Assembly: GCF_019649055.1 (NCBI RefSeq)
Contig: NW_026570356.1
Span: forward strand, 186,001-250,000
Length of the DNA: 64,000 nt
Source of the DNA: Paramacrobiotus metropolitanus
Lineage: Eukaryota > Tardigrada > Eutardigrada > Parachela > Macrobiotidae
Direction: 5' to 3'
The notes below the pieces were generated by a model. It worked only from the letters and a program-made list of their open reading frames with translations. It ran no database searches and was not told the origin of the DNA. The position numbers were made by a program, and so were the translations under genes. Positions within the stretch are counted from its first letter, which is position 1. Each line of letters starts with the position of its first letter. Shown here piece by piece: positions 1 through 64,000 of this stretch.

Positions 1-1294
1 GATGCCGCTAGTATAAATCTGCAGTTATAAATTAATAATCACTTAACAAAACTCCGTGCGCGGCACGGTTTGACAACATCAGTACGCCAGATGTAATTAT
101 ACAGTGTCGTATTATTTGGGTTTGCTCCAACTATTATCTGTCTCTCTATCTACCAAGAATGCACCTGAACACGCGAAAAAATTGATCAAAGATGGAGGAA
201 TCGCTTAAATTTTGCCGTTGTGGTAGTTTACTCTAATTTCAAAATGATCGCTAGAAGCTACTTAGTCATATTCTGTGCATTTCAAGTAGGAATATTTTAA
301 GTGGGAGTACGGAACTTTCAAAACCGGCCCCGAAACTGGTGCTCATTCTGCGGGATTTTTTTAAAACGTGTTGACGTTCTGGGCAATTTATGCTTATGGT
401 TGGATGTTTGCCAAACCAATTTTCTGGAAAGTCAGGGGGATACTACGGATACAAGTGAAAAAATATTACAATCCAAAATTTGCCGCGTACGGAGTTGTCC
501 ATTTCTAAAATTGTTATGAATTTAACAGCTTTTGATACTGCAAATTGTGCATGTGTCCAAGTTTTGAAAGCAAGCCGATATTTGGAGATCCGGTATCAAT
601 CAAATCCAAATTGTGTTAACTTACTAACAACTAGGTGTTAATATTTGCATAATTTCCACTGCCTGCGAGCCGCATAGAGTCACTTTATCACGCGTATCTC
701 GAAATGCGTATGAGTTATTTTTTCAAATTGCCCTGTGTCCGAGCAAAAATCTTTTTCCGGCTTGTCTCACGAAGACCTCAAAGTTAAACGTTTTAGAAAA
801 ATAAACTTTAGAGGCTTCCGGTGCGTGACAGCCATGACGTGAAAATCTATACGAATGACTACAGCAGTACAAGTACAGGGAAGTGTAAAATATGACTGAT
901 TTCCCCCTATATACACGTATGGACAATCCCGTTTTAAATCTGCACGTACAGCCGGTACAATCAAAGTCGCCTAAAAAATTATCAAGTATCAGCAGCTATC
1001 GTGCCAAAAACAATGTATATAAAGTGTGCTGTACATTATACAAAATTTAATGTAGATGATGCGACTCATGCGAGTAATAATACTAACATCATTAGTTGCA
1101 ACTTTCAATAAACAACTGTGTTTGGTATTTGGCATAATATTCATTTGTCGCTGGCCGATAAAAGCAGACTAGCAGTGCCGTTGATTGTTATTGCAGTTCA
1201 CAGTCTCGGTTATTAGAATGCCTATTGAGCCAGAACCGTACTGACACAAAACCCAACAAAACAAGCGATACACAAACAGTGGCCACATTACGTA
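1..1294. other. Intergenic, no gene seen
   Basis: AT-rich sequence with many stops in all frames. The short open frames have no codon bias and match no family I know. I see no repeat shared with the rest of the window. Confidence 0.5.
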
Positions 1295-1576
1295 TACCGT
1301 AATTATCGAATTAGAAGCCCAGGGTTACAAATAAATCAAATGACCCACGGGGTGGGCTCCAATTACGGGCATGGGCTTGTATTTAGGTGGGGGCTTCAAT
1401 TTTTCAAACCAGCTTTTTGGCATTTTTTAATATGGGCTTTACGGTATTTATTAAGCCCATGGGCCTCTATTTCGGGGGGGGGGGGGCTTATAACTTTCAA
1501 ACGACCTTAGGGGTGGGCTCTAATTACGGGGGGGCTTGTATTTTGGGGGGGGGCTTCAAATTCGATAATTACGGTA
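1295..1576. mobile_element. 282-bp MITE with 26-bp terminal inverted repeats and G-run interior
   Basis: The left end (1295-1320) begins TACCGTAATTATCGAATT and its reverse complement lies at 1551-1576 with one mismatch in 26. The interior holds two degenerate copies of a G-rich segment (about 1340-1410 and 1508-1560), with G runs up to about eleven. No ORF spans it, so it is non-autonomous. A truncated relative in the opposite orientation lies at 38,941-39,020. The target duplication is not resolved. Confidence 0.7.
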
Positions 1577-2084
1577 ATTATATATTACAAGAAACAGCCT
1601 CGGCTTCGCCTCCGCATATCTTGTGGTCCATGGTAAGTTATTTTGATTTTCAATGAATATTTACGAGTTTAACATATTTTGTCGAAATATTAACGGTACA
1701 TCGCAATAGCGCAAAAAATCGGATTATTTGTAAAAACACGGATTTTATTTTTTAATATATAATACAGTATACGCAGTGACAGTAATGATCACTGTGTATT
1801 AAGTGCAAATTGTGCAATGATATTAAGTACTATTATTAAGACGCATGGATATGCCGTCTAAAAACCGCTGAATGAGCGCTGACATGAGAAATGATGCACT
1901 GCTAATGTCCCTCGATCGCGATACAGGCTCTTGATCTAGGAGATCCAGGATTTGAGGATCCCTAGAATAATATATACAATTTATGTTAACGGTTTTTATA
2001 CCACTGGGTATATGAGTAATCCGACCGCGTAAGACTATTACCGTATTACATACTCATATAATTATAGTGTTACAGAACGGTGAT
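1577..2084. other. Intergenic, no gene seen
   Basis: AT-rich, stop-dense sequence with no recognisable feature. Confidence 0.4.
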
Positions 2085-2157
2085 CACACATACCGACCTA
2101 CGTACACACATACCGACCTACGTACACACATACCGACCTACATACCGACCTACGTAC
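2085..2157. repeat. Minisatellite, 20-bp period, about 3.5 copies
   Basis: Direct tandem copies of CACACATACCGACCTACGTA; the last unit is shortened to CATACCGACCTACGTA. Copies are nearly identical, suggesting recent slippage or unequal exchange. Confidence 0.9.
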
Positions 2158-2519
2158 GGCAGTGGTTTATAAGGGACCATCCAGAAATTATATAATGGAG
2201 GTAAGTGAATGCACCGTAAATATGGTCTGCCGTTCCATGATAGGTGTACGTTGTACTTGTAGAGGGGTGAACGTTATAAAGAGAACTGCCCCTGTGTTAT
2301 AACATGCCGGATAGTCCGATTCCCAGCTGTACGCACCTAATAAAGTGGTGAACGTTATAAAAGGGTGTACGTTGCGAGGGGTTTCACTGTATAACTTAGT
2401 GCGTGAGCAGCGTGACCGACGGACAGATTAGTGCGTGACCGACATGACCGACAAAAATTCCTGTTATCTTGACCATAGAGGACTTTCACTTCGCTTCGGT
2501 CGATTGCGCATAATTATTA

Positions 2520-3420
2520 TGTAGTTTCTTGTTTTTTATGTAGTTAATTGCTGGTTCTCTGTAATAATCTGCCAAAGGTGGTAACTGAGAGGAGTGCGCG
2601 CTTCGCTACATTGTGGAGCCGATTGGTAACGGAATCAACCATTTCCCCTTTGTGCGTGATGCGCAAGGTTCATGGCCGTTTGCTTGTGTTTTCCTGCGCC
2701 TTTTTGTGTAGTATAAGATGGAAGCTATCGCCCTATCTTTACCTGTACTTAGGGTGGGTCACAAATTCGAAGCGAATCTATATAGCTAGTTACCAGGGGG
2801 AGAAGAGTATTCCAAACCGTGAATTTTGGCATTACGTAATTTATGGATGGCCCCTAATGAGCATCGCCCGGTGTTCGGCCGTACATTCTGTAAAGTAAAA
2901 TCATGACTGGTGCGTCGGTGTTTTACTGGCACCGTTAAATATTGGCCTTTATCGTCATTGTACATCTAAATTGTTCTTCTTATTAGTGCACGAACATCAA
3001 GTTTTTCCCACATACGTAGCTGGTTGGCCCACCCAGTATGCTACAAATACATTGTTAAGGCCAAGTCGTCATGCGTGGCATTTTTCCCGATCGGCTAAGT
3101 ATGCACATCATGGCGCCTTCTGTACAAACTGCGCCGGGCGAACGGCTGGTCTGGGATCCGGTTTTTGTATCAAACATGCCAACGGCCACCTTGCATGCAG
3201 AGTGCTTGAAGGCGTATCTGACATATCGGATCGCCGCACCGCCAACCACATTATTAACGAGGAGGCCTTAAGAATATGTGGACGCCACGCAGATCGTACG
3301 AACAGTCGTTGCCGGCGGCGTGAAAACCTGAGGCTGTCATTATCGAGTGCGAAGTGCAGCGGGTGTTCGCCACTGGCATTCGATCAAGTACTTATTGGTA
3401 TTAGTTTTGTACGGTTGGGT
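2520..3420 (+). repeat. Macro-repeat unit 1 (partial)
   Basis: It starts near the shared module 'taatctgccaa...gcgcgcttcg.tacattgt' (about 2,560-2,615). It runs through segments also found at 3,470-3,900, 13,380-13,760 and 45,480-45,720, including the 'catcatggcg.cttctgtac' stretch. The distal part of a complete unit is missing. The open frame at 2,971-3,468 lies in this repeat and is not conserved between copies, so I do not call it a gene. Confidence 0.65.
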
Positions 3421-3424
3421 GCTA

Positions 3425-5900
3425 CGCGCGATAGGTCTTTATTGAAACTTGCTGGTTTAATGTACTAATCTGCCAACGATGGCAGCTACGGAGCTGACAG
3501 GATTGCGCGCTTCGTTACACTGTAGCGCTGATGATCACAGAATCCGCCAGTAACGGTTTTGACCTCGATGCGCAGTTGCACATCAAAGTCAAAAATGTAA
3601 CTGGTTGGTGGCCGTGGTCCTGTTTTCCCGCATCACTTTGTGTAGTTTTAGTTGTAAGCAGGATGTCGCCGTCCGATGGTTAGCTGTAAGTATAGTCCGT
3701 TATTACCACTGTTTCTTTTGCAGTGGTAATGCTTGCAGTGGCGCCGTTAAATGCTAACCTTTATCGCCAGTAATTATCTACAATTTTCCTTGTAATCAGC
3801 GCATGAACATCGTGCTTTTCCAGTTTCAGTCATTGGTTGGTCAACCCGGTATGCAACATTTTTTCAAGCCGAGTCGCCACGTACACCGGCACTTTTCCTC
3901 AGTGTCAAACATGCGTTAACGTTGCGAACCACGTTCAAGTATTAGGAAGGCACTTGGGCGCGTTATATTCTTTCCGTTCTGCGCTCTTTATGCATCTTTT
4001 ATGCATAGCTCTACTATGGTATCTAGGAAATAATCGACCAGCTCGAGAAGCAGACGAACCATAAATAATATCGTTTGGCGCGGACTGAGCATCATGCTCG
4101 ATACACGCCAAAAGATACTATTTGGGTACCCATCGTGGGTAATGCATTATTGAGCCGCAATCGTTGTCGACTCGGTAATGCGTTCTCCGCGAGACACCAT
4201 TCTCCCGGAAGAAGAACAGATTGGATACCATTCGGCCCGACACGCGGTTGCGCCGAAAATCGCTCGGCCAGCAACGGCTTCAGCAAGGGCTAGTCTGCTC
4301 CCGGAGGTGGTCAGGCAAAGCCCACCACAACCGATAACGTTGTCGGAAACCAGAAATATTGATAAGAAACGGTATTTGCAACTCTGCGTGAATTTAGACG
4401 TTTGCTGTATAATCTTAATTTTCATTCGTTTTTTTAATTATCATATTATTGTTTTTGCTTAATTAGTCACTTCGGTTAAGCGCTAGGTATGTAGATTTCA
4501 TGTCCTCAAAAATGCATATTTACGAAAAATGTTACGTAATGGAATTTCCTGCCAATGACTAATCTAGTGAAACCCAACTGGACTTCGGCATTCTCTGCAC
4601 TTCCGCAAATTTCCTTCGATATTTATAATTCCTTTAGTTTGCTTGTTTTATTCCACTTCGCCATGATTGCTTGCCATTCTGTACTTTCCGGCTCTTCCTT
4701 TAATAATGGTCTTGGTATCAATACTTCGCCAAACCAAATAAACTAAGTTTAGTCGGCTTGGTCAGGTATTGATAACATGACCGCGGCTGATATCTGTGAT
4801 GATGTACAAGCTGGGTGATTAATTACTCGCGTAAAGGTACAGTACTCTGTACAGGTAGTACTGTAGCCGCTAGATGAAATGGCACCGCTCGCCCCCTGCC
4901 GGACAGCGCACACGTTACGTAGAACGTCGAGCAGCGCGTGCGCTGTTTTTCGTACACCAGACTCTGTGGTGCCATTTCATCTAGCGGCTACAGTACAAGT
5001 AGGCTGAAGTATAGCTATGATGGCGCGTGGAAAGCAACCACTGTTGTACGAATCTAGTACGAATAACGCAAATAAATTTTATTTCTGCAGTGAATTATTA
5101 TGATAAATACGAGTAGATTCGTTTGGTGAATTCTTTGATTCTATGATAAATACATATGTATACTCTGACGTCTGCGATATCAATATTTGACGAGCACCAG
5201 TCACGCTAAGTGCACATGTTGTGTAAAGAGCGTGTGGTGGAGTTTGGCGTAATCAGTAAATCATTTTTTCTCGGTGTACTTTAATTTCCGCAAGAAATAA
5301 ATCACAAGCTTGCTCACACGTTACACACTAAATTTATAAAAGTACATGTACTGATGTACTGTGCATGCACACCCGCTGGTATTACCACAGCGGAAAGAAC
5401 ATGACAAAATTTCGTTGTTTAATCAGCTCGAATGGGTGCATCGTCAGTTCAGAATCAGATTTAGCGGCGCCTTTACATTGAAATAAGCAGAGGCTCGTTG
5501 ATTAATTTACACCTGCCTATATACAGATATATAGATGTCTATATATAGATGTCTGCCAGCCTTCGTCTAAAAATTATCAGTTGCAGTTGCATCGCCAGCG
5601 AATTTGCTTTTCTTTTGGGAATAGACCGGCCGTTGCGAAAATTGAAAATGCCCCGTTAGGGCAATATTTCCGTATTTATACCGGCAACACGCTTAGAGTT
5701 CTGACCGAATATGAAGCATGTGTGTGGTTTCAATGGGTTTTAAATCCTCGGCGAGGACCGGAAGTCCATTGCTACCATGGACGGTTGTCGTGTATGAGCG
5801 ACTTCTGTTCGCTACCGACGGCCTACGGAAGGTATGGCCGACCATGTTCCCAGGCGGACTCGAACCCCGTGGCACGCCTTACGATTTCGACTCTGTGACT
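3425..5900 (+). repeat. Macro-repeat unit 2 (near-complete, about 2.45 kb)
   Basis: It aligns segment by segment with 13,370-15,800: the module near 3,500, the segment near 4,180-4,380, the 'ctgcacttccgcaaattcc' segment near 4,595, the 'tattgataacatg' segment near 4,765, and the end module 'tcctcggcgaggac' to 'gagcgacttc' at 5,740-5,830. No frame stays open across copies. A TA-flanked MITE at 4,861-4,993 interrupts it and is absent from unit 5. Confidence 0.75.
4861..4993. mobile_element. 133-bp TA-flanked MITE (Tc1/mariner-like ends)
   Basis: The ends are perfect inverted repeats starting CTGTAGCCGCTAGATGAAAT, continuing to 4,886 and mirrored at 4,968-4,993. TA flanks both sides (4,859-4,860 and 4,994-4,995), the target duplication of the Tc1/mariner superfamily. 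The interior is GC-rich and non-coding. A second element with the same first ten bases lies at 57,116-57,257. Superfamily assignment rests only on the TA flanks. Confidence 0.75.
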
Positions 5901-6850
5901 TAACTAACTATATCTTCATATTTCTAAATTTTGCTAATTCCAAATACTTCCTAAAACGTTTTGCGAAATTGGCATGTATGAATATGCTCTATTAGCAAGT
6001 TTTGATCTCAATGAATAATTGAAAATCGACCATGATGGCATGCGGTGGTGCGCCACCGCCCTCGTGTTTCGGTTACGTCAGTATTTACTATTTGATATTG
6101 GCTTTGCACAGCTCGTGTTGTGCCAGAAAATCAGAAACATATTGCGGATAAATAGGACCGTACTCAAGGTACCGTAAAGGAGTATGCACCAAGTATGTAA
6201 TAGGTACCTGGAGCATACTCATTCATTCATACTTAGACCACGTCCTGTTGATTTTGGCAGTTAAAGTATTTTTTTTGCTGCCCAGCTGTCTGCAAAAAAT
6301 AAAGTTTTTCTGAATTTGGACGCGGCGTATTCGCCCTGGTGAGATGCCGGGTGTGGCGCTGCTGGGGCGGTCTGCAGCAATAGTGCAGATATCGAGCAAT
6401 TAAATACATTTAATTACAGACAACAATTCAGTTTATGGCATTATTATTCGCTTAATTGCTAGTTTGATGCAATAAATAGCACCGGTGGCAGATCGGTAAT
6501 AACTTCGAGGATAACATTCATTACAATGTAGCGCCGATGGTCGCAGGATTCGCCAACCGCACTTTGGGTTCAACTGTTCAGTACGATGTGCAAGGTTTGT
6601 GGCCGTGAACTTGTTTTCCGGCATTTGCTTTATTTAGCAGGCATAATATAGAGGCTATTGCCCGGTGTTTAAAGCTGTACGGTCTGTTAGTGCAGCTGTA
6701 AACTCAAACAGCGTTAGGGTTTCCAGTGGCGCCGTTTATTTTAAAGTAACTTAACTTTTATCATCTTTAAACATCTTTAATCATCCTTCTAATCAGCGCA
6801 AGCACTTCGCGTCTTTCCAACTTGGGCAGTTGGGTTAAGCAAAAGTATAT
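5900..6850 (+). repeat. Macro-repeat unit 3 (5' modules, truncated)
   Basis: It begins directly after unit 2 with the leader module seen again near 11,500, 15,900 and 52,370 ('ttacgtcagtattt...'), followed by the 'attacaatgtagcgccgatggtc' module at about 6,521. The distal part is missing. The head-to-tail junction with unit 2 suggests tandem growth rather than independent insertion. Confidence 0.6.
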
Positions 6851-7430
6851 AGGGGGTATGCCTTATGAGCGGTACGAATGTGAGCAGAGTGAACAGTGAA
6901 CACAGTACAGTAATCAAGCGGAAATTGTAAGTCTGATTGTTCAGAACAAAAGGATCATCCATTGGTCTTCTTCATCGCCTCTGCGATTTTTAAAACAAGG
7001 TAGGACAAATTCAGTTTGCAGCTCTGCAATAACTACAGAGTACCCATTACTTAAATATGTTTCTACTAAACTGCTCAACTGCACAAGCGGTGTACAGATA
7101 GTTGCATTCACTTTAATATGCTCCTGTCGTAATTTTTCCTGGAGTAAAAACGTCTTGGCTATAAAATGGCACAGGATGATATCCTACAGTATCTCATTAT
7201 CTCAATGAATGCAAGTGGCTGGCGGTGAGATACCCTCATGCGGCTCATGGATAGAAGCTCTTCCTTGATTGTTTGTGCAGATACACCCACGAAATAGCTT
7301 AATTTGCGTGCACGCATTGAAGAAATCACTTATCTTCGTACACAGCTTCACTCTTGATTTCTTCAGCAATGGTTCTAAAATACGCATCGTGGGTGCACGG
7401 GAACGCTCTCAGGCAATCCTTTGAGAACAG
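6851..7430. other. Intergenic, no gene seen
   Basis: Mixed sequence without a convincing ORF. It could hold an intron or earlier exon of the possible coding segment that follows, but I find no clear splice signals. Confidence 0.3.
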
Positions 7431-7805
7431 TTGGTCCATAGAGTTTCGGGAAACGGGGCGGTGATACATCGGGGCCAAGGCAGTCGTACCGGTGCCGTCG
7501 AAATTCCGGTGCCGGCGCCCATCGTCATTGATGACCGACGGCTGCGCTACAAAGCCGTGATACTACGATATAAAACACGCATGGGAGCGAAAATCACCGG
7601 TTTCCTGGTCAGCGAATGCGGACGGTGTGTGGCCAACTCCAATCTCGACCGTCAAAGTCGCGATTATGACGACATCTGGGTGGTCATGGACGAGGGCAAC
7701 CAACCGGAAGTCCTGTGGGGTCCCAACCTGACGGTCTCCATTGATTTCGGAAGTCATCGTGAAGCTGCAGTGGAGATTGGAGGGGCTGGCATTGACTTTG
7801 TTTGA
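7431..7805 (+). CDS. Possible terminal coding exon of an unrecognised gene
   Basis: This 124-codon open segment ending in TGA stands out by composition: it is GC-richer than its surroundings and third positions are strongly G/C (runs such as GTC-GAA-ATT-CCG-GTG-CCG-GCG-CCC-ATC-GTC). The peptide is balanced and acidic, with beta-like stretches (AVEIPVPAPIVIDD, DDIWVVMD, NLTVSIDFGS) and two Cys (SECGRCVAN). No membrane segment, signal peptide or known family is visible. The left edge is uncertain: the first in-frame start is a TTG, so the segment may be spliced to an upstream exon. No canonical AATAAA follows closely. It could also be a chance GC-rich open frame or a transposon remnant. Confidence 0.4.
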   Translation: MVHRVSGNGAVIHRGQGSRTGAVEIPVPAPIVIDDRRLRYKAVILRYKTRMGAKITGFLVSECGRCVANSNLDRQSRDYDDIWVVMDEGNQPEVLWGPNLTVSIDFGSHREAAVEIGGAGIDFV

Positions 7806-8420
7806 ATATGAAGGTTTTATAATGCTAAAGGTGATTTCCGCCAAACGTTGTTTATCAACCTACCGCGCGCCTGGTGACTCACTGTGCTGGTGTACACAAT
7901 CTTATTGCGAAGTGTTCTAATGCAAAAACATCGAAACAGTGACAACATAAAGATGTACCTACTGCCAGCTTACGGGAAGTGGCCCGGTACATGGTAGCAA
8001 ATTCGTGTATCTGCGTGAAAACTGCGAACATTATAAATTTGCGCAACAATTTGCAGAATCTGTACATTAGTATTACAATAATACATCATGCAGCAAAACT
8101 AATAATATTTGTTTAGGAGGCATTCTACCGGTACAGAACTTATTCCATTGTAAGTTAGTTAGTTGGCTGGAATATGCCTTCTCGGGTTACAGTAGGATTA
8201 TGACGTAACAATTGTGATGGGTAAAGCAGAAATAAATTAACGGTTACCGTAAACACGGCGGAGTTACGGTACATCGCAGCGCTCTTGCGAACACCTTGCT
8301 TGTTAAAATACCTGGTCTCAGCAGTTAGCTGCACTGCTCAGAACAAAAGGCCATTTTGAAATATTTTGGCGTACGTTTTACGTTTTCTGCAGCCGCCGCA
8401 AACCATTTGCCGTCATATAC
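7806..8420. other. Intergenic, no gene seen
   Basis: AT-rich sequence with no ORF or repeat I can assign. Confidence 0.35.
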
Positions 8421-8421
8421 A

Positions 8422-8446
8422 ATATATATATATATATATATATATA
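8422..8446. repeat. (TA)n microsatellite
   Basis: About twelve uninterrupted TA dinucleotides. Confidence 0.95.
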
Positions 8447-8474
8447 ATACAACTAAACAGAAGAACGGTAAAGT

Positions 8475-8645
8475 GCCGACGGTAATTTGTTTTTAACGGT
8501 TAATTAACGGCAAAGGCTTTCTGAACGGCATTTTTTGACGGTAACTGAAACGGCAAAGGTTTTGACGGCGGCAAAGGCAAAGGTAAAGTTGTGAAAGGCA
8601 AAGTGAAACGGCAAAGGCAAAGGGGCGGCAAAGGTAAAGTAGGCC
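8475..8645. repeat. Irregular short-period repeat, GGCAAAGG core
   Basis: The word CGGCAAAGG or GGCAAAGG and near variants (GGTAAAG, GGCAAAG) recur more than ten times at uneven spacing. It resembles a cryptic satellite rather than a coding or regulatory array. Confidence 0.75.
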
Positions 8646-8649
8646 GACC

Positions 8650-9879
8650 CGTTATCCTTTCGCTGTTTACCTTTCATTTAAAACTTATATTTATAAGCGT
8701 TGAATGAACGGTAAATAGCGCAAATGCAAGCAGCTGAGTTAGGGTAACGCTTCGAAACAGGATACGCTTTGATCAGGTGGATTTCAAAAAATATTATACA
8801 GTAAAAGTCTAAAGACCTGCAGAAAACAAGCATCAGCCTGATTTTTCATTATTATTAGTGGCAAGTTGCAACAATCAGCGTCATTGGCGGGTATGTACAG
8901 ATACTCCTTCGGGAATCGTTATGCTGTGCACAAAAATCCATAAAAGCGTATCTGAACAAAAACAAAATTCCAGACCAACTTTCCTCCAGACGCAGTTCAT
9001 ATTGAAGCCCTCGCCATAATGTGTAAATTGTGCGCCGTTCGGAAGAAAATGATAGCCGTGGCTTACAGCTCGAAGCTTCGAAAATGTAGCATTGTGGGTT
9101 CGGCCAACCAGCCGCTAAAGGCGGAAGGACCCAATGCTTGCGCGCTGATTAGGAGGATATTTTAGATGTACAGTGATGATAAAGGTATAGTGCATTTAAC
9201 GGCGCCACTGCTGCTACCATTTTACAGCGTGTGCAGCAAAACATCGGGCGATGTTAATCATACTCGTAAAACCACTCTCACTTGTCAGTAGTAAGTAATA
9301 ATAAACTGCCGTAGGCCTGTAGTGAACTGCAAATGGCGATATTTATACTGCAGTTCTTATGTACTACTGCAGAATACGAGTACTGTACTGCCAATAATAA
9401 ACTGGTACGGTTCAGCAAATCAGCACATCTTGTGGTCTCCCGTAAAACAGCAGGTTTCGAAAGATGGTATCTGCATCAGTTTTTATTTACTATTCACTTC
9501 TGTACACAATGGTGCCGTTTATTGCGCGAAGCGGTAAGTAGATTCGTTCGGTTTCCATGTTTTACCGGTGCGATCATTACTTTCAAGGTGTGATACAATT
9601 TTTGAGCATTACAAAATATTTGCACCGATAAACTGTCAAATGTAGTCAAGATCGCCGAATTTGCCGATAGTCTCAATCCTCGTGTCCCCCCAATGCGCAG
9701 AGCATGGCACGGTGGTCCTCGACTTGCCGTCTCCGGAAGCGGACAAGCCACCCAGTTATACACCCGAATCCCTTCGATGTACGGAAAATCAAAAGGCTAA
9801 GCAGAACACAAACGTTGATTTGTTTTCTTTATATCGACGGGACTGACACCGTTACGCTGGCCGCTCTTTTTACCGCTGA
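8650..9879. other. Intergenic, no gene seen
   Basis: Diffuse sequence with short patches resembling the macro-repeat family, e.g. 'tttaacggcgccactg' near 9,197. The open frames are short and lack codon bias. Confidence 0.3.
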
Positions 9880-9990
9880 ACTGCGCTTGGGACCGATTGG
9901 TGTCCGATTTGTCCTTCTTGCGGGAGAAGGCGTTCCGTGGATAATGCAAGATAGATCGAAATCCATTTCGACTCCATCATGCATTATCTT
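9880..9990 (-). repeat. Inverted fragment of the macro-repeat family
   Basis: The segment containing 'tttgtccttcttgcgggaga' to 'ataatgca' is a diverged reverse complement of the unit segment at about 14,130-14,195. It is one of the few pieces on the minus strand. Confidence 0.55.
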
Positions 9991-10198
9991 TGGGACGCTG
10001 GGCACGCCCTACGATGTCCTCTGCACCCAAATTCACCCGCTTTTCGACCTTAGCAATTTTTTAGAGATTTTATTACTTCGACATCAGCATTATTTCGTAT
10101 ACTTCCGCTGTGTGAATCAATAAATCTATTACCCGGCCGAATTAGCTGCCAAAATAAGAAATACGCGATAATTCTAATCAGCAAAGTATATTTAAATT

Positions 10199-10300
10199 TG
10201 CCTAAAGGTCAAACAATGGACTTCACACCCTCACCCCGGGGGGAGGGAGATCATCCCCCCTCCAGGGGTGTCCATCATTGACTTTTGACTATTTTAGGCC
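10199..10300. mobile_element. About 100-bp fold-back element
   Basis: The outer arms GCCTAAAG.TCAAA.AATGGAC and their complement near 10,275-10,300 are imperfect inverted repeats. Inside them a C-rich/G-rich inner stem (about 10,225-10,268) forms a second hairpin. No coding capacity. Assigned on structure alone. Confidence 0.55.
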
Positions 10301-10800
10301 CTGCCACGAAACCGTCGCGGTCGCTTCCTTGGCTTGAGCTTGCATGAAGCATTGTCGCCGTATACTCGTTTAGTCATGTTTACAAGCCATTACCCATTGG
10401 AGTAGGGAGTAAGTGTAATGGAGGCCAAAGTCCGGACGGTATCCCAGCTGAAACGCAAGATAGGCACGATGCATGATGCTGTTCATTCTGCCATGTCATG
10501 GGTGTCTACCGGCAGAGGATCCGTAGAACAGGCCGTGGTGTCCGTATTTTCCACTTCCGCGCACTCGCAAACACATTTTGTTTTTTGTATGACATTCGTA
10601 ACCTGATAATTTGTATATATTGGCGTGAAAACCGTTTGTGCGCGCAACATCTGGTTCGGTAGTTATGGCAATAAAAAAATTCTAAGAATTTGTAGTGCAT
10701 CCTGGTGTACCAAGAGTCTCATTATTGACCGTTCTTCTTTAAATTTTGTACATAAATGCATTTAAGTACGAAGTTCTTGTTTACACCAAACCAGCTAAAT
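10301..10800. other. Intergenic, no gene seen
   Basis: No supported feature. Confidence 0.3.
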
Positions 10801-11160
10801 GTTATACACACCCTGGCGGCTTCAGTACGAATTGCGGCTGGCCAAAAATAGCGTGGTATAAGTTTTTGTTTCAAACATGCTTTTGTTCATTTTATATGCA
10901 CACCATACGAAGCGTCTGAAAGTGCAGCTGAGCATGACAGTCAATAACGGCATTTCACAAAACCCAATAAACTTTGGCGAAGTGTTGATAGCAAGTCCAT
11001 TATAGGAGAAGCCAGGAATAGCAGAATGGCAAGTAACGATGCCCAAGTAATATAAAGCATGCAAAATCGGATACATAATTATGAACAATTCAGGAAAATA
11101 GCGGAAGTGCAGGGATAGGGGATGACAAAGTCCATGTGATTAATCAAATTAGTCATGTAA
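10800..11160 (-). repeat. Macro-repeat fragment, inverted
   Basis: The reverse complement aligns with 14,580-14,770 and 4,555-4,745: shared 'ctgcacttccgc' segment, 'ttcctctagttttgctt'-like stretch and 'cttcgccaaa..ttattgggtt' segment. This places the family on both strands at least once. Confidence 0.65.
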
Positions 11161-11391
11161 AGGAAAATCCGTTGAACATGCATTTTCGAAGAGAATGAAA
11201 TGTACATATTTTAGCGCGTAGGCGAAGTGACGAATTGTGCGGTGCGTCAAAACAGAGTTTTTGTAGTGCTTAAATTTGTCTACTATAATATGTAATATCA
11301 ATTCTCCCTGCATTGTCTTCCTTGTCCGTTCTTTCAGAAGCTGTGACATGAGCAATGGAAGCAACTCGTTTTTGTTAAGTGCGTTAGTTAA

Positions 11392-11445
11392 GTGTGCGTT
11401 CATCAACATTTTGTAGAACTCTACAAAATGTTGATGAACGCACAC
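11392..11445. repeat. Perfect 54-nt palindrome
   Basis: The arms 11,392-11,416 and 11,421-11,445 are exact reverse complements over 25 bp, starting GTGTGCGTTCATCAAC, with loop AACT. It lies at the start of the next macro-repeat unit, whose single-copy equivalents near 15,835 carry only one arm, so the second arm looks like a local inverted duplication. Confidence 0.9.
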
Positions 11446-12070
11446 CCTTACGTATTAATTAAAGCCGATAACAAATTTTTGAAAATTTTAAAACTGTCAG
11501 CCGTGGTATGTGCCCCGGCCTAGCTGCGTGCCTCTCAGTTACGTCGGTACTTGGCATCTTGGAGGTGCACAATGCACATCATTCGTGCACATCATTCGTG
11601 CACCTCCAGTAAAATCAAAAGATTAATGCGGAAAATGACAGTACTGTACAAATTAGTAAGTATATTCATGTAATTATGGTTTCACCCAGCCCTGTTGACC
11701 TTTGCAGATAAAATTATTTTTCAAATACTTTTCCTTTCTCCAAGAAATTGAGGTTTTTCTTAATGTAAACATGCGCGCGTTTTACACCTGGTTAGGACGC
11801 CGGGTGTGGCGACAATGGGGCAGCTCTGTAATATAGATATCGAGCAATTAAAGGCAACTAATTATTATAAAAATATTTTGCGCCGAGCGCAGCGAGTTGC
11901 TACAATAAGCCTTCGTCAAGAGATGAAATTTTATTTAATTTATGACATATCAGGCGGTTAACTGCTGGTTTAACGTCATAATTACAAAACGGTAGCAGTT
12001 AGGCAGCGGAGAGGAATACGTTCGTTACATTCATGTGAACTGCATTAAAAATGTTTAATGTTTATTTCCT
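11446..12070 (+). repeat. Macro-repeat unit 4 (5' modules)
   Basis: Same leader module as 15,840-16,200 and 52,310-52,450: 'gataacaaatttttgaaaat', 'acgtcggtacttggcatct', 'tgttgacctttgcaga'. It is followed by a diverged core near 11,950-12,040. A small inverted duplication (GGAGGTGCAC ... GTGCACCTCC, 11,564-11,607) is embedded. Confidence 0.6.
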
Positions 12071-12471
12071 GTTTACTATTTGCCTAAAAGTTCTTTCTCA
12101 GGATCATGCAAACTGGCACAGATAATGCGAAAGCAGACTGCCAACATAAATACAGAAAATGTAGAAAATATATTTCTCCTGTATTAATTTTCTGTATTCA
12201 TGTCGGCAATTTGTGTTTGGATTATTTGTGCCAAATTATTTGATTCTAAAAACCAAGACCGCAGTTTCCATCATGCAACTTCAAAATCTAAAAGTCTATG
12301 AAGTTGATTGCTGGTTTAATGACACACTGCGTGACCCAATCTCGTGATTGGATAGCGGCAGGTTTCGGAAAAACAAGCATAAATTTAAATAATTTAGGAG
12401 TATCGTATAAATAATAAATATCAATAGGAAAAGTAAATATTATGGAGCTGGAAAGGAAATGTCGAGTTAGC
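12071..12471. other. Intergenic, no gene seen
   Basis: AT-rich; no supported feature. Confidence 0.3.
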
Positions 12472-12536
12472 AAAACCCGAAGGCTTATCCATTTAGCCAC
12501 ACTCCGTGTAGCTAAATGGATAAGCCTTCGGGTTTT
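12472..12536. repeat. Perfect 26-bp hairpin with 13-nt loop
   Basis: The arm AAAACCCGAAGGCTTATCCA continues to 12,497 and is repeated exactly in inverted form at 12,511-12,536. Open frames on both strands here arise from the palindrome. Confidence 0.9.
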
Positions 12537-13063
12537 GAAAGATAGCCTACATCGAGCGCGGTTTGGACTTAGATGGGTGACCACTGAGTTCAGGATGCGA
12601 GTGCACGGCCCGTCAGGCCTGTGTGCGAAGTGGTTAGTCAGCACCAGCGCTGACCGTACGGAGTGGCGTGTACGTTTCATCGATGCCTGTGGTTAATACG
12701 GATTCTACTTGGATCAACTCACCACTTCGAATCGGAATTGTACGCCAACGGTGTGTTGGACCCGGTGGACGTACGAAGGGCCCTCTCTGACTGAACTTTG
12801 ATACGGATGCGATTTAGAAAGATACTGATCTTGTTGTTCCGTGGCTCTGTGCCTTGTGCATGGCGCGCTTTATGCCCGTTTAAGCTACGGCAATTCTGTG
12901 ACGTGTTACATCTGTAGTGTACGTATTACTGTTCTTTAACCGAGTGTGGTGACTTGACTAGCCATAGCATATTTGATGTTCTTCGTGAATAAGGATATGT
13001 GATAATGCCGAAATGTACCCGGCTTGGCTACTCATATAAACAATCAATCAATCAATCAATCAA
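12537..13063 (+). mobile_element. Candidate 5S-rRNA-derived SINE with (AATC)n tail
   Basis: The segment around 12,551-12,588 (core ACTTAGATGGGTGACCACTG) resembles the 3' third of metazoan 5S rRNA, which contains the Pol III internal control box C; by eye about 26 of 37 positions agree with the vertebrate-type consensus. The sequence ends 'ccggcttggctactcatataaa' followed by (AATC)n at 13,041-13,063, the microsatellite tail expected of a SINE. The first two thirds of a 5S head are not recognisable, so the copy is either 5'-truncated or the resemblance is accidental. Confidence 0.4.
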
Positions 13064-13369
13064 CACTTAGCAGCGTCGGCTACAGATTTAGACGGGGGAT
13101 ATGGGTGCATTGGCTTGCTCGTCACGCATTGTTACTCGACCAGAACACAACACACGTCACACATCGCTGTTAGGTCTGACCGCTCCTTACAACTTGCCGG
13201 GACATTCCGCACTCTACGGGCGCCAGAAATTTTTTTTTGTTTACACACGGACTTTGAAGACCAAAAACGAAACTACAGTTTCATATATGCTACGACGGAT
13301 ACCCGTCATACACCGCATATAAGAACCTGTCACGGTTCGCTGAACCTGCCGCAAAATAACCTGACAACG

Positions 13370-15800
13370 ACGGCAGGCACGCAGCTGAGAGGATTGCGCG
13401 CTTCGTTACATTGTAGCGCTGATGGCTACAGAATCAGCTACTTGCACTTTAAGTTTGGTGCGCAAAGTTCGTGGCCGTGAACCTATTTTCCGGCACCTTT
13501 TTATGCAGTGTAAGATGGATATCGTCCCCCGATGGTTAGGTGCAAGTACAGTCCGTTAGTGCGACTGTTTACTTTTGCGGTGTTGGTGTTTCCAGTGGCG
13601 CCGTTAAGTGATAACCTTTATCATCTTTGGTCGACACTTAACCTTCTAAATAGCGTACTGACATCGTGTTTTCACTGCTTCAGTAGCTGGTTGTTCCACC
13701 TAGTATGCTACATTTTTCAAACCGGTCGAGTCGCCACGCTGGCAGTTTTCCCTCGATCGCTGCAAAGTATTAGCACAACGAACTATTCATCGTATTCGAA
13801 TTGCGCCTGAAGAATAAGTACCCTGATGTCCGTTTTTGCTTCCAATATGCTTTGGGTCATTTTTATGCATAGCCCACAGAAATGCCCGAATGCATATTGG
13901 AACATAGCGGTCCTATTTCCGTTGGTTCTGCCCACCAGATTTCCTAACTGCAGAGTGTACACCTGAGCCACGCATATCGACTTCCCGTCTTTAATGTGAG
14001 TTTACGCTGCGGACAACGTGCAAGTCTGAGGAAACCGACACGGCACTTGAACTCGGTATAGACATATTTTTACCGTTCTGCGCTTACCTTCGTCCCATGG
14101 ATATTGCATTAAAGAGGTCGCAATGGTTTTCGACTCGACAATGCATTTTCTCCGGGACGCCTTCTCTGGGAAGAAGGACAATTTGGATACCATTCATTCC
14201 GAGCCACGGTTGCACAGGAATCCCCCCGGCCAGCGCAATGGCTTCTGTCGCAACAGTGTGCAGTGGATCAACCGGCTGTACTAGCCCCTCCGCTCCCGGA
14301 TGTGGGCAGGGAAAGACCGCCACGCTCAAGGACGCTGCGAACACGAGAAATATTGATAAAAAACGGTATTAGCTACATCTTTCCGTGAATTTAAACATTA
14401 GCTGAATGCTGTATAGTCTTAGTTTTCATTCACTCCGTACTTATTACGTTAGTTATTCTTTTTGATTGTGCTTAATTTGTCACTTCGGTTAAGCGCTGGG
14501 TATGCACATTTCCTTATCTTCGAAAATGCACGTTTACGAAAAAAATTTCCTGTATCCTGTTACGTTATACCATTTCCTGTAAATGACTAATCTAGTTAAC
14601 CACAACTGGACTTTGTCATCCTCTGCACTTCCGCAGATTCCTTCGATGATGCATAATTCCTCTAGTTTTGCTTGCTTTATTCTACTTTGTCATCACTGCT
14701 TGCCATTATGTGCTTTTCGGCTCTTTCCAAAATGGTCTTGGTATCAATATTTCGCGAAGCCTAATAAACTTAAGTTTGTTCGGCTTGGTTAAATATTGAT
14801 AACATGGCCGCTGTTGATGTCTGCGATGATGTACGAGATGGGTGGTTAATTTCTTGCGTAATAGCATAGTCCAGGAAATGTATATTACACGCTAACTGGA
14901 GCATGGAGAGCAGCCACTACACTAACAATTAACGCAACGATAGATTTTAATTTCTACAGTGAACTATTATAATAACTTGGAGTGGATCCGTTTGGTAAAT
15001 TCTTCGATTTTACGATAAATATTTATGCAGTGACAGCTGTTATGTCAATATTTGACGAGCCGAGCTAAATGCACATAACGTGTAAAGAGTGTGGTGCGGA
15101 GCTTGGCGTAATCAATAAATTTTATTTTCTCGGTGTACCTTAATTTACGCAAGAAATAAATCACAGGCTTGCTCACACGTTACACACTAAATATCTAGAA
15201 GTATGTACATGTACTGATGTACGTGTGCATGCGCAACCACTGATATCACCACAGCGGAAAGAACATGAGAAAATTTCGTTGTTTATTCAGCTCCCATGGG
15301 TGCATCTTGAGATCGGAATAAGATTGAGCGGCGCCTATACATTCAACTAAGCAGAGGCTCATTTATATCTGCCAATCTGCCAATACTTATCTAATATATA
15401 TCTGCCAATACAGATCACATGTCTGCCAGTCTTTATCCAAAAATTATCAGTTACAGCAGCTTCATCGCTAGCCAATTTGCTTTTTCTCCGGAATACAGTA
15501 CAACAGCTGCTGCGTAAATTAAAAATGCACCGTTAGGACAATATTTTCCGTACTTACACCGCAACCCGCTTTGGATTCTGACTCAATATGCAGCATGTGT
15601 GTGGTAAAGACAACGAGGACCGTCTTTGCAATGGATTTTCGAATCCTCGGCCAGGAACGAAGGTCTATTGCAATGATGGTCGGTTGTCGAGTACGAGCCA
15701 CTCCCGTTTACTGCTGGTGACCTTGGGAAGGTATAGCCGACCATGTTACCACACAGACTCGGCATTTCTTGTTTGCAATTTTCACTCCGTGATTCGTTAA
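13370..15800 (+). repeat. Macro-repeat unit 5 (near-complete, about 2.4 kb)
   Basis: The best counterpart of unit 2 across its whole length, without the MITE. It contains the core module (13,388-13,440), the 'ccagtggcgccgtta' segment (13,593), the 'gcttccaatatgc' segment (13,840), the 'cggttaagcgct' segment (14,489) and the end module (15,640-15,745). Short open frames do not match those of unit 2, so I infer it is non-coding. Confidence 0.75.
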
Positions 15801-15829
15801 GTATTAATAAATTTTATCCTAATTCCTCT

Positions 15830-16200
15830 ACAAAATTTCGATGAACGCATACGCTTACGTATCAATTTCAGCCGACAACAAATTTTTGAAAATTTAGAAA
15901 CTTTTGAAGGTTGTATGTGCCACCGCCTGCGTGCTCCATTTACGTCGGTATTTGACATCTGGGAATTTTGCACAGCAGTCGTGAACCTCCAGCAAAATTA
16001 AAGTATTATTGGGGAAAATGACAGCTCAGTGCTGTACAATTCTGTACAGCACTGAGTGCTGTACAGAATTGTATGTATTGCATTGACGTAATTACTGTAT
16101 GACCTAGCCCTGTTGACCTTTGCAGATATAATTATTTTTCAAACATTTAATTTTCTTTTCTACAAAATAAAATTAGGTCTTTTCTGAATTTAGACCGGGC
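15830..16200 (+). repeat. Macro-repeat unit 6 (leader module only)
   Basis: It directly follows unit 5, head to tail as with units 2 and 3, and matches 11,446-11,760. It carries nested palindromes at 16,025-16,077. Confidence 0.6.
16025..16077. repeat. Two nested, overlapping palindromes
   Basis: CTCAGTGCTGTACA / TGTACAGCACTGAG (16,025-16,056, loop ATTC) overlaps TACAATTCTGTACAGCAC / GTGCTGTACAGAATTGTA (about 16,035-16,073, loop TGA). This suggests two successive fold-back copying events. Confidence 0.85.
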
Positions 16201-16760
16201 ATTTACAGCCATTCGGTTAGCATTGCTAGGCGTAATTTCGTGAAAATGGTAACACTCCGGCTAGGTTGGTAATACCAGTTTTTTTTAAATGATGGACCTA
16301 TACGGGAATGCTGCTTTTTAGGTCAATCTTTGGCCTTTTATAAACCGTCACCAGCGTTATCAAATCCAACACTTCATACCGTATTCACTATTCAGCAGAT
16401 AACTCTGCCATTGACTACTCTGCATAAGTGCATATTGTGGCGGTGACCTCCCACAGCATCATGAACCGGCATGAATTATTCCCCGAGAGTTGAAGAAAGT
16501 AGAATTTTTTTGTACTGTACAGTTTCGAAACATGTTTGCGAAACATTTATTTATTTGCCAAGTTTTACTTGGCAATGCGTTTTATTAATGTTTGCGCATG
16601 ACAAATTGTTCTCATATAACTAACCACGAGTAAGGCGTTAACCGAAAAAAGACGAATTGTCAGAATCGATGATCCTCCATGAAACTGAAACGGTAATCAT
16701 ATAAACTACTGCCCTGGAAAATACCGTACTTTGAAAATAACCGAAATCGAACCAAAGAAA

Positions 16761-16828
16761 GCGTAAGAAAACATAAAAAAGCATAAGAAACCAGAAGAAA
16801 ACACAAAAAGTCATAAGAAAACATTAGA
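16761..16828. repeat. A-rich minisatellite
   Basis: Degenerate tandem copies of a CATAAGAAAACA-like unit. Confidence 0.6.
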
Positions 16829-16896
16829 ATGTAACCCCGAAATCAGAAAATGTGTGAAACTACAAAACAATAAGGAATGCGCTGATATAATGAACA

Positions 16897-16925
16897 ATTG
16901 AGTTGTACAATCCGTACAACTCAAT
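16897..16925. repeat. 12-bp perfect hairpin
   Basis: ATTGAGTTGTAC / GTACAACTCAAT with a 5-nt loop, just beyond the 3' end of the minus-strand EEP gene. Confidence 0.8.
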
Positions 16926-17027
16926 CGTTCCTTTTACAAACTTTGTATTATCAGCACATCGACGTCGCAGCCACAGGCAAGGTACACAGCAACATCCAAG
17001 TGGCTGTTTTCACAGAGGCGGTGCGGA

Positions 17028-18692
17028 CTACTGCACGTTGTATCCGTCGCCACTATAACTACTTTCCATAAATATGTGGCCAGCGTTTTTCATACCATTT
17101 TGACATCTTTCTAATTCTGCTTCAGTTGCACGGAAGTCTTCATCTGCTTCATTTTTATATTTTGTATGGCAACTTTTTGCATGGATACCTTTTACCACCT
17201 TGTAAAACAGCAGACAGCGAAGGCACTGTGTCCGTTTCCCTTCCTGCCGGCGCGTATCAATGGGTTTGTGGTGTTCTAAGTGTGTGTCCCGCTCATCTGC
17301 ACTCTTGAATATTTTTTTCGAAGGATCATGGACAAGACACAGATCATCAGGCTGCGAATCTATATCATCCCCTGATTCATAGTCTTCCACGGACGTTGCG
17401 GTGCATTCATACTCATTCCATGTTGTTTTTCCATGGACGTCTTGTTGATGCAGTTGAATCTCTAACTTAGTTTTCGCGGTGGTACAACAACGATTCCCGC
17501 TGGTGTGGTCAAGAAATTGACAGCTTAAATGAAAATCCGAGTTTTTGCGCAATCGTAAATTGTTCCTTCTTTCAACATTTATTCGCCAAGACGGCTGGTG
17601 GAACCTTCGATGGATGCCACCGGTTTGAGAAGAAGGATTGTAATAGCACAAACATACATCGCAAATAGCTGTATGTGTTCCAATGTGACGGTGACTTTGT
17701 ATATGGCTCCTTAACTCGCTTTTCCAAAATAAAATTCCTTCGTATAGTTCTTTATCGCACTGTTCATGTTCACAAGGTTTGAGCTGTTCGGTCTGCTCCA
17801 GCGGGAACTGGCAAATCACTAGGTGGTCTGATACGGGACCATGGTACCCTTCAAATTTCAACTCCTCCAATCGTGCATCAAAATATTTGTCATGATGCCT
17901 CATACCAAAGTAGTCTGGTGCGTCTCTTGCGCCGACTTTAGTGGGTGTAAAAATGGTGTCCTCCACACCCGCCCCTTTAACAGCCTTGTGTATTAATCTG
18001 GCCACCTTTCCGCCGTACTGCTTGTTGTTATACTCAAAGCAGCCCCAGTTTTTTACGTCTGATGTTATTTTGCGGAGGATGTTGAAATCCCCAAAAATCG
18101 CTAAATTGCAATTGTCCTTGTTGTAATCATTACAAAATTTCTTTAAAAAGTCGGCGAATCTGGTAACTCGGTAAGTGGTGTAGTCCGATTTCCGGTAGGA
18201 AAATAAGCACGCCCAAGGCTTTTCTGCTTCCACAACGAGCGTTATGTACTGGAAAAGTAACCTGCTTTTTACCTTATCCTCCACTTCCTCTTCGGCTGGC
18301 TCCTCCTCTCCCTTTTCCTTTACTTCCTTTTCGGCTTCGGCAGCAAGCTCTTCGGTATTTTCTTGCTCTTCCTCTTTGCTGTTTAATGTTTCCTGACCGG
18401 CGTGAAAATCATCTCTCACTTCGAAACACTTATCCACCAAAAGCAGCAGTCCATATTGGGGCTGACGTCCTTTTCCAAGATAAGATGGTTGATAAAACGT
18501 ATGGCACTTTTCTACCATGGTTTTCACAGCATTTTCAAGTTGCGGTTTTGTCATTTTAATTTCAGATATGGCAATAACGTAACCGGGGTCTTCCATGTAC
18601 TTGCTGTTTTGCAGACACTCCCAGTGGTAACGGTCGAAACCGCCGTAATAACCCATGTTGATAACAGTAAATCTTGGGAGAGGCAAGGACAT
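17028..18692 (-). CDS. EEP-fold nuclease/phosphatase-like protein with C-terminal Cys/His fingers
   Basis: A single uninterrupted 554-codon frame, ATG to TAG, by far the longest outside the retroelement. The N-terminal 300 residues carry the signature of the endonuclease/exonuclease/phosphatase superfamily (DNase I, AP endonuclease): N12 in VINMGYYGGF, metal-binding E44 in AISEIKM, GDFN at 201-204 and catalytic SDH at 288-290. An acidic Glu/Lys-rich insertion (about 104-141) interrupts the fold. The C-terminal half has several zinc-finger-like motifs; the clearest is C344-x2-C347 ... H361-x3-H365, with further Cys/His groups near 307-334, 394-430 and 455-520. The usual basic residues between E44 and GDFN are hard to place, so activity and substrate are not claimed. 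Lack of introns fits a retrocopy or an element-derived gene; no RT follows. No promoter or AATAAA was found. Confidence 0.75.
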   Translation of the reverse strand: MSLPLPRFTVINMGYYGGFDRYHWECLQNSKYMEDPGYVIAISEIKMTKPQLENAVKTMVEKCHTFYQPSYLGKGRQPQYGLLLLVDKCFEVRDDFHAGQETLNSKEEEQENTEELAAEAEKEVKEKGEEEPAEEEVEDKVKSRLLFQYITLVVEAEKPWACLFSYRKSDYTTYRVTRFADFLKKFCNDYNKDNCNLAIFGDFNILRKITSDVKNWGCFEYNNKQYGGKVARLIHKAVKGAGVEDTIFTPTKVGARDAPDYFGMRHHDKYFDARLEELKFEGYHGPVSDHLVICQFPLEQTEQLKPCEHEQCDKELYEGILFWKSELRSHIQSHRHIGTHTAICDVCLCYYNPSSQTGGIHRRFHQPSWRINVERRNNLRLRKNSDFHLSCQFLDHTSGNRCCTTAKTKLEIQLHQQDVHGKTTWNEYECTATSVEDYESGDDIDSQPDDLCLVHDPSKKIFKSADERDTHLEHHKPIDTRRQEGKRTQCLRCLLFYKVVKGIHAKSCHTKYKNEADEDFRATEAELERCQNGMKNAGHIFMESSYSGDGYNVQ

Positions 18693-19355
18693 TATGCATA
18701 ATATAGACCTTCAGGTGTCGGATTAAAGCACAATGCCGGCAACCGTTTAATTAGTAACGAAGATTTAACAGTTCCGACCAACTTTCCTGCAAGCTACGGC
18801 GTATTTTATAGCACTAACACTTTTTCAGTCTCTGACTGCGTTGGTTAACAAAGAAATGCTGACGACTTAAGTATAAAAAATCGTTGCACATTTGCCTTCG
18901 GGCGCAGTATCAAGCATCCGGTATTAGGATACCAGATTTAAAGTTGCTGTCAAACGTTTAAATTAGACTTTGATTAGTTTTGGTGTACACCGTGTAGTGT
19001 GTCATATCTGTAGTGTGTCATATCTCTGTACACTAACTACATGGTGCACAGCAGCGCAGTGTTACCGGTATAATCAAAACTGCGGTGTATAAAACCTCGT
19101 TAAAACCTGTTACAAGTTGCCACACATTAATACAGGTACACCTGATCATGGTGAATCAGGCCCTTCGCACAATTTTACAGTCAGTTTCCACTTAACTGAG
19201 CGCGTCACACGACCGGATGCCGAGTACATTTCCGTATCTGCCCTAGCCAGAATAATGGGCATCCGCGACAGGCCTTTTAAATCTGTTTTATGGTGACATC
19301 CGTTTTCTTCTTACTCTAATCAGGGCGCAATCCGAGGGAAACCGAGAAACGGCTG
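18693..19355. other. Spacer between EEP gene and retroelement, no gene seen
   Basis: It includes a small direct duplication of 'tagtgtgtcatatct' (about 18,997-19,026). Otherwise unassigned; it presumably contains the upstream region of the minus-strand EEP gene. Confidence 0.4.
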
Positions 19356-19374
19356 AAAAAGGCGCCGATGGGGG
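19356..19374 (-). pseudogene. 3' end of a split tRNA-like gene plus Pol III terminator
   Basis: Read on the minus strand this is ...CATCGGCGCC followed by TTTTT. CGGCGC pairs exactly with the GCGCCG that begins the tRNA-like sequence 18 kb away at 37,407. The T run immediately after the acceptor strand is the usual Pol III stop. The retroelement lies between the two halves. Confidence 0.6.
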
Positions 19375-19722
19375 TGTGAGCGGGGGTTCACTAGCGTTCA
19401 CGTCCGCAACGTTACGCCACTGGATTACGTGTCTGTGTTGTGTCTCGCCTTTGATTGGCTTACGTTTTGTTAGTGGGCGCGGCATAGCACGTGCTGCACA
19501 GTGATGCACACTGTTGAATTGGCTCTACGCTTTACGATCGAGCTGCGCCGATCAGTATTGATTTTCTGTTCTCCAGACTTTTCAATATTAAAAAGTCAGC
19601 AATTTACGGTGCGACGTTTTGTGATTTCGCATAGTTCGCAATCCAGATCGTATTGCTCACTTCCGCAGGATAGATTCTGTTTCTGTCTCTGTCCCTGGAT
19701 CCATTCTGGATCTAGCATTAGA
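19375..19722 (+). repeat. 5' LTR, 348 bp
   Basis: It starts TGTGAGCGGGGG and ends CTAGCATTAGA. It differs from the 3' LTR at three positions (about 19,412, 19,451, 19,594). ATTGG (CCAAT-box complement) occurs twice; ATTAAA at 19,587 is a possible poly(A) signal. No convincing TATA box. The ends are TG...GA rather than the common TG...CA, but both LTRs agree. Confidence 0.97.
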
Positions 19723-19733
19723 TGGTAGCAGAG
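19723..19733 (+). promoter_or_regulatory. Primer-binding site for initiator tRNA-Met
   Basis: TGGTAGCAGAG directly abuts the 5' LTR and is the exact complement of the 3' end of eukaryotic initiator tRNA-Met (CTCTGCTACCA). Identity stops after 11 bases. Minus-strand DNA synthesis would start here; several Ty1/copia and Ty3 elements use the same primer. Confidence 0.9.
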
Positions 19734-20602
19734 CCGACAGCGGTTCTCTGATTTGATTTGATTGGTGTCAGGCATATCTGGCCTGTTATTGACGTGTTAT
19801 CCGTGACCAGTAAGGCACAGGTCTGTGTGACAGCAAAGCGCACACCACAAGCGGTGAAACTGCCTCATCGGACGTGGATTTCCAGCTTTGGTTTTCGGTA
19901 CGGTATCTTCAGCGAAGAACCGTGCTGTTTCCTCAGCTGTGCAAGAGTACAAGAGTTCAGTCGCCAGTGTTCCTCGGTGTAGAGTCTTCAGCGAAGGCCT
20001 ACACTGGTGTCACTGGTACTCGGCAAGGATTCAGCGAATCCTAAGCCGTGGGTCACAAGCGACGAAGCGCCGAAAGGGGCGCACGGATTTTGCCAGATCA
20101 GACTCCTCCAAACTGGCAGTAGAGCACCATTACTGTTGCTACGGCACAGCCGGCACAGTAACCGACTAATAGCGCGAGGCACGCTACGGAACAGCGGCGA
20201 CGCGGGAGCGGAGTTGGAAGAAGAATTGGAGCATCTGGATCATTCTCCCCGTGGAACGGACGGACGGTTAACAGGTAGAAAAACCGTTATTAATTACGGG
20301 ATTGGCCAGTTGGTAAATTTGGCAATTTCTATTGGTCCGTACTGAGCTGAGCATAAAAGTAGGCGGAGTTCTGCACGCGGCACGCATGTCTGGCCGTTGA
20401 CCGTGACGTCAGGCTAATATAAAATTTAAATGGTCTAACGTGATTGGTCAGTTACCTGAGCTGTGATTGGTCGAAAGTTGAACTGAACATTTTGAGCTAG
20501 CCGACCAATCAGAACGACGTAAACAACCTGAATGGGGATTTTCCGTTGAACTTTAGCTGTAATGGGAAATTTGATCTGAAATGAGGTAATTGAGACGGAA
20601 AG

Positions 20603-21081
20603 TGACCTTTTGAGTTGAGACAAAGGAAAAGTGACCTTTGATCAAAATTGAGCTAGAAAGTGACCTTTGAAAGAATGGAGCCGGAAATTGACCTTTAACT
20701 CGAATTGAGCTGGAAAGTGACCTTTTAACTTGAAATGAGTTGGGAAGTGACCTTTTGAGTTAAGTTGAGGCGGAAAGTGACCTTTAAGATCAGAAGTTGA
20801 CCTTTGAGTTTGGAAAGTGACCTTTACTAAAAAGTTGAAATCGACTTAATTGACCTATTTTAATGACCTTTAAGGTCTGAAATCGACGAACGGTGACCTT
20901 TATCGAAGTGAAATTGAATTGAATGTTTCGAAGTTTTGTCTGAAGAGTGACCTTTAGGGCAAATCTCTCGAACTTTTTGTTGAAAAAGTGACCTTTAGAC
21001 GGGACTTAGTCGGAACTTTTCAACCGAAAAGTGACCTTTAACAGGCGACTTAGAAAATTTCACAGAACGAAAGTGACCTTT
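20603..21081 (+). promoter_or_regulatory. Leader array of 15 TGACCTTT octamers
   Basis: Exact TGACCTTT starts at 20603, 20632, 20661, 20689, 20718, 20748, 20778, 20798, 20818, 20864, 20894, 20948, 20989, 21032 and 21074; a one-base variant lies at 20,851. All are on the + strand. Spacings are 29, 29, 28, 29, 30, 30, 20, 20, 46, 30, 54, 41, 43 and 42, so most fall near two, three or four helical turns. The complement AAAGGTCA is the NBRE bound by NR4A monomers and contains the AGGTCA half-site of many nuclear receptors. Between copies a loose 'gaaagtgacctt..agttgag' context suggests tandem origin followed by drift. The site identity is seen; protein binding is inference. Confidence 0.9.
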
Positions 21082-21156
21082 AGGACAATTGAATGAACCA
21101 TACAATAACGTGTTTGTGAGAACAATTGACAGGAGCGTGCAAGTTATCCGATCAAC

Positions 21157-22980
21157 ATGGATAAAGACAAAGAAGAACCGACATCTAACAGCAGTCAGGG
21201 AAGCAAAAGCTCCCGCAGCTCACAGCAAGGTGCACCAAACCCATACGAAAGGGATTTTCACACGTACTCACGTCCAGTCGGACATGAGCGGAACACTCGA
21301 GCGCCTAAGGCATTCGAGAAGAAAGATTCGCGAGGCTTTGATAGCACTTATCAGAAGGCGCTCGAGGCGGTCGCCAACTAAGAAAGTTCGAGTGACGACC
21401 AGAAGCATACTCCCGCGTCTGCGGCGGGAAGTCACCCGATGAACCAGACAAAGGTCACTGGGGAGGAAAAATCCACAGAAAGAGGAGCGGAAGTAGTGGG
21501 AGCATCACAGCTGGATGCTACCGTTAGCGGAATGCACGAGCGGGATTAAAATGTGAACCTGACTCAAATGGAAGTTGAAGAGACAAAGGTCACCAAAATG
21601 GAACTGGTTGAAATGGGACTGGATGACCTTTCATTGAACGATAAGACCGCAGGCGATGACCTTTGGGCAACTCCAATGGTCTCAGACGAATCAAATAAAT
21701 CGTATTTCACGGACGATGAAACAACGATGAATATGTCCTTTCAATCCGCAATGAGACAAGCTGACCGTGCTGAAGGGATGACACCTTTCAAAGAGATACC
21801 GGAGCACCTCATCGAACGGACACAAACAGGAAAGGTCATCAACGTACGACCACCGTCACCTAACAGTCCCACGTCAACGCTGAAGAGACGCGTGAAGGAG
21901 TTGGAAGAAGAACTCGAAGCCAAGGAAGGCCTGGTGACGAAGAGGAAACAGGAATATCAAAATCGGATAGGATCTCTGGATGCTCGTATCTATGAGCTGG
22001 AGCAACAAAAGGCTGACTTGGAAAGCGCAGCAGATGAATGGAAGATTGAATACGAGCGTCAAAAATAACTCGCCGAGGAGTACTTGAAAATGGTAGATGA
22101 CAGAGAAATGGAAGGTCATCTTGCAGTCAGTGACCTTAACGAGAGTATGTCCGAGGAAACAGCGGAAAGGTCACGGCACTTGGCAGAATTGAAGGATGAA
22201 TGTGACTCATTGAAACTTAACGTCACTGAAGCGGAAGATAAGAGAGACGAATATGCGGCTAAACTCGTCGACGCTACTCAACGATTGTTGACAAACACCA
22301 ACGAGGTGTTTAAGTTGAGAAACGAATTGAAGTTACGAGACGAGAACATCGGAACCCTTCAAAAAGAATCACAGGATCATCAGAGGAGAGCCGATGACGC
22401 TGTCAAAGTGGCTAAGGACCTGAGGGAGCTCACAGCCACTGAAGGTGTACGGTTGAGTACCGAAATCAAGCAGGTGATGGAGGAGAATAAGGTGTTGAAA
22501 GAGGATAACAAAAAGGTCACCGATGAGATTAAGGAACTAAAGGAGGCTGCCAAGACGATTTCGGAACAAGGGCTGAGATGGGAACACGAGGCATATCTCC
22601 TTGACATAAAGGTCACCGCACTTGAACTGAAAGATAAAGAATGGCAACAGACGGTACATCAGAAGACACAGGAGATCATCAGACTCAACACGGAGCTGAT
22701 CGATATGACCCAAACGGTAATGACGAAGGAAGATGATGTCACCCAAACAAAAGACCAGTTGAAAGCAGCAGCTGAGGAATATATGAAATTGGAAAGAGAT
22801 GTGACCCAGTCAGCGGAACACATCAGGAAAGTGGAAAATGATACCGAAAAAGTCATCCAAGACAAAACGCTTCAATTACATCAGCACACATCAGCACATG
22901 TCAGCACACTTCAAGTTCTGGTTCAACCAAGAGAACCAGAACTTGAAGAACGAAAAAGAACAATCCGATTTAAGGATTAA
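21157..22980 (+). CDS. gag: Gag N-terminal region, long coiled coil, with three in-frame TAA codons
   Basis: One reading frame runs from ATG 21,157 to 22,980, broken only by TAA at 21,379, 21,547 and 22,066. The first part is Ser/Gln/charge-rich (SSQGSKSSRSSQQ). From about 21,860 it is strongly heptad-like, e.g. RVKELEEELEAKEG and IYELEQQKADLESAADEW, continuing past the third stop (from ATG 22,084) with KDECDSLKLNVTEAEDKRDE. Several hundred residues of coiled coil ahead of capsid is unusual for Ty3/gypsy Gag and suggests an oligomerisation role. Near 22,900 the coding frame moves by one, at a 40-nt hairpin; the last residues of this frame are probably not native. Many AAAGGTCA/TGACCTTT copies lie within. 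Function beyond Gag is not claimed. Confidence 0.7.
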
Positions 22981-24631
22981 GCGTCTCGAAGATGAGAATA
23001 AAGCCCTTCAAATGTCCAACAAGCATAAAGATGAACAGCTCCTACAACACGGAGTCAGAGCAGCGACAGTGGAATCACCGCCGCCCAGTTACAGCAAGGC
23101 GCATGAAACGGGCACGGGCAAAAGCTTTCACTTCGAGATGCCGCTACGAACTGGCACCGGTAAAAGAAGTGTCAAAAATGAAAGAGATGGCGAAAAGGTC
23201 AAAGACGACAAAGAGCCACCTTCGGAAAGTTACCCGCATATGAGCCGAGGTGACCCCTCACAATTTCCTCCGCACATCGAAACAAATGTGTTCGTTGACG
23301 ATGGACGACGGGACAGACCCTCCAGCCGACAGGAGCGTCAAAGGAAATCCCGTTATGAGAAGGTGAAACGAAACCAAAATGACGATGACGGTAGCGAAGA
23401 AGAGGATGATCCGAGAGCAGAAACGACAGCAGCACAACTGACAAAAGCGCTCAACTCGATGGCTCGGAAAAACACACTCGTGACCTTTGATGGCAGCCGC
23501 GACACCGTAAATGGTTGGACAAGATTGGTAAAAGAAACGCAGAAAACCTACCAGCTTACCGACGATCAAATCATGATCGAGATAGCCAGCGCGGTGAAAG
23601 GTCCCGCTAAAACCTGGTTTGAAGGAGAAAAGGATATTGCATCAGAAGACGGAATTGAATACTCAGTAACGGAGTGGATGGACAAATTCAAAGACGAATA
23701 CGGTGATCGAGATGAAGAAGTCCTAGGCTTACGTGAGGCCTACGCAAGGAAATTTGAACTCGGAAAGGAATCGCTTGACCAGTATTACCAGGCGATGATG
23801 CGCTTCAAGGCAAAAAGAATCATGCAGAATCAAGCAGTCGGCTTCCTAATTGAAGGATGCAGAGTGGATAACGAACTCTACAAAGCATTGCGTACACAAA
23901 AGTGCAGAACGCCAACTGATGTAAAGGACTTCTTCAGACATTGGGCTACTGGCGAAGAAAAATATAAGGCGCCTGAAATTCAACGTAACCAGGAATACGT
24001 GACCATCCGCCAAGGCCAAGTTGAAAATGTACCACAACAAAGGATGGCAGCTGCACCAGTCCAACAGCCAGTGGAATACCGCGTGGAAACCCCGGTCAGA
24101 GAGGTCACGGAAAAGGTGACCTTTATCGACAGTCAGACGGGGCAACCGATAACATACGCAATGGTAGCGGCGATACAAGCGGCGGCTCAGGTGAGACCGG
24201 TACCTCAGAATGTGGCTCCACCGGTACCACAGAACGTGGCCCCTCCGAATGTCGGGCTACCACAACAAGGAGTGGGTAACGGAAATTTCAGTGGAAACGG
24301 ATACGGAAATGGAAATTGGAATGGAGGTCAAGGGAACTTCCAGAATCAGGGTCAAGGTCAAGGCTACATTCAGCCAAATAGAGGAAACCAGAACTACCTG
24401 CAGAACCAAGGGTCACGAACTGAGTTCAAGTTCCAAAAGATTGACGGATGGGTTGCAAACGGCGTACAGATGTGCCAATACTGTATGTATGGCAATCATC
24501 AGACACAGGGGTGCAAGTTCGTTAAAACACACCACCGGAACAGAATCCGAATCTGTTTGCCTTCCGAGAGTGGCAACGCCTTCGCGCTACGGGCGGCTGG
24601 CGTCAAGCGGTGGCAAATGGATATGATCTGA
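22838..24631 (+). CDS. gag: Gag: end of coiled coil, capsid domain and CCHC zinc knuckle
   Basis: The frame is native from about 22,940 onward (LKNEKEQSDLRIKRLEDENK continues the coiled coil). A basic, acidic and Pro-rich linker follows, then a retrotransposon-Gag capsid-like region around residues 205-385 (NGWTRLVKETQKTYQ, AKTWFEG, WMDKFKDEYGD, LDQYYQAMMRF). A Gly/Asn/Gln-rich stretch precedes a zinc knuckle of form C-x2-C-x4-H-x4-C at 24,473-24,514 (CQYCMYGNHQTQGC). The first in-frame ATG is not the native start. Just after the knuckle, near 24,520, coding continues in the -1 frame; residues from there to 24,631 are probably out of frame. Confidence 0.85.
   Translation: MIPKKSSKTKRFNYISTHQHMSAHFKFWFNQENQNLKNEKEQSDLRIKRLEDENKALQMSNKHKDEQLLQHGVRAATVESPPPSYSKAHETGTGKSFHFEMPLRTGTGKRSVKNERDGEKVKDDKEPPSESYPHMSRGDPSQFPPHIETNVFVDDGRRDRPSSRQERQRKSRYEKVKRNQNDDDGSEEEDDPRAETTAAQLTKALNSMARKNTLVTFDGSRDTVNGWTRLVKETQKTYQLTDDQIMIEIASAVKGPAKTWFEGEKDIASEDGIEYSVTEWMDKFKDEYGDRDEEVLGLREAYARKFELGKESLDQYYQAMMRFKAKRIMQNQAVGFLIEGCRVDNELYKALRTQKCRTPTDVKDFFRHWATGEEKYKAPEIQRNQEYVTIRQGQVENVPQQRMAAAPVQQPVEYRVETPVREVTEKVTFIDSQTGQPITYAMVAAIQAAAQVRPVPQNVAPPVPQNVAPPNVGLPQQGVGNGNFSGNGYGNGNWNGGQGNFQNQGQGQGYIQPNRGNQNYLQNQGSRTEFKFQKIDGWVANGVQMCQYCMYGNHQTQGCKFVKTHHRNRIRICLPSESGNAFALRAAGVKRWQMDMI
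22909..22948 (+). repeat. Perfect 16-bp hairpin at a gag frame offset
   Basis: CTTCAAGTTCTGGTTC (22,909-22,924) and its exact complement (22,933-22,948) with an 8-nt loop. The coiled-coil reading frame changes here, so the hairpin looks like a local inverted duplication that damaged gag. It belongs to the same class as the palindromes elsewhere in the window. Confidence 0.85.
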
Positions 24632-24975
24632 TCGCGCAATGGTACCAGGTTAAGGGAAACTTCCAAAATCAACAAGGGAACGGAAACGGCAACTATGGAA
24701 ATGGAAATGGCGTTGGCCAGAATGGCGGCTACGGCCGTGGTGGCTTCGGCCGCGGCGGCTTCAGAGGAAGAGGCAGAGGCTTTGGCCGCGGAAACTTTAG
24801 AGGTGGCGGCAATGGCGGCGGCCAAGGCAACTACCAACAGGGTGGTGGCCAGAATAACGGAGGTGGCCCGGTAAACGAGCAAGCGCAAGGGAACGTGCAA
24901 GGAAATGTACAAGGGAACGTGCAGGGCGCGCAACAAGGTGGAGTTCCGGTTCAGGGAAACGGGCAAGATCAGTAG
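24526..24975 (+). CDS. gag: Gag C-terminal tail, RGG/Gly-Asn-rich, ending at TAG
   Basis: The open frame resumes here, with a plausible sequence (NLFAFREWQRLRATGGWRQA) before a Gly/Asn/Arg tail with repeated GRGGF, GRGRGF and GQGN units. Such RGG-type tails bind RNA, consistent with a nucleocapsid role. It ends with TAG at 24,973, which lies inside the frameshift stem-loop. It is offset by -1 from the preceding capsid frame without a canonical slippery heptamer at that point, so that upstream offset is probably a one-base loss or sequencing error. Confidence 0.75.
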   Translation, partial: NTPPEQNPNLFAFREWQRLRATGGWRQAVANGYDLIAQWYQVKGNFQNQQGNGNGNYGNGNGVGQNGGYGRGGFGRGGFRGRGRGFGRGNFRGGGNGGGQGNYQQGGGQNNGGGPVNEQAQGNVQGNVQGNVQGAQQGGVPVQGNGQDQ

Positions 24976-24996
24976 GCACCGGTGAGCCTACTGATC
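24954..24996 (+). promoter_or_regulatory. -1 programmed ribosomal frameshift signal between gag and pol
   Basis: The heptamer G GGA AAC (24,954-24,960) is in the correct phase relative to gag. A 6-nt spacer (24,961-24,966) and a perfect 11-bp stem follow: GATCAGTAGGC at 24,967-24,977, loop ACCGGTGA, GCCTACTGATC at 24,986-24,996. The gag TAG (24,973) is within the 5' arm. A -1 slip enters the pol frame, which stays open to 29,885. GGGAAAC is an established -1 slippery sequence in some RNA viruses. Caveat: perfect hairpins are common in this window. Confidence 0.85.
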
Positions 24997-27900
24997 GACC
25001 CGACCCTAAACCACCGGATAAAAAGGGAACGGAAAGGTCACCACTGCAGAATGGTACTGCAGTGAATGTGACCACTGCAACGGCTATACGGATGCCGTCA
25101 GCGCAAGAGGAAACGGCTAGATGGATGCCGCCACAGCAAAGAGAAACGGCTATATGGATGCCGTCATCGCAAAAAGGAAATGGAACGGTTATAAGGATAC
25201 TGTCACAAAATCAAAGGTCACCGCAGAATGGCACTGCGAGTGGAAACGTTCAAGTGGATAAAAGGTCACCGCAGAACGGTACTACGAGTGGAAACGCGCA
25301 ACGGGACCAAAGGTCACCGCAGAATGGTACTGCGAGTGGAAATTGTCGTGACGGTAGCGCGACACAGCAAAAAGTGCAGCAAAATGAAAGGTCACCGTAC
25401 TGCAGCGAAGAAGTGCTAGCGCAACGACGCGCACAACGAAATGCGAAAATTCAACAAGCTCTGCTGAATCAGAAGAAACCGCAAAACGTTACGGCGCAAG
25501 AGGAAAATGAGCAACATGCGAAATTCCGAAAGTATTTGGCAGAAAACGACAAAACGAATGAGCCATGTTGCGACTGTCACGGCGAGATAAAGCCTAAGTT
25601 CTGGAATTGTTCCGAGGACGAGGAAGAGAAGCTGATAAGGCAAAAATGGATAGAGCAGAATATCACTAACAGTAAAGATGAAAGGTCATCTTCTGTTGGA
25701 AAAGTTCAAGTGAAAGGTCAAGGAGCAAGTGCGTACGCTAAAAGTCACGGTGAAAGCACCGTGTTAAAAGGTCAAGAAACAGACTTGACACTGCGAACAG
25801 CGCAGCAAAAGAATAGGGAACCGGCACAACAAAACTCCGACGACTCACTTGTGGATGCAGTAACGTTGAAGCGGAAGGAAATCTGGCGAAAAGTGGCCTA
25901 CAGACCGAACGGGAATCACGGGATGTGGATATCAGTAACGCCAAAAGCGAAGCAGAAAGCAGGAATGTCACAAGAAGATTACTGGGACAGGCAAGAATTG
26001 CGAACGCAACATGAGAGGAAAAGATTAGAAGAGTTGGTTACCGGGAAACCAGCCCAAGGGTCACCGAACCCAGTCCCAGCATTCAATGCAGAGGAATATA
26101 AGAAGACATTCGCTGACTGGAATTATTCACGTAATGCTCCGCCACAGGATAAACCGCCGAATTATGGTGAAAAAGTCCCCATACAAAAGCTGACAAACGG
26201 CGGATTTGTCATGAAGCGCAACGAAAGGTCACAGGACTTAGCGCAAAACGAACAAAGAGGTAGGTCAAACGAGATGGCGCAAACGCAACAGAGTAGCGCA
26301 GTCGAAAGGTCACGGGACTTATCACAAGCACTGCAAAAGGATGCCAATGACAAGTCACCAGCCCGAACAGACGGAATGTCTTCACAAATCGACCTGACGA
26401 AAACGAACAATGAAGTGTCTGCAAAGGTGATCGAATGGATGACTGAAAAGGGATATGATATGGTTACATATGAAAGGTCACCAGATGAGATGAGAGATAG
26501 TGAAGAAGATGAATTGAAGCGAGCCGACCAAATAACAAGCGAAGTCATTGAGAAGCCGCGAGATAAACGAAATGAAAACCGTAAAGAGGAACTGATCCAT
26601 CAGACGATAAATGAAGTGACTAAAGGTCATGTGGATAGCACAAAAGCAAATGAGCAAGTGCAGAATGTGGAAAAGGTCATCAGTGGTAAAATGGCTACAG
26701 AGAAGCAAACAAATAAAGAAAAGCCGCGAAAATATTACGATGTTCGAACTGACGTTCCACACAGGATTGATAAGTTGAGCGAAATACTGAAAGGTCATAG
26801 CACTCCAGCAAAAGGACAAGTGCTTCCCGATATGGATCCGGGACCAGTATCGCTCATCCCCGTGAAATGTAAGATTCACACACTGAAGATTCAAAACGGA
26901 AAATTGCCTAAAAGAATCGAAGCTTACACACACGAAGTGAAAGTGGGAGACATAAAGGTCAACGCAATGTTGGACACCGGCGCTGAGACGTCGCTGATCA
27001 GCAAACCGTTTTGCGAGAAGAATGGCCTTCACATGCTCCCACTACCACCAGATAGACTGGTGAGAATAAATGGAATTAGTGGAACGTCAGGATTCATGGT
27101 GACGCACTACTGTGTAGCACCAGTGACCTTAAGGAAAAAGACTAGCGAACATTCCTTCTACGTCCGACCGAAGTGTGACGACGTACAAGTGTTATTGGGA
27201 TTCGACTTCTTAGAGAAGAAGTTCGTACTAATGGATAACGAAGGGGAAGAAGAAAAAGAAGATGACCCCAAACCAGTCGCCAAAGTTCAAGTCGGAAAGG
27301 TCACCGAATTCGTAAAACAGACGGTAAATGCTCAAACGGTTAATAAAACGCTAATCCCAGTACCAGAGGCACCGGGAAACGAAAAGAAAAAGCTGGCGCA
27401 AAAAGAATTGTCAACATTTGAACAGTTGAAAGTGATCCAGCAGGAGATTGAAAATACATTAAACCTGAAAATGCTGACACAAAAGGGAAGAGAAAAGGTC
27501 ATCCCAGTACCAGAGGCACCGGGAATGCCGAGAGTGCAGCAGAACGAGATCAGCCAACGGACAATCCCGGTACCAGAGGCACCGGAGAAGAAAAGCGAAA
27601 GCGTAAATGTCAAAAAAGTCAACGAAAGGAAAAAGGAACCGCTTGTGCCAGACATGGATGAGGCGATCATATTTCTCCCGGACGGGAGAAGTATGATCGC
27701 AGATGACTGTGAACAAGGAGCCACAGAAAAAGAATGTGTTGAAAAAGTTATCTCAGTACCAGAGGCACTGGGAAAGAAATTTGAAAGGTCACCTGCGATA
27801 AGAGTACCAGAGCGTACTCCGAAGTTCTTCGAACCAAGATCTGCTACCCAAAATGAAAGTTCACCAGATAAAGCCAAAGAAAAAGTAACAGAACGTGACC

Positions 27901-29888
27901 CTCAAAAGGAACCCTTTTTCGAACCACACTCTGCTATCAATGACGAAAGGTCACCAACGCTTGAAGAGATAATTGCCACACAGAAAGAAGCGGCAGCCGC
28001 AGCGAAACAATCGCTCGTGCGTGGCATGGAGTGGGCAAGGCCTATCTCAGTACCAGAGGCACTGGGAATAAAGACGGCTAAAGTATGGAAGGATAAAAAG
28101 AGTCAAAGGTTACGGGTATTGAAACGAATAGCCGAAGAGGAACAGATGTTAACAAGTGAAATTCGTAACAAGGCGCTCGAACAGTTGAATAGTCACCGAA
28201 CACAAAAAGAACCAGAGGTCATCGAAATATCCTCTGAGGACAAAAGCGTGACTCCAATCGAATGTGAGGAAGATACCACAGCACAGGAAAAGGTTAAACC
28301 GCAAGCGAGTCAACGGACATTAACTTCAGACGAACGAGCCAGGAGTTGTCATCACGGCTACTTTGAGGACCCGTGCAGAATACAACCACAATGGGAATGT
28401 GCAGAATGTTGCGAAAACGCCTCCCAAGATGACCTTTTACAATGGCCGAAATGTAATGCCGCAATAGCAGACCTTAAAGGTCATGCCCAAAAGGAAGTAA
28501 AAAGGATCATGCGGACAAACGAAATGTGGAAGCCACACATTGAGCGGTATCACTGTAACAGATACCGGACTTGGTTGTCATGCGTGAAGAGCTTCATTAT
28601 CGGGAGAGAAAGATGGCCAAATCACTGGTTACAACGTGTCGAGAAAGGAATCCAGGATCCTCTTGATCCGGTAGCAACCGAAAGGAGATTCGAAAGAGAG
28701 ATAGAAGAGATGAACGAGGAAGGAGAGATGTGGGAAGAAGCGAGAGTTGACCTCTTCTGGGACTTCCGTGTGAACCACATGTACAAAGGTGAAGGGAGAA
28801 CGATCATCTTTCCGGCAGGACTTGGTACCCCTGTCTACGAATCACTCGAAGTATATTACAACGCGTTAAAAGAGGGGAACGAAGAAGTATTCCAAAAATA
28901 TTGGAATAAATTTGAAGAAGAGATCCCCAGATTTGACTTAAAAGAGATGCGAGAATTACAAGCAACCCGGAAAAGAAGGTTACCGGGAATAACGCAAAAG
29001 AAAAAGGTGACCTTTGCACCAGATCCAGATGGAGTGGACTACCCAGAACGAGGTGGTGATACGTGGTGCATGTATGAAACGATTCACGATGATGAGTGGG
29101 TCACCGAAGAACTGATGGCAAACTGCATTTTCGTCGGTCCCAAACGACCTAAAGGTTATGAGAAGGTCCAACAGGACGAAACTGATAAAGAGACGGTAAA
29201 AGAAACAGAGAAAAAAGTAACAGTTGAAGAGATAGTTGAAGGAGGATCAAACGAAACGGGAGAAAGTTCAAAGTCGGCCTTCGACATTGCACAGATGTTA
29301 ACGGACAGAACCGAAATGTGGAAGAGGTTTAAAGAAGAAGTTGAACGAATATCAAATGAGCAGCAAAACCCAGTACCTGAGGCAAAAGCTGACGAAAGGT
29401 CACCCGAGAACGGCGAAAGTGAACCAATCGAAGAGATTAAGGAACCACTATTGAGCCTCGAAGAAATCGACGAATTGGAAAAGTCAAAGTCAGAAGAAGA
29501 AAGGTCAAACTCCGATCAATCAGAAAGGTCACCAACGAGAATTCGAGTAGCAAAGAGTCACCCGAGAGTCGCCGCACGAAATGGTCGAAAAACAAAGGAA
29601 GGGGACAAACCCCTGCCCAAAAATTCCAAAGCGAAAAAACTTAGCGATTCGCGCGAAAACGAAAGTGACCTTTCATCAGAAGATGAAGGAGTTGATGGGC
29701 GACCACTCGAAAAGGCTGACAAAGGTCAAGCTACTGCACAGGAATATGAGAGCAGTAACTCGGACTCCGAGTGGACGAGTTCAAGTGATAACTCGACGAC
29801 TTCGGAAGATTCAGGTGTAAGTGACCTTTCAGAACAAGAGGACTTACTGGATTTGGATGAAGACGACGAAGTGGATGAAGAAAAATAA
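24960..29888 (+). CDS. pol: Pol part 1: repeat-rich linker, aspartic protease, large extra region
   Basis: Entered by -1 frameshift; about 1,640 codons to TAA 29,886. (1) N-terminal linker with repeated ERSPQNGT-type units, each containing an AGGTCACC-type nucleotide motif. (2) A retropepsin-like aspartic protease: catalytic Asp at 26,973 in LDTGAETSLIS and a conserved C-terminal LLGFDFL near 27,195-27,215. (3) About 870 residues not found between protease and RT in typical Ty3 elements: six P(V)PEA repeats, FFEP repeats, a Cys/His- and Trp-rich globular-looking segment (28,345-29,160, with CHHGYFEDPC and CAECC), and an acidic Ser/Glu tail. The terminal TAA is followed by open frame in the same phase, so it separates protease from RT. 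Confidence 0.85.
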   Translation, partial: RARSVGTGEPTDRPDPKPPDKKGTERSPLQNGTAVNVTTATAIRMPSAQEETARWMPPQQRETAIWMPSSQKGNGTVIRILSQNQRSPQNGTASGNVQVDKRSPQNGTTSGNAQRDQRSPQNGTASGNCRDGSATQQKVQQNERSPYCSEEVLAQRRAQRNAKIQQALLNQKKPQNVTAQEENEQHAKFRKYLAENDKTNEPCCDCHGEIKPKFWNCSEDEEEKLIRQKWIEQNITNSKDERSSSVGKVQVKGQGASAYAKSHGESTVLKGQETDLTLRTAQQKNREPAQQNSDDSLVDAVTLKRKEIWRKVAYRPNGNHGMWISVTPKAKQKAGMSQEDYWDRQELRTQHERKRLEELVTGKPAQGSPNPVPAFNAEEYKKTFADWNYSRNAPPQDKPPNYGEKVPIQKLTNGGFVMKRNERSQDLAQNEQRGRSNEMAQTQQSSAVERSRDLSQALQKDANDKSPARTDGMSSQIDLTKTNNEVSAKVIEWMTEKGYDMVTYERSPDEMRDSEEDELKRADQITSEVIEKPRDKRNENRKEELIHQTINEVTKGHVDSTKANEQVQNVEKVISGKMATEKQTNKEKPRKYYDVRTDVPHRIDKLSEILKGHSTPAKGQVLPDMDPGPVSLIPVKCKIHTLKIQNGKLPKRIEAYTHEVKVGDIKVNAMLDTGAETSLISKPFCEKNGLHMLPLPPDRLVRINGISGTSGFMVTHYCVAPVTLRKKTSEHSFYVRPKCDDVQVLLGFDFLEKKFVLMDNEGEEEKEDDPKPVAKVQVGKVTEFVKQTVNAQTVNKTLIPVPEAPGNEKKKLAQKELSTFEQLKVIQQEIENTLNLKMLTQKGREKVIPVPEAPGMPRVQQNEISQRTIPVPEAPEKKSESVNVKKVNERKKEPLVPDMDEAIIFLPDGRSMIADDCEQGATEKECVEKVISVPEALGKKFERSPAIRVPERTPKFFEPRSATQNESSPDKAKEKVTERDPQKEPFFEPHSAINDERSPTLEEIIATQKEAAAAAKQSLVRGMEWARPISVPEALGIKTAKVWKDKKSQRLRVLKRIAEEEQMLTSEIRNKALEQLNSHRTQKEPEVIEISSEDKSVTPIECEEDTTAQEKVKPQASQRTLTSDERARSCHHGYFEDPCRIQPQWECAECCENASQDDLLQWPKCNAAIADLKGHAQKEVKRIMRTNEMWKPHIERYHCNRYRTWLSCVKSFIIGRERWPNHWLQRVEKGIQDPLDPVATERRFEREIEEMNEEGEMWEEARVDLFWDFRVNHMYKGEGRTIIFPAGLGTPVYESLEVYYNALKEGNEEVFQKYWNKFEEEIPRFDLKEMRELQATRKRRLPGITQKKKVTFAPDPDGVDYPERGGDTWCMYETIHDDEWVTEELMANCIFVGPKRPKGYEKVQQDETDKETVKETEKKVTVEEIVEGGSNETGESSKSAFDIAQMLTDRTEMWKRFKEEVERISNEQQNPVPEAKADERSPENGESEPIEEIKEPLLSLEEIDELEKSKSEEERSNSDQSERSPTRIRVAKSHPRVAARNGRKTKEGDKPLPKNSKAKKLSDSRENESDLSSEDEGVDGRPLEKADKGQATAQEYESSNSDSEWTSSSDNSTTSEDSGVSDLSEQEDLLDLDEDDEVDEEK

Positions 29889-32438
29889 AAGGATATTAAA
29901 GTCAGAAGATTGAAAGTGGAAAAAACCAGAATGTCGAAAGACGTGATTAAAGTCTACAGTGATCAAAGAATTAAATTGAAACCGTCAAACTGCACAAGGG
30001 TAAAGGTCAAGATGGGAAAATATGCACCGGCTCAAAACAAGTTGATGTTTACACCGGTCCCACAAGTGGAAACCGAAGTGCAACCGTTGGCAGGAGTTAC
30101 GGACCACAGAGGAAAATACTTTGAAATCGTCATTGCGAATCATAGTAGCAAATACCGAATCGTGAAGAAAAATCAGCTTCTCGGCTATGTTGAGCCGTAT
30201 GAACATATGGAGAATGTAAAGGTCAACGCAGGGACAGTAAAGAACGTACTCGAAGACCCTGAGGTAAACGATACAACGAAAGCTGAAATGAAAAAGATAA
30301 TCGAAAACTTGAAATTGGGACCTGACCTTACCCAAGAGCAGAAAAACGACGTGTATAACGCGTTCTGGGAATTCTGGAAGGTCTTACCCACATCAAAGAA
30401 ACCCTATGGAGATGTGAAAGGGGTCACCCATGTAATCGATACGGGAGACGCGAAACCAGTTAAATGCAACCCGGCCAGAACGAGTTGGACAGGTCGTGAG
30501 TTCATAACAAAGCATATCGAAGAGATGTTGGCACAAGACGTAATTGAACCGTCAGATGCTGAATGGAGCTTCCCAGTCGTATTGGCAATAAAGAAAAATG
30601 ACGACGGAACAATGGGAACCAGATTTTGTGTCAATTACATCATGCTTAACAAGCTGACGAGAAAGAATAACTACCCACTACCGAATCCGGATGAGTTGCT
30701 CGACGCGTCCGCAGGCAACAAATATTACGGGAAAATGGATCTACAAAGTGGATTCTGGCAGATCCCAATGGATCCAGCGTCAATCAACAAGACGACCTTT
30801 GTTACGCAAGATGGAATGTACCGATTTAAAAGAATGCCATTTGGCGTATGCAACGGACCAGCAACATTTCAATTGTGTATGGATAAAGTACTCTCGAAAG
30901 CGAAAAGAAAAGGATGCGTTTTCGGGTACATTGATGACGTTATCTTTGCTGGAAAAACTTGGGAAATTTTCATGCAGAATTTGAGAAATGTCTTAATGAG
31001 CCTGGTTGAAGCGGGATTCACCATCAAACCAACTAAGTGTGAATTCGGGATGAGACAAATGGGATTTCTGGGTCACATACTCAGCGAAGATGGAATTCGA
31101 ATGGATCCGGAAAAGGTCACCGTGGTCTCAGAATTCAAACGACCTCAAACAGAAAGGCAGTTAATGTCATTCCTTGGACTAGCAAATTATTATCGCAAGT
31201 TCATAATGGGATACGCACAGAAGACATGCCACTTGTATGAGTTGCTGAGACAAGATAAACACGTGAAAAAGGACTGGACAGCAGTGCACGTAGAGTTTAA
31301 CAGTCTGAAAAAGCTTTTGTGTGAAGGTCCAGTACTGGCAAAGTTTGACCCAGCAAAACCGACCGTCATTGAATGCGACGCGAGCAAGGAAGGAATTGGA
31401 GCAGTACTGTCACAAGATGGACATCCGATCGCATATGCGAGCCGCGTCCTGCATGGAGCCGAGAAAAATTACGGCGTAACGGAATGGGAATGTCTGGCAG
31501 TAGTGTTCGCTGTCAGGAAATTCAAGCCGTATATTGATTATGCAGAATTTACCGTAAGGACGGATCATCAGGCGCTGACCAACTTGTTGAGGTCACAGAC
31601 GAATAAAGTGGGAATGAATCCACGCCTGACAAGATGGGCAATGGCATTACAAGGCCACCAGTTTAAAATTGAATATAAACCCGGAAAATACTGCGACAAC
31701 GCAGACGCGTTATCAAGAGCACCAATTGAAGGTCCGACGTGCCAAGAGGAGGAATTTGATGAGATTCCAAATTTCGAGGACTACAAGAAGGAATTTGACA
31801 CAAAAGAACCAGCAATTGAAATTGGACAGCTGTTCCTGCAGATAGTGGAACAGAGAGAGAAGCGATTAAAGGTCACTTCAGCTACGGCGAACGAGTCGGC
31901 TGAAAACGAAGCAAAAGTGAACCGAGTTAAAAGCTGGTTGCCCACCGTTAGTGACTTAAAGGTCACCGGACTTGATGCGGAATCCGCAATACAGAACCAA
32001 AAGGTCACGGGACTAGGTGTTGGACCAGAGAATAAAGATGACCTTTGGGAAACGGATAAGGTGGCACAAGCGTTAAATGAGTGCCCGATTAAGTTGCTGA
32101 GATTCCCCAAACAGATGAAAAAGAGGTACAAACCGTTACCACGCTGCAAGGTCATCAAAGATTGGAACGAACTCAGCACAGCGACAGTCCGCATCGTCAA
32201 CCTGCAAGGTGACGAGGAAGAGGTAGATGACTCAAGCTTGCAACTGCGAAATAAACAGCTGAAAGATCCCCATCTGGCAATGATAATAGACGAGTTGGAA
32301 CATCTACCAGATGCGGAAACAAGATCGAAATTTGAAGTGCACTACCAGTTATGGAACGGTATATTATACCGAGTAAAGGACAAAAATGGGAGACTTGAAA
32401 GGTCATATGTGGTACCGTTGTCAATCAAAGAGCGATAA
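29889..32438 (+). CDS. pol: Pol part 2: reverse transcriptase and RNase H
   Basis: In the same frame as part 1 after the TAA at 29,886. RT motifs appear in order: FPVVLAIKKNDDG, FCVNYIMLNKLT, the first catalytic Asp in KMDLQSGFWQI, MPFGVCNGPATFQ, the YIDD box at 30,927-30,938, GFTIKPTKCEF and FLGHILSEDG. RNase H follows with Asp in IECDASKEGIGAV (31,377), Glu in WECLAVVFAV, Asp in RTDHQAL and Asp in CDNADALSRAP. Catalytic residues appear intact. YIDD instead of the more usual YLDD or YVDD is an accepted variant. The C-terminal about 200 residues form the linker to integrase. The frame ends at TAA 32,436, just where integrase coding resumes at -1. First ATG in this part is at 29,931; initiation there is not claimed. 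Confidence 0.92.
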   Translation, partial: KDIKVRRLKVEKTRMSKDVIKVYSDQRIKLKPSNCTRVKVKMGKYAPAQNKLMFTPVPQVETEVQPLAGVTDHRGKYFEIVIANHSSKYRIVKKNQLLGYVEPYEHMENVKVNAGTVKNVLEDPEVNDTTKAEMKKIIENLKLGPDLTQEQKNDVYNAFWEFWKVLPTSKKPYGDVKGVTHVIDTGDAKPVKCNPARTSWTGREFITKHIEEMLAQDVIEPSDAEWSFPVVLAIKKNDDGTMGTRFCVNYIMLNKLTRKNNYPLPNPDELLDASAGNKYYGKMDLQSGFWQIPMDPASINKTTFVTQDGMYRFKRMPFGVCNGPATFQLCMDKVLSKAKRKGCVFGYIDDVIFAGKTWEIFMQNLRNVLMSLVEAGFTIKPTKCEFGMRQMGFLGHILSEDGIRMDPEKVTVVSEFKRPQTERQLMSFLGLANYYRKFIMGYAQKTCHLYELLRQDKHVKKDWTAVHVEFNSLKKLLCEGPVLAKFDPAKPTVIECDASKEGIGAVLSQDGHPIAYASRVLHGAEKNYGVTEWECLAVVFAVRKFKPYIDYAEFTVRTDHQALTNLLRSQTNKVGMNPRLTRWAMALQGHQFKIEYKPGKYCDNADALSRAPIEGPTCQEEEFDEIPNFEDYKKEFDTKEPAIEIGQLFLQIVEQREKRLKVTSATANESAENEAKVNRVKSWLPTVSDLKVTGLDAESAIQNQKVTGLGVGPENKDDLWETDKVAQALNECPIKLLRFPKQMKKRYKPLPRCKVIKDWNELSTATVRIVNLQGDEEEVDDSSLQLRNKQLKDPHLAMIIDELEHLPDAETRSKFEVHYQLWNGILYRVKDKNGRLERSYVVPLSIKER

Positions 32439-32446
32439 TCCACGCA

Positions 32447-33487
32447 TTGCACGACGAGAAAGCAGCAGGACATTTGGGATTTGAGAAGACATTGACAGCG
32501 ATTCGACTTCGATATTACTGGAAGAGGATGAGTACAGATGTGAAGAATTACATACTCGCCTGCCAAGGATGTCAGTTTCGTAAAACACCGAGGAAATGCC
32601 CGCCCGGAAAACTGCAGGAGATTAAAGTGGGACACCCGTTTTTCCGAGTCTACGCCGACCTGAAGGGACCATTGTTACCAACGAAGAAACGCGGATATAA
32701 GTACATAGCGGTGTTTATTGACCAGCTGACGAAATATGTGATTGCGGTACCAATGAAGACGGCAACGGCTAAAGAGTTCGCAAAAGTGTTCGTGAAGCAC
32801 GTGATATTGGTACACGGAGCACCGCACATCCTGCATTCGGATCGCGGACGACACTTCACAGCTGAAGTATTGGCAAAGGTCACCAATGTGTTTAAGATAA
32901 AACACACATTCGGAACGGCATATCATCCGGAAGGTCAAGGCCAAGTTGAAAGACAGATGCAAACGATTGCGGATGGCTTGGCACAGTACCTGAAAGCGGG
33001 AAATGAACGAAAGTTTAACAAGTATCTCCCATACGTTATTTCGGCGATGAATAGAGTCGTGCACACCACAACGGGATATTCAGCATACTATATGCTACAC
33101 GGCAGAGAAATGACAATGCCGGAAGATGTGGTCACAAAAACGAATATACTCGATGATTACGGGACTCCAGACGAATGGGTGGAGACCATGAAAAAGAACT
33201 TGACCTTTGCCGAAGAAGTGGCGAAATGCAATAATAAAGATGCTTATGAGAAGAATGCGGAAATTTACAATAAGAAGTCAGAACCGAACTTCAAAGTGGG
33301 AGATTTTGTACTGATACGATTACCAAAGGATACGAAACAGGGAAGAAGGAAAACCAATCGGACTTTAAATCGAAATACGATAAAGTGTGGAAGATTCTTA
33401 GTTTCCCGCGAACAAACGAGGCAGAGGTTATTGAGCAGAATCCGAAGAAGGAAGCGGATCAAAAAGTGGTTTCGATTGATCGGTTAA
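32447..33487 (+). CDS. pol: Pol part 3: integrase HHCC and DDE core
   Basis: It begins within the zinc-binding HHCC domain (HDEKAAGHLGF ... CQGCQF) and holds the full catalytic core with D, D and E at 32,657 (YADLKG), 32,840 (HSDRGRHF) and 32,948 (GQVERQ). The frame is -1 relative to RT-RNase H. I see no good slippery heptamer at the join, so I favour a one-base loss or assembly error near 32,432 over programmed shifting. Native coding leaves this frame near 33,340, so the Arg-rich end of this open frame is probably spurious. Confidence 0.88.
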   Translation: MHDEKAAGHLGFEKTLTAIRLRYYWKRMSTDVKNYILACQGCQFRKTPRKCPPGKLQEIKVGHPFFRVYADLKGPLLPTKKRGYKYIAVFIDQLTKYVIAVPMKTATAKEFAKVFVKHVILVHGAPHILHSDRGRHFTAEVLAKVTNVFKIKHTFGTAYHPEGQGQVERQMQTIADGLAQYLKAGNERKFNKYLPYVISAMNRVVHTTTGYSAYYMLHGREMTMPEDVVTKTNILDDYGTPDEWVETMKKNLTFAEEVAKCNNKDAYEKNAEIYNKKSEPNFKVGDFVLIRLPKDTKQGRRKTNRTLNRNTIKCGRFLVSREQTRQRLLSRIRRRKRIKKWFRLIG

Positions 33488-34173
33488 AGCCGTGGCATCC
33501 GCCGCTACCCGATGCAAATGTACCAAAGTGTACCCGAAACGATGTGGAGCAACTCGTTGAACCACGCCCCGAGGTAGCAGAGCGCACCTCCCGGACAGAG
33601 CCTTTTTTCGAGCCACCTCTGCTACCTGAAATGGAGAATGTTAACGGGAAGGAAAGTGAACTAGAACGAAGTCCGAAAAATGACTCAGTCACACAACAGA
33701 AACCATTTTTCGAACCACGCCCTCTGCTACCGGATACAAGCGGAGATAAACCGAAACAGAAGAGAGGAAGAAAAAGGAAAGAGGACAAAGATTTTGAAAC
33801 TGCAGTTACAGTTAAGCTGAACGCAGAAGCTGGAAACTTGGCAGAAAGGTCACTGGAAAAAGATACCGAACCGAGTTCCAAAGTACCAGAGCGTACTTCC
33901 AAAAAGGACTTGCAACAATCCTTTTTCGAACCACGCACTGCTACCGACAATGAAAATGACCTCATAAAAAAGCGAAAAGAGGCAATAGAGGCGGTCAAAA
34001 CAAAGGCAGAACAATTGGGCCGCGATATAGCGAAAGCAATCAATGAGCGAAAGGTCAAGCAGAAGAAGAAGAAACCAACTCCTACGGAACTGCTAACCCA
34101 GAAAGGCGAACCTGAGGACGCAGCCGAGAAAGAACTCCTGGATCGGATAACTAAAGGACGCGAAAACAAATAA
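33340..34173 (+). CDS. pol: Pol part 4: integrase C-terminal domain and charged tail
   Basis: It continues the integrase C-terminal region (SKYDKVWKILSFPRTN, VSIDRLKPWHPP), the SH3-like part of Ty3 integrases, after another -1 offset near 33,335-33,345. Then comes a Lys/Glu-rich tail with three FFEP repeats (EPFFEPPLLP, KPFFEPRPLLP, SFFEPRTAT) and a basic stretch RGRKRKEDK that could be a nuclear-localisation signal. No chromodomain is recognised. It ends at TAA 34,171. Confidence 0.75.
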   Translation, partial: GKKENQSDFKSKYDKVWKILSFPRTNEAEVIEQNPKKEADQKVVSIDRLKPWHPPLPDANVPKCTRNDVEQLVEPRPEVAERTSRTEPFFEPPLLPEMENVNGKESELERSPKNDSVTQQKPFFEPRPLLPDTSGDKPKQKRGRKRKEDKDFETAVTVKLNAEAGNLAERSLEKDTEPSSKVPERTSKKDLQQSFFEPRTATDNENDLIKKRKEAIEAVKTKAEQLGRDIAKAINERKVKQKKKKPTPTELLTQKGEPEDAAEKELLDRITKGRENK

Positions 34174-34709
34174 CCCTCATGAATATGAATAATGGGGTCC
34201 ACTTCATTAAAAATAGGAGTTGGGAAGGCATAAAGGTCACACGACGCAAAGCGGCCAATCGTTATTGTTTTCGTTGCTAGCCAGAAAGATCATCAATTTG
34301 AAAGGTCATCAGACTTAGACTGAATCATGCGGTAGAAGTGAACAACGAAAAGGTCACATAATTCGGAATCATCAGAAAAGTCGAAAGGTCCTCAAATTCG
34401 TCAGGACGGTCTTCATAAAGGTTATTCGGGACGAAAGGTCATCAGAAATTGTCGCCCAGTCGAAAGGTTGTGAAATCGACGGAAGAACAAACGGAAGAAG
34501 TGAACGATCATTCGAAAGGTCACTAGACTCCAACTGGAATTCAAACTAAAAAGAAAAGGTCAAGAGGATTCGGAAAAACGCGGGAACAAAGGTCATGAGA
34601 CTCCAGACGAGGTTGTTATGGCAAAGGTCAGACATTTGAAGAAGCCGAAAGGTCAAATAACTGAAGACTAAAAAGGTAAAGTGACCAATGATCCAAAGGT
34701 TAAGCGCAA
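34174..34709 (+). promoter_or_regulatory. Post-pol region dense in AAAGGTCA
   Basis: Non-coding by eye. About a dozen AAAGGTCA or one-base variants occur, nearly all on the + strand (e.g. near 34,232, 34,301, 34,349, 34,434, 34,516), opposite to the leader array. Confidence 0.7.
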
Positions 34710-35552
34710 ATGAACTTAAAGGTCAAATATCAAATGAACCAAGTGTCAAGTGAAAGGTCAAGTGGCAGACCGCCTGAAGGTCACGGGACTTTCACAGAAA
34801 AATTCGAACAGCCTAAAGGTCAAAAGACGTCTGGAACCGTGGAAAAGGAAGCGCAACCTAAAAGTCAAGAGAATTCCTTGTCTACAGAACAACCGAAAGG
34901 TCACGAGACCTTGAAAGAAGGGAGGAAAGAAAAGGCCGTGCTCCCCATGGGAAAAGCGGCAGTGGATTCAGAAGCGGACTCCGCGCGACAGGTGGTTCAA
35001 AAGATCGTTGTTTACACTGTTGAAAGAGCCTTCAGCGACGTAGAAACCGAAAGCTCAAGAGATTCCACTGGCGACCGAGATATCGGAAGGTCACGAGACT
35101 TTGCCACAAGAAAAGAAGACCGGTGAACCGAAATCGGCTCAGTCATCGTCCGGTTCGTTGGCGAAGCTGAAGATTGTCGAGACAGAGGAAACGGACCCAA
35201 CGGACTCGGCATTATCCCCCCCAGAAACCGGAAACCAGTGGTACACAAGCGAAATACATACCGACCTACATGTCCGAAGCACCACTGGATGATAACAACA
35301 GGACATGGCGAGAAATCAGTAGTGCCTTCGAACGGGAGATGTAAAGCGTGGAGAGTCGCCATAACGGATGCAGCAATTGACAATATCAGCGGAACAAACG
35401 CAGTGACATTGACTGACCTTTTGGACTGCATGGCTGTCGATTTCGAAACGTAAAAATTGAATATCAGAAAAGACGGGGAATGGTCCAGAAAAGCTGTTGA
35501 ATGTTTGAATATCGACGGAGCACTTGAATTGGTGGAAACGTCAAAAGCGTGA
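34710..35552 (+). pseudogene. Third ORF (accessory, env position), broken
   Basis: From ATG 34,710 a hydrophilic frame with repeated PKG(Q/H) units (QPKGQKT, QPKSQEN, QPKGHET) runs to TGA 35,124. The same frame reopens for a more conserved-looking stretch (CPKHHW, CKAWRVAITDAAIDNISG, LTDLLDCMAVDFE), crosses TAA 35,451 and continues to TGA 35,550. At 35,101-35,292 the +1 frame reads more naturally, so compensating indels are likely. No signal peptide, transmembrane segment or envelope signature is visible; position alone is not evidence for env. Function unknown. Confidence 0.5.
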
Positions 35553-35740
35553 AAGGTCACCATGTGAGAATGAGCTTAATAATGAAACGTGAAAGGTCAT
35601 CACGTTAAAGTACTGAAAAGGTCACTAGAAGTGACTACGAGGGTTAAGTATAAAGGTCACGTAACATATCATTGAAACTGTACGCGTGTATTTTGTTGTT
35701 TTCAGCGTTTATAGCACAGAATTAGAAAGGATAAAGAAAC

Positions 35741-36215
35741 CATGTGGATTATTATTGGGGTTGAAATTGATTCGGTCTATAAAGCCGGCCCCAAGGGAGT
35801 TGCTACGGCAGTTAGCCGGCTCTCCTCTCTAAGCGACTCAGTGTTATAAATGCACAAGAGAAACTACAGTAACCAAGCCGGATCTCTTGAAGACGAAAGT
35901 GGGCCACAAGCGGCGAAAAAGAGAAAGACAACAGGTGGAATATTGATGAGGTTAACTTAATGCGGCAACCAGCCGGCCTCATTAGGGTTGTTACGGTAAA
36001 CTATGCCGGCACTCTTTTCAAGCGATTCAGTGTTAAAATTCAACGAGAAAAACCACGGTAACCAAGCCGGATTTCTCGTACCGACGTGGGCCACAAGCGG
36101 CGAACAAGATTGAAAGATGTTATGTGGATTTTCATGGGGTAAACTTAATGCGGTAACTAGCCGGCCCCATCAGAGATGCTACGGTAAACTTTGCCGGCAC
36201 TCTGGCCGCTCGAGG
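35741..36215 (+). repeat. Imperfect direct repeats in the 3' region, about 180-bp period, 2.5 copies
   Basis: Units start near 35,741, 35,935 and 36,118. Shared pieces are 'atgtggatt.tt.atgggg', 'gccggcc', 'tgctacggtaaactttgccggcactct', 'cagtgtta' and 'gtgggccacaagcggcgaa'. The third unit is truncated. Such 3' repeats occur in large LTR elements; role unknown. Confidence 0.8.
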
Positions 36216-36997
36216 CATGTTGAAGTTGGATGTGCGACGGAAAGGTCAAATCAAGTCTTTACCAGGGAGGCAAGCAAAGAAGTGCTTGAAAGCCGCAGAA
36301 AATTGGCTAAGTTCCTCCATGACCGTTGATGAAAGTTTGAAGAAAAGTTGGATGACCTTTGGGATCATTACCGCCCAGGAGAGTCATCGTATCGGAATTC
36401 AAGTCGCATGACCTTTGGGACCATTAACCCAAAACGAGTCGCACATCTCAACGGATCATCTTCATACGGGATGACCTTTACCAGGGAGGAAGCGAACGAC
36501 GCTTGTCTTCATTGACGTCCCTCCATGACCTTTATGGATCCCATTTTGAAGTCGTACAATTGATACGCACCTTATTCCAAAGACGAAGCAGTATTCCTAA
36601 GTCGTACTTGATACGCACCTGATTCTCAAGCGGATTGTGATGAAGTCGCACTACGGATGCGCGGAATTGCTCAACAGAGCGGAATGGGCCAATGTGCGGA
36701 AAACGGTGGACAGGACCTGTGACCTTTACGAGTCAGAAATGGAGGATCCTAGTCTACATTTGATTAATACTTTTGTTGATCTGTTTAACTGTTGATCTGT
36801 TTTATGATAGTATTTTTATAATTGGATCTCTTTATTCACATCGTATTAAATGGAATTGTGCCTTTATGGAATTGATGTGATAAAATGGAATAAGAGAATT
36901 TGATGTTTTTGAGCACGCACAGACACTGGCGACCGTCGTTTTCGTGGATTTGGGAGTGTGTCCAGCCTCACAGGAGCTCGGCATCCCCCCAGAGGCA
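36216..36997 (+). promoter_or_regulatory. 3' region with TGACCTTT in leader orientation
   Basis: After one AAAGGTCA at about 36,241, the motif flips to TGACCTTT (near 36,352, 36,409, 36,471, 36,528, 36,720). Non-coding. Small direct repeats occur around 'gacctttgggaycattacc' and 'ttaccagggaggaagc'. No clean polypurine tract precedes the LTR at 36,998. Confidence 0.65.
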
Positions 36998-37345
36998 TGT
37001 GAGCGGGGGTTCACTAGCGTTCACGTCCGCAACGCTACGCCACTGGATTACGTGTCTGTGTTGTGTCTCGCCTCTGATTGGCTTACGTTTTGTTAGTGGG
37101 CGCGGCATAGCACGTGCTGCACAGTGATGCACACTGTTGAATTGGCTCTACGCTTTACGATCGAGCTGCGCCGATCAGTATTGATTTTCTGTTCTCCAGA
37201 CTTTTCAATATTAAAACGTCAGCAATTTACGGTGCGACGTTTTGTGATTTCGCATAGTTCGCAATCCAGATCGTATTGCTCACTTCCGCAGGATAGATTC
37301 TGTTTCTGTCTCTGTCCCTGGATCCATTCTGGATCTAGCATTAGA
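36998..37345 (+). repeat. 3' LTR, 348 bp
   Basis: Identical in length and ends to the 5' LTR with three substitutions, about 99.1% identity, implying a recent insertion relative to substitution clocks. Confidence 0.97.
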
Positions 37346-37407
37346 GGGGAATCGAACCCCGGCTACGTCGTTAGATCCGCGTAGGCAGTACCACTGCACC
37401 ACGGCGC
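37346..37407 (-). pseudogene. tRNA-like gene, 5' portion with A and B boxes, cut by the retroelement
   Basis: The minus strand starts GCGCCGTGGTGCAGTGGTAC, with a perfect A box (TGGTGCAGTGG) and, further on, a perfect B box (GGTTCGATTCC) in a GGGG-TTCGATT-CCCC T-arm. CTACG/CGTAG can pair in the anticodon region, but the intervening loop is 12 nt and a normal 7-nt anticodon loop cannot be drawn. It may therefore be a tRNA pseudogene or tRNA-derived SINE head. The missing 3' acceptor strand lies at 19,361-19,370. Internal Pol III promoters are intact, so transcription would run into the 3' LTR antisense. Confidence 0.6.
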
Positions 37408-37767
37408 AAAGTGTTGAAAATCCTTGAAAGACTTTGTCGCTGTATATGAGCCGCTTCTCTCCTCACATTACGTAGAATTCGAACCATATTCAGTATACAA
37501 TAAAATTATAAACTACTAGCAGTGAATCCAAAGAGTCTTCTTTCAGTAACGGACACAAAGATCAGTGGATTGTCTTCTTATAAATTGTGCCGTGGATTTA
37601 ATTAGTAGCCCAATGTCTGCGTTGCTGTTCGTATTAGCCAGCAGACCTCAGCCGCAACAATCGGTAACAGAAGACAACAAAATAACAGAACTTTGTGCGA
37701 GCCATAACTCTGCACGGTCCGGCAGTATCGGTACGCCGCAATTCATATATGTAATTGCAGTAACACT
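37408..37767. other. Intergenic, no gene seen
   Basis: 5' flank of the tRNA-like sequence; nothing else recognised. Confidence 0.3.
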
Positions 37768-37980
37768 ACCGGGTGGCCCAACAAAATGGCGGTCTCATTT
37801 TTTTGTTTGTGAACCAGTTGTCGTACAGCAAAGGTTTTAGATGCATTATATGACAAGTTTTGTTAGCTACTGAAGGTACAAAAAAAGTTTTTTTGAAAAG
37901 TTGTGACACGCTCGCGAAAAGCTGTGCCAACTGAAATCGTGCAGAAGCCTACTGTGACCCAGCGTTTGAACTCTAGAATT
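37768..37980 (+). repeat. Dispersed repeat B, copy 1
   Basis: From 'accgggtggccca.caaaatggcgg' to 'tgtgacccagcgtttgaactcta'. A reverse-complement copy with small gaps lies at 46,821-47,038. Non-coding; ends not clearly inverted. Confidence 0.75.
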
Positions 37981-38940
37981 TTGTGCTCGCAATGGAGTAG
38001 CGATGCACTGGACTCACTTTTTAAAAAAATGCCGATTTTTTATTATTTTTTTATATTTTTTTATTTTTTAGCATTTTCACTAACATTTTTTTGGTGCCTG
38101 ACAGGCTGCACAACAGGCTGCAACAAAGTAGGCTAATTTTGATGTCTTGCGTAGCTAAGATATTGCAAGTTTGATTTAGGTCCACTATTGCAGCGTCGGT
38201 GAGAAATTGTATTTGAAAATGCTGGTGGGGGACTTCACGAAAATTAAACGTGCGGCGCTCCAGCTCTCCAATTTTTGGACCGAACGCGATGACCAAAATA
38301 CCGCTTCTCTTTAAGTTAATAAACAAGGAACAATTCCTCTATCTGAAATACCAAAGCGACAAATATTGACCTACTAAGCTGAATAATGGCAATTTTTCAG
38401 TTCACTAATGGGGGAATCCAAATTTTCGGTTCTGAAACACCGTCAAAATCCACCTATTTTATTAAAATAAATTACGAAAAAGTTAAATCTTTGTTTACGC
38501 CTAGTATAATTCAGTAATTCTATGTCTTAAACATTTCTCTTTCGAGAAGATTTATTTAATGTGAAATCAATCGGACGTCGGGCGGGGCTAGTGCACTCCG
38601 ATAAACGAGAGCGCCATTTTGTTACGTCACCCGGTATATTGGGTGCATTGTTACGTCACCCGGTATATTGGGTGCATTGGGTGAATGACGTATCACCAGC
38701 CGCCCCCCACCCCCCCACGCACTCAGAAAAAATTTTTTGCAGAATGACGGACTAACAATTTAGCATTCTTAAAAAAATGTTTCATCTGCCATAGTCAACA
38801 GTGAGGGTCCAAACAAAACTAAAAAATTAACGATGTCCTATGCTGCAGTCAATGCAATGCTTCGTACGATTTAATATGAGCCACTACTGCTAAACTGTTA
38901 TTATCGGAAAAGGCTTACCGGTATGACTGTGTGTTCAGTA
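37981..38940. repeat. Intergenic with a 29-bp perfect tandem duplication
   Basis: GTTACGTCACCCGGTATATT plus nine bases occurs twice in direct tandem (38,621-38,649 and 38,650-38,678). The rest is AT-rich with no gene. Confidence 0.6.
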
Positions 38941-39020
38941 TACCGTGATTATCGAATTTGCACCTACCCCCACTACAATGCCCTCCTCCGAAATAAGCCC
39001 ACCTCCCATTTGGTCGCGGA
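38941..39020 (-). mobile_element. Truncated copy of the G-rich MITE
   Basis: It begins TACCGTGATTATCGAATT and continues C-rich, matching the reverse complement of the right end of the element at 1,295-1,576. The other terminus is absent. Confidence 0.55.
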
Positions 39021-39384
39021 GAATGTCTATTGAGCATCCGCGCTGGACTACTGGGCATCATAGATGACGGTGAAGCGACCGCGGCATCCATCCCGGCGAT
39101 GACGGTTAGCTTAATATATCATGCACTTCCGGAACAACGGCCAAAACGTTTTTTATCACAAAAGGAGACTGGAATTTGGTTTTCAGTTCGTAAAGGAGTA
39201 GTAGATTATTAAACACCGGTTGACTGGCACTGGCCGCACTGGAACCGGTACTGTGTCGCGATTCCAGAGCGGCTTCTTCCCATCCAGACTGTGTCTGCCC
39301 TATATTTATCCGCGCTCAGCCTGTAACATGCATTTCGGCATGAATAATATCAGCGAAAAGTCGCGATGAAAACACTGAGCACTG

Positions 39385-39535
39385 GTATGAGTAGTGGTAC
39401 GGGTATGAGTTATGCTTATGAGCAGAAATATGATGACCGGTAGGAACGAAGTATGATTATGATTATGATATGCATTATGATGACTTGCTGAATATGAGTA
39501 GGAATGTAGGATTATGAGTAAATACGAGTACATTA
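39385..39535. repeat. Low-complexity (TATGA)-like repeat
   Basis: Words such as TATGAGT, TATGATTATGA and ATGAGTAGG recur irregularly. Confidence 0.6.
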
Positions 39536-39561
39536 CATATCGAAAACAGTTAGTCACAAGT

Positions 39562-39957
39562 TCACAGCAACGCAATCTCATTTAATGCTGCCGCTCCTTC
39601 CATTGTTCCAAGTACACAAGTGGCGTTGCCTCGCGGATATTTCCAACGATATTCGCTGACGCAGGAACTCATGGGAACGAGATTCACCTGTTTGGACCTG
39701 GAGTCGCTTACCAATTCTTTAATTAGAGCGATGGCCGACTTTCCCCACGGTCCGACAGTTTCGAAGGCTAATGGTGCGAAGATGTATCTTCCCAACAGAT
39801 ACAAGTACAGTCGCACTTTTTTATCTTCGGCCTGCGTTGCGGCGGATCCAGCAGAAGCTGACGTAGATTTTGAGTGAGACAGGGCGACGGTATCGACACA
39901 GGTGACGTCCCACGCCAAGCACATACCGCCAAGCACATACCGTCCCACGCCAAGCAC
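39562..39957 (-). pseudogene. Remnant of an RT-element ORF C-terminus
   Basis: The peptide contains LAWDVTCVDTVA, ASAGSAA, PLAFETVGPWG and YPRGNATCVLGTM. This is the pattern of a domain found after reverse transcriptase in widespread metazoan retroelement ORFs (typically WDVT.VDT ... P.A.ET.GPW ... QRGNA..LG). The same domain is on the + strand at 51,519-52,166. No RT motifs lie nearby. The 5' end is scrambled by a local tandem repeat (39,903-39,958). Confidence 0.7.
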
Positions 39958-39958
39958 A
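39903..39958. repeat. Short tandem repeat, CGTCCCACGCCAAGCACATA-type, about 2.5 copies
   Basis: Direct repeats with one internally shortened unit, lying in the 5' part of the RT remnant and duplicating its CLAWDVT codons. Confidence 0.8.
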
Positions 39959-39959
39959 T

Positions 39960-41410
39960 TATGAGTATGAGGACGAATATGAACATTAGGTAATTACCTA
40001 GCCAAAGAATCATGTGCTGGCAATCGTCTTCCCACCCGTTTTACCATATACTCATGCCATTTATTTAATTTTTTATTTATACCAAAATCTGAATATTCGA
40101 AGAGAAACTGGGTATGTCTGGTGCGGCGTATGTCTCATTTTTTCTCAAACACAGAATTTTCAGAAGTACGAATTTTTTATTGAAGGATATGGAGGAGATC
40201 AATCAGCAAAACTACAAGATGCTCCCCGTGCAGAAAAGTGTTTTCTTCCACACACGCACTCACATACAGTACTTGCTGCTTTGGTCGCTCTTCATGCCAA
40301 CGACGATATAAACACAATCGCTACACATCTACCAGCTACAAAAAGTACGTTCATAATTCATATATGAATACGTGTGTACCCGTCGGAATCCACACAGGAT
40401 AATGCACATTGCAATAATTTTATCAACGTTGCTATAATTTATCAAATCGCAACGGTGCATCATAAAATAATCAAATTCAGTGGCGTCTTTAACCAACATT
40501 CTGAATACGAAGAGGTAGTTTTGGGCGAATTATAAAATTGTTTATAACTGCATACATATGTTATGTAAAATGCGGTCACTCAAGTATCTATACTACTCTG
40601 TATGTATAGTAGCGCTGACCGGCGAAACAAATGTTTAGGCAATCGTTGTGGACTATCTTAACGTAATTATTTTTGGTTAAAAGCGTCTGCTTTCTTTGCT
40701 TATTTATTTGGCCCTCCACCGTCTTTGTGCGAGAATCGGTGTATTGATTTGTCTTTTTGTCTATCTGTAAAGTTTCTTGCTTTTATGTTACATGCTGAAT
40801 GAACATTCATAAGGCTGCTTATAATTATGAAACCTCGAAGAATTCGTGAAAAGGGCTGCCCTTTTGGGACAGCTAATCTTGAACGTTTGTTTACAACATG
40901 GTATAGACGCTAAGCTGGTTAAATAAACAAAACAAATAGATCAGCGCTAGGCTGAAGTTGTGATTGAGCGATTCAATATCTATCTTAAGCGTGTACAATA
41001 AAGATCACTGATGAGATTCGGTAGTATACTCCGTTGTGTTTAAAGTAGGAGAACGTTTATTCATCACGTAAGCCAATCATATACTTCAGAGACTCCGGAT
41101 CCCCGCTAAAATTACCAAGTTCCTGGTTCTCTGGCATTAGGTTAAGTGCCCGTATCGGGACATCTGCAGTGCATTGTTTTCTTAGTGCTCATTTAGCATA
41201 CGGCAGAATGCAGATGTGTTAATACGAATTAGTAATGCCATAGCGTGTATGCGTAATGTAGCCGCTGTTTATGTGGTGCACAGATGCCGCACTGTCTTGT
41301 TGCATTTCGCTGCAGATCCGCTGGCGAATTTAATATTTCGCCAGAATTTCGCTGGTTTGCTGTGACATCTCCTGTCTAGAAGCTGTTTTAATTACTTATC
41401 TGAAAGGTCA
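39960..41410. other. Intergenic, no gene seen
   Basis: AT-rich; short open frames only. One isolated AAAGGTCA occurs at about 41,404. Confidence 0.35.
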
Positions 41411-41419
41411 TGTCCTAGT

Positions 41420-41690
41420 TGTACACTTTGAACGGGCTTGTACAAAACTGTATCTGCATCAGACTGCATGTACTGTACTGCTGCACAACCGTACAACGGA
41501 ACGCAGACGGTTTTCTAATTTCGCACGCCCTCCTTGCTCTTGCTGCTGCAATTTTTTGGCGGCGAAATATGTGCTCTCTGATAATGCCAGTAGCAGCTAA
41601 CGCGCGCTCGCCGTACCCGCCGGTATCAGGAAACGCGTACCCGGCCACGAACCTTGCATACCAAAGTCAACTGATGATTTTCACTAATTT
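41420..41690 (-). repeat. Macro-repeat fragment, inverted
   Basis: The reverse complement ('gtttcctgataccggcgggt' ... 'gccgcca') matches 55,725-55,850 and 46,555-46,690. Confidence 0.65.
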
Positions 41691-41779
41691 GTATCCACTT
41701 CTGCTGCACTATACAGCTGCAGGGTATTCCACCGCGCAGTCCTCACAGTTACGTCCATGGAACTGCAATCGTTGGCAGA

Positions 41780-43540
41780 TTTTTTTAATATGTTATATTT
41801 TTCGCGAATCGCTACACTGTACGCATCGCGCGAAGGGCCCCTAAATGAGCTTCGCCTGGTGAATACGTACCCTTCGCTTTTGTTTCCAGTATGCCTTTGG
41901 AGGGGTTTCATGCACAGCATGAAAATGTACATGTAAGCACTCGAAAGGCATAGCGGAACATAGCAGTCCTATTTACGTGGGATATCACCCCTAGCTCTTG
42001 GAAATGCGGAGCTTATACCTAACCTACGTACAGCGACGTGTCAACGCCTAAGGTGGGGTTCCTGCGGATAATGTAATTATGCTGTTAATATTCGTGCCGA
42101 AATTCTCAGTTACATATATGTCGCGGACAATATCATTTAAAAAAGCGGTATTCGCTTTGTCTCTGCCTGATTTCATACACGTAAGCATGATCTCTTGTTT
42201 TTCAGTTGACCATGACTATTAAAATATCCTGCTCGATGCGTTAATTAAACTGAGATAATTCGGTTACTCATATTGCAGCTTTAGAAATTAGAATACATTT
42301 AAAACATTAAAAATAATTGGAGAAGAGGATAACGACGCTAGTATCGGATTGACACCTTTTCGTACTGTGTTTTTCCAGCTGGTGTGCACGCGCGCCTGAA
42401 CTTTTATTATGGTTTATTTAAATTTCTTAACAGCATCGGTAGCGTATATTGGCTCTGTTTTGTTATTCCATTACTGTCGCCTCAAACGGTTACCAATATT
42501 TATTTTCGAAATCGAATCCGAAAATCCATATTTCAATTAATTTCATTTTGTATTCCCGCCCACATCAGTCTCCACGTTTCCGTGTCGATCATCTAATGTT
42601 GAAGTTATCGACAAAAAAACAGGGCGGAATGGAACATCGGCAAAAGCCGGAAGTCTGGCTTATGGCAAACTTGGAATTATCAGAACTATGACTTCTAATT
42701 AGCTGATAACTTGGAGAAAGATTAGTCAGCGAACACTTATCAGATGAAGACGGAACATGCATACGTTGAGCAAAAAGTACCTAATTCCCACAGACATATG
42801 TGTACTTCCTGCTTTGCCCGCTGTTCATGGCCACGACGAATTTGAAGAACACGGTATAGGTAAATCACCGACAGTTACTTTATACTTTGTAGTTTGTACC
42901 AGTACAGGCGCAGCGGCTGGTATTAAAGCATCTGAATGGACAACAGCAAATTTTAATTTAGCAAATGCCAGTGGTGCCTGGTCAGATTTGAATCTGATTC
43001 AGCGGTGTCTTTCAGACATTTTGAAAACAAGTCTGTAGTCTTGAAACAAGCCTGTATAACTGTAGTCTTGAAAGCCGGTCTGTACTCTGTGCTATATCCT
43101 ATCGTACGTTAATTGTCCATACGCCGCCCTAAATAACTTCATATAAAAATTCATTTACTCGACCAATCGAATGTCCGCTGGTCTATGGCCAAACCTATTA
43201 ATTGCAACCACATTTCAACCCCACCGTTATCGCTTCATTCCGGTACAGAAGCGCCGTTGTAAAATTTAACATGCACCGTATGTACATTATTTTCTGTGTT
43301 TATAAGCAGCAGGCTGCTGTCGCTTTGTCCGAATATGCAAGAAGTGCTTGGTCTTGATAACGAGACTGCCGTCTCCATTGATCTTTAGCCTCGACGAGGA
43401 CTTAAAATCGATGAAAACGTAGATGAGTTGTCAAGTCCAAGCGGCTCCATTCACTGAAGGTCGCCCTGTAACCATGGCCGATCAGTTTCACAAGAAAAGG
43501 GACTCCGTCTCTTTACAATATTGGCTCTTGATTTTCTAAA
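41780..43540 (+). repeat. Macro-repeat unit 7 (distal part)
   Basis: It matches 48,960-51,350 without the inserted MITE: 'cgctacac.gtac..atcgcgcgaagg', 'gcctcaaacggttaccaatatttatttt', 'gattagtcagcgaa', 'gatttgaatctgattcagcggtgt' and the end module at 43,385-43,480. It provides an intact empty site (near 42,722-42,733) for the element at 49,884. Confidence 0.75.
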
Positions 43541-43599
43541 TATCTACTTCATATCTTTATTCGGGCAATAGCCAGTTAACAGAACAACAAGCCTGCGCT

Positions 43600-43637
43600 G
43601 GTAGATACTAATTAAAAATTTCGAATTAGTATCTACC
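43600..43637. repeat. 14-bp perfect hairpin
   Basis: GGTAGATACTAATT / AATTAGTATCTACC with a 10-nt loop. Confidence 0.85.
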
Positions 43638-43949
43638 AATTTCGAATTTATTTCATTGTTTTCATTCGCATGCAACATTTCCATATACCAATGTGCTGAC
43701 TTATCAGCCAGTCAAAGATTTTTGAGAATTTATTAGTATGCCCGCTTGATGCGATAAAGTCGGTGTTTGGCATATACAGTAGTGCAAAGCCTTCCTAAAA
43801 AAAGTTTTTAAATTTGAACCACGCTGGTTGGTTGGCGGGCCGACTCTTGGTGTGCCAATCACAGCACAAATTAAAACAAAACAACAAATTTAAAATCAAA
43901 AACAAGCACTTATCAAAAGTAGTTATTTGTTTACTGGTTTTAAGGCTCT

Positions 43950-44340
43950 GTTAATTACTGGTTCAACGGAATTCTAATAATCTGCCGACGATCGCAGTTG
44001 TTATTTGCGGCCTTCGCAGATTGCGCGCTTCGTTACAATGTAGCGCCGATGGTCACATAATCAGGCCTTTGCACTTGTGAGTCTGGAGTACAAAGTGCGT
44101 GGCCATGAACTCGTTTTCTGGTCGTCGTGGCGAAACACCGCGTTGAGTACGTATTGTGCGAGCCTTTTTTGTCTATTAGTATTTAACAGCAAATATGATT
44201 TGCATAGCAAATATTATTTTGTTATTAGTAAATTCGACCAAAACTTCGCGGTCACCAAACTATTTCATATTTTTCTAAAAATACAATATTTATTCAGTTT
44301 TCAAACAGCAACAGTGCGGATGGCGGCTGGTGCATGACAA
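43950..44340 (+). repeat. Macro-repeat core fragment
   Basis: It contains 'gattgcgcgcttcgttacaatgtagcgccgatggtcaca' in segments shared with 3,500, 6,520, 13,390 and 52,630. Confidence 0.65.
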
Positions 44341-45420
44341 ACGATCGCTAACAATTTGCAGCACACGTGCAAAATTATTACTGCAGCCCCGGTTAGTCAC
44401 AAGCGTCGTAGGGTCAAAGGTCACCAGCGTCTGCCGGTGGTATTATTGGTAAGCGCAAATTTTCCAGTCGAGTGTCGTTCGCGTGGCATTGTACAGGGTT
44501 CCACGTGACCGCGCAGGATACTGGAAATTTTATACCGAAAATCCAAATAGACAGGCCATCAATAAAACTTTGTGGATTATGAAAGCGATTTTCAGTACCG
44601 GCTCTTACGGCCCACACTCCTGCCAAACCGCACTCAATCAATTAAACGGGTCTCTTTAACAGAGCTATCGGACAGAAAGATCAGTTGTACCTCGTCTTGT
44701 GATTTTCTGCACCGTGCATTCAGCTGCTAGCCGGTTGTCTGTGTTACCGAGAGTTTTTGTCAGCAGTAATAAATTATCCAGAATATTTCCAATAAGTATA
44801 ATAATTAACTCCATTTCTACTGTTGAACTCCCGCTCGCATAATGCACTGCTGACCTACCTCGGAGACTCAGGTTACCCAGTTTGTACTGCTTTCTAACTG
44901 GTGAGCCAGAGTCGCCGGGGTATGCCGCGAGACCAGGATGACATGTATGGCAAAGATACGCATGCACGCGCTAAGCCGGAGATGCTGGTACCCCTATTAG
45001 TTTGCACTGTATACTGTTGGCGTGCCACTATCTTCGAGGTGTGTGGCAAAAGCGATGAGACCAGATGGACGCATGGGACAAAGGTACGAGTATAGTAATC
45101 GTTGAAATTTGGCTATTGTTTATTAATTTCCTAGGATTCTTCGAATTCTACCATATTTCAGTCAGTTTAGAGGCGAGTATAAGGCTATAGGCATCTTTGA
45201 AGCCGGTCACACGAACCGGTGCACAGTTAGCGTGATTTGTTTCCCATCAATTTTCAATTTTTTACGATAATGTATTGATTTCCTGTGTAGTTCTGGCTTA
45301 GATGTTTGTCATCGCGATGTTTTTACTATTTTTACTATTCAAACGAATTATTTTTTTTAAATTCCGTCTTGTTAAGAAGTTAAAATGCAAAATTTGTTTA
45401 TGTTTGCAGTGCCACCGTTA
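44341..45420. other. Intergenic, no gene seen
   Basis: No supported coding region. One AAAGGTCACC at about 44,415. Confidence 0.3.
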
Positions 45421-46227
45421 ATTGCCCACCTCTAATCGACATTTCACATCGACATGTCATCTTCGTTTTAATTAGCACAGGCAGCAACGTTTTCCGACAA
45501 CCTAAGCAGTTAGTGGGACAACCTAAGTTAGTTAGTGCGTTTAGCAAGGCAAGTCGCCACGCTTGTAATTACACACGCTGTCATTTTTCATCGACCGGCA
45601 CAATGTACGCAGTACACATCATGGCGGCATCTGTACGAATTTTCCAAGGTGAAAAATGGCTTGGGATCCGGCTTTTCCGGTATGCCGTCATTTTTTGTGC
45701 AAGTACCTATATAAAGTGTCCGAACGCTTATCTGAACATAACGGCCAATCATAGTGCTGATACTAACTAATAATAAATTTCTTACTGAGCCTGATCAAAG
45801 AGTTATCCAACTTAGGATCGTTACATTCCTGAACTCGGTTGCTTCGAACCCTAGGCTCGAATCATGAATTCGGGTATGTAACCTAACCGCCTCGAGCATG
45901 CGCCCAGTTCTTCACAGAATACATCTCAACATCCTCATTTTTATTGTCATTGTCCCCCGAAACTACCTATTGACGAAATGGGAGTTAGCGGCACCCGGAC
46001 TGTAGAAGAGACGGTCGAATTACAGTATACGCGCAATATCGTCGAGGGGCAAAATGCAGTGAAGGAAAGCCCGAGGCAGGTCATTTCGCGGAGATGACTC
46101 CAGTTAAGCTGACACTGGGTCTTGGATGTACGTGGTGGATTCCGGGATCCCTAGACACCGCGAATGACCTAACAAACAAAAATTTTGCTGATCTGGGAAG
46201 GAGAGTTACAAGTTGCTCGTAGTTGGG

Positions 46228-46265
46228 GTAACGGTTGCGCTTCGACGTCGAAGCGCAACGGTTAC
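46228..46265. repeat. Loopless 19-bp palindrome, one mismatch
   Basis: GTAACGGTTGCGCTTCGAC is followed directly by its complement except at one base. Confidence 0.85.
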
Positions 46266-46820
46266 ACAGACGGGTAAGCTGAAAACCCATCCCAGAATTC
46301 TGGTTTACCAATCACATCGTTTACCTGCTTACGCGCCGTGACGTCATGTTTTTTTACCCGGCTGCCGCTTGCGCGTCGCGTAAGGCTTACACAGAGGAAT
46401 CGACCTATACCATTAATATAGTAATTTGCCAACGATTGCAGTTCCATGGCCGTAACTGTGGGGACAGCGCATTTGAGTGTTCTGGAGCACAAGTGGTTAC
46501 ATCATCATAAATTGGAACTTTGACTTTGGTGTGCAAGGTTCGTGGCCTTGAACTCGTTTCCTGATACAGCGGGTACGGCGAGCGCGTGTGCTTTTACTCG
46601 TTTTATCGGACAGCATATATCGGATAGCAAATATATATCGGACAGCCAGCAAGTTACTGCAGCAAAAGCATTTTTGCAAAAAGTGAGTCGAGTGCATTGC
46701 TCTTCCATTGCGAGCACAATGGAAACCGATTTTTATATGCTGATAGAGTATGTTATTTTCTACATGAAACAGTTTAAAAAATTTATATAGTTCATATGGA
46801 TAATAAATAATACGAAATTT

Positions 46821-47038
46821 TAGAGTTCAGAAGCTGTGTCACAGTACGCTTCTGCACGATTTCAGTTGGCGCAGCTGTTCGCGAGCGTGTCAGAACTTTT
46901 CCAAAAAAAATTATTTTGTATGTTTGGTAGCTAACAAAATTTGAAATTTAATGAATCCAAAACCATTGCTGTACGACAACTGTTTCACGAACTGCAAACA
47001 AAAAACTGAGCCCGCCATTTTGCTGGCCCACCCGGTAG
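46821..47038 (-). repeat. Dispersed repeat B, copy 2
   Basis: Reverse complement of the repeat at 37,768-37,980, with a few indels. Confidence 0.75.
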
Positions 47039-48239
47039 GTCAAAATATCTTATATACCGAGCGGTACTCGTACATAATTTAATTGACTCTTTGTTCTTTG
47101 TATTGATTCACAGGGGAATTGTTGTAATGAGGAAAACTGATTAACGAAATTAGATTCATATCAAATGGACATGGCACATGTCGAGCAACAGACCCTTTCT
47201 CACAAGACATAAGCGATTTTTTTTCTGGAAGCAATGAATTCCCGTATCTGTACATAAAATTAACGTTCTTATCAGATCGCAGCGGTGCCTCACAAAATCT
47301 GAATCAGACACACCGGCGTCTTTCTTCCACCTTCTGGAAAGGAACAGTCAGACATGGAAGAATGATAACGGTATGTTAACCATATTTCTGCCAGTTTATA
47401 TCGATGGTCTGCCAGTTCAAAAAGTATCAGTCGCGGCTGTTTTGCAAGCGATCCGGCATGACCTTACTTGGGCATTGTAGGCACTACTTGGGATAGAACA
47501 GCGGTTGTTAAAGTTGAAATGCATTGTTGCTGGTATACCATTGATTCTGTGATTTTATCGGCAATCTGCTTTTGGTTTCTCCAAAATGTCGGATATGTTT
47601 GGTTCAGGATTCATGATAACGACGACCGGCACCTCCATGGATTTTCAACCTTCAGCGAGGATGAAAAAACCATCGGGGCTGCGTTCGGTTGTCGACTGAC
47701 GACTACGAGCGCCTCCCGTTCACTAGCGGGGACCTTGCATGCATGACAGAATAGTTTCGCAAGCAGGCGGACTCGGACGCCCAAAGCACCCGCAAAGTTC
47801 CACTTTATTATTCATGACGCATAACGGTATCCCTTCAATATTAAATTTTCGAATTCGTCAACCCAATTTTGGTGTATGAACGGGCTGACATATGAGTCCA
47901 TAACGATTTTTCGAAATTTATAATTGGATGCACAGATTACGTAATGTGTTTGATTTAATTCTTTAATTTATAAAAATGAACTGATGTTCTGTGTAGTTCA
48001 CGCATACATACCTAGTTCGATGACATGACTTTATTTTCAGAGTTGTTGTAATCTTTTTATTATTCAAAGTGTCAAGCAATTATTTCTTAAAACCGTCTTG
48101 GTAGGAAATTGCAGCCCAAAAAATATTTGTAATTCAGCGGCGTCCTTCGCCAGCGTTCTGGAAATGCGCAGTTATTCTTGAATGAATTTATACAGTCTGC
48201 ATCTGGCTATTTAAGCCTCATATCATGCATAGCGAGCAG

Positions 48240-51200
48240 TTAAAACGCAGTTATTTATTAAGATAGTCATCTAATTTAAAGCAGCATTATGCAGCTGACA
48301 GCTGGTATAATGTACAGAATGTATTTAATGCTCTTCCAAGAGTGGCAGTTAGGCAACTCTGAGGATTCCTCTTCGCTAATATATAACGCCTATGGTGCCG
48401 ATAGCACTTTTAATTTGATGGGCAACGTTCGTGGCCATGAACCTGATTTCCGTCAACGCTTTCTACAGGATAAGATGGAAGTATTGCACGAAAGTTAGCG
48501 GTACAGTCTGCTAGTGCAGCTGTGCAATCGTATGGTGTTGAGGTTCACAGTGGCGCCGTTTATTGCTAACCTAAGCACATCTTCAAACATCTACGGTTAC
48601 CCTTCGAATCAGCGCACTGTCATGTGAGAACATAATGTGATCCTGTTGTGATCAATTATCATACGTTCACGATCTAAACATATAGGTATATGACCGACGT
48701 CTAAGCGACCCGGAAATGGAATGCCCTCAAGGTATGCACGTCTACCTCTATTTGTAGTCTGTACCTATATAAGTGATATACCGTTGTATCATCTGGACGG
48801 ATAAAGTCAGCTGTATGCATGCTAGCATTGTACCATCCGCGTACAGTCGTCACGTACCATCAATAAAGATACAGCAGTAACAGCACGGACACCGCGTTTT
48901 TACAACTTGAGCAGTTGGCTGACCAAACCAGTATGCTACAGTTTCAAGCTGAGCCGTCACGCACTCATTTTTCTTCGATCGCTACACGGTACATATCGCG
49001 CGAAGGACGCCTAAACCAGTTCCGTCTGGACACCGTCCGCTTATGTTTCCAATATACTTTTGGATGGTTTTTATGCACAACATGGAAAAACTCCAAAGGT
49101 GTATTTGAAACATAGCGGCCCTAATCACGTGGGATGTCGCCTTCAAATCCGGAAAACGGGAGCGCACACCCAGCCCACGTATGGAGACGTGTCAGCGCCT
49201 CACAAGTAAGGTGAGTATACGCTGCGGACAACGTAAATATGCTAATGATCTCGTGCCGAACTCAGTTATGGCGCGGACACTGTCATTAAAGAAAACGGTT
49301 TTCGCTTCGTCTCTGGCTGATTTCAGATGCTTAAGCATGATCTCCTGTTTTTCAGCTGACCATGATTACTAGAATATCCTGCTTTGAAGCGTGAATAAAA
49401 TTGAGTTAATTTGGTTGCTCATAGTATCGCATCTTTAGAAACATGGTAGAAAATTAAAAATAACTGGGAAAGAGGGTCATGAATCTGGTATTGGATTGAC
49501 ACGTATGCTTACTGTACTGTATTGATGCATCTGGCGTTCTCGCGTGCCTGAACTATATTAAGATTTATTTAAATTTCTTATTACCATCTGAAGTCTTTAT
49601 TACCATCAGAAGCGTTCCCGTACTGTCGCCTCAAACGGTTACCAATATTTATTTTCCAATTGAAATCCGAAGATACCGATTCGTATTTCAGTTATTTTCA
49701 TTTTGTATTCACGCCCGCACCACTCGCCATTTTTCCATGTCACTCATCTAATGTTGAAGTATCGGAAAAACAGGGCTGGCATGGAACACATAATGCAGCG
49801 TATACTGCCTTTTGGCAAAAAATTGAATTATCAAAAGTATGATTTTTAAATAGCTGATAATATGGGGAAGATTAGTCAGCGAAGGCCAATGTCAAAACGA
49901 TGGCAGAATTTTCTGCCGACCAAATTTTTATATGGTCAAAACGCCGGCCGAATTTCCTGCCGGCCGAATTTCTTGTAGTCGAAACGCCGGCAAAATGTTT
50001 TCAACATTTTCTACTGCGAGTAAAAAATAAAAAATTATTACCTGCCTCGAGGCATACTTGCCACGCGGCACGCGGTGTATAACAAAGATTTGGGACTCTA
50101 CACTTACGATATCTTCATCGGCACGATTTTTGTGTTGCTTTGACAGCGTATATAAAAACTCGCTGAAGAGAATGAAGAGGCCGCGCAAAAGAGACAAACA
50201 TGGTGTTACAAAAATAGGTAGAAGACCAACTTAAAGCGATCCACGCAAAAAGTAAAGGGTTAACACTTTATGGATAGTATACTTTTCAGGAAAAGCTTCA
50301 ACCTGCACCCACACGTGATCCATCTTTCGACAAATAAGCAAAATTCATTCTCTTCCGAGTCTTTGTCAATGCAACAGCACTAAAAGCGTGCCGATAAAGA
50401 TCGTTATGTAAATGTAAGCGTTAGTGTCCAGATCTTTGTTATACACCGCGTGACAAGTACAGATATGCCTGGAGGCAGGTAATACTTTTTAGCATTTTTA
50501 CTTGCAGTTGAAAATGTTGAAAAAATTCTGCCGGCGTTTTGACCACAAGAAATTCGGCCGGCGTTTTTATCACACGAAAATTTGGTCGGCAGGAAATTCT
50601 GCCGGTGTTTTGACATTGGCCGTCAGCGAATACTTAACTGATGGATTCGGTACATGCATAAAAGTGTTTCTCACAGACAAAGAGCTACCTTGTACGGGTT
50701 TGTGCAAGTACAGACGCAGGGGCTGGTATTGAAAGTAGCTGGAAGGACAGCAAAAAATTATCTTTTGTACTAAATCGCGGCGGTGCCTGGTCGGATCTGG
50801 ATCAAATTCAGCGGGTCTTTTGGAACATTCTGGAAATTATAGCAGCTAGTTTCGAGTGCCTTTACCGGTACAGTTGACTAAGGAATTATTTATACGTATT
50901 ACCCTATCCTACGAAAACTTTCCGTACGTCGCCATATATAAATCCTTTCAAGAATTCATTAATTTTATTCGTCGGATCGAATGTCGGTCAGTCTACGGCC
51001 AAATTTATTATCTGAGACTTATTAATTGCAAGCGCACCGGCATCGCTTTTTGTCAGAGTAAAACCATCGTAAAACCAGTAAACATTCACCGTTTGTACAT
51101 CCTTTCGTGTATTTTTTACGGCAATCTGTTGTCCCTTAGCCTGCACTCTGCATGTAATAGATGTTTGTGGTCGTGATAACGAGAACCGTCGTCTCCATGG

Positions 51201-51350
51201 ATTTTTAAATCCTTGCCGAGGACTTGAAGTCTATTGCGACGTTGGTCAGTTATCAAGTACGAGCGGCTCCCGTTCACTGCCGGTCGCCGACTCGCCATGT
51301 AGTTGTGGCCGATCACTTTCGAACTCGGGGCTCCCAACAATTTCGGCTCC
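48240..51350 (+). repeat. Macro-repeat unit 9 (near-complete, interrupted)
   Basis: Core segment near 48,330-48,620, middle segment near 48,950-49,380, distal segments and end module (51,150-51,330) in the same order as units 2 and 5. A 738-bp MITE is inserted at 49,884-50,621. Confidence 0.75.
49884..50621. mobile_element. 738-bp Mutator-like MITE with long TIRs and 9-bp target duplication
   Basis: It starts GGCCAATGTCAAAAC and ends GTTTTGACATTGGCC. The inverted repeats extend about 210 bp on each side with moderate divergence (for example CCTGCCTCGAGGCAT opposite ATGCCTGGAGGCAGG). GTCAGCGAA flanks both ends (49,875-49,883 and 50,622-50,630). Uninserted copies of the same site occur at 42,727, 54,575 and 59,314. 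Long TIRs with 9-bp duplications are typical of MULEs. No transposase is encoded. Confidence 0.9.
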
Positions 51351-51518
51351 TTGATTTTTTTATGTACTTGCTACTAATATTATTAGTAACAGTTAGTCAG
51401 TAGCATTACCATTACTTCGTAAATAAAATAGCTCGTGGAGTGTCCGCAAAATTAAAACACAGTAATACTGCGAGAAAAGCCGGAATTTTACTGTACCTAG
51501 TAAAGAATATGAAGTAAC

Positions 51519-52166
51519 ATGTATTTATCGGGTCTGCGGATCGCTGTAGCTTTGCGGATGGGGGCACCAGTATGCCAGGAGCATAAATGACGTTGTGGGG
51601 AAATGGTTGCTGCGTTTGGCTTACATGGCCTGTCGTGCATAAGAGGTCAAGGAAGGTTCAGGCGGCACGCCAGTCTTAACAGTGTAATCCAATGCAGTCT
51701 GGGTTCGGCAAAGTTGCCGACAATCCTGGGACCGCCCGGACTGAGCAGATTAGATGGGAAACGGCCGGATGGCTTATCACTCTTTCCTTGGAAAAATGGC
51801 CTACCCCTGATTTGGGATGTGACGGTTGTTGACACGTTCGCTACGTCGTATGTAGCCGGTACATCAGACGCCGCGGGATCTGCACCGGATGACGCGGAAA
51901 CACGAAAAAGAAACCTTTACTCGGAACTATCTGATCGACACTTTTTCAAACCAATCGCCCTCGAAACTACGGGAAGTTGCGGCGGTAGTTCCCGTCATTT
52001 CATCAGTGAAGTTGGCCGACGCATTAAAGAGCAAACAGGAGAAGCGCGCGCCACTGAATTTTTGTGGCAGCGTCTAAGTGTGGAAATTCAGCGTGGGAAC
52101 GCTGCTTCTGTTCTGGAAACGGTTGGGTGTTCTAAACAGCTTGAAGAATTGTTCTTTTTTTTCTAA
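51519..52166 (+). pseudogene. Remnant of an RT-element ORF C-terminus, with one in-frame TGA
   Basis: The frame from about 51,522 reads GLRIAVALRMGAPVCQEHK, then TGA near 51,588, then RCGEMVAAFGLHGLSC and on to TAA 52,164. Recognisable parts: zinc-binding-like Cys/His cluster, GKRPDGLSLFPW, PLIWDVTVVDTFA, ALETTGSCGG and IQRGNAASVLE. This is the post-RT C-terminal region of a widespread metazoan retroelement ORF. No RT core is upstream, so it is a 5'-truncated copy, as target-primed reverse transcription would leave. Confidence 0.8.
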
Positions 52167-52299
52167 ATTGGTTTATCAAGTTCAAGTGTAAATGGCTTTT
52201 AGCTTGTAGAATTTTGTCAATAAAATACAAACTTTGTATTTATCTGATTAATGTTGGGTTCGATAACGGGTCTGAAAACCACGGTATCGTAACTCAGAT

Positions 52300-55060
52300 A
52301 TGAACTATTAATTAAATACGAGACGATAACAAATTTCCGAAAAATTGTAGACTAACAGCGATTATATGTGCCACCTGTATGGCCTTAGTTATCGATACTT
52401 GGCATCTGGGAGGTGAGCAGCTCGTGCTGTTCCCGCAAAATCGAAGTATTTTACTGGAAAATCACAATATGTACTGAATTAAATGGCATGTATTAATCAT
52501 GTGATTATTGTTCATTATTTCATAATATATGGATTTATAATACTTTATAAGACTTTATACATAATGCAGTTAATTGCTGGTTTCTTCCCATGTCATAACT
52601 GCCATCGGTGGTAGTTAAGTAACTGCGAGGATTGCGCTTCATTGCACTGGAGCGCCGATGGTCACATAATCAGCCGTTTGCACTTCGGGTTCGGTGTTCA
52701 GGGTTTGAGGCCGTGAACTGTATTCCAGTACCGCTTTGTGTAGCGAAAGATGGAAGTTAATTAATTGCCCGATGCTGATAGCTGTACAGTCTGTAGTACA
52801 GCTGTGTGAGAATGTAGTGCTGCCGTTTCCAGTGGTGCCGTTAAATACTAAATCTAAGCAACGATTATCATCATTAAACATCGGCAGCAATATTATCCAT
52901 ATGACATAATCATCGCTCGGACATCGCGTTGTTCCAGCTTAAGCAGTTGGGTTGACAGTTGAATAACCCAGTGTGCATTTCTTTATTTTTCAAGTTGAGC
53001 CGTCTAGCTGTCCTTTTCGCTTAATCAGTAAACAGTACACTCGTGCCTAGGACGCTCATGCGGTTTTCGCTTGAAGAATAAGCACCCTAACATCCGCTTT
53101 TTGCTTCCAATATGCCTTTGGCCTGTTTTTATGCACAGCATATGAATATACCGAACGCATATTTAAGCAAAGCGGCTCTGTTTGCTTGGGAATTATGGGA
53201 TATCCCCACTAAATCCGCTAATTGCAGAGCGCATACCCAAAGCCACGTATGGCGTGTCAAGCTTTTACAATGAGGTTCGTGCGGAAATTCTCTGTTATGG
53301 TGCGGATGCTTTATTGAAACAACTTGTTACTCGCTTCCTTTCCGCGCGATTTAATCTTTAGAGAATGCAGAAGAATCTTTTCATATTTTCGTATGCTGCT
53401 TTGAAACGTTAATTATCCAAAGCGAGTGTATTCCTTCGCTCTCATTGCAGCTTTTGAACGAACATCGTAGAACTTAAAAATATTTGCCAAATATGCGTAC
53501 ATCTCTCCACGGTAGCGCTAATAAGAGATCCCGCTGCAGTTTTAAAATATGTGGTTGGCGGCACGTGAGAACGTCCGTTCTCAATCGCGGCGAACCACAT
53601 ATTTTGAATAAATCACGTCCCGGGAGATAAGGACCGATTCGGATGATGGTGGAAGATCTTCCCGGAAGCGGCGGTGAGTATAAATAATTGATTAAGGTCC
53701 ATCTTGCGCCTACCAAATTCCGGAAACGAAGGGTGTTGGATGTTCGGTGCTGGCGTGGAATTTATGCTCCTTGGCACTCTCCAAGCTGCTGTGACAACTT
53801 GCGCAAACGCATCATGCGCAATTAGCCCCAGCAGCTCGGAGCGCAGTTGCGACAATTACGATAATGGAGGATTTCCAGATGGAACAGCAAATATACTGCA
53901 ATTGTCACCGGTAAAAGTTTCTTTACCATATTGCCTGATGCGGCGGTAAGTTGTACCGGTGACTTGTCGTGCGAGCTGGTTGTCAAGCATGTTTGTTCCC
54001 CATAAAAATTTATTTTTAATTCATTAACATTACAGCAGTGTACATTGAGGGTGTTGTCACAAGGAAGATCTAACACCCCCTTGTAAATGAGGATAAATCT
54101 AAAGGTGGGAGTACACGGGTCTTTCACAAAGGAGGAGTTTATTGAATAAAACAGGGAAATATAGAAACAGGCCAAGAATGATCTAAGAAAACTGATCATT
54201 TCCATAGGAAATGCATGAATTCCAGCAGCTACCGAGAATTTTACCGAGCGTCTCAATAAGTTATGGTGCGCCTTTCCTTTAATTTTCGTGGTGTATTAAT
54301 TGTGCCTTGATTTCTCATCTAGCGATTACCAAAATTTATTTTTGAATTGGAATGCGATCATATTCCTATTGCGGTATTTTACCTTCTCCCCGCACCTGTA
54401 ATCGGGTTTCGATGTCAATAAACTTATTTTGAAAAAAAGCGGAACCTGAAATTATCGAAATGAAAAGTCTGGTGCAACGTGTATTTCTGGCTTTTTAACA
54501 AACACGAAGTTCTCAGAAATACTATTTCTTTATTACTTAAAACTTAAAAGGAAGGCGATACTGCCAATAAGTCAGCGAAATCTTATCAGGTGCTCACAGT
54601 TCATGCCGAGCCAAGAGTATTTTCCCAAACACAAACGTCGCGTACAGATATTGGCTGCTTTCTGTTCATGTACGAGTACAACGGTGATTCTGTAGTAAAA
54701 TAAATGACTAAACAGCAATAAATTATAAGCATGCAAGGTACAATATGTACTCTGTACATGTACAAGTACATGCCCGACCGTCAGTGTCAACATAGCGGGA
54801 AGAACTCTAAAATATTATCGCTGCTGTAATTTGTCACATCGCAGCGGTCATCATTAAATCAAAACCATGTTCAGCGGTAACTTTCGCCAACATTCTTTAA
54901 AAGAGCGATTTCAATTACGGAAAATAACTGCGGAACTCGCAAAAACAACGGCGGTGGTAGAAAAAGGACATACGCCCGCATTACTAGAGAGGAGATCCTG
55001 TTTTTTTTTGTACCGACTGTCTTCTTGCGGTTTACCATCGCCAGGCCTGTGTTTGTGACA
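52300..55060 (+). repeat. Macro-repeat unit 10 (leader, core and distal parts; end module missing)
   Basis: Leader module at 52,310-52,450, core at 52,600-52,870, 'gcttccaatatgcctttgg' at 53,106, and distal 'agtcagcgaa' and 'cgcagcgg' segments at 54,575-54,900. 53,640-54,260 has no counterpart in other units and contains two donor-like GTGAGT/GTAAGT sites, but no convincing gene. Confidence 0.6.
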
Positions 55061-55560
55061 AAGAGCGTAGTATTCTGGTGCTATCTTATTCGGTTTGATT
55101 GACTTTAAATTTCGCTACAATAATTTCTGAAAATCAAAAATACGTGTCGGTAAGGTTGAGACCGTTTCGATGAAGTCGGTTGCTTATGTAAAGTCGGCCG
55201 CCAGGTAAACTGTAACAAAAAAATTTCATCAAAATCTCAAAAAAAAAGAATTTAGATCCTTTTTTGTATTCGGTGTGGTTTACTCAAAATTTCACTACAA
55301 TAATTTCGTAAAAATCGAGAATACGTGTCGGTAAGGTTGGGACAGTTTTGATGAAAATAATCATCATGAAATTTGAATCAATAACTGTTAATTTTTCATT
55401 GAAATATTTGCTAAAATTCCCTGGATCCAACTTAGTTCTCTGCAGGGAACCCAAATATAATTTTTTGGAATCTGGACTTGCTCGGCTGGTGTATAATGCG
55501 CCTTAAATAGATGCACGGTGTGGTTCAGCTATACAAATACTAAAGACGATTAAAACAAAT
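55061..55560. repeat. Intergenic with an internal direct duplication
   Basis: A segment around 55,095-55,170 ('ttcgctacaataatttc.gaaaatc' ... 'acgtgtcggtaaggttg') is repeated at 55,290-55,350. No gene. Confidence 0.5.
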
Positions 55561-56450
55561 AATTGGTGCGATAATTTATTCGATTTATGACATTATTATA
55601 AAAAAATACTGGTGCCATACTGTAATACTAATTTGCCAAGGATTTTCATTCAATTGTAACTGTGGATATTGCGTTGATTACATAATCAGCTTACGTATAA
55701 CGCTTTGAGTGTGGTGTGCAGAGTTCGTGGCCGTGAACCCGTTTCCTGATACCGGCGGGTACGAGCATGCGCTCTCTAATACTATCGGACAGCAAATATT
55801 TGCCGCCAGGAAATTGCAGCAGCAAAAGAAACAATGTCATGTGGTGCCACTGCTCGCAGTGGCACCGTTAAATGCTAACCTTTATCGGCACTGAACATCT
55901 ACGACCAACGCACGAGCATCGAGCTTTTCTGGCATGACTGTATTTGTAATTACTGTATGAGCAGTTAGTGGCTAACCCAGTAAGATACGTTTAGCAAGCT
56001 CAGACGCAACGCTGTCATTTTTATTCGACCGGCACAAAGTTTTCAGCGTACATCGTGGCGACTTCTGTACGAATTTCGCAAGGCGAGTAAGTAACCCGGG
56101 GTCCGTTTTGGTTCCAGTTACGCTTTTGGTCATTTTTATGCGCACGTCTACAAAGTGTCCGAAAGCATATCTGAACAACGGCCAATGATGGTGTGGAGTG
56201 TTGATAGTGATACTAATAATATCTTTTGTACTGAACCTGATCGAGGAGAATTATCCAGCTTCGGATCGTTACGTAGCCAAATTCCGTTGGCCCGAACCTC
56301 GAGGCTCGAACCAACTGAATTCGGGCACGGAACCTAAACACCTCGAATACGCGCTCAGTTCTCCACAGAACACATCCCGATGTCCTTGTTTTTATTGTCA
56401 TCACTGTCCCGCGAAAATACATATTCATGAAAAAACATTATAACTACGTC
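55560..56450 (+). repeat. Macro-repeat unit 11 (proximal part)
   Basis: It matches unit 8 in both 55,620-55,870 and 55,960-56,290. Confidence 0.65.
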
Positions 56451-56890
56451 ATTACACAACCTTGCAAAAGGTCAGAGTTCGCCGAATAATATCGCATCTC
56501 GCGGGATTAACAGTCCATGTTAGATTCGAGCACCCACGCAGCGACCCTGTGCCGATGGTCGTCGATATTCTCCAAGGCAAGAACCCGTCCGCGAATTGTC
56601 CGAAGTTGGAGTTCTTCCTCGTTTCCTGTACCGAGTGGCCGTAAGTATTTGGGTGGCACCGTGGCGGCTGCCACCGACCACCGCGCAAACGAAATGGCGG
56701 TGGTCGGAAACCGGCAAAAGTTGGGGTTGGCGGCACCCAGGATGTGGACGACCCCGTCGAACTATGCGCGCTCTATCGTCGATGGGCGAAATTCGGTGAG
56801 TGAAAGCTCGATAATAACTTAGATATTATGAAATTAAAGACAAATCGTTATCAAATTTATTTTACTTATTGTAAGACATTATTCTGCATT
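56451..56890. other. GC-richer intergenic patch, coding doubtful
   Basis: 56,452-56,820 is open on both strands with balanced composition (e.g. plus-strand frames from 56,462, 56,517 and 56,596; minus 56,452-56,736). Several overlapping long frames in a GC-rich patch are expected by chance; I cannot choose one. Confidence 0.3.
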
Positions 56891-58090
56891 TAATTATTGG
56901 TTTAGTCACTTGAGTCTGATAATCTGTCAACAATGCCCGTTGAAAAGTGTCGGGATTGTGCGCTGCGTTATACTGTTGGAACGATGGTCATTTAATGAGC
57001 GCACTTTGAGTTTAGCGTACGGGTACAAGGTTCGTGGCCTTGAACCCGTCAGCTGACACCGGCGCGGTGAGCACCCCGCTTTATACACTTTAAGCGCGTT
57101 TGCATTTACAGTATACTGTAGCCGCCCGCACAAGTTGCCCCACAGAGTGAGGTATACGGATATTTGTACTCACATTGCTCGTTGCTCAGCGCAGTGTGTG
57201 CAGGGAGAAGGCAGCGGCCGGATCTGCCAATGGAGCAACTTGTGCGGGCGGCTACAGTACACTACCGCACAGCTATTAAGGTGCTTTTAACGTTACAGGT
57301 TTGAGGAAATCACTGCAGCAAAAGCAAAGAGCGCGCGCGAAATAGAAAACCGTCTGTGTTATATAATTATACGGCTATAAGTAGACTTTTGCACCTTTAA
57401 GCCTACACTTACGGAAAGGTCTATACAGATATATTGTATTTAGGCAAAGCTAGTTGGCTCGTTGCGCGCACTTTACGGCAACGTCGATACAAACTCAAAA
57501 GCTGCACATCAACAGCTATACAGATACATGTACATGTGCGAGTACGTGTGCAACCCTGTTCCTCGGTATTACGAGTGGAACTGAAGAAGTATATAAGTCG
57601 GTATCGAGGCTATCGACAAGCGGGAAGTACAGCGGAATTAGATTCAGCGGCGCATTTCACCAACATTCGAGACATCCGCAGTAAGCGAGCTTGGATGAAA
57701 TCCTATCTGCCTACTGTAAATAAATTACTACCTGCCCGTCAGCGTCCAGAAAGTTGCAGTTAGAACTTACAACAGCTTCGCAAGCGCGCCGACAATATTC
57801 CGCAATACAACCGCCGTTGTAAAAATCAAATTATATTTATTTTCCGAATTTTTATCGGCAATCCGCTTCGGTGCATCTGTTCCGAAATTGTTTGATCATG
57901 ATACGGAGGAGCGTCGTTTCCTTCGACTCCCAAACTCTCGGCGAGGATTTTTAAGTCGATCGAAAGGATGGTCAGTTGTCGAGTACGAGCGATCATCGTT
58001 CACTGCCGGTGACCTTGAGTAGGCCATTACTGTCGGCAAGCATACGAACTCGGACACTCAACGTACGCTCTATGATTATTACCCCGCGGT
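56891..58090 (+). repeat. Macro-repeat unit 12
   Basis: Core segment near 56,930-57,050 and end module at 57,930-58,030. A TA-flanked MITE lies inside. Confidence 0.65.
57116..57257. mobile_element. 142-bp TA-flanked MITE, second copy
   Basis: Perfect 23-bp inverted repeats beginning CTGTAGCCGCCCGCACAAGT, flanked by TA. It shares the first ten bases with the element at 4,861-4,993, but the inner TIR and most of the interior differ. Confidence 0.75.
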
Positions 58091-58850
58091 TTCTGAAGTC
58101 CGAGTAAAATATTTTTTAATTATTTCCCAACACAAGTAGACAGTGTAGTCAACGTTGGCATACTGCTCGGAATTCTGAGACGAGTCTGGAATGTCTCAGA
58201 GTTTGCATAGGTTATGTTTTTGCCTTTGACCCACTGCCAGACATATGCAGCATTTTTACACAAAAACAGAAGAAATTCTTGTGCCAAAGAGAATAATAAT
58301 AAATAGATAAAACTACAATCTGGTGAATGAAACTACTACGTACTACAATCTGCTTTTCTGTGCTGATTTTCCGATATGCCGGCCAAAAGTTCTCTCCCGC
58401 ACGAATCGTTCCATATATACATAACTTAAAGCGAAAAACAAATTTACAGACAGAGCGACCAAATATCAATTTCAGAAACGTTCTTTATGAATGAAGACGA
58501 TTTATTGTAAATAAAGCAAAGAGACGACAGATGGCTGGATGCACTTTACATAATGCATTTGCAAGTACTTTGTTACGTCAGCACAATCCTGCACAATGGA
58601 AAAGTGGGTGTGGTGATCAAAACTCAGCAGTAGTAACTGCACATAATATTTTTATAGTCTCGATCTTTTTGACGACTGTAAGCAAACACGAGATTTTCAC
58701 TCTGTCTGCAAACTTTTTTTAATGAATTATGGATATGGAGAGGATTGGTCAGCGAAACCTCATCGGATGGTCACGTTACATGTCCAGGAGGGGCAACAAC
58801 AAATGTTTTTCTGAGGGACGCTGGCTCATAACGAAGTTATCGTTGTTATC
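58091..58850. other. Intergenic, no gene seen
   Basis: No supported feature. Confidence 0.3.
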
Positions 58851-60060
58851 CGATCGCACAACATCGCAGTGGTGCACCGCAAAATCGGAAATGACTGTAT
58901 TCGTTTCCTCTCTGCCTAATTCAAATACTTAAACCAAATCCCGTGTTTTATGCTCGTATCGCAACTTTAGAATGCACATTGTAAAACATTAAAAACAACT
59001 GGGAAAAAGAATAATGATGTTAGTACTGGATTGACAGCTGTTCGCACTGTTCGTACTGTGTGGTTTGCAGCTGGTGTTCACGCGTGCGTGGGCTTTATTA
59101 AAATTTATTTAAATTTCTTGTCAGGAACAGCAGTGTATGCTGGTTCTGTCTCGTTAATAACCGGCTTTGATCTCAAATGGCTACTAATAATTGTTTCTGG
59201 TCGATCATCTAATGTCAAAGTTATCGAGAAAAAATTGCGCATATATCGAGCTTGTGCCAAACATCCAATTATCACAAGTGTGATTTTTAAATAGCTAATA
59301 ATATGGGGAGATTAGTCAGCGAATACTTAACTGATGAATACGGTACATGTATCTTATGTTGAGTAAAAAGTGTTTCTCACAGAAAAAGACTACAAACTTG
59401 CTGCTCTGTTCGCTTTTCGTGGCCACGACGAATTTAATGAGAACGGTATGCATAAGCAAACCTTAAAATCCAACAGCTACTTTGTAGTGTTTGTGCACGT
59501 ACAAGCGCAGCGGCTGCTAATAAAGCAGCTGAAAGGACAGCAAAAATTATCATTTTTAACAGATCTCAGTGGTGCCTGGTCAGATTTGAATCAGATTCAG
59601 CGGTGTTTCGAACATTCTGGAAATAAAGCAATTTGTCTTGAATGCCTTTAGCAGTCTGTCTGACTAAGGAATTTTTTTATTGGATATATTCGTAAGTTAA
59701 CTTTCCATACGTCGCCATAAAACATTCTTATAAGAGTTCATTTGCGCGACGGATCGCATGTCAGCAAGTATACGGCCAAAACGTTTAATTGCACTTGCAT
59801 TTAACATTCATCGTTTGTACATTATTTCCTGTATGTATTACAGCAATCTGATGTCGCTTAGTCTGAATGTGTAAGATGTGTTTGGTCGTGATAACAGAGA
59901 ACCGTCGTCTCCATTGATTCTTAAATCCTCGACGAGGACTTGAAATCCATGGAGATGTCGGTCAGTTATTAAGTACGGGCGGCTGCCGTTCACTATCGGT
60001 AAGCATGTAGGCACGGCCGAACAGTTTCGCAAAACAGCAAAGTCGCATTTATTACCATTT
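58850..60060 (+). repeat. Macro-repeat unit 13 (distal part)
   Basis: It matches 42,330-43,530 and 49,480-51,330, with the undisrupted 'gattagtcagcgaatact' site at about 59,310 and the end module at 59,890-60,000. Confidence 0.7.
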
Positions 60061-63000
60061 CCGCTCCTTGATGGTTGAAGTATTTTTTTACTAACATGGC
60101 TTTCATTCGCGTGCAAAATAGCTCGTGCAGTCTCGGCGAAATCAAAATACAGTAAGTAAAGTTGTGAGAAAAGCCGGTTTTGTACTGTACCTACTGAATA
60201 GCGAAGGGTATGCAGTACCATATATTTCTCTTCGATTTCTCGAAGTGGCTATGCGCAGGAGTTTCGTACTGCGATGCTGTACTGCGCATTGTACGTTACA
60301 TAGCAACCATAATAAAGTGCAACCGTACCGTACAGTACTTGCATGACAATGGGTGCAATGTGGTAAGTAAGTGTAAGTAAGAACGCTGGATGACAGCACT
60401 GCTGGATTGTATGGTTTGATAATATAGTTTTTTTTTACCTTCCCTGAAATTTGTTTGGCCCCTGGGGGCCGGGGGGTCCTCCCATCGCTGTCTGATGTAA
60501 TATTATCAGCATGCACAAAAAATGAATAGACTTTTTACTACATAGTAATAATTGTGCATGGCACTGCATGCGTTTCGATGTTTTTTACAAGTTCACAATG
60601 CACATTAACAAGCCAAGCCTGTACTGTAACTACTACATAGAAACAAACATTACTTACTAGCAGGCCTGACCGCTGGAATCCTCCTGTCGGTATCTAGCAA
60701 CATACTGTACCCGTACATGCTTTTTTCCTTACGCCAGACTCCGCTACTTCATTCAGCTCATATTGTACAGTTGTTTTTGTTGCGCCCCCACTGTCACAAT
60801 GACGAATTTAGAGAGGGTGGCACGGAGGCACGAGCCACTCCGGAATTTTTGAAGAAGTGCGTACTTTAAGAAAATAAAGAAGTGGAGTACTGCTATTCCG
60901 ATAATGCAGAAGCCGATTTTGCAAAAAAATTAAAGAAAAAAAAACATTTTTTATTGCATTCATACTCTAGCGATTTTTGCAGTAAAACCGTTTGTTGGCT
61001 TCCCGCTCCGCGCGAATGAAGCTCTGGAGATCTTTACTATACTTCATTTACTCAGTCGTTCGAAATATAAAGTTCGAAGTCTTCGTTCGAAATATAAAGT
61101 TCACCGTATTTCTCATAGTACGCGCAAATGTTGGAGAATGCAGAGTGTACTTACTCATTTAATTAATCATAAATAGTGTGCTCAAAAAAATTATGTACCC
61201 GAAAGATATTATACTCCAATTTAGCATTTTATATAGAATTTTTAACAATTTGAGCATTAAAAAAAGCATCGGCTTCACGCGAAACTTGCAGTTGTTCTTT
61301 GGACCTGTACATGATACATCATTTTTGACCTTTAACTTTTACTTCGAGAAATTCGAAAACATTTCTACCATTTCCCAAGGAATTTTTGAATGATTTTTTC
61401 TGGAAAAACGCTCGCTGACTTCGCGTGAAAATAACAATATTTTGATGTAAATAATTGCGAAAAATTCTACTCTGTTTCTGCAGCAATACACCACATACTT
61501 CACCATCCTTTAGGTTTTTTGGTTCAATGTGTCTCGCCCAAACGATTTAAATTCGCCTACCACATTGCCTACCGCGCCGCATTGAATGTGCAGTGGTGAA
61601 TGGTTTTCTTCGTATTTTATTTAAGCTTTTTAATGGAATTTTAAATATGGATGCTTATTCATAGCATTTACTAATGCATTTTCGGTGTGGGGAATTTCTA
61701 TTACAGAACTCTGTAGTTGCCAAAAGAAACTGGTGTAAGTAATGTTATAATGTTTACTGAGCGCTGATTCAATGCTTAAGTCTAGGAGAATATTCGGTAT
61801 CCGACTTTGTGCACCTTTTTTACTCGCCATAAAAAGCTGTTTTCTGCTTTTCCGGAACATCAGTTGCACCACACTCCGGTATTTGTACTGACAATAGTGA
61901 CAAAGCAGAAAGCCTTGAAATATTTTAATCCGATGCTGCGTGCACAGGGAAACATGGGTGTTGGCTGTGTGCACGGGTGTCTGCACGGGTGTTGGCTGCG
62001 GTCACGGCTTTTTAAATTGAATTTGTTTACGTTTACGTGTTGGCTGATTTGATATTCCAGTTTTCTTGATGTGGCTTTCAAGTAATTCACAGTGCTGCAC
62101 TAATGAGCATTAGCGGGTAACACAGTACAGTACTTTTGATATAATAGTACTACTCGAAAAGCACTTTAAATGCGTTCTGTAAGTTACAGAGCCGGGAGTT
62201 CTGTAAAAGTGAATCTACCAATGGTACAGCGCTGAATCTTATAGAGCGCTACAGAGCAACGGGACCGCTGACTCTAAAAGCGCCTAATTACCGTAGTTGA
62301 ATTGGTCAACGATTTATTTATTTTTTACAACAATTTTGTGGCCGCTTCCGTTCCGTTTTTCTGGCGCCTTTAACACTTCGTCGACTGGCAGTTTTGAACA
62401 ACGAGGTCCATTTTCATGGTGTAAGCCACCAGAAGCACACGATTGGTCGTTAGCTTTTTCTGCCCAATGGTGCCTTTTGTTTTCATTATGTTTGACCAAT
62501 TCCATGAAGGGAGAAAACAGAAGAAACGGAGTAAAACAGGTGCGCCAGATTTACTTGTGATGAAAGAGAAGGGAGACAACAGATCAGTGCTATCTCTTTC
62601 ATCAGCCCAGCTGACCCGGATCAGCCATATATCTACACCGGCTTGCGGTATGCTCACCTGCGCTGCGTCTTCTCGGCTGTTTCAGTTGTTTTCCATGTAT
62701 GCCGTTTTGTCGAGCACGGGAATCATTGGGCAGTCTTCTCAAACTTCCCAATGCTTCCTATTTTTTTGTTGGGCAACGGCACAACATATATCGCTGAAGA
62801 TTTACCAGTTACATACGAATGCTGTTTAGTAAGAGGCCTGATTTTCTCGAAACCTTTCATTCACGCAGCAGGACGGTATGGCCTTTTGAATGCTCATGTC
62901 CCAAAAGGATGGTGACTCACACCATCTCAGTTCTGGACTTCCGGTAGCACCGAGTAGGTCGAAACCAACAAGATCAGAAACTAGACCCTTTTTCACTCAC

Positions 63001-64000
63001 ACAGCCAAAAAGTTTTGTTAAAAAATTGTTTTTTTGAAATTTGTTACTGAATTAATAAGGTCACTTCTGGTGTGAGGAACCGTGCTAGTAGATGAAGTGT
63101 TAAGTTTTGTTAAGTGGAAAAAATCAAACAACTGGCGAAGAAGCGAAAAAGCGGGGCGCGCTGTTGTTCTCCCCGAGGGCAAAATATGGCGTCAAACGCG
63201 CCTGTCCCAAATTTTGTAAATTTTATATGGGAAATTTAATACTTTTTTCCCGCGGGGGGAGGGGGGCCCTCGCGACGGCCCCGCGTACACACTGCCAACG
63301 CCCGTGTTTACCCGTGCACGCAGCCATAATGTACTTTTAATACTTGTACCGTACTTCTATATTAGCTCGGACCTTTGAGCAACCTTCGAGTATTTATTTT
63401 CTTTTCTATCTTCACATATTATATTCGCATATATTGTATACCTCGTGTTTTTCAGTGATGAAACGCCCGTTGGTATTAATGGAAGTGACCCGGTACATGA
63501 CGCCAAATTATTGTGCAGGCACAAAAGCTAACTTTCGTGTTCGGTCTAGAAACATTTCACTTTGTCTTAAGACATTCAGTAGCCAGATAATATGGATACA
63601 TTGGCGCAAAAACCGTTTGGCAGCAAAGCATCCAGTTGCCTGTAAATAATTTTTTGAAGTTCCAGTCTGCATTTTTTATGGTCACGGGTATGAGCTAAGA
63701 AAATTCCTAGCGCTTAGCACCATAGCACTTTCGATTTTTTAGATCCCCGAGAGTGTTTTCAGCTTATCCATATGGCTGAACATTATTGCCCTTGAAGAAG
63801 TTTTCAGTCGTACAGATAAGCTGAAAACACCAGCTTAGCTGTACCTGTACGGCTGTACGTGTTTCAGAAAACTTAGTGACGTCAAAAAAATAAGTCTAAC
63901 GTGCTTGTCATTCAATGCTGTTGTGAAATACGCAAACGATCGTTCGTTTTCAACGAGTCCTGCGTGACCGTTGCAGTGGGACTGTGGGCATGGTTAAAGG
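60061..64000. other. Intergenic, no gene supported
   Basis: AT-rich with scattered homopolymers. A 20-bp direct duplication (TCGTTCGAAATATAAAGTTC) occurs near 61,047-61,103. An inverted repeat TGTTTTCAGCTTATC / GATAAGCTGAAAACA lies at 63,754-63,829. Several open frames in 61.6-62.9 kb overlap on both strands and match nothing I recognise. Confidence 0.4.

What the first reader, a model, noticed from the sequence alone, without database searches (positions are those of the whole stretch)
21157..35660. AAAGGTCA is used in all three codon phases throughout gag, pol and ORF3
The same octamer appears as Lys-Gly-(Gln/His), Lys-Val-(Thr/Ile/Asn) and (Glu)-Arg-Ser, roughly a hundred times by eye (not an exact count), through linkers and even inside RT and integrase regions. 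Phase-independent use means the nucleic acid word, not a peptide, is being kept or spread. I noticed only a few copies (near 41,404, 44,415 and 56,466) in the 46 kb outside the element. This could be a new type of sequence-wide code in a retroelement: packaging signal, silencing escape or DNA-binding platform.
Basis: partly seen in the sequence, partly recalled or inferred. Interest (0 to 1): 0.93.

Follow-up and report, generated by a model that had tools for sequence, protein, structure and literature searches.

The report
Body-wide DNA word in retrotransposon
A large tardigrade retrotransposon carries the exact 8-letter DNA word AAAGGTCA about 90 times, in all reading frames and on both strands; selection guards the word more strictly than the genes it runs through, and sister families carry different words, as if each had its own DNA recognition tag.

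Summary
Host: the tardigrade Paramacrobiotus metropolitanus. Protein-preserving synonymous shuffles reach at most 12, against 49 in the ORFs. All three codon phases and both strands are used.

The word is under extreme selection. In 29 related copies, motif bases differ at 23 of 3,695 positions, other bases at 12,423 of 118,597; at fourfold-degenerate sites 5 of 577 against 3,921 of 15,354. Conservation begins and ends at the octamer, on both strands, without G-U tolerance, so the target is most simply double-stranded DNA.

Sister families carry other words around a shared AG-N-TC core: AG(A/C/T)TC(A/G) in a lineage where none of 36 aligned sites survives, AGGTCGG in one outgroup, probably AGGGTC in another.

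Best explanation: a family-specific DNA tag read by an element-encoded DNA-binding protein, analogous to VANC anti-silencing in Arabidopsis but spread through coding sequence. The candidate reader is a large third ORF with a weak linker-histone-like match. Rivals: a host NR4A-type nuclear receptor, another DNA step such as cDNA import, RNA packaging or pairing.

The parts
19371..19374 (.). GGGG, 5' copy of a 4-bp target site duplication
   Evidence: matches GGGG at 37346-37349 (sequence printed)
19375..19722 (+). 5' LTR; no AAAGGTCA
   Evidence: 348 bp, 99.1% identical to 36998-37345; leader 19375-20602 holds no site
19723..19734 (+). probable primer-binding site TGGTAGCAGAGC
   Evidence: directly follows the 5' LTR; likeness to a tRNA primer site is recalled
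20603..21081 (-). 5' UTR array: 15 copies of the word, all as TGACCTTT, spacing 20-54 bp, partly tandem
21157..24631 (+). gag-like region in several frames (21157-21381, 21553-22068, 22084-22980, 22838-24631), interrupted; coiled-coil part and a CCHC-like motif by eye
   Evidence: no Pfam match above cut-off
25062..29888 (+). pol part 1: long linkers, aspartyl protease (about 26934-27215); 27 sites
25213..25342 (+). 48-bp tandem repeat, 2.7 units, each unit with the word
29910..32438 (+). pol part 2: reverse transcriptase and RNase H; 8 sites
32447..33487 (+). pol part 3: integrase zinc domain and core; 2 sites
33385..34173 (+). C-terminal pol frame; 2 sites
34232..34903 (+). densest non-tandem cluster, 13 sites, all forward
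35343..35531 (+). remnant of an ORF3a domain (51% to the L073 frame, one stop inside); the rest of ORF3a and ORF3b not found in this copy
36353..36727 (-). 3' cluster of 5 sites, all as TGACCTTT
36998..37345 (+). 3' LTR; no AAAGGTCA

Best explanation
AAAGGTCA is a family-specific double-stranded DNA tag, written by base-level selection through the body of a large Ty3-type retrotransposon lineage of Paramacrobiotus metropolitanus. Shown here: the excess, the selection on the letters in every phase and strand, and the use of other AG-N-TC words by sister families. The best candidate is the fast-evolving third ORF (ORF3a, open frames of about 1,620-1,780 residues in other copies, with a weak linker-histone-like domain). 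It would bind its own family's DNA along its whole length and keep it active or mark it as self, as VANC proteins do for VANDAL transposons. My odds: selected DNA-level tag 0.93, element-encoded reader 0.55, effect on silencing or self-recognition 0.45. The confidence below is for the whole chain.
For: Excess 90 against 1.9; synonymous shuffles at most 12 against 49. 29 copies: 23/3,695 against 12,423/118,597, fourfold sites 5/577 against 3,921/15,354, all phases and both strands kept, mean intactness 0.950 against at most 0.747 in 20,000 random sets. At 65% identity 25 and 24 of 36 octamers are intact, same-composition controls 12/270 and 21/282. Lineage-specific sites exist besides shared ones. 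Words by family: AAAGGTCA 62/1.3, 92/2.8, 78/2.2 in W, L039, L040 and 0 in L041, L074, L075; AGGTCGG 10/1.1 and 10/0.6 in L074 only; AGGGTCG 6/0.8 and 3/0.5 in L075 only. ORF3a and ORF3b are found in copies of the different word types; linker histone is the best sub-threshold Pfam match of an ORF3a domain in L076, L073 and P0124. Precedent VANC (PMC5735166, passages).
Against: No binding data and no proven reader; structure prediction never ran. The Pfam match is below cut-off (13.1-15.1 bits against 22.4) and absent in P0125. ORF3a aligned only 27% over 226 residues between a W-type and an L039-type copy although both families use AAAGGTCA. The idea that winged-helix domain 1 tracks the word was refuted. 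No gag or pol segment tracks the word. The 5' UTR arrays are all reverse (15 of 15 in W), which a strand-indifferent reader on an A-rich strand does not predict. L041 words in pol are only modestly enriched. The octamer equals a known host-type site, NBRE.
Confidence: 0.45

Rival explanations
1. Host platform: the word is a binding site of a host nuclear receptor, NR4A-like (NBRE = AAAGGTCA), recruited by the element for expression in certain cells.
For: Exact identity with NBRE (PMC4777543, one passage). The genome encodes nuclear receptors: 63 zf-C4 matches, four DNA-binding domains nearest to NR5A, COUP-TF, ERR and NR2C/USP types. The other words resemble half-site variants (my reading).
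Against: Families with young copies in one genome use different words, which would need a different receptor each. Sites run through all of pol and gag and are absent from LTR and leader, unlike enhancer clusters. An NR4A gene was not singled out: only 4 of 63 matches were compared with solved structures.
Confidence: 0.2
2. Another DNA step: the word is read on the cDNA or provirus by Gag, integrase or a host factor for nuclear import, integration or cis-preference, not for silencing escape.
For: Selection on duplex-type words over the whole body fits any step that handles the full cDNA. The motif divergence of 0.62% is about what drift after insertion alone would give, judged from this copy's LTR difference of 0.9% (inference), so selection may act only during replication.
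Against: Gag and pol show no segment tracking the word; integrase and RT are among the best conserved segments between families with different words.
Confidence: 0.18
3. RNA signal: a packaging or regulatory site in the RNA, or pairing of UGACCUUU in the 5' UTR with AAAGGUCA in the body.
For: The 5' UTR array is all reverse (15 of 15) and the body mostly forward (58 of 69), so the two are complementary in the RNA; concerted change would follow from pairing.
Against: Reverse sites inside the coding region are enriched (10 against 0.11) and kept (106/114). G-U-compatible changes are no commoner than other transitions (6 against 8).
Confidence: 0.12
4. Non-adaptive spread: tandem duplication, composition, mutation bias or gene conversion made and kept the word without function.
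For: Part of the 5' UTR array and a 48-bp repeat at 25213-25342 are tandem.
Against: Most sites share no flanking sequence. Composition and codon use predict 2-4 copies. Seventeen-fold lower divergence with 8-bp edges in 29 copies is too local for conversion tracts, and its absence in L041 speaks against a simple mutation bias.
Confidence: 0.02

Closest known systems
VANC anti-silencing proteins and their motifs in VANDAL transposons (Arabidopsis)
   Same: Short family-specific DNA motif at high density in a selfish element; related families have different motifs; by inference a fast-evolving element protein as reader (PMC5735166 and PMC10398659, passages)
   Different: VANDALs are DNA transposons of a plant; their motifs lie mainly in non-coding tandem repeats in one orientation. 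Here an animal LTR retrotransposon, mostly non-tandem, within coding sequence, on both strands. No reader shown.
Bacterial DNA uptake sequences (Neisseria, Pasteurellaceae)
   Same: Short exact self-recognition word scattered through coding DNA (search listing and abstract starts only)
   Different: Bacterial genomes and transformation; here one retroelement lineage in an animal
NBRE, the NR4A nuclear-receptor site AAAGGTCA
   Same: Identical octamer (PMC4777543, passage)
   Different: Known as a regulatory element; here about 90 copies through coding sequence, with other words in sister families
Ty3-type LTR retrotransposons
   Same: LTRs, target duplication, probable primer site, protease, RT, RNase H, integrase in this order
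   Different: Large; related copies carry two extra 3' genes (open frames up to about 1,780 and 1,010 residues) and the body-wide word

Membership tests
VANC/VANDAL anti-silencing system | Family-specific short DNA motif at high density | tested here: met
VANC/VANDAL anti-silencing system | Motif differs between related families | tested here: met
   strong for AAAGGTCA and AGGTCGG, modest for the L041 and L075 words
VANC/VANDAL anti-silencing system | Motifs mainly in tandem repeats of non-coding DNA, one orientation | tested here: not met
   49 of 90 sites in ORF segments, both strands, mostly non-tandem
VANC/VANDAL anti-silencing system | Host element is a VANDAL (Mutator-like) DNA transposon | tested here: not met
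   LTR retrotransposon domains
VANC/VANDAL anti-silencing system | Element protein binds the motif and removes silencing | not testable with these tools
   needs binding and chromatin experiments
Ty3-type LTR retrotransposon | LTRs, short target duplication, protease-RT-RNase H-integrase order | tested here: met
NR4A/NBRE platform | Site sequence AAAGGTCA | tested here: met
NR4A/NBRE platform | NR4A receptor present in the host | tested here: inconclusive
   63 zf-C4 matches; 4 compared with solved structures, nearest NR5A, COUP-TF, ERR, NR2C/USP
Linker-histone / winged-helix protein (ORF3a) | PF00538 above the curated cut-off or winged-helix fold | tested here: inconclusive
   13.1-15.1 bits against 22.4 in L076, L073, P0124; no match in P0125; fold prediction unavailable

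The most novel reading that the evidence does not exclude
An animal retrotransposon lineage writes a private DNA address, one word or word class per family, into its own protein-coding sequence at several per kilobase. It keeps the address more strictly than its proteins and rewrites it wholesale when families split, in step with an element-encoded DNA-binding protein: a body-wide, coding-embedded self-recognition code of a kind that the searches made here did not show for retroelements.
Probability: 0.4. Interest if true: 0.96.

Novelty: new variant of a known kind. Interest (0 to 1): 0.9.

Why it matters
It is a clear natural case of selection on DNA words inside coding sequence, strong enough to be seen at fourfold-degenerate sites. 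It offers an animal counterpart to VANC anti-silencing, with several families of different word in one genome. How a transposon recognises only itself, and how such a specificity changes, becomes directly testable: express the candidate readers and ask whether each binds its own family's word.

Tried and rejected
Chance, codon use, composition: rejected. Duplication of flanked repeats: rejected for most sites. Regular spacing: none, CV 0.90 against 0.97 for uniform (5-95% 0.78-1.20). RNA pairing: disfavoured, not excluded. A reader domain in gag or pol that tracks the word: none found. Absence of winged-helix domain 1 in word-less copies: suggested, refuted. Nematode host: the SL1 leader is absent; then the tardigrade was identified. 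A phage relative of P0067: none.

I chose by hand 3 copies for 8-kb pieces and 17 for short pieces to span the identity range; L056 is only 537 bp. L064 (5' region of the L045 copy) showed no array and was left out of the word matrix. The rooted tree rests on 201 residues; the node joining W with the L041 side has support 0.24, the node {L058, L045, L043 group, L041 group} 1.0; the unrooted DNA tree places L045 with the word-rich copies instead. The first conservation test of AGGTCGG was weak (5/10, 5/10, 3/9 kept against 0.30, 0.40, 0.29 for other 7-mers); the word then recurred in a separate 5' stretch. AGGGTC in L075/L088 only just exceeds 400 simulations each (9 against maximum 8; 10 against maximum 9). 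AGCTCR and AGTTCR are near expectation in the word-rich families, only AGATCR is depleted there; GAGGTCG is also raised in L041 (6/1.6). The L041-type class ranks first by count but fifth of 29 by conservation in the 5' UTR, and 22nd and 13th of 228 in the pol pieces.
Full report
WHAT IS THERE. The window lies in a 169.8-Mb genome. An NCBI protein of Paramacrobiotus metropolitanus is 95% identical over a fifth of the RT reading frame. The published assembly of Paramacrobiotus sp. TYO (170,483,395 bp, longest scaffold 4,484,941, GC 43.46%; PMC8277472, passages) agrees with ours (contig C1 is 4,484,719 long); that this isolate is now P. metropolitanus is recalled. The element spans 19375-37345: two LTRs 99.1% identical over 348 bp, a GGGG target duplication, a probable primer-binding site, gag-like pieces, protease, RT, RNase H and integrase. 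It is a young but defective copy: gag is interrupted and most of the third gene region of its relatives was not found in it.

THE COUNT. A second-order Markov model predicts 1.9. Two thousand synonymous shuffles that preserve the proteins give at most 12 in eight ORF segments, against 49. The 24 single-mismatch neighbours are only mildly in excess (46 against 27.5), so this is an exact word. Words not overlapping it are far less enriched. Genome-wide it occurs 42,562 times, its reversed control 15,522 times.

STRAND AND PHASE. In 21157-34173, 41 forward and 10 reverse sites stand against 1.31 and 0.11 expected, so the forward bias is no more than the A-rich strand would give. Forward sites fall 6, 16, 18 in the three codon phases. 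The 5' UTR array is all reverse (15 of 15). LTR and leader (19375-20602) hold none.

SELECTION. In 29 other copies (one stretch equal to window 28911-33152; RT proteins 97-99% identical to the window's) bases outside the word differ from the window at 12,423 of 118,597 positions, bases inside at 23 of 3,695. At fourfold-degenerate sites it is 3,921 of 15,354 against 5 of 577; forward octamers are intact 332 of 347 times, reverse 106 of 114, with 3 further cells gapped. No random set of 16 other octamers in 20,000 approached the sites' mean intactness (0.950 against a best of 0.747). In two diverged copies at about 65% identity, 25 and 24 of 36 octamers are intact; per-position identity is 0.81-1.00 inside the word and 0.33-0.73 in the 12 bases on either side. 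These copies also hold sites of their own: presence in W/L039/L040 is 22 in all three, 14 in L039 and L040 only, 5 in another pair, and 9, 4 and 12 in W, L039 or L040 alone.

WORD CHANGE. A copy of a sister lineage (L041), closer to the window (72%) than L039 (65%), has no AAAGGTCA in 8 kb. At 25 ungapped sites shared by W and L039 or L040 it differs by one to five bases, most often in the central GG (12 and 11 of 25 keep G; GG elsewhere keeps 589 of 774). In the 17 short pieces, 4 hold no site, 5 hold 1-3 and 8 hold 6-9; the window's own stretch holds 8. Rooted with two outgroup families, the word-less lineage is nested among word-rich ones, so the word was most simply lost or replaced there. 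In its 5' UTR the commonest six-letter class of its form is AG(A/C/T)TC(A/G): 31 sites, 27 kept in class in L063. Over all L041 pieces AGATCR, AGCTCR and AGTTCR stand at 55/31, 49/23 and 45/24; the L043 group has AGATCR 76/27 besides a remnant of AAAGGTCA (14/0.4). Outgroup L074 has AGGTCGG (10/1.1 in pol, 10/0.6 in a separate 5' stretch); L075 has AGGGTC (9 and 10, simulation means 2.5 and 1.7). AGGTCGG and AGGGTCG are at or below expectation in the other families; AGATCR is depleted in the word-rich ones, but AGCTCR and AGTTCR are not. The statistics for L041 pol and for L075 are modest.

HOW IT WORKS. Both strands, all phases, sharp edges, exactness and no excess of G-U-compatible changes (6 of 14 transitions) indicate recognition of duplex DNA; this rests on pattern, not on binding. 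Words that differ between families in one genome speak for a family-specific reader, most simply one encoded by the element. Relatives carry a large ORF3a (open frames 1,621 and 1,640 residues in W-type copies, about 1,780 in L041-type, about 1,755 in an L039-type copy; typed by the neighbouring RT) and an ORF3b with a CPDC...PCWxC motif. Linker histone is the best, sub-threshold Pfam match of an ORF3a domain in three proteins of two element types, and is absent from a fourth, P0125. ORF3a evolves fast: 52% over 207 residues between a W-type and the L041-type copy, against 93% between the window's RT and that copy's. That ORF3a reads the word, and that reading protects from silencing or marks self, is inference.

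AGAINST THIS READING. No reader is proven and structure prediction never ran. ORF3a differs strongly between two word-sharing families (27% over 226 residues). A co-variation idea failed, and no gag or pol segment tracked the word. The all-reverse 5' UTR array is unexplained and would suit RNA pairing. The octamer is identical to the NR4A site NBRE (PMC4777543, one passage), and the host has nuclear receptors.

KNOWN OR NEW. The nearest system is VANC/VANDAL in Arabidopsis (passages): similar logic, different element class, placement and mode of spread. Searches of the open-access library for a retrotransposon with such a body-wide word (listings and abstract starts) showed none; most subscription papers are not held. 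I file it as a new variant of a known kind: a family-specific DNA word in a selfish element, here written through the coding sequence of an animal retrotransposon.

Noticed in passing
G000 C101, C97, C44, C27 and others (L076, L077, L073): Relatives carry two large 3' genes (ORF3a open frames up to about 1,780 residues; ORF3b up to about 1,010) without a Pfam match above cut-off; elements with both must be well over 20 kb.
   Followed up: partly
L088 (5' region of an L075-family copy): Strong excess of ACGAAAAC (16 against 0.43) in or upstream of the leader.
   Followed up: no
window 35783-36203: 188-bp tandem repeat, 2.2 units, in the 3' region of the element.
   Followed up: no
window 27333-28068: Five copies of a 46-nt repeat coding for I-P/S-V-P-E-A in pol linkers; the L041 copy has a similar stretch.
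   Followed up: no
L072 (C97:166200-170788): The L040 copy's 3' side holds 1.5 kb 92% identical to the window element's 3' end in opposite orientation, perhaps a nested or neighbouring insertion.
   Followed up: no
window 3500-5860 with 13400-15760, and 41500-43500 with 46400-60200: Diverged duplicated stretches (74-86%) in the host flanks, probably gene families.
   Followed up: no
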